Shown here piece after piece: positions 1-23,377 of a stretch of 23,377 nt of DNA (position 1 is the stretch's first letter; every line of letters begins with the position of its first letter). The DNA lies in the NCBI GenBank assembly GCA_016709335.1, contig JADJNC010000037.1, positions 1-23,377 of the forward strand, in the 5' to 3' direction. Both the position numbers and the translations under genes were made by a program. The notes under the pieces are model-generated. The model was not told where the DNA came from. It was given only the letters and a program-made list of their open reading frames with translations, and searched no databases. This stretch comes from Candidatus Propionivibrio dominans. Its GTDB lineage: Bacteria; Pseudomonadota; Gammaproteobacteria; Burkholderiales; Rhodocyclaceae.

Positions 1-9
1 GCATTGGCG

Positions 10-885
10 TCACAAGCACAGGGGAAACAAAGTGACTCCAGCCAGCTTCTCGATGTCAGCGACGGAAACCAAATGATTCTCGATATACCGAATCGCGTCG
101 TCACCATCCAGATTCGTCTTGTCGTTGGGCATTATTAACGCCAGAACATCGACGCGTCCATCATCAAAACGGTGGACCAGTATCTTGTAAAAATGAGAAG
201 GAATAACAACCCGGGCCTTGCCGTTGCGCGACATCATCCGTGGCGCGACCGAGTCGTCGTCACGCATACCATCGCCATCCCGGTCAAAAATGCTGCCGGT
301 CATCACATAAAGTGTTCCCTGTTCCTTCGCCCAGATGCGCACCAGGGATTCAAGTATCTGCCAAACCCCACGATTGAATTGGCAGAATTGGGGTGACATA
401 TTCGACATGATGAAGGAGTTGATCACAGGTTTGAGTCCCTTACTCATGTCGGCATTGGGAGTCATGTGGCCCTGGTCGTAGATCGGATCGTCGTAGTCGC
501 TGGGAAGCGAGGCGGCAGGCGCCGGGATGCGGGGATCGCGACGAAAGCAGTCCACGCGGGTCACTTTGCCAAGGTCCGAGCTATACAAGCGGTGGGCAGT
601 CCATAAAGGAACGAGCAGGCTGTCGCTGTATCCGATCACATAATCACGCTGGACCAGAATTCGACTGCTCGTAGATTGCGGCACGCCCCAGGGCAGGTGG
701 AGAGCCAGGGCCGCGGATTTGTCGCGTTTGTTGAGCCAGAGTTGAGCGTCAGCGGCAGACTTTTCAGCGGGCGTGCAGTTTCTCGCGACCGCCAACCCGA
801 CAAGCCAGAATTGGAGAAAAATAACTGCGACGAGCAGGCTAAGACCCTTGCGAATCGCCTGATGAGGCATTGCCTGCTTTCGCAT
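10..885 (-). CDS. Secreted DNA/RNA non-specific endonuclease (NUC family)
   Basis: This 291-residue protein is predicted to be an exported Mg-dependent nuclease that cuts DNA and RNA without sequence preference. A basic N-terminus followed by a hydrophobic stretch (about residues 14-35) looks like a signal peptide. The active-site block reads YDQGHMTPNADMS (about 136-148), matching the DRGHxxPxxD signature of the NUC family (Serratia nuclease type) with Gln in place of Arg; His140 would be the general base. The following NMSPQ...NRGVW block (about 162-175) carries the metal-binding Asn. The first ATG lacks a clear ribosome site; the second ATG, five codons in, is preceded by an AGCAGG-like stretch and is an alternative start. 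It lies downstream of the glycine-rich gene on the same strand and points away from the tra genes. Nucleases of this type occur in conjugative elements, but their role in transfer is not settled. Confidence 0.85.
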   Translation of the reverse strand: MRKQAMPHQAIRKGLSLLVAVIFLQFWLVGLAVARNCTPAEKSAADAQLWLNKRDKSAALALHLPWGVPQSTSSRILVQRDYVIGYSDSLLVPLWTAHRLYSSDLGKVTRVDCFRRDPRIPAPAASLPSDYDDPIYDQGHMTPNADMSKGLKPVINSFIMSNMSPQFCQFNRGVWQILESLVRIWAKEQGTLYVMTGSIFDRDGDGMRDDDSVAPRMMSRNGKARVVIPSHFYKILVHRFDDGRVDVLALIMPNDKTNLDGDDAIRYIENHLVSVADIEKLAGVTLFPLCL

Positions 886-924
886 CGTATCGATCTCGGA
901 TATCCTCTTGCGGGAATAGACGCT

Positions 925-1341
925 CTATCCTTTGGCCAATGCGGCGGCGCCAACGGCGCCAAGCCGGCCTCCAAGTGCTCCTGTGCCAAGCGTCAATCCG
1001 CCTGCCACCAAGTCAGCGCCCAACCTGGCTAGTGCGCCGGAAATCATGCCCCTGCGAGTACGGATGTTGATTCATGGAGCGGGCATCTATGAAGAACTTC
1101 TCCCGGCTGTCTCAACGATCTCGCTGGCAGAGACGCCAGTAAGGCGATTGATTGTTATGAGTTTATCCATGACAACCTTGGTTTCATCCATGAAGCGTTG
1201 CACCATTGATTCTATAGCACGTTCGTACGGCTGCATATGGTTCGTATATCCCCACGGAATCCTTTTGCATACCTGGCTCCATAAATCTTCCAGTACCCCA
1301 AATCGGCTCCTACTCAATTCGACGCCTGGTTGGCCAACCAT
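925..1341 (-). CDS. Glycine-rich small membrane-associated protein, two apparent frameshifts
   Basis: No family was recognised. As written, an 84-residue frame (1341-1087) stops at TAG, and a 40-residue frame (1047-925) in the same phase begins at MISGALARLG. They can be joined through another frame (FFIDARSMNQHPYSQG) by one missing G in the GGG run (complement of 1102-1104) and one extra G in the GGGG run (complement of 1049-1052). The repaired protein has about 138 residues. It has a charged helical N-terminal half (around MDETKVVMDKLITINRL) and a C-terminal 40 residues very rich in Gly, Ala and Leu, spaced like a glycine zipper, so probably inserted in or packed against a membrane. It ends 39 bases before the nuclease start and may be co-transcribed with it. 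An alternative is two separate small peptides. Entry exclusion or an immunity-type role is possible, but nothing in the sequence proves it. Confidence 0.45.
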
Positions 1342-1416
1342 TTCCCCGCCTACACCCCCTATTTTGAGGGGCTTTCTCCATTGTTTGAGCGTTCCTCGAC
1401 GGGTAACGTTGGCGGC

Positions 1417-2516
1417 ATGATCCAGAAGGAAAATTATCTCCCGATTGTCCTTATCCTCGCCGCCTGTTCAACCGGCGGTCAACGCCCGGACTATCGGCCC
1501 AAGTCGCCGCCCGAATATCGCGCCGAGGCCGAGTACATCGCGACCGGCAAGATTACGGACGGACGTCTGGCCTTTATCGACCCGAAAGCGCGAATACAGT
1601 TACAGCCGTCGCCCGGCGATGAAACCAACCCCGGTCAGGAAGGATTTGAAGTTCTGAACTCACGGGCCGACAGTGGCGGGTATTTCGCATTTGTCCAGGA
1701 AGTTCCGGTAACCCAGTATTTCAGAATAGTGCGTCAGGCGGATTGCGAAACCACCTCCACCATTACGCTGATCACCCCGGCGCTGGTCAAGTCCTCTCCC
1801 GATTATTACATCAAGAGCAAGCGCTTTACGGTGACAAGCCGCATTACAAATGCCTGGGCGATTTCAGTGAACACTTCAGGACACCTACCGACAAACGCCT
1901 TGAAGGCTCGGACGGTGCGGTGTTTGATAATCAAACGCTGACGAAGGTAGATAACAAGGCGCATTTTTTCTTGCAAACCTCAACCTGGCGCATGGCGGGA
2001 TGGGCAATCAAATTCGAAAACCCGTCCCATGAAGAAATCGTCGAAGGCCTCCGCCACAAGGCTTCTGGAAAGATTGACGAGTTGCAACAACAAACACTTC
2101 TATTCTGGATTCAGAAGAATCGATTGGCACAGTACAACGAGTTATTAACCCAATTGCTCCCCGTGAATGACCCGTATCAGAGCGGTTTGGTTTGGCGGAA
2201 CGTTGACTATGCCATCCTCCGCACCCTGGCGACGGTCGCCCCGGAAAAAGTATCCAACGAGGTCTGGCTGAAGGTTCTGGAAAAAGGGATAGCCCCAGGA
2301 AAACTGAATCCGAGCAACCCTGTAATAACTCAGTCCGGCAATGCCGCCGATATTGCGGCCAACGTACTGGCTTGCAAACAAGACGCCTCGCTGGTTCCTC
2401 GCCTCGAGGCGGTGGTTCGCGACGCGGGATCGCTCCAGCACAAAGTCGCGGCAGCCACGGCGCTGAAGGCCATGGGCCGATCCGATATCGTCGCGACCTA
2501 CATTCGTTCTCACTGA
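1417..2516 (+). CDS. Putative lipoprotein with HEAT-like C-terminal half, one frameshift
   Basis: The start MIQKENYLPIVLILAACSTGG is a short basic/hydrophobic leader ending in a lipobox (LAAC), which points to an outer- or inner-membrane lipoprotein. The frame changes once near 1825-1827: a TTT that would be TTTT joins ...YYIKSKRF to YGDKPHYKCLGDF... in one 366-residue protein. Before the shift is a beta-rich domain, including the FAFVQEVPVTQYFRIVR segment. After it the protein is mainly helical, with repeated Leu/Ala patterns ending in KVAAATALKAMGRSDIV, like a HEAT or Armadillo repeat. The gene is the first on the plus strand ahead of traF (75-base gap) and may belong to the transfer operon. 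The family was not recognised. An ATG at 1330 would add 29 residues before the leader and is unlikely. Confidence 0.6.
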
Positions 2517-2590
2517 CAACGATTTCTATCGTTCTGTCGCCACACCATTTTCTCAAATTCCATTTTCCTGTCCTTATTCAAGCGCCAAAA

Positions 2591-3417
2591 ATGCGAAAAC
2601 TTAGCTGGGCCATTTCTTTTGGTCACGGCCGCCCTGCTGGGAGTGCGTCCGCATTTTCTCTGGAACGGGCTGTCGCATCACAAGCCACCTGGTGGGACAA
2701 AACGCCCTGGGAGGAACCGGATCGCGGTTTTATCTGGTACCCCGACCCGATGGACCCGAAGCCCGAGAGGAAAAAGGACGTTGAGCCCCCGCCCAGGCCG
2801 AAAACCATCTATGAAATGACCACCCTTGAGGAGATCAAGAAGGAGCTCGAGCGCATCAAAGGCGATGCCGTTGTCAACCCCACCGAGGAAAAGGTTCTCG
2901 CCTTTCTTCGGGCTCAAAACTGGGTGATGGACAAGGCCTCCTTGTTTGCCGATGTCTCACGACGGGCCGTCTGGCGAAATCCCGATGTGAATTACGCGGC
3001 GCGCAGTCCGGTGGCCAACTTTGCGGTCCAGAATGCACGTCAACGGCAAACCCAGGAGCGCAAAGACACGATCAAGGCACTGGCCTCAACCCACGGCATC
3101 CTCTACTTCGCCCGCTCGGACTGCAACTTCTGCAAGGATCAGTCGCCGGTCCTGAAAGCGTTTTCAACCGCGACCGGCATGCCTGTCTTAACGATCTCGA
3201 TGGATGGCGGCCCGATCTCCATGTTCCCCGATGCAAAAAAGACAACGGTATCTCGCTTGCTTGCAAGGGCAACGGTATTCAAACGGTTCCTGCCGTCTTT
3301 CTCGTCAATCGTGCGACCAGGGAAATGACGCCGCTCGGGACGGGCGTCATCGCTGCGGACGATATTGCAGAACGCATCCGGGTGATCACCAGAACAACCC
3401 CGGGCCAAGAGTTCTAA
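2591..3417 (+). CDS. traF: Conjugative pilus assembly protein TraF, three apparent single-base indels
   Basis: TraF is a periplasmic thioredoxin-fold protein needed for pilus assembly in F-type type IV secretion. The signal peptide is recovered only by correcting one extra T in TTTT (2617-2620) and one missing base near 2642-2645, giving MRKLSWAIS-LVTAALLGVASA. The mature N-terminus TWWDKTPWEEPDRGFIWYPD is typical of the family. A thioredoxin-like domain follows (ILYFARSDCNFCKDQSPVLK), here keeping a CNFC redox pair that some TraF proteins have lost. Near the end one A is missing from the six-A run at 3235-3240. Repair continues the protein through NGIQTVPAVFLVN to a TAA at 3415-3417, for about 275 residues. 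traH begins one base after the stop. The order traF-traH-traG supports the call. Confidence 0.88.
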
Positions 3418-3418
3418 G

Positions 3419-4882
3419 GTGAAAACAGGAGCACGACTTGGCGCCGTCGCGCTCTCTTTGGCCCTTGCACTCGCGCCGGTCAATGCGGGTGCAGACTGGA
3501 TCGGTGATTTTTATGCCTCTGCCGGCGCCGGCATGAATGTGACGGCGCCGCAAGCCATTACGTCGCAGTCCGTCGTCGGTGTTTCCGGCGGGGGCCTTGA
3601 GTGGCGCATCCCCAACAAGAACTTCCAGATTGTCAGCGTTACTCCGCCACGGTTGAGCTCGGGTTGTGGGGGGATCGACATGTATCTGGGCGCCTATTCA
3701 TTCCCCAACAAAGATGCGTTTGTGCAGGCGCTGCGTAATTTCGGACAAGCGGCGATTGGCTATTTTTTCCAGTTGGCCCTGAAAACGATGGCGCCGGAAA
3801 TTGCGGCAACGCTCGAGGTCATCAATGATCTTGCGCAACGAATGAATGCGCTGGGGATGAACAGTTGCGCGGCAGCCAAACAGTTCGTGGACAATGTTGC
3901 GGGCGAATGGATGGAAAAGAACGCTCGCGACGCGTCCGGATACGCTCGGTCGATTGGATCGGCCGTTGATGAATTTGATTCGCTGCTCGGGCAACGATCC
4001 GGCGGCTACGCAAAAACAATGGAAGACAAATACAAGCAAAACTACAACAAATCGCAATCGGCATTGACCAAAGACGATGTCGCCACAAAACTTCCGGTTG
4101 AAGTGAATGTGGTGCACTATGTGTTGTCGCGATCGCGCGCCGTTGATATCACCGACGATGAGATCGGCATGATCATGGCTTTGGTCGGGCCTTCGTTAAT
4201 CATCAGGCAAGGGCAGGCGGATGATGGAACGCCTGCCCCCATCAATGCGGGGAAAGTCAAACTTCTCGACTTCAAGCAAATTCTCGGCGGCGAAGTGGAT
4301 GCGGGAGGGCTTCCTGTGGCCTTCAGTGTACTCATGCAACGCCAGCCCCAGTGCCTTGATCCACAGCCAGTCCAGGTGAGTTATCACTCATTTCATGGCC
4401 GCATCAATACTGTCATTACCAAAATACGCAGCAATATTTCGACCAAAACATCGGCGCTAACGCTGACCGCCGCAGAATTAAACGTCCTGAAGCTGGCGTC
4501 CGTTCCGATTTATCGAGCGGCCGCAATGGCAGAAACCACCGGCGTTGCACAGACCACCGCGCTGGTCCTGTTACCTGATCTTGCAGACTATGCGGCACTG
4601 GACGCCTCGATGCGCTTCGTCAATTATTACCTTGACATTCTTGACAAAGCGCTGGCGGCCACCGTCCAGGACCTGGACAAGACATACCATCCCGATGTCC
4701 AGAACATCAGAACGAGAATTACGGACATCAAGGCCGATATGCACCAGCAAGCGATTCAGCTCTACAAGGATAGAGGCGACCCATTCCAGAAGCTGGATCA
4801 GCTTGAACGCGCTGAACGGTACATGTATTCCAATCTCAACGTGATGCTGGGGGCCAACGCCCGTTTCGGCAAGAATCAATAA
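3419..4882 (+). CDS. traH: Conjugal transfer protein TraH
   Basis: TraH is a periplasmic, outer-membrane-associated component of F-type conjugation machines that works with TraF in pilus assembly and extension. The 487-residue frame is intact and starts at GTG, one base after the traF stop, which suggests coupling. Residues 5-25 form a signal peptide (LGAVALSLALALAPVNAGA). The family signature is clear: SSGCGGIDMYLGAYSF (about 80-95) with paired cysteines, and LGMNSCAAAKQ further on, corresponding to the INSC motif of F TraH. The C-terminal third is helical with heptad-like spacing, consistent with the coiled coils of the family. Length matches F-plasmid TraH (about 458) and its relatives. 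traG follows after 9 bases. Confidence 0.93.
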   Translation: MKTGARLGAVALSLALALAPVNAGADWIGDFYASAGAGMNVTAPQAITSQSVVGVSGGGLEWRIPNKNFQIVSVTPPRLSSGCGGIDMYLGAYSFPNKDAFVQALRNFGQAAIGYFFQLALKTMAPEIAATLEVINDLAQRMNALGMNSCAAAKQFVDNVAGEWMEKNARDASGYARSIGSAVDEFDSLLGQRSGGYAKTMEDKYKQNYNKSQSALTKDDVATKLPVEVNVVHYVLSRSRAVDITDDEIGMIMALVGPSLIIRQGQADDGTPAPINAGKVKLLDFKQILGGEVDAGGLPVAFSVLMQRQPQCLDPQPVQVSYHSFHGRINTVITKIRSNISTKTSALTLTAAELNVLKLASVPIYRAAAMAETTGVAQTTALVLLPDLADYAALDASMRFVNYYLDILDKALAATVQDLDKTYHPDVQNIRTRITDIKADMHQQAIQLYKDRGDPFQKLDQLERAERYMYSNLNVMLGANARFGKNQ

Positions 4883-4891
4883 GCGCTTCCG

Positions 4892-7800
4892 GTGAATACC
4901 TACACGATCTATGCTTATTTCAATGCCGACCAGATTCAGGCCGTGCTCAACTCAATCGTCATGCTTATGGGGTCAACGGCGCCGGACGGGGATTATTTGT
5001 CCGTACTGCGTGTTGCCGGCATGATCGGTCTGATTCTGTCGGTGACCATGGGTCTCGTACGCGCACGCGGCGAAGATGCCGGGATGTATCTCATCATGAT
5101 GGCCCTTTTTTACTCGATTCTTTTTGTTCCACGGGTGACCGTCACCATCGAGGAGAAGGGCGGCTATGCGGCCGGGGCGCCTGTGGCGGTCGATAACGTG
5201 CCCCTGGGCCTGGCATTCTTTGCGGCCACGACCAGCCATATCGGCTATTGGTTGACTGAACGCACTGAAACCATGTTTTCGTTGCCCAGCACAGAACTGA
5301 TGCTGGGCAGTCATGGTTTGTTCGGGGCCGCAAGAACGCTTCGTGAATCGCAGAGTGCGGCCATGCCGGACCCCGTTCTCGCGCAGGATATGGTCAATTT
5401 CATGCGTGACTGCATCAATCCGGAACTGATTACCAGTTCGGCAACCGTTGCCAGTCTGATGAAATCGACCAATCTCTGGAATGATTTCAATGCGCTGGGC
5501 TTGATCAACCCCGGACGAATGGTTGTTTTGGCCGGATCGTCAACCGTTGAACCGTGTGATACGGCCTATACCACGACGCTCGGCAGCCGCCTTGCCCCTG
5601 CCGCCACCGAAGAGGCGAGCCGGATTGCGCGCATCCTTTCGCCCAGTGCCCCTCTTGCCAACGCCAATACCATGCTGGCGGCGATGCTCCCGGCAGCAGA
5701 GTCCCTGATCATGACGGCCAGCGCATCGACGACGGAAGGGATCCGCCAGCGCATGATGATCAACATGCTCAATGACACCTCGGCAAACATGGCGCAGATC
5801 ATGAACGATCCGAGCGCAGCGCAGACGGCTCTGGGTACGGCCATGGCCTCTCAAGCGCCAATGCAGGCTATCGCGTCATGGCCAAGATTGCGCAGGAAAC
5901 GCTGCCCATGGTTCGCAACGCCATCGAACTGGCCATTCTGGGAGCTTTCCCCATCATACTGGTTCTCATTATTATGCGGGAAGCAAGGGCGGATTGGTGT
6001 TGCGATCCTACGTGATGACCATGCTTTGGGTGCAGTTGTGGGCACCCCTGTACGCCATCGTTAATTTTGTCGGGACGATGGCCCATGCAAAAAGCCTCAA
6101 GGCGTCCCTTGCGGGCGTTGACGGGATTTCCATATCCAACGCATCCGCGCTGATGAACACCACGATTTCTGGTGAAGCCATTGCCGGCATCCTGACGATT
6201 GCGGTCCCCATGATCGCCCTGGCCATCGTGAAGGGCGGCGAGGTCGCGATGTCGGGGGTGACGTCAAGCCTGACCTCCGGCGCTAACTCAGCCGCAACGC
6301 GAGCGGGCGGTGACGTGGGCACCGGCAACGTCAGCATGGGAAATACGCAATGGGGCAACCACAGTGCGAATAACACCTCCGCCAACCAGTCCAATGCCAG
6401 TTTTGGCTATACCGATCCCGGCATGGGCACTGTCAGGGTGCCCAGGGTTCGTACTCCATTACTCCGCAGGGCGGGTTTTCCAACGTGCCTATACAAGCAA
6501 TGTTGGCGCGAGTGCCTCGGTCGGCGCCCGGACGGGCGCGGGCCATGAGGCGTCATCCGGCACTGAAGCCACCAATTCACGCGGTTCCGAAACCTCATTG
6601 AACAGCGGTGTCGGCGGAAAATACACGGCCGCCAATGTCGCCTCTTTTGCTGCCGCTTTCCAGCAAATTGCCGGTCAGCGATGGGGCGGCAGTGAGCAAT
6701 TCAAAGCTGGCGACCAGGCGGCGAACAGTACGGAAGCCACAACGGGTTCGGCGCTGAACCAGGGCAATGAACAAAGCGCCGGCCTGGCTGTGAAGAGTCA
6801 AGCCAAATTGTCTGGCCAAGTAGGCGTAGGAGGAACCGCCCAGCAAAACACAACGGTTTCACGAGACATTACTCCAGGAAGCCAGGGCAAACCCGCAGGA
6901 ACAAATGTCAAAAACACCGGCGCTTTCAATGCCGCCGAACAGTTTTTGGGTTTAAAGAACACAACAGGTCGAGTTGGTCTCGATGCCTCTACGGGTGGCG
7001 AAATCAATAATGCTGAAACCCGCAAGGACGGATCAGGAACAAGCCAGTCGACATCGGACAAGGCTCAGGCCGAAAAGAATTTCGCCCAAGTCCGTTCTGC
7101 CGCAATGGAAGTGATGGCTTCGACTCAAAATTCCGGTGTGAAAGCGGCGGGCTACCAATTCCTTGGCGAGCTGGCATCGTCCACCGATGCCAAATTTGGA
7201 ACAAATACGAGGGCTACGCTGACCGATAAAGCGTCCGATGGCAATTCCCGTACCGATGGTCGCCACGCAGACGCTTCAGCAAGCCTGGGCAACGCGGTGG
7301 CCCAGCGCGCTATAGGGATCTATGGAACCCCCGAGGCGGCATTTGCCGCATTCAATAACGACCCGGTTGCCTTTGGTCGTGCCGTTGGCGATCCGGTGGC
7401 CAGTCGTGCGGCCATGGAAACGCTCCCATCGACTGCCCACCCAGTTTCTGGTATTGGCGGCTCAGTCCTGTCGTCACCGAGAGGGGTCAAAGAAACCAGC
7501 GTCGCCGGGAATGCCGCCGTGATGGCCGACAACGAGGGGAACCAGTTCGCCGCCCGAAGCGCTGCAGCGGGCTATCAAAATCAGGCAGACCATAAGGGGC
7601 AAGTTCCCAAGGAAATGCCCTCCCTGGAACAAGCAAACACCGCTTATACCGGCGTTAGCGGGGAAGTAATTTCAGGAAAGGCCGCTTCTCTTGCTCAACA
7701 GAGAACACAACGTGGCGTGACGATGGCCGCCCAGGCCATCAATGCCGATGAGCAAGGAATGTCACGCCTCATGAAAAGCGCGCTGGGTGGGGGGGCCTTC

Positions 7801-8052
7801 GAGTTCTTTGGCCTGAACAATGGCGGCAAGGAAACACAAGCACAACTGAATCGTCTGGCGGAGAACAGTCCGGAAGTCAGAGCCTCGCTGGATCAACTTG
7901 CCGCGCAAGGCGGCGCACCCACCGCAGATAATATGAACAAGCTTAACGCCGCGCTATCCACCTACCAAAACAAGCTTTCCGAGCAATATGGACAGTACTG
8001 GCGAGCTGCCATTCAGAATGCAGGGGAAGACCTCTTTGGTGGCAAACCGTAG
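4892..8052 (+). CDS. traG: Conjugal transfer mating-pair stabilisation protein TraG, four apparent one-base losses
   Basis: TraG spans the inner membrane. Its N-terminal part acts in pilus assembly, its C-terminal periplasmic part in mating-pair stabilisation and, in some systems, in entry-exclusion recognition. The GTG start lies 9 bases after traH. Repair gives about 1054 residues, normal for the family. Membrane segments include VLRVAGMIGLILSVTMGLV, MYLIMMALFYSILF, AIELAILGAFPIILVLIIM, WVQLWAPLYAIVNFVGTM and AGILTIAVPMIALAIV. A long hydrophilic tail rich in Ala, Gly, Ser and Gln follows. Frames join by one missing base each at about 5870-5875 (QAI-G-VMAKIAQ), 5975-5980 (IIM-AGSKGG), 6436-6438 (GGG, to TVRGAQGS) and 6488-6489 (CC, to NVPYTSNVG). 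Four losses in one otherwise well-conserved gene point to base-calling error. It ends six bases before the convergent minus-strand operon. Confidence 0.9.
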
Positions 8053-8058
8053 CACGCG

Positions 8059-8313
8059 TTATTTCGGCCAAAACCCGTCATCATCACCAATCTGATTCGC
8101 AGTTGGCCACCACCAAAAACCAGACCCGTACCTGTTGGTCGCCATGTCTTCTGCTGTGGATCGCCACTCATCAGACGCAGTGCCGTTGCCTGAAGCAGGC
8201 CCATCAGACGTGTTTTTTTCAGACAGCGATCCGCTAGCAAACGAAGGCCAGCCGACAAGGCGCTCTATCGGCTCATCAATCAGCTTGCGGTGAATTGTTT
8301 TCCAGAGGTTCAT
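8059..8313 (-). CDS. Small protein, 84 residues, unknown function
   Basis: The family was not recognised. From the ATG at 8313 the protein starts MNLWKTIHRKLIDEPIERLV, a charged amphipathic segment, and ends in an aromatic tail (GSGFWWWPTANQIGDDDGFWP). No membrane segment or signal peptide is visible. An upstream ATG at 8424 gives 121 residues but would overlap the previous gene by 77 bases; the start at 8313 leaves a 34-base gap and is preferred, although no strong ribosome site precedes it. It is the last gene of the long minus-strand operon and is convergent with traG. Confidence 0.45.
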   Translation of the reverse strand: MNLWKTIHRKLIDEPIERLVGWPSFASGSLSEKNTSDGPASGNGTASDEWRSTAEDMATNRYGSGFWWWPTANQIGDDDGFWPK

Positions 8314-8347
8314 GAGAAGAAATTTAGCACAACCGAAGCCGCTTTTC

Positions 8348-8668
8348 TCAAACGTCTTCTTCGTTTTTTCCGTGAGTCCAATGAATCTGTTGGATTCGCC
8401 GCGCTTCGGGCGGGGGCTTGGCACGTTCTGTTTGATGCCGTGGTCGATCCTCGGCGATCTTCAGCCGTTCCTTGAGCCGCAACGCCAGCGGGTGCCCCTT
8501 CTCGCACAGTCGCTCCAACTCGGATCGAACGATGGGGGCTACATTTCCTTTTGTTGAACCGGTGGCTTTGATCAGAGCCTCGAAATTATTCCAGGCCATC
8601 CTTTCCTTCGGCGTGGCCTGAACGGGCCGGATGTTCGGAATCCTTTGTTTTGCTCTCGTGTCATTCAT
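8348..8668 (-). CDS. Small basic protein, 106 residues, unknown function
   Basis: The start is placed at the ATG at 8668 (MNDTRAKQRIPNIRPVQ), preceded by an AAAGAG ribosome-site-like stretch; extending further upstream would run into the preceding membrane-protein gene. The product is soluble, helical and strongly basic (ERMAWNNFEALIKATGSTKGN, then LERLCEKGHPLALRLKERLK), ending in a Lys/Arg/Pro-rich tail. No signal peptide is seen. The family was not recognised; a DNA-binding or adaptor role would fit the charge but is speculative. It follows the first GT-C-like gene by 13 bases. Confidence 0.55.
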   Translation of the reverse strand: MNDTRAKQRIPNIRPVQATPKERMAWNNFEALIKATGSTKGNVAPIVRSELERLCEKGHPLALRLKERLKIAEDRPRHQTERAKPPPEARRIQQIHWTHGKNEEDV

Positions 8669-8681
8669 GGTTCGCTCTTTT

Positions 8682-10189
8682 TCAGGGCATGTAAGGGCGC
8701 AAGAGACGCCCCTCGTCATCGAGGTAGTCCGGTGTTGATGGCGACACAGCGGCAAGATTGGAATGGATCGGTACCAGAACAGAGTACCGGGCGTCTTCAT
8801 AGACCTGTTTCCACTGACCGCTGGCCAGCGCCGCCTGCCGGATGGCCATGTCGTGACGCAGGAGGAGGGCGTCCGGACGGTGCTTCGCGATCAGTTTTTC
8901 CCATCCGGGTGCGGCGCGCGAGGCCAGATACCACTCGAAGAAAAACCGATCCCGGTAAAGATCCATCCGTCCGTCAATGAACACCGGCACCCGCCGGTGA
9001 ATCAGATAACTCGCTTCCAGCGTGTCCGACATCACCCGTCTTGAAAGATCATTCCTCTCAAGGAATTTCGTGGCCACTATCGGGTACTGCAGATTCATGC
9101 TTTCTTTCCAGCGTTCATTCCCTATCGCTGCGATCATCGGGAAGGCGGCGATCAACCCAGCCGACAACAACCCGTACAGGATCGGTCGGCTCGGGTCGGT
9201 CGTTCGGCTGACCATTTTCAGGTACTGGGGTGTTCGCGCCAGCAATGAGGCGGTCATCGGGGCCATGACCGCAGCGCACAGGGCCACTTGCCTGTTGGCC
9301 AGGATTCCGAACACCAGAAAGAATCCGGCGATCAGACCGATCGTCAGCCTCGGTTTCACCCCCGTAATCGCGATCACGGCAATGAAGGGCACCAGATTCA
9401 TGAGATAAAACCAGCCCAGTTCTGTCGTAATGTTAACCGGCGCCCACTCGGAGATGACCGACGCGCTGCGCAGCCCGCCAATCATCAACACCGTCGTGAT
9501 CGCCTTGTACCCGTAGGGGTTGACCAGCGTGGCCGCGAGTGAGGCGACAACGATTCCCCAGACAAAGGCCAGGCTTTTGTCGGATCGGATTGCACCCTTC
9601 TCAAAGGCTTCAAGCGTAAGCCCGATCGCTGCCAGACCGATCAGAACCAGCCCGACCACAAACCCCCCATGCAAATTGACCCACAACGCTATGACTATCG
9701 GGTATCCGATGAGGTAGCGCCGCTTTTCGGTGCTGAGCCATCCCGTCACCAGCCATGCCCCGACGGCCAGCAGCGCGAAGGTGAAAAGCTGCGGTCGCAT
9801 CGGCATCACGATCTGAACCAAGTTGCAAAGCACCGCGATACCCAGAGCGATAGCGGGATGGACGTAGCGTTCCGCGGCCTTCCACGCAAACCAGAGCGTG
9901 ATTCCCGCGAGCAGGACCGAGATGAAGTGGGTACCGCCGAGTCCGCCGATCCGGTAAGCGCCGCCCATAACGGCTTCGCCCAGCCATTGGGTGAGCTGGT
10001 AGGGCTCACCGGCCATTGTCCAGGAAAAAATATCCCCGCCAGAAGCCTCCCATTATCAATAATCCACTCACCGTAGGTGAGGTGCCAGTAAAAATCCGTG
10101 TCCGCAATTCCAGACGATGCCGGATAGACCGCCTTGATCCACAGAAAGGTCAGGAACACAAAGCGGGTGGTCAGGTAGCGGAATTTCAT
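8682..10189 (-). CDS. Polytopic inner-membrane protein, GT-C-like glycosyltransferase candidate (paralogue 1), one frameshift
   Basis: This 502-residue membrane protein probably transfers sugar from a polyprenyl-linked donor at the periplasmic face of the inner membrane, the role GtrC plays in gtr cassettes. The N-terminus (MKFRYLTTRFVFLTFLW) leads to the motif DTDFYWHLTYGEWIIDNGRL. An Asp/His/Trp first loop of this kind is found in a family of large GT-C-like proteins. About ten hydrophobic segments follow. The C-terminal soluble part begins near VFIDGRMDLYRDRFFFEWYL. One T is missing from a six-T run (A run at 10025-10030): repair joins DNGRLLAGIFF to SWTMAGEPYQLTQWLGE, exactly parallel to paralogue 2. 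Its ATG overlaps the stop of paralogue 2 (ATGA). The donor and acceptor cannot be read from the sequence. Confidence 0.72.
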
Positions 10190-11705
10190 TTTTGGAGTTG
10201 TTCAAGCAGATCCTCGTTGTTCGTCGCTACAACGGTTTCAAGGTCAGGACGCGAACTGCCTTTGACCATGACCGAGTAACGCGGGCCGATATAAACTATT
10301 CGGTAGAGTGCCGACTCGGTCGCGAGCTGTCGAAGCGCAGAATGGTTGCTGGCAAGAATGATCTCGGGATCAAGGCGTTGCAGGTAAGTCTTCCAGTTCG
10401 TCGCGCCCTTGCTGGCCAACAGATATTCGAACAGAGTCTTGTCGCCATACAAATCGAGCCTTGTATCGAGCGCGACCTTGCGTCCTGTCTGCCGAATCAA
10501 AAAACCACCTGCCTCCGGAGGATTGAGCAATCGCCCTACCAGCGCGTTTTCCTTCATGAACTGCGCCTCTTGCTGCGGGAAGTTCTGGTTGACGTAGTTT
10601 CGTGCTGCACGGTCGGCGGGCGACACCGTCAGACTGATGGCCAGAGTGGTGATGAGGACTAAACACGCGATGATCGGGTTGACCTTTCGGTCGTATCGGC
10701 GTGCGTTTCCGTCGAAAACGACTCCATAAAAAGGGGGTGTGAATCAGCCAGGCTGAAATGATGGGCACCATAAGAATGGTCATCATCAGCGAGACCCGGA
10801 TGGCCGACCAGCCGGCGGCCGTCAGCGCAAACGCACACAGCATTGATCCGAGGAGGGACGCTTGACGCTGGCGATCATGCACGCAAACATGGTAGTCGTG
10901 ACAATGAAGAAATTGAATCCGACGTCCCCTTTGATTGAGGTGGCGGCCCACTCGTCGACGATTCCAGCGGAAGAGGACTTCAAGTTGGCAATTTCCATGG
11001 CGTACTGCCATGCCCCCCAACCGTAGGGATTCATCAATGTCGCCAAGGTACCTGCCAGTGCGGCCCAACCCAAAGGGGCGCAGCTCGAAAGGATGCCGGC
11101 ACACTCGTTACGAACAAAGTTGTCGGCCGCGATGGCGCCAACAAGCATCCACAGATACGCGAGTCCGACGGCATACCCCCCGTGCAGATTGACCCACAGG
11201 GCAAACAATGGGGCAATCCAATACAGGGGTTTCCTGAGGCCCGTGGTCATGTACGCCGCAATGATCCACGTCAGGCACGCCAGTCCAAGATGGGTAAATT
11301 GGTGCGGCCGGCACGAAAGCGACACCAGGATCGCATTGCAACCTGCCGCTACGGCCAGTGCGGCCAGGCGGTTGTCCAGATAGCAACGCGCCGCCCGGTA
11401 GGAACAGGTCAGTGTCAGGCAAATCAGCAAGGCTGCCAGCACTGACGTACCCACTTCGCCCCCGGCGCGGTTGGCCAGCGCCATGACGACTTCACCCAAC
11501 CATTGCGTTAAACGGTAGGCCTTGCCCTCCATGGTCCATGACCAGAAGTCCGCCGTAGGCAAACGCCCATTGTCCAGAATCCAGTCGCCGTAGGAGAGAT
11601 GCCAGTAATAGTCCGGATCGATAATGCCCGAACCGGTTGCCGCGGGTGCGCGATAGATAAACAGCGACAGGATCGCGACAAAGGGATGGTCAAATAGCTC
11701 AACAT
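10186..11705 (-). CDS. Polytopic inner-membrane protein, GT-C-like glycosyltransferase candidate (paralogue 2), three apparent indels
   Basis: This tandem paralogue of the gene downstream shares DPDYYWHLSYGDWILDNGRLP, SWTMEGKAYRLTQWLGE, ALWVNLHGGYAVG, NPYGWGAWQ and a C-terminal segment beginning near LDTRLDLYGDKTLFEYLLAS. Repaired length is 506 residues, against 502 for its neighbour. The start is placed at 11705 (MLSYLT), because correcting one missing G at 11683-11685 gives MLSYLTIPFVAILSLF, matching MKFRYLTTRFVFLTF of the paralogue; it overlaps the stop of the 57-residue gene. A second base is missing at GGG 10855-10857, and one base is extra in the A5/G5 run 10728-10737 (giving HTPFYGVVFDGNARRYD). 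It is probably a membrane glycosyltransferase acting on lipid-linked sugars. Whether the two copies make different linkages is unknown. Confidence 0.7.
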
Positions 11706-11872
11706 CCGAGGGCTTCCGAACATCGTTTTTTAAGGACATCCAGCAGAATCTCGGCGTCGTTCACTGCATCGACAGGATCACGCACCAGGTTTTCCTTGAT
11801 CGCCTTCTTCAGCCAAAAGGAAACATCGCGACGTTCGAGCAATTCGTCCGCCATCGCATCGGACGTGTTCAT
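11699..11872 (-). CDS. 57-residue helical protein inside the glycosylation operon
   Basis: The ATG at 11872 overlaps the GtrA stop as ATGA, and the stop overlaps the next gene's start, so this is clearly an operon member and not spacer. The product (starting MNTSDAMADELLERRDVSFW) is soluble, highly charged and predicted all-helical, with NDAEILLDVLKKR near the end. It has no membrane segment or signal peptide. The family was not recognised. An earlier in-frame ATG at 11887 would add five residues, but the coupled start is preferred. A regulatory or scaffold subunit for the membrane enzymes is a guess from position only. Confidence 0.65.
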   Translation of the reverse strand: MNTSDAMADELLERRDVSFWLKKAIKENLVRDPVDAVNDAEILLDVLKKRCSEALGC

Positions 11873-12156
11873 TTTTGCTGTGAACATTCGTGCTCCCTGA
11901 AAACGAAGTGTCGGGAGAGAACATAAGTCACCGTCACGTGGCTTAAAATCGCTGCGGTCTGGGCCACATAGGCGTTGGTCAGTCCAAGGCCGATCCCGAG
12001 CGTCAACAGGTTGGCCAGGTAGCCGGCGGCGATGGTCGGGAGATAGCGCGCAAAACCGACAAACGGCCTTGCGGCAAAGATCACTCCCAAGCCGAGCAGT
12101 GTATTGACCATCCCAACCCCGATGAATCGCCACAGCACCGGGTCAAACATCCGCAT
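11869..12156 (-). CDS. gtrA: GtrA-like membrane protein (polyprenyl-phosphate-sugar flippase type)
   Basis: GtrA family proteins are small four-helix inner-membrane proteins thought to flip undecaprenyl-phosphate-linked sugars to the periplasm during O-antigen or teichoic-acid modification. The 95 residues show the pattern: WRFIGVGMVNTLLGLGVIFA (helix 1, with the conserved NTLLG), then YLPTIAAGYLANLLTLGIGL, a third segment, and a final helix ending YVLSRHFVFRE, matching the N/RRxFVF ending of the family. It is at the short end of the family range (about 120 is usual). It overlaps the methyltransferase stop (start 12156, stop 12143) and is followed by the 57-residue gene with ATGA coupling. 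Directly upstream GT2 and methyltransferase genes support the role. Confidence 0.82.
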   Translation of the reverse strand: MRMFDPVLWRFIGVGMVNTLLGLGVIFAARPFVGFARYLPTIAAGYLANLLTLGIGLGLTNAYVAQTAAILSHVTVTYVLSRHFVFREHECSQQK

Positions 12157-12907
12157 ACGCAGGCTTCCTCAGTACCCAGCATTGTGTCCATAGCAGATGG
12201 GACAGAACATCCGATCGTCGCAAAACATCGGCGCCCCATCGGCAAACGCTAGCGCCGACACTTCCGCCAAATTCAGCAACGACAGGCAAATACAAGGCGA
12301 CGTCGTAGCGCTCGACCACTTCAAAGCCGGCCATTTCAATTTGTTTTCTCAGCGCGGCCCGCGTCAGTCGGTTAACGTGGCCAAGGTCATCCACGGGCTC
12401 GCTATAGACCCAACGCGCCAGAGCGGCGACCAGCTTGAATCTGAGTAATCGTGCAAACAACTCCATCGTCGAAAAGCGGTTGGGCGTGGTCAAAATGAGA
12501 AGCCCATTGGATTTGAGCGCCCTGAAAATATTGTTGAGTGCCGCTTGTGAATGGACGATGTGCTCAATGACTTCCGAACAGACCGCAATATCGAATTCCG
12601 AATCGTATTTTGTCTCTTGCGTTATATCGCCGACACGCGCATCGACATTGCGCAAGAAATTGGCGGCTAGAACGAAGTCCTCGTTAATATCGAGACCCGT
12701 TACAAAACCATGCCGTGCCATCCATTCCGTGTACACGCCGCAGCCAATTCCCACCTCCAGAAAACGTGCGCAAGGCGACGTAACCGATTCCAGCTTCGAG
12801 AGGACCCAGGCTCGGCGCGTGGTGTGCAGCCATTTCCTGGTGGGGTTTTGACTCTCGTAAAGATTGGCCTGAAAGCCAATATCCCTTTGCCTAAGCGTTT
12901 CGGGCAT
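12143..12907 (-). CDS. Class I SAM-dependent methyltransferase
   Basis: This 254-residue protein carries a Rossmann-fold SAM site: FLEVGIGCGVYTEWM (motif I, about 49-63), GLDINEDFV (about 71-79) for ribose binding, and FDIAVCSEVIEHI followed by GLLILTTPN. This is the Methyltransf_11/UbiG-like layout of small-molecule or sugar methyltransferases. The start is placed at 12907 (MPETLRQRDIGFQ), overlapping the end of the GT2 gene by 17 bases; the earlier ATG at 12985 would lie deep inside GT2. In this cassette the likely substrate is a sugar or a lipid-linked glycan precursor, but the acceptor is inferred only from neighbours. Confidence 0.8.
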   Translation of the reverse strand: MPETLRQRDIGFQANLYESQNPTRKWLHTTRRAWVLSKLESVTSPCARFLEVGIGCGVYTEWMARHGFVTGLDINEDFVLAANFLRNVDARVGDITQETKYDSEFDIAVCSEVIEHIVHSQAALNNIFRALKSNGLLILTTPNRFSTMELFARLLRFKLVAALARWVYSEPVDDLGHVNRLTRAALRKQIEMAGFEVVERYDVALYLPVVAEFGGSVGASVCRWGADVLRRSDVLSHLLWTQCWVLRKPAYADV

Positions 12908-13894
12908 ACAAGACCTTGCTGGCATTGGAATGAAAGGGCCGAATATCGTCCAAAGCTTCGCCGTAGCCTTGTGTGGATTCCACAATCAAAAGGGGGCGCT
13001 GCTTTGTTTCTGCGAGGAGGCGACCGATGTATTCGCCAAGAACGCCAATACCGATCAACTGCACTCCACCAAGAAACAGGACGACACTCATCAAGGTCGC
13101 AAACCCCGGCGTGACCGTTCCCCAGTAAAGTGTTTTGAAGACGATCCAGCCGGCGTAGACGAAAGCACACAGTGCAATCATGGCGCCCAGGTAAGTCCAG
13201 ACTCGCAGCGGAACCGTCGAGAATGACGTGATGCCGTCCAATGCAAAATTCCAGAGCTTCCACACATTGAACTTCGTCTCGCCTGCAGAGCGTTCGGGCC
13301 GGTCATATTCCAGAGTTGCTGCCTTGAAGCCCGCGGCCGCCATGATTCCCTTCATGAAACGATTGCGCTCTCGGAATGAAAGAATGGCCTCGACCACAAC
13401 TCGGTCCATCAATCGGTAATCGCCACAGTTCCTGGGTATGGAAACGTCAGTGATTGAAGACATCACCCGGTAGAATGATTTCGCCGATTCGCGCTTGAGC
13501 CATGAGTCGGTCAGACGGTTGCGGCGAAGCGCATGAACCACCTTGTACCCTTCCTCCCACTTGTCGATCATGCCGGGAATCAACTCCGGGGGGTCCTGCA
13601 AATCGCAGTCCATCGGGATGATTGCGCCGCCCGTTGCGTAGCTGAGGCCTGCCGTCAATGCCGCCTCTTTCCCGAAATTCCTGGAGAGTTTGATAAAACG
13701 AACGCAGTCGTTATCGTGGGCCAGCGCAGACAGGATGAAAGATGTTCTGTCGCTCGACCCATCGTCTACGAACACCATTTCGAAGTCATACCCGGTACAG
13801 GCCATGATGGGCATGACGCGATCAACGAAACCGTGAATGGACTCTTCTTCGTTATAGGCCGGGATGACCAGCGAGATTTTCTTATGGGGGGCAT
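12891..13894 (-). CDS. gtrB: GtrB/DPM1-type family 2 glycosyltransferase, one apparent base loss at the start
   Basis: This enzyme makes a polyprenyl-phosphate sugar (undecaprenyl-phosphate glucose or similar) from a nucleotide sugar on the cytoplasmic face. The GT-A domain shows SLVIPAYNEEESI (about 8-20), FVDDGSSDRT, LSRNFGKEAALTAG, the DxD-type motif MDCDLQDPPE (Asp96/Asp98) and RERNRFMKG. Two C-terminal membrane helices follow (near YLGAMIALCAFVYAGWIVF and LMSVVLFLGGVQLIGIGVLG). The N-terminal 27 residues are open upstream of an internal ATG. The natural start at 13894 needs seven C where the sequence has six (G run 13886-13891), giving MPPHKKISLVIP and 334 residues. It starts 4 bases after the ParR-like stop, so it is co-transcribed with parMR. 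Confidence 0.87.
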
Positions 13895-13898
13895 TGTC

Positions 13899-14244
13899 TC
13901 AACCCATCGAAGTTGGCTTGGCAAAAATTCTGCCGGGCAGCCGGGCGTGCTGAGCCGCACCTTCCTTGGGCTTGTGTTTTCAGATGGAGAGCCGGCCAGC
14001 TCGGCCCTCTCTGAAGACTGCGACTGGGCCAACACCGCAGGATCGGGGAACTTGACGCCGCCTTTTCTGCTTGACGTGGGGACGAGGCGACTGCTGATCC
14101 GCTTTCAGCCAGCGCGCCAGCACGAACCAGTTGCCTGATTCGACGTGTTCGTGCGATTCCTGTCAGCGGTGACAGGATCGCGTAAAGTGCCGGATCCTCG
14201 TCGTGGTGGATACGGACTTGCGCCCGAATCATTGGCTTGTTCAT
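13899..14244 (-). CDS. ParR/StbB-like partition adaptor, two apparent base losses
   Basis: The protein lies directly downstream of the actin-like ParM, the usual place for the DNA-binding adaptor that links parC to the filament. The start MNKPMIRAQVRIHHDEDPALY has the beta-strand/helix look of a ribbon-helix-helix partition protein, followed by IARTRRIRQLVRAGALAESG. Two corrections give a clean 115-residue frame: a missing G in GG (CC at 14099-14100), leading to ISSRLVPTSSRKGGVKFPD, and a missing A in AAAA (TTTT at 13977-13980), leading to a basic tail (KHKPKEGAAQHARLPG) and TGA at 13899-13901. A strong GAGGAA ribosome site overlaps the parM stop. Homology to a named family was not proved; position is the main support. 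Confidence 0.6.
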
Positions 14245-14255
14245 CGATCGATTCC

Positions 14256-15305
14256 TCAGGCGTGGGTCGTGACCCGGAGGGCGGAGTCAGCGATCAGCTC
14301 GCCGAATTCATGAAACCCGCGGACATTGGCTAACGCGGGAGCCGGCAGGGTCGCTACCTCATGCTGCGGGTAATGTTTCTTGATCGCAGGCAAGAAAAAC
14401 CGGGCGCCGCCACCTGACACAATCACCACGTCGAGGCCTTCACCCACCCCTACGTTATTCCGAATCGCCTGGGCCGCCTGCTCAATGATTGCGCTTCCGG
14501 CTTTCATGTGCGGCTTCAGGTCGATTTCCTTCCCGGCCAGTCGAAATTCATCCCCTGAGATCAATGCCTGATCCAGCATGCGGACCACCGTACTTTCATT
14601 CGCGGCCATCCCGGAGGCTTTGATGACCGACTTCGCAACCTCACGCAAAAATGCACCCATCCCGCGTTCAACCCCATCCGACTGGTCCGGATTGGCCACC
14701 ATCCCCATGCAGGTAATCCAGTCGACCGTGTGGTATCCGACATCGACGATCAGCGCCGTTGGCGCATTCTTGATTTTGTGAGCCTTCTTCTGGAGGTAGG
14801 TCGCATAACTTCCCAAGGGTTGCGGATAGACTGCACAGTGTCGGATTTCAAGCGTGTCACCCTTCATGTTGATGGTGTGCTTCCCAACGAATCGGCGCTG
14901 CAAAGCGGCAGCGTGCGGCTTGAGCGTCTTCATCGGCAAACCCAGCATGAGATAGTCGATGTAACCTGAGGGCAGGGTGCTGAGCATGTAATTGAACGCC
15001 CCGTAGAGACGAGCCGTGTAGCCATCGCTCAGCGCGAATCGGTCGTCCAATTGCTCAAGCTCCTGGTTCTTTCCGAAAGCCATGCAGACTTGACGGCCCA
15101 CTTCATAATGGATCTCGTTGACCGGCACCACGAAGGTATCTCGCCGCTGCATGATCTCCGTTTGGAAATCACTTTCGATGGCCAATGGTGCCTGTGAAGG
15201 AAAAACGTCGGCCAGGATCAGCCCTGTATCATCCCGACCTTCTGACCATTTCACGTGGCCGTAGCCCACGTCGACGGCCCGGACAATTGGTGTGTTCTTT
15301 TGCAT
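14256..15305 (-). CDS. parM: ParM/StbA-like actin-family partition ATPase
   Basis: Actin-like ATPases of this type polymerise and push plasmid or ICE copies apart. The 349 residues contain the three nucleotide-binding signatures of the actin superfamily: phosphate 1 (AVDVGYGHVKW, about 10-20), phosphate 2 (ALIVDVGYHTVDW, about 184-196) and the adenosine loop (VVIVSGGGARFF, about 300-312). The start at 15305 is chosen because GGGAG lies 6 bases upstream; an ATG 45 bases further out has none. The frame is intact. Iterated GCGAC-type motifs lie directly upstream and look like a parC site. In SXT/R391-like ICEs comparable srpMRC genes support partition. Here the operon continues into glycosylation genes. 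Confidence 0.85.
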   Translation of the reverse strand: MQKNTPIVRAVDVGYGHVKWSEGRDDTGLILADVFPSQAPLAIESDFQTEIMQRRDTFVVPVNEIHYEVGRQVCMAFGKNQELEQLDDRFALSDGYTARLYGAFNYMLSTLPSGYIDYLMLGLPMKTLKPHAAALQRRFVGKHTINMKGDTLEIRHCAVYPQPLGSYATYLQKKAHKIKNAPTALIVDVGYHTVDWITCMGMVANPDQSDGVERGMGAFLREVAKSVIKASGMAANESTVVRMLDQALISGDEFRLAGKEIDLKPHMKAGSAIIEQAAQAIRNNVGVGEGLDVVIVSGGGARFFLPAIKKHYPQHEVATLPAPALANVRGFHEFGELIADSALRVTTHA

Positions 15306-15474
15306 GAAAACTCCCGCGTTGAATGTCACCCAATTCTTAAGGATGAGCACGCCACGGGGAAGTCAGATACCTCGTCAAAAGAGGTGGGGTAGGTGTGGAA
15401 ATGGTTGATCGCTCGATAAATATTCAGTTTTGAATAACTCGTCGGGCAGGGTTGTAAAAGGAGCGATGGAACGG

Positions 15475-15680
15475 TGACGAAATCGCTTCGAAAATGCGAC
15501 AAAACAGCAACACTTCGACGACACAAAACGAGCCGTTTTGAAGTTGCAGAAAGAAGGACTTAAACGATGCACAAAATGCGACGAAAACGCGAAGGAATTA
15601 CGACGTAAACCTGGTCATCAAATGCAGTTGTAGAAACGTCGCAGAATCAGCGACGAAACAGCAACGTAATAGCGACTAAA
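15475..15680. repeat. Iterated GCGACRAAA-type motifs, parC-like centromere candidate
   Basis: Seven related copies of a (G)CGAC(G/A/T)AAA-like word start near 15475, 15496, 15515, 15578, 15600, 15650 and 15672. Clear copies are TGCGACAAAAC, TGCGACGAAAAC, GCGACGAAAC and GCGACTAAAC. Most spacings are 20-22 bases or close to a multiple of that, so the copies would fall on about the same helix face. Two inverted repeats lie among them: CAAAACG-agc-CGTTTTG (15524-15540) and CGTCGC/GCGACG (15637-15655). The position directly upstream of parM fits a binding site for the ParR-like protein, which in ParMRC systems also represses the parMR promoter. Confidence 0.55.
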
Positions 15681-15927
15681 CGCCCCGGTGTTTCAAGAAT
15701 CAATGGCACACAGACCTCGTCTTGAAAAAGGTTTCAGTGGTTTTTAATGCTAATGGATTAGCCGGGCTGAAAGTATCAAAAATCAGTCAAACCTGACGTG
15801 GTTCATTGTTCTTGAATTTGCTGGGTTTGCAGTGCAGTTTCCCAACAGAATAAAGACCTTAAGTTAAATTTGAAAATTGGAGAAAAGTGGGGAAAAGAGA
15901 GGGTAAAAAGGGGGTGTAAAAAAGGGG

Positions 15928-15957
15928 TTGACATTGGAATTAAAATTAGAACAGAAT
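15928..15957 (+). promoter_or_regulatory. Weak sigma-70-like promoter candidate
   Basis: A perfect -35 hexamer TTGACA (15928-15933) is followed after 18 bases by CAGAAT, a poor -10 element, with an A/T-rich spacer. It would fire into the hairpin-rich region and could produce a structured RNA or a long leader to the 45-residue gene. Only the -35 is convincing. Confidence 0.25.
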
Positions 15958-15979
15958 AAAAAGGTATTCTGTGTGTCCT

Positions 15980-16066
15980 TTCCGGACCGCCCCGGAACGC
16001 AGCGACCGCCGGGCGCTGGTTGAACAAACCAGCAAGCCGCTGATGAAATTCTCGCGAGCCGCGAGA
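15980..16066. repeat. Cluster of three adjacent perfect inverted repeats
   Basis: Three hairpins follow one another: TTCCGG/CCGGAA (15980-15997, 6-base loop), GCTGGTT/AACCAGC (16015-16033, 5-base loop) and TCTCGCG-agc-CGCGAGA (16050-16066, 3-base loop). All are perfect. They could fold in RNA or in single-stranded DNA during transfer. Confidence 0.6.
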
Positions 16067-16155
16067 AGCTTTAAAACAGGACGCTTGCGCTTCCTGGTCC
16101 GAACAGGACGAACACCGGGCAATCTGCCCACCCCCTGCCATTCGCAGGGAATCCA

Positions 16156-16281
16156 ATGGCCTTGGCCATCCGAGCAGTGCTCAAAAATACGATTAGAACG
16201 GCGCGGTTTCTGCTCGTCCGTACTTTTTCACCAAAGCAAAAACACAAACGGAATTGCTGTGAGATTGTCCGTAATGGACAA
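16156..16281. repeat. Inverted repeats ATGGCC-tt-GGCCAT and TTGTCC/GGACAA
   Basis: A 14-base palindrome lies at 16156-16169. A perfect 6-bp hairpin with loop GTAAT lies at 16265-16281. GTCCG-type words recur around the second one. Function unknown. Confidence 0.5.
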
Positions 16282-16398
16282 CCCGGACGAGACTCGGACT
16301 GACCGACAACTCTCGCTGGACATCACGACAGAGGCGCTGGTTGCAGGCGCAAAAATCCCCGGCGGGGCCTGTGCGATTCCAAGATAACAAGCGGTAGG

Positions 16399-16551
16399 GC
16401 GCATCAATGTGATTGATGTGCGCTATCGGACTGCGGCGCTGTGAGCGGCCGCAGAGATCAACCACTGGTGTGGGGGAAAATATCCCCAGGGGGCCATTCC
16501 ATTGAGGGTGCTCCTCGTCGTACGCGACACCTACGTATCCGATGTGATCGG
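16399..16551. repeat. Second hairpin cluster
   Basis: Five inverted repeats occur in 150 bases: GCGCATCAAT with ATTGATGTGCGC (16399-16423, two-base bulge), CTGCGGC/GCCGCAG (16431-16454, ten-base loop), TGGGG/CCCCA (16471-16488), GTCG/CGAC (16517-16528) and CCGAT-gtg-ATCGG (16539-16551). The density is well above that of the flanking coding DNA. Confidence 0.55.
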
Positions 16552-16622
16552 AACGACGTGTGTTTGGGCTGATGCGCTGTGAGCGCTAGGCTGACAGAGA
16601 CATCCACCGGAAACGCTAGGCT
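16436..16622. repeat. Direct repeats GCGCTGTGAGCG and CGCTAGGCT
   Basis: GCGCTGTGAGCG occurs at 16436-16447, as part of a hairpin and its loop, and again at 16574-16585. CGCTAGGCT occurs at 16584-16592 and 16614-16622, 30 bases apart; its first copy overlaps the end of the second longer repeat. They may be protein-binding sites for transfer or regulation. Confidence 0.5.
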
Positions 16623-16686
16623 CAGTCGTCACTGATTTAAATTTCTAAACACGTTGCTTCTCCGCCGAACTGGTTTTTCTTCCTAC

Positions 16687-16712
16687 GGCTGCCCGACGGC
16701 TCTCGGGCGGCC
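16687..16712. repeat. Strong 10-bp hairpin upstream of the recombinase unit
   Basis: GGCTGCCCGA and TCGGGCGGCC pair over ten positions (one T-G wobble) around a six-base loop. No T-run follows directly; a T6 run occurs only at 16750-16755, about 40 bases on. It is therefore not a standard terminator, but may be an attenuator or part of the folded region. Confidence 0.5.
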
Positions 16713-16776
16713 TGCGCGTTGTGCGCTTCCGATGTAACCGCCATCGACCTTTTTTATCAATCTATTGGAGATCGAC

Positions 16777-16914
16777 ATGGACCCAGTACGTAAAAATTTT
16801 GCAATGAGCCTGCACGCCGAGGAGGACTTTCTCAAACGCGCGCTGCGTGATTTTCGGGTGGAAGAGCGAGACGTTACCGACGTAGAGCTTGCCCATCTTT
16901 TCCCGATGTATTAA
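16777..16914 (+). CDS. 45-residue acidic protein upstream of the recombinase
   Basis: ATG at 16777 is preceded by GGAG with 6-base spacing and opens a frame for a compact charged protein (start MDPVRKNFAMSL, end ELAHLFPMY). It contains EEDFLKRALRDFRVEERDVTDVEL, so it is mainly helical, acidic and cytoplasmic. The gene lies 43 bases ahead of the recombinase with a second ribosome site between, so the two are probably co-transcribed. The family was not recognised. A small partner for the recombinase, such as a directionality factor, is possible from position only; there is no visible DNA-binding motif. Confidence 0.6.
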   Translation: MDPVRKNFAMSLHAEEDFLKRALRDFRVEERDVTDVELAHLFPMY

Positions 16915-16957
16915 AGGACGGCGAACCTTCCGGTCGCCGCTTGATAGGAGAAAATTT

Positions 16958-17979
16958 ATGGCACATAAATCCCTGGCCAGCCAGATTCTTCCCAAGCCCC
17001 TGCATGACGATATCGAACGGCAGATCCAACCGCACTTGAGACAGCGTGCCTCCGGCGACGGGGTGTGCTCGACCAAGACGGCACGCGAGCGCCGTGGGCA
17101 CATTCTTGGCACGGTCGCCTGTTTGTGGCAACTGGGCTACCGGATTCGCAAGCTCGACTCCCTGGACAAACGACACATAGACGCCCTGATGACCCATTGG
17201 GAAGCGGAAGGATTGTCGGCAGAGTTTCTTCACAACCGCGCTTCGGTGCTGCGAACGCTGGCAGGTTGGCTGGGCAAGCGGCACCTGGTGGGCGATCTTT
17301 CCGACTACTTTCCAAAGGAACGCACCCGGCGCAAGACGTCGACCGATGAGGATCTTTCGTGCAAAGGAAAAGGGATCGATCCGATTAAAGTCATTGCCAT
17401 GGCCCGGACGATTGATGAACGGCTGGCGGCCATGTTGGCCATGCAGCACGCATTCGGACTGCGGGTCAAGGAATCCATTGAAATTCGTCCGGCCAACTCG
17501 GTTGTCGACGGCGGCGATTTTATCGAAGTTTTTTCCGGTACCAAGGGAGGCAAGCTGCGCCGGATTCCTCTCACGGATGAGTATCAGCGCACCACACTGG
17601 CATGGGTACGGCAAGTGGCCGCTGGCGGAAAAACCGGTCGTTTGCGTTGGACGGACACCACCTGGCGCCAGGCGCAGAACCGCTACTACTACCTGGTACG
17701 CGACCGACTGAGGATTTCAAAGGCTCAATCGGACTTTACGTCGCATGGATTCCGCCACGGCTATGCGCATAAAGGCTATGAGGACAGGACGGGCCACCCG
17801 CCGCCGGTAGTCGTCGAAAGGGACAGCGTAAGCCGGTACCGCCGCCGGGTCTGGATCGTGAGACGCATCTGCGCGCTTCCTTGGCGGTTTCACGCGCCTT
17901 GGGCCATGAACGCCTGAGCGCCACCACATCCTATTATGGGACGTATGGCCACCGTTTCCGGCGCCGTGGAGAAAGGTAA
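16958..17979 (+). CDS. Tyrosine recombinase/integrase-domain protein, one apparent base loss
   Basis: This site-specific recombinase of the phage-integrase superfamily starts at 16958 (MAHKSLASQILPK) with AGGAG 7 bases upstream. An N-terminal SAM-like core-binding domain (about 35-120) precedes the catalytic domain. Catalytic residues visible are the first Arg in HAFGLRVKESIEI (about 169), a likely Lys in FSGTKGGKLRR, HGFRHGYAH (His and second Arg), then LGHERLSATTSYYG with the terminal His and nucleophile Tyr. The last segment is recovered only by adding one base near 17807, joining TGHPPPV to SRRKGQRKPVPPPGLDRETHL, for 340 residues and TAA at 17977. Recombinases of this type occur inside ICEs and plasmids rather than at their ends, often near radC. 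It may be the element integrase or a resolvase. Confidence 0.82.
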
Positions 17980-18170
17980 AGATTAAGCGCTGAGTGTCCT
18001 TCCCTACATCGGTGGGGGAAACGGTCGCTGCCTACGATTTACAAACTGTTCCTGTCCATTCTGACGGGCGTTTACGTATTGACGTTCAATGCGACAACTC
18101 GGCACACGCCGAACCTGTGGTGCATTGCTGGCCATAGTCAACTGCACGGACGTACTCGTGCTCAAACCCT

Positions 18171-18187
18171 CGGGTGGTCAACACCCG
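18171..18187. repeat. Short hairpin CGGGTG/CACCCG
   Basis: A perfect six-base inverted repeat with loop GTCAA lies between the recombinase and radC. No T-run follows. It is 14 bases upstream of the Shine-Dalgarno-pairing repeat and may form part of the same leader structure. Confidence 0.4.
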
Positions 18188-18200
18188 GACGGGTTAATTG

Positions 18201-18226
18201 CCTCCTGAGATTACATATGAAGGAGG
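18201..18226 (+). promoter_or_regulatory. Possible ribosome-site-sequestering hairpin of radC
   Basis: CCTCCT (18201-18206) is the exact complement of the very strong Shine-Dalgarno AGGAGG (18221-18226), seven bases before the radC ATG. The two could pair around a 14-base loop and hide the ribosome site. The sequence shows the pairing potential; regulation is inference. Confidence 0.4.
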
Positions 18227-18233
18227 TATCGAA

Positions 18234-18704
18234 ATGGAAATGCGCGCAATCGACATGAGCAATGCCGAATTGTTGGAAATCCTTTGCGGTTCAGCAGGGC
18301 GCAGCTTGGCCAGGCATCCGCTTCCGGAGGTATTCGGGATTTGTACGCCCAGGCAGCGAAACCTGCTGGCGGGTGAAGAACGTGAACCCTATCTGGTTCA
18401 TCCGAAGCTTGCCGCCGCGAAGGAGCTCTACGTCCGGGCCATTCAGGAAGATATGAACGTGGCGGACATCATTTTCAGTACGCCCAATGCGGTCACGTCC
18501 TACCTGTCGGGTCGCCTCGGCATCTACGAGCACGAGGTCTTTCTGTGTCTGTGGATGGATGCGAGGAATCGGTTAATTGCCTCTGAAGAGTTGTTTCGCG
18601 GCACGTTAACCCAAACCTCGGTGTATCCGCGGGAAGTGGTTAAGAGGGCACTATTTCACAATGCAGCTGCGGTGATCTTTGCCCACAACCATCCTTTATG
18701 TTGA
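18234..18704 (+). pseudogene. radC: radC (JAB/MPN-type), 3'-truncated by transposon insertion
   Basis: RadC-like proteins of plasmids and ICEs carry a JAMM/MPN metalloprotease-like fold of uncertain function. The start ATG at 18234 has AGGAGG seven bases upstream. The body has the family core: EVFLCLWMDARNRLIASEELFRG in pieces, then the helix REVVKRALFHNAAAVIFAHNHP. The zinc-binding HxH is present, but the sequence departs from the family exactly where SG and the downstream Asp should follow. After CAT CCT the frame reads TTA TGT TGA and ends. Everything after about 18696 belongs to the inserted element, so the protein lacks an active-site residue and should be non-functional. The missing 3' part should lie beyond the far end of the transposon. 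Confidence 0.85.
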
Positions 18705-18747
18705 ATTTGATGTGTCAACACGGGGTTACCTGTCACCTTATCCGAGG

Positions 18748-19190
18748 TCAGTTCCTGATTGAAATCACCGTGGGCTTTGTGTCCCGGCGCAGCTGGGCCA
18801 GTTCGCTTTCTCGGCGCGCAAGGAGCGCACGGTTCTCCTGCCAGGCCGCATAGTAGTGGTCCACCAGAGCGGCAAGCTTGGCCACTTGTTCGCGCAACAC
18901 GTCGTTCTCGCCACGCAGTTTCAGGATATGACGAGTGGCTGGCCCTGGATCGGCAGAGCGATGTTGTCGTTGAACCTTGTGCAGGGCTTGCACCACCTCA
19001 GGGTGGTATCGGTAAAGTGCGTTGCGCGAGACCCCTGCGAGTTGGCACAGTGCAGTAGCGGTCAGCACATCGGGCGAACGACTCGAGGCCTGCTGCCGGA
19101 TAAGCTCTGTCAGGGCATCATTGAGCCGGTCGGCCGTGGACCGGTCATCTGACGAACGCTGGGAGAATCAGCGTCGGGCTTTACGATCAT
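18748..19190 (-). CDS. tnpC: TnpC-like transposon accessory protein (HTH plus coiled coil), one apparent base loss
   Basis: The small DNA-binding partner of the recombinases. The ATG at 19190 (MIVKPDADSPSV) overlaps the stop of the preceding recombinase. One missing base near 19150 joins this start to SDDRSTADRLNDALTELIRQ, for about 147 residues. A helix-turn-helix follows (ATALCQLAGVSRNALYRYHPEV), then a coiled coil (KLRGENDVLREQVAKLAALV and onward to the C-terminus). This layout matches TnpC of Tn554 (about 125 residues), which influences orientation and frequency of insertion. It lies nearest the radC junction. Confidence 0.7.
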
Positions 19191-21076
19191 GCGGCACCTC
19201 CTTGTTGGCATCGTCATCGATCACACGGATCAACAAGCGCGCCTCGGTGAGACGTTCGCGCACGATGCGCAAGGTCTGGATTGGCAGCGCTGGTTCGTTC
19301 AGTAACGCCTCGTGCCGGCGGACCTGCTCGTCCCAATAGGGTCGATGTTGCGCCGACACCGCAAAGTTCTTGCAGCGCGCGCAGGTCGATGGTTCCTGCG
19401 TGCCGGGTTGGGTCCGACTGCATTGCCTGGGCAAGCGGCGTGCTCTTCCCGGTAACCTGGAACCCCAGTCGCACACGCCGAGCACAAGGCCAGCGTCCAT
19501 AACAAACGTGCATAGCTCTTGACGTCCTGCTTGAGCCGCCCGCCCCCTGAAGCGCGGGCGCTTCGCGACTAATCTCGGCACCGGCGCGTCACCAGACCCG
19601 GTGCGGCAAGCATGTGTTCCCAAGCCGCGACCGACTGCTCCAGGATCTCGGACTCGATCTCCTGGTTGAGACGATAGTCCGTGCCGGCGTAGCCATGATC
19701 AGTGATGGCACGTTCGCGATGACCGAGATGCTGGGCCAGCGCGAACAAAGCAGAGCCATCGCGCAGCGCCGCGAACCGGGCGAAGGTCTTGCGGCCCTGA
19801 TGCGTCGAGAGCCGCCATACCTTACCCTGATGATGGGGCAAACCAAGCCAGGAAACGAAGCGCTGCAACAACCCACGTATCCGCATGACAGACGTGATTT
19901 GGAGATAGCCAGGGCACACCTGCTGCCACTCCGTGGCACCGGAGATCTGACGACGGCGTAGCCACAACTCATTGCGAACCGCTTGGGCACGATGCCCGGC
20001 GGACAACGCTTCGAGGACCGAGATGGCCTGGACAGCTGGTGGCGGAGCTACCCACTCGTGAGGTCGGCCATGGTACTCGGCCTGGCGCTTGAAGATGGCG
20101 CCGACGATCACGGTGATCGCATCATCGGCGTTACCGTCTCCACGACGCTGTACGCAGCCGGCCTGCAGATGCAGGATCTCGCTCGCCCTGGGACCCACGA
20201 GGTAGGAGATGACGACAAAGCAGGCGGCATAGAGCATGTCAATCAGTTGTGCGGGGTCATCCACCGTTCGGATCGGCTGTACCCTCCCGGGAAGGAGCGA
20301 TGGCAGCCAGCTGCAGCGCACGTGTTGCTGCAGTGGTGCAAGCATCAACGCCATAGCCGCGCTGGCTGGCGGAGGCCATCGCTGCGGCGTACACCTGCCT
20401 TGCCTCCAGAATGCAGGCTGCGCTGTTGGTCACCACATTGATGGCGCCACGGACCAGGGCAACGGCAACGCCGTCAAGTTATAAAGGCCAGTGCCGAATC
20501 TCTGCGTCGCGCACTCGGCAGCATCCCCATGGCTGCGGCCCGGAAACGGGTCGATCTGTAGCCCGTCATCAAGCTCGTGGCGAAAGCGATAAAGGTAGGT
20601 GAGCGGGTAGAAGTACTTCTGCACCGTCGTTGGCGCCAGCACCCGCACGTGCAATACCCGGACGTTCGCTCAGCGAGCGCTGAAACTACAAGATCGCCGT
20701 GGCATCGAGATCGGCAAAGCGCGTGAAACCGCTTGGTCAGCCAGCGCACAAGTTCGCGCAGATAACTGAAATAACCGGAAACCGTACTGGCCCGCTGTGC
20801 CAGACCGGTGCTCAGTGATCGGGTGCGGATGAGTGCGATGAGCTGCTTGCTGGTCTCCAGCAATGGCGCATACCGGTCATCGGTGAAGTACCGTCCGCCT
20901 GTGAGCGTGAAGTTCCAGTCGACCCGCACGGGTCTGGCCTCTTCCAGTGCATTGGTCGGCGCGAAGAGCCAGACGGCATTGTGCCAGGCCGAGTCGCGAA
21001 GAAACCATACGCGATCGATAGGCCGACCATTTGGACTTGGGTTACTCGATGGACGTTGCTCATGGCTGGGCTTCAT
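19168..21076 (-). CDS. tnpB: TnpB-like tyrosine recombinase, several frame changes
   Basis: This is the largest recombinase of the element, about 635 residues, close to Tn554 TnpB (about 630). The start at 21076 (MKPSHEQRPSSNP) overlaps the previous stop as ATGA. The N-terminal part shows RVWFLRDSAWHNAVW and a core-binding region (STVSGYFSYLRELVRWL). The catalytic domain contains SYLVGPRASEILHL (Arg), STHQGRKTFARF (His and Arg) and AQHLGHRERAITDHGYAGTDY (His and Tyr). The C-terminus has a cysteine-containing segment around TCARCKNFAVSAQHRPYWDEQ, as in the TnpB family. Frames change around 20690, 20640, 20500-20460, 20390-20350 and 19570; most appear to be single-base losses. One in-frame TAG appears in one reading near 20687 and disappears in the neighbouring frame. 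Confidence 0.75.
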
Positions 21077-22690
21077 CGCAGTTCCGGTAGCGGTGGGAGC
21101 TGCGCCAACAGCAGCTGGGCCTCAGCGAGTTCGCGTGCAGCAAAGCGCGGGAGGATGTCCTCCTCCGGGATAAGCAGTTGTGGAGCGTAAAGTCTGCCAG
21201 CGAGCCGGGTGCAGCGTTGCTAGCGACCGCACGAGGTGATCGCGCTTGAAGCAGCCGGGCCACGGTGGGAGGATCCGGCGTGATGATGGCGTTAGGACGG
21301 GTAAAGCAGCCCATGAAGTTGTTACCTAGCTCGCCGCGATGTGTGCCGGGGCTGTTCCGGCCAATGGGTCCGTGCAGCCGAAGCCGAACATCGAGACCAA
21401 CTCGCCGTGCGGAAACGCTGCACTGGACTCGTGCAAAACAGCAGGCTCAGCCGCGACCGTGGACGACACTGCTCGATGTGACCAATGAAGGCGCTCTGCA
21501 ATGCGGCGATGCGTTATACGGTGCTGTGCCTGCACCTCTGGTGTCTCGACGTAGCGCACGGTGGTGGCGAGCTGGGCGTGGTTGGCCACAGCACTGGTTC
21601 GGCGCAGATCGCCCGAGGCGCGGTAGAAGCTGCAGAGGACGCCGGGGCGGATGGATGCGAGAGCAAACCTCGGCAGGCCGTGACGCTTGCAGAATGCCTT
21701 GAGCATGTGTTTGATGGTGCTGCTCGAAAGCGCACTCACACCACGATTGCCCTTGTACAGGAACAATCGATTGCGCTGTGCATTCGGTGCCAGTGGCCGC
21801 AGCCTCTCGTTCCACTGAAGGATTTCTTGCACCAGTGCGGGCGGCTCAAAGCAGTCTGTAATGCCGAACGCGCGGCGCTGGACGGCATTGGCGCGCGGCT
21901 TGAACCACACGAGCGTCTGGCGATCATCCAGCAGCGGCAAGGGCTGCAGGCAGTCGCGTTCGAGTTCGGCGATGGGGTCAGGGTTGCCGGCCGCGTGGAT
22001 CAGAATCGCCAGGTAGTACGGCAACAGTGACTCGGCGCGCGGGTACAGGCCGGGTTCGACCTGACTCAAGCCCCGAACCGGGCCAAAGGCCGCCCTGACT
22101 GGGTGCAACCTGCGCGCGACAGTTCGTGCGCGGTGGGGACGATGCCGCGGCAATGCCGATCGATGTGCTGCAGCAGTCCGCCCAAAGGTTCCCAGGTGCC
22201 ATCGTTCATCGACCGCTGCGCAGTGGCTCCCTCGCGCGTAACGCGTATCTGTGCGATGTCTGTCTCGCACGCCTTCCAGGACCGCCCGCAACTCGCGTGC
22301 TGGCATCTTGCTGCGTGGAGGCGTATCACGGTTCCTCCATGGGAACGGGTTGAAGGGGTATTCGATGCTGGCGACGACTCCGGGGCGGCAGCGTTCAAGC
22401 CACTTGCAGGAGTTTGCGCAGCGTGGTGTATCCTCGCCCGGCTCGACTTGGTCCAGGGGCTGGCCGCCGGGCCTGCACTGTACGTTCAACCACTCGACGT
22501 AGCGCACAAGCAGTCCGCGATGCACGTCGGCCAACGTCACGAAGCGCACCCGACTCGCTGGCAGACCGGTCGAGTCTTGATGTAGAACCAATACACGTGG
22601 ATGCGTTCGGACCGAATGCCAAAGTGGGCCCAGAAGGCCTCGGCGAAGCCAGACGCACGTCCTCGGGCAGGTGCAGCGAGGTGAAGTCAT
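21073..22690 (-). CDS. Second tyrosine recombinase of the transposon, several frame changes
   Basis: The gene is bounded by ATGA overlaps at both ends (start 22690, stop 21073). About 540 residues are expected after repair. The N-terminal domain reads LHLPEDVRLAFAEAFWAHFG and IRSERIHVYWFYIKT across two frames, then LADVHRGLLVRYVEWLN. The middle runs through ETDIAQIRVTREGATAQR and WEPLGGLLQHIDRHC. The catalytic part has NRLFLYKGNRGVSALSSS, ALASIRPGVLCSFYRAS, where the usual HxxR appears as SIRPG, and VANHAQLATTVRYVE with the likely nucleophile Tyr. The last segment, PQLLIPEEDILPRFAARELA, leads to the stop. Loss of the first His of HxxR suggests a divergent or less active subunit. The coupling indicates it is made in fixed proportion with its partners. 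Confidence 0.68.
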
Positions 22691-23377
22691 TGACGGTGCT
22701 TCCGCACCATCCGCGGCGCATCGTGTCGCACGGGCTGCATCCCCGGGTGAAGCAACCGTGGTCTTGCCCGGGAGCACCCGAGGCATCGGTTGACGCCGCG
22801 CACCCATGGTCATTGCGTCCTGGACAACAGTGTGTCAGAACATCCTTGAGCACGCAGGCGTCAACGGCGATCGCGCGCAAATACCGAGTCGGTGGTCTCG
22901 CCGATGCGTTCGTGGCCCATCAGCACCCTTGACCACGAGCAGCGGATTGACCGCGGCTCCCTGACTGGCGAGTCGCTCGAGTCGGGCCCAGCATACAGGC
23001 GAAGGTGGCGCGCAGCAGATGGGTCGTCGCCTTGAACCCGCAGGCCTTGCCCGGCACGACTGATCACGCGTTGATAGGCGTTCTTGCCGACAGGTGCGCC
23101 ACGGGCGTTGATGCGCAACGCTGTGCGCAACAGCACGGCCCTGCGCTGGGCGCGATGTAGCCAACCTGGCGGTGACCGGACAGGTAGCCTGCCGTCTCAT
23201 CAAGCAGGCCTGCCGAGGCGATCACGTAGCACGGCTTGCGCCCTACGCATCCACCTCGATCGTGTGGTGCGATGCCGCTGACGGCTGCCGCCCGAGTGAT
23301 GTCCTCGACACCGAGCCGCAGCAGCTCGCTCACGCGCAGCCGGTAGGAGACTGCCATCGTGCCATCAGGTCGTAGGG
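22687..23377 (-). CDS. tnpA: TnpA-like tyrosine recombinase, N-terminus beyond the window, several frame changes
   Basis: This is the first recombinase of the transposon operon. Only the catalytic domain is in the window. Box I reads YRLRVSELLRLGVEDI. Further on is FKATTHLLRATFACML with the HxxR motif, then LMGHERIGETTD-RYLRAIAVD with the final His and nucleophile Tyr. These lie in different frames, so bases are missing near 23160, 23040, 22980, 22920 and 22880. The C-terminus is read as PRMVRKHRQ and TGA at 22687, overlapping the next gene's ATG. All catalytic residues appear present, so it was probably active. Confidence 0.7.

Follow-up and report, generated by a model that had tools for sequence, protein, structure and literature searches.

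An extracytoplasmic glycosylation operon is probably carried, downstream of the parM-parR partition genes, by a lineage of plasmids, and we consider it somewhat probable that this operon modifies the surface of the plasmid-bearing cells. The DNA that we analysed (the window) is a stretch of 23,377 nucleotides, contig JADJNC010000037.1 of Candidatus Propionivibrio dominans, and its copy of the cassette is damaged or misread. If the proposal is true, an intact cassette overlapping the ParMR genes would mean that such plasmids convert the host surface as part of their maintenance, and this could be tested in two named strains from the environment, Sulfuricystis multivorans and Azospira sp. I09, which carry the related plasmids pSTJ1 and pAZI09, respectively.

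On the minus strand of the window, between traG and a ParM-like gene, we found a GT2, a methyltransferase, two membrane proteins resembling GT-C enzymes, a GtrA-like ORF and a further, short ORF. The GT2, a polyprenyl-phosphate glycosyltransferase like GtrB, ArnC and PgfS (12891..13883), matches PF00535 with 93.1 bits and is 70.6% identical to that of pSTJ1. It is followed by a class I SAM methyltransferase without a frame break (12143..12907; PF13489, 74.2 bits; 58% to pSTJ1), which probably acts on a sugar, and by a GtrA-like putative flippase of 95 residues (11869..12156; 37% to pSTJ1), whose 23.1 bits against PF04138 lie just below the cut-off of 26.1 by which we recognised the GtrA member of a gtr system. 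Then come a small protein of 57-62 residues (11699..11887; 58% to pSTJ1 over 38 residues), GT-C1, an oligosaccharyltransferase/ArnT-like membrane glycosyltransferase (10189..11706; 53.9% to pSTJ1; family fold from its relative P0013), and GT-C2, a paralogue of GT-C1 (8682..10189; 64.5% to pSTJ1). The window's pieces of GT-C1 and GT-C2 matched no model in the Pfam or NCBIfam runs. The presumed operon opens on the minus strand with a gene for a ParM/PRTRC-D-like actin (14256..15350; PF17989 and PF21522; 49% to pSTJ1 ParM), and a small ParR-like gene on the same strand (13882..14244) is identified by its position between ParM and GT2 as in pSTJ1 and pAZI09; the 113-residue ParR of pSTJ1 gave no tblastn match in the window at E<=0.01. 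Upstream of parM lie three 25-nt direct repeats (15476..15676), with copies two and three 72% like the first, which are a possible centromere or else a product of chance. On the plus strand, traF, traH and traG of an F-type transfer system (2372..8052; PF13728, PF06122, PF07916) face the cassette; they are the only mating genes in the window, and traG is represented ahead of the cassette by a match to its N-terminal part. A tyrosine integrase gene, syntenic with that of pSTJ1 and pAZI09, is also on the plus strand (16889..18072; PF12834/PF12835; 53% to pSTJ1).

A distant-mode BLAST of plasmid records returned two, pSTJ1 and pAZI09, both complete and circular, that combine tra genes with a large part of the cassette. 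Their annotated order is the same: traF-traH-traG and, on the opposite strand, GT-C2 (503 or 477 residues), GT-C1 (504 or 502), the small protein (47 or 56), GtrA, methyltransferase, GT2, ParR (113 or 119) and the ParM-like protein, annotated as 'PRTRC system protein D', then the integrase. In pAZI09 a few extra genes, including an IS110 transposase, stand between traG and GT-C2. The ParM of pSTJ1 passes TIGR03739. When pSTJ1 proteins were compared with the window by tblastn, the same gene order was found, with identities among the tra genes of 65-67% for the N-terminal part of traG, 61% for traF, 53% for traH and about 29% for the C-terminal part of TraG. One order is thus present in all three elements of the lineage and, since order and identity are matched in pSTJ1 and pAZI09, the grouping is not due to chance. 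Upstream, both plasmids carry mobH, traD and F-type mating genes, as annotated; pSTJ1 has mobH, traD, traL, traE, traK, a VirB10-family gene, traV, traC, traW, traU, trbC and traN. PLSDB typed pSTJ1 as 'mobilizable' and pAZI09 as 'conjugative' with MPF_T, so that transfer of DNA by the F-type set is predicted from the genes. The sequence-only reading had placed the cassette on an integrative conjugative element and proposed a search for its order near traFHG or parMR in other genomes. The order does recur there, and the reading was borne out as to the position beside traF, traH, traG and a ParM-like actin; the integrative element was not, as both complete relatives are circular plasmids and the integrase gene stands alone in the window.

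The cassette belongs downstream in the parM-parR operon rather than to the tra block. In both plasmids, the annotated coordinates overlap by 4 nt from parM to parR, 4 nt from parR to GT2, 1 nt from GT2 to the methyltransferase and 4 nt from the methyltransferase to GtrA; the gaps that follow are 44 or 2 nt to the small ORF, 4 nt to GT-C1 and 7 or 98 nt to GT-C2. These overlaps and short gaps indicate that the glycosylation genes are an extension of the partition operon that runs towards the tra operon. The parM, ParR-like and GT2 genes keep this order in the window. Expression of the cassette probably follows plasmid maintenance and not transfer. Since the genes lie downstream of parM-parR and against tra, the modification would probably be made constitutively, in every plasmid-bearing cell, comparable to lysogenic conversion by phage gtr operons.

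The six-gene make-up proposed from the window held, and the intactness of the genes did not. A frame-aware alignment of ten genes gave eight or nine frame breaks in five of them, depending on the relative used: one in traF, two in the N-terminal part of TraG (the C-terminal part was left out of this alignment), two or three in GT-C1 according to the relative, one near the start of GT-C2 and two in the integrase, which is broken near its end. Moreover, the first start codon of the GT2 frame is at 13814, about 23 residues inside the conserved protein, and the alignment shows that the window's GtrA lacks 34 residues present in the intact P0010 of pAZI09. Full-length relatives exist at 93-94% identity, namely P0048 (506 residues; 92.8% over 278 residues of the GT-C1 piece) and P0168 (502 residues; 94.1% over 444 residues of GT-C2), meaning that the breaks are either recent or sequence errors. 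Homopolymer errors do not account for all of them: a run of at least five lay near just two of eight breaks, counted with P0063 as the GT-C1 relative. The copy in the window is probably inactive or mis-sequenced. We consider it about as likely as not that this copy permits no conclusion, either because the cassette is decaying as a passenger in the contig or because sequencing errors account for its breaks: the breaks extend to tra and integrase genes, whereas traH, the methyltransferase, the body of GT2 and parM are free of them, as is GtrA, though it aligned poorly. Function is therefore better studied in pSTJ1 or pAZI09.

The enzyme families were then examined on the intact proteins. The best PDB match of the pSTJ1 GT2 (P0006) was the glycosyltransferase sll0501 (5ekp, 380 bits, E 7.8e-113), which we take to be the GtrB structure, with ArnC weaker; together with two C-terminal hydrophobic segments, this makes it a GT2 of the GtrB type found in three-component gtr systems. 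The GtrA proteins of pSTJ1 and pAZI09 (P0004, 72.5 bits, and P0010, 77.2 bits) are well above the PF04138 cut-off of 26.1, and in one metagenome protein, P0072, GtrA is fused to GT-C1. P0013, a GT-C1 relative, was modelled from 59 sequences with a mean pLDDT of 94.7, and its nearest chains by Foldseek and VIA-align were oligosaccharyltransferases, Pmt4, AglB, DPY19, PglB and ArnT, with a structural alignment reaching residue 481 of 504. As the nearest chains are all enzymes of this kind, the modelled GT-C1 member has the GT-C fold of the third gtr component; for GT-C2, the same fold is predicted only through homology to GT-C1 (32%, P0001 against P0002). A sequence search of the PDB with the GT-C1 profile returned nothing at E<=10. 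An acidic D-x-D pair near the N-terminus is invariant in the 31 aligned GT-C1 and 30 aligned GT-C2 proteins. Altogether, a GtrB-like GT2, a GtrA and a GT-C enzyme occur in three elements of the same order, in agreement with the gtr-like logic read earlier from the window. The family search proposed with it recovered the GT2 through PF00535 and, for the window, neither a GtrA above the cut-off nor a GT-C model. The 57-residue protein had been counted as part of the route; its family is generic and widespread (1,319 matching proteins at E<=0.01), which weakens that view, and a role in the pathway is doubtful.

From these families, the operon very probably makes a lipid-linked sugar, flips it and transfers it by GT-C enzymes in the periplasm. 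The GT2 would load polyprenyl phosphate with a sugar on the cytoplasmic side, the methyltransferase would cap or modify this sugar, and GtrA would help to flip the lipid-sugar so that it faces the periplasm. Both GT-C enzymes, perhaps acting sequentially, would move the sugar onto a surface acceptor, either lipopolysaccharide or an exported protein.

PgfS-PgfM1-PgfM2 are thought to glycosylate surface proteins in Streptococcus mutans. A similar role, in which the GT-C pair modifies an exported protein such as a conjugative pilin, TraN, or a host pilus or adhesin, seems to us not very likely for the cassette. Protein glycosyltransferases stand slightly above ArnT among the structural rows, but the Z values of oligosaccharyltransferase and ArnT lie close together. 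By gene content, the parallel with PgfS-PgfM1-PgfE-PgfM2 is close, with one PgfS-like GT2 and two related membrane glycosyltransferase-like proteins (GT-C1 and GT-C2, 32% identical); yet the cassette lacks the epimerase, has GtrA and a methyltransferase, and resides on a Gram-negative plasmid. PgfS was the best NCBIfam model for the pSTJ1 GT2 with 292.5 bits, under the equivalog cut-off of 500. In addition, the genes sit in the par operon opposed to tra, a position that suits a broad change to the surface of the resident cell, and inspection by eye of TraA, a short pilin in both plasmids, showed no sign of a target.

Phages are known to convert host surfaces through gtr operons. The cassette resembles the gtrABC operons by which phages convert O-antigen (Shigella, Salmonella P22-type) in its GtrB-like GT2, its GtrA, its GT-C enzyme and its mobile element; it differs from them by having two paralogous GT-Cs without a Pfam model, an extra methyltransferase and a site in a plasmid par operon. 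The three-component pentofuranose systems (GT136, Citrobacter youngae) likewise combine a lipid-sugar synthase, a flippase and a periplasmic GT-C; in the text available of PMC11127046, their flippase is of the MATE family and their synthase makes polyprenyl phosphoribose, where the cassette has GtrA and a GtrB-like enzyme. The O-antigen phosphoethanolamine transfer of Shigella flexneri, as presented in the available part of PMC3458804, is a case of a plasmid converting the host surface, with different chemistry and genes. All parts of the cassette are of known kinds. What was new to us was the pairing of the GT-C groups and, in a plasmid lineage of predicted MOBH type, the linkage to a par operon; our literature searches found no description of the cassette.

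The link between the cassette and conjugation is real but narrow. The sequence-only reading had it carried on a conjugative element, which is right as to the neighbouring conjugation genes; the close family is not confined to one chromosomal locus unrelated to such elements, and distant relatives do occur without tra genes. In the three elements with the cassette, the N-terminal parts of TraG are at least 64% identical to that of pSTJ1. We rejected the idea that the cassette is a companion of F-type transfer systems in general: a TraG relative (E<=1e-60) was present in 31 of 297 genomes of the family, only one of which, apparently S. multivorans, also has the GT-C family (both counts apparently on the same sample). 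No cassette gene was found at E<=1e-4 at 20 of 39 TraG places, those examined, 17 of which had at least 5 kb beyond traG, nor in three related plasmids.

Exclusion genes often adjoin traG. We consider it improbable that the benefit of the surface change is exclusion, through masking of the receptor used by phages or by another conjugative element. TraG is the partner of the entry-exclusion proteins TraS (PMC7690428) and EexC (PMC11493245), and the region past traG is occupied by the cassette. LPS and OmpA influence the mating-pair stability of F-type plasmids (PMC7690428). The exclusion factors described in the literature consulted are proteins (TraS, TraT, EexC and Sfx). Periplasmic gtr-type glycosylation gives O-antigen seroconversion, according to the available text of PMC11127046. 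Both plasmids, furthermore, encode a small protein with a hydrophobic stretch (seen by eye; 59% identical), directly after traG in pSTJ1 and one gene further on in pAZI09; this protein would be a more conventional exclusion candidate than the cassette. The only match of a PADLOC run on ten proteins of pSTJ1 was that of a methyltransferase domain to mad2 (44 bits). It is similarly doubtful that a segregation operon has recruited two-enzyme extracytoplasmic glycosylation, with two GT-C families not yet described, as a glycan self-mark against superinfecting plasmids and phages; if true, surface identity would be tied to plasmid possession.

Finally, the distribution of the two GT-C groups was determined, with the 8,000 best candidates scored and fragments included in the counts. 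Among the best 120 of 160 GT-C1 relatives, 91 were at least 41% identical, below which identities fell to at most 36%, those of the GT-C2 type; for GT-C2, 78 of the best 120 of 172 were at least 42% identical. Two sizeable GT-C groups are thus flagged, without a model in the Pfam and NCBIfam runs. Distances within the two groups agree (Mantel r 0.80, none of 5000 permutations as high, 26 pairs), where 24 of the 26 pairs are clusters matched by equal size of the longest contig, a proxy for the same contig, and the remaining two are the plasmids; this shows inheritance as a unit. In genomes the GT-C family is rare at E<=1e-30, with 7 of 399 sampled in the order and 7 of 297 sampled in the family, one genome being common to both. 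Scores better than 1e-200 were reached only in a Dechloromonas MAG and in this shared genome (apparently S. multivorans), and a scan of genome contigs returned two loci only. Scans of IMG/VR with the GT-C1 and GT-C2 profiles gave pattern matches, none confirmed as a relative. Nothing in the viral structure library matched at E<=0.001; the top-ranked row, the unnamed protein Q684B0 (580 residues, E 2.4e-3, prob 1.00, TM 0.46), could be a GT-C enzyme of viral origin. Of 14 other, mostly distant loci, nine had a GT2 at a distance of up to about 2.2 kb from the GT-C (6 of 7, 3 of 6 short ones, and 0 of 1 for a third GT-C of pAZI09), while the same search, as a rough control, found no GT2 in 20 TraG stretches. 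Five of the 14 had no GT2 in the stretch seen, including the third pAZI09 GT-C, so a GT-C of this kind need not adjoin a GT2. At three of the loci, from one lineage, a Tad pilus locus adjoins a group made up of the GT-C, a GT2, an EamA-like protein and a methyltransferase (Pfam was run on one of the three, L016).

Beyond traG, the two plasmid relatives of the window both encode a small protein in which a hydrophobic stretch was recognized by eye. It is the first gene past traG in pSTJ1 of Sulfuricystis multivorans (positions 14169-14576 of locus L001) and the second in pAZI09 of Azospira sp. I09 (14737-15021 of locus L002), and the two copies share 59% identity. We consider this post-traG protein a candidate entry-exclusion protein. 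No match to it was detected in the window, and the window TraG was found to be far more diverged in its C-terminal part (about 30%) than in its N-terminal part (about 65%).

Within the cassette, the small protein encoded at 11699-11887 of the window belongs to a family with 1,319 matches, which carries a motif around RDPVDALNDAE; the members of this family searched against Pfam and NCBIfam gave no match. In pAZI09, the gene that follows GT-C2 (L002, 16880-17419) has a signal-like start, as judged by eye, and its product matches a GDSL-like esterase model below the cut-off of that model. It possibly encodes a glycan acyl modifier.

Relatives of the GT-C proteins were also found outside the cassette. 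A third one of pAZI09 (29%) is located away from the cassette (L023, NZ_AP021845.1, 183293-184759), with no glycosyltransferase annotated nearby. At locus L003, another GT-C type (45%) is flanked by RecG-like and RdgC-like genes, both named by eye. In three related genomes (L014, L015 and L016), a Tad pilus locus is adjoined by a GT-C, a methyltransferase, an EamA-like and a GT2 gene; for this set, Pfam was run on L016, and the ORFs of L014 and L015 were judged by eye to be the same. When the GT-C1 model was compared with BFVD, the top viral structure was Q684B0, an unnamed 580-aa protein (E 2.4e-3, probability 1.00), which may be a viral GT-C enzyme.

At its left end, the window carries a DNA/RNA non-specific endonuclease gene (PF01223 by Pfam, 10-885); in pSTJ1, the region upstream of traF is occupied by different genes. 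After the integrase lies a RadC-like JAB-domain gene (18198-18704). Further on, two integrase-like ORFs (495 aa, a weak assignment, and 261 aa) with a 200-aa ORF in between occupy 19569-22813. This stretch, of raised G+C content (about 0.62-0.65), might be a recombinase-trio element or another insertion.
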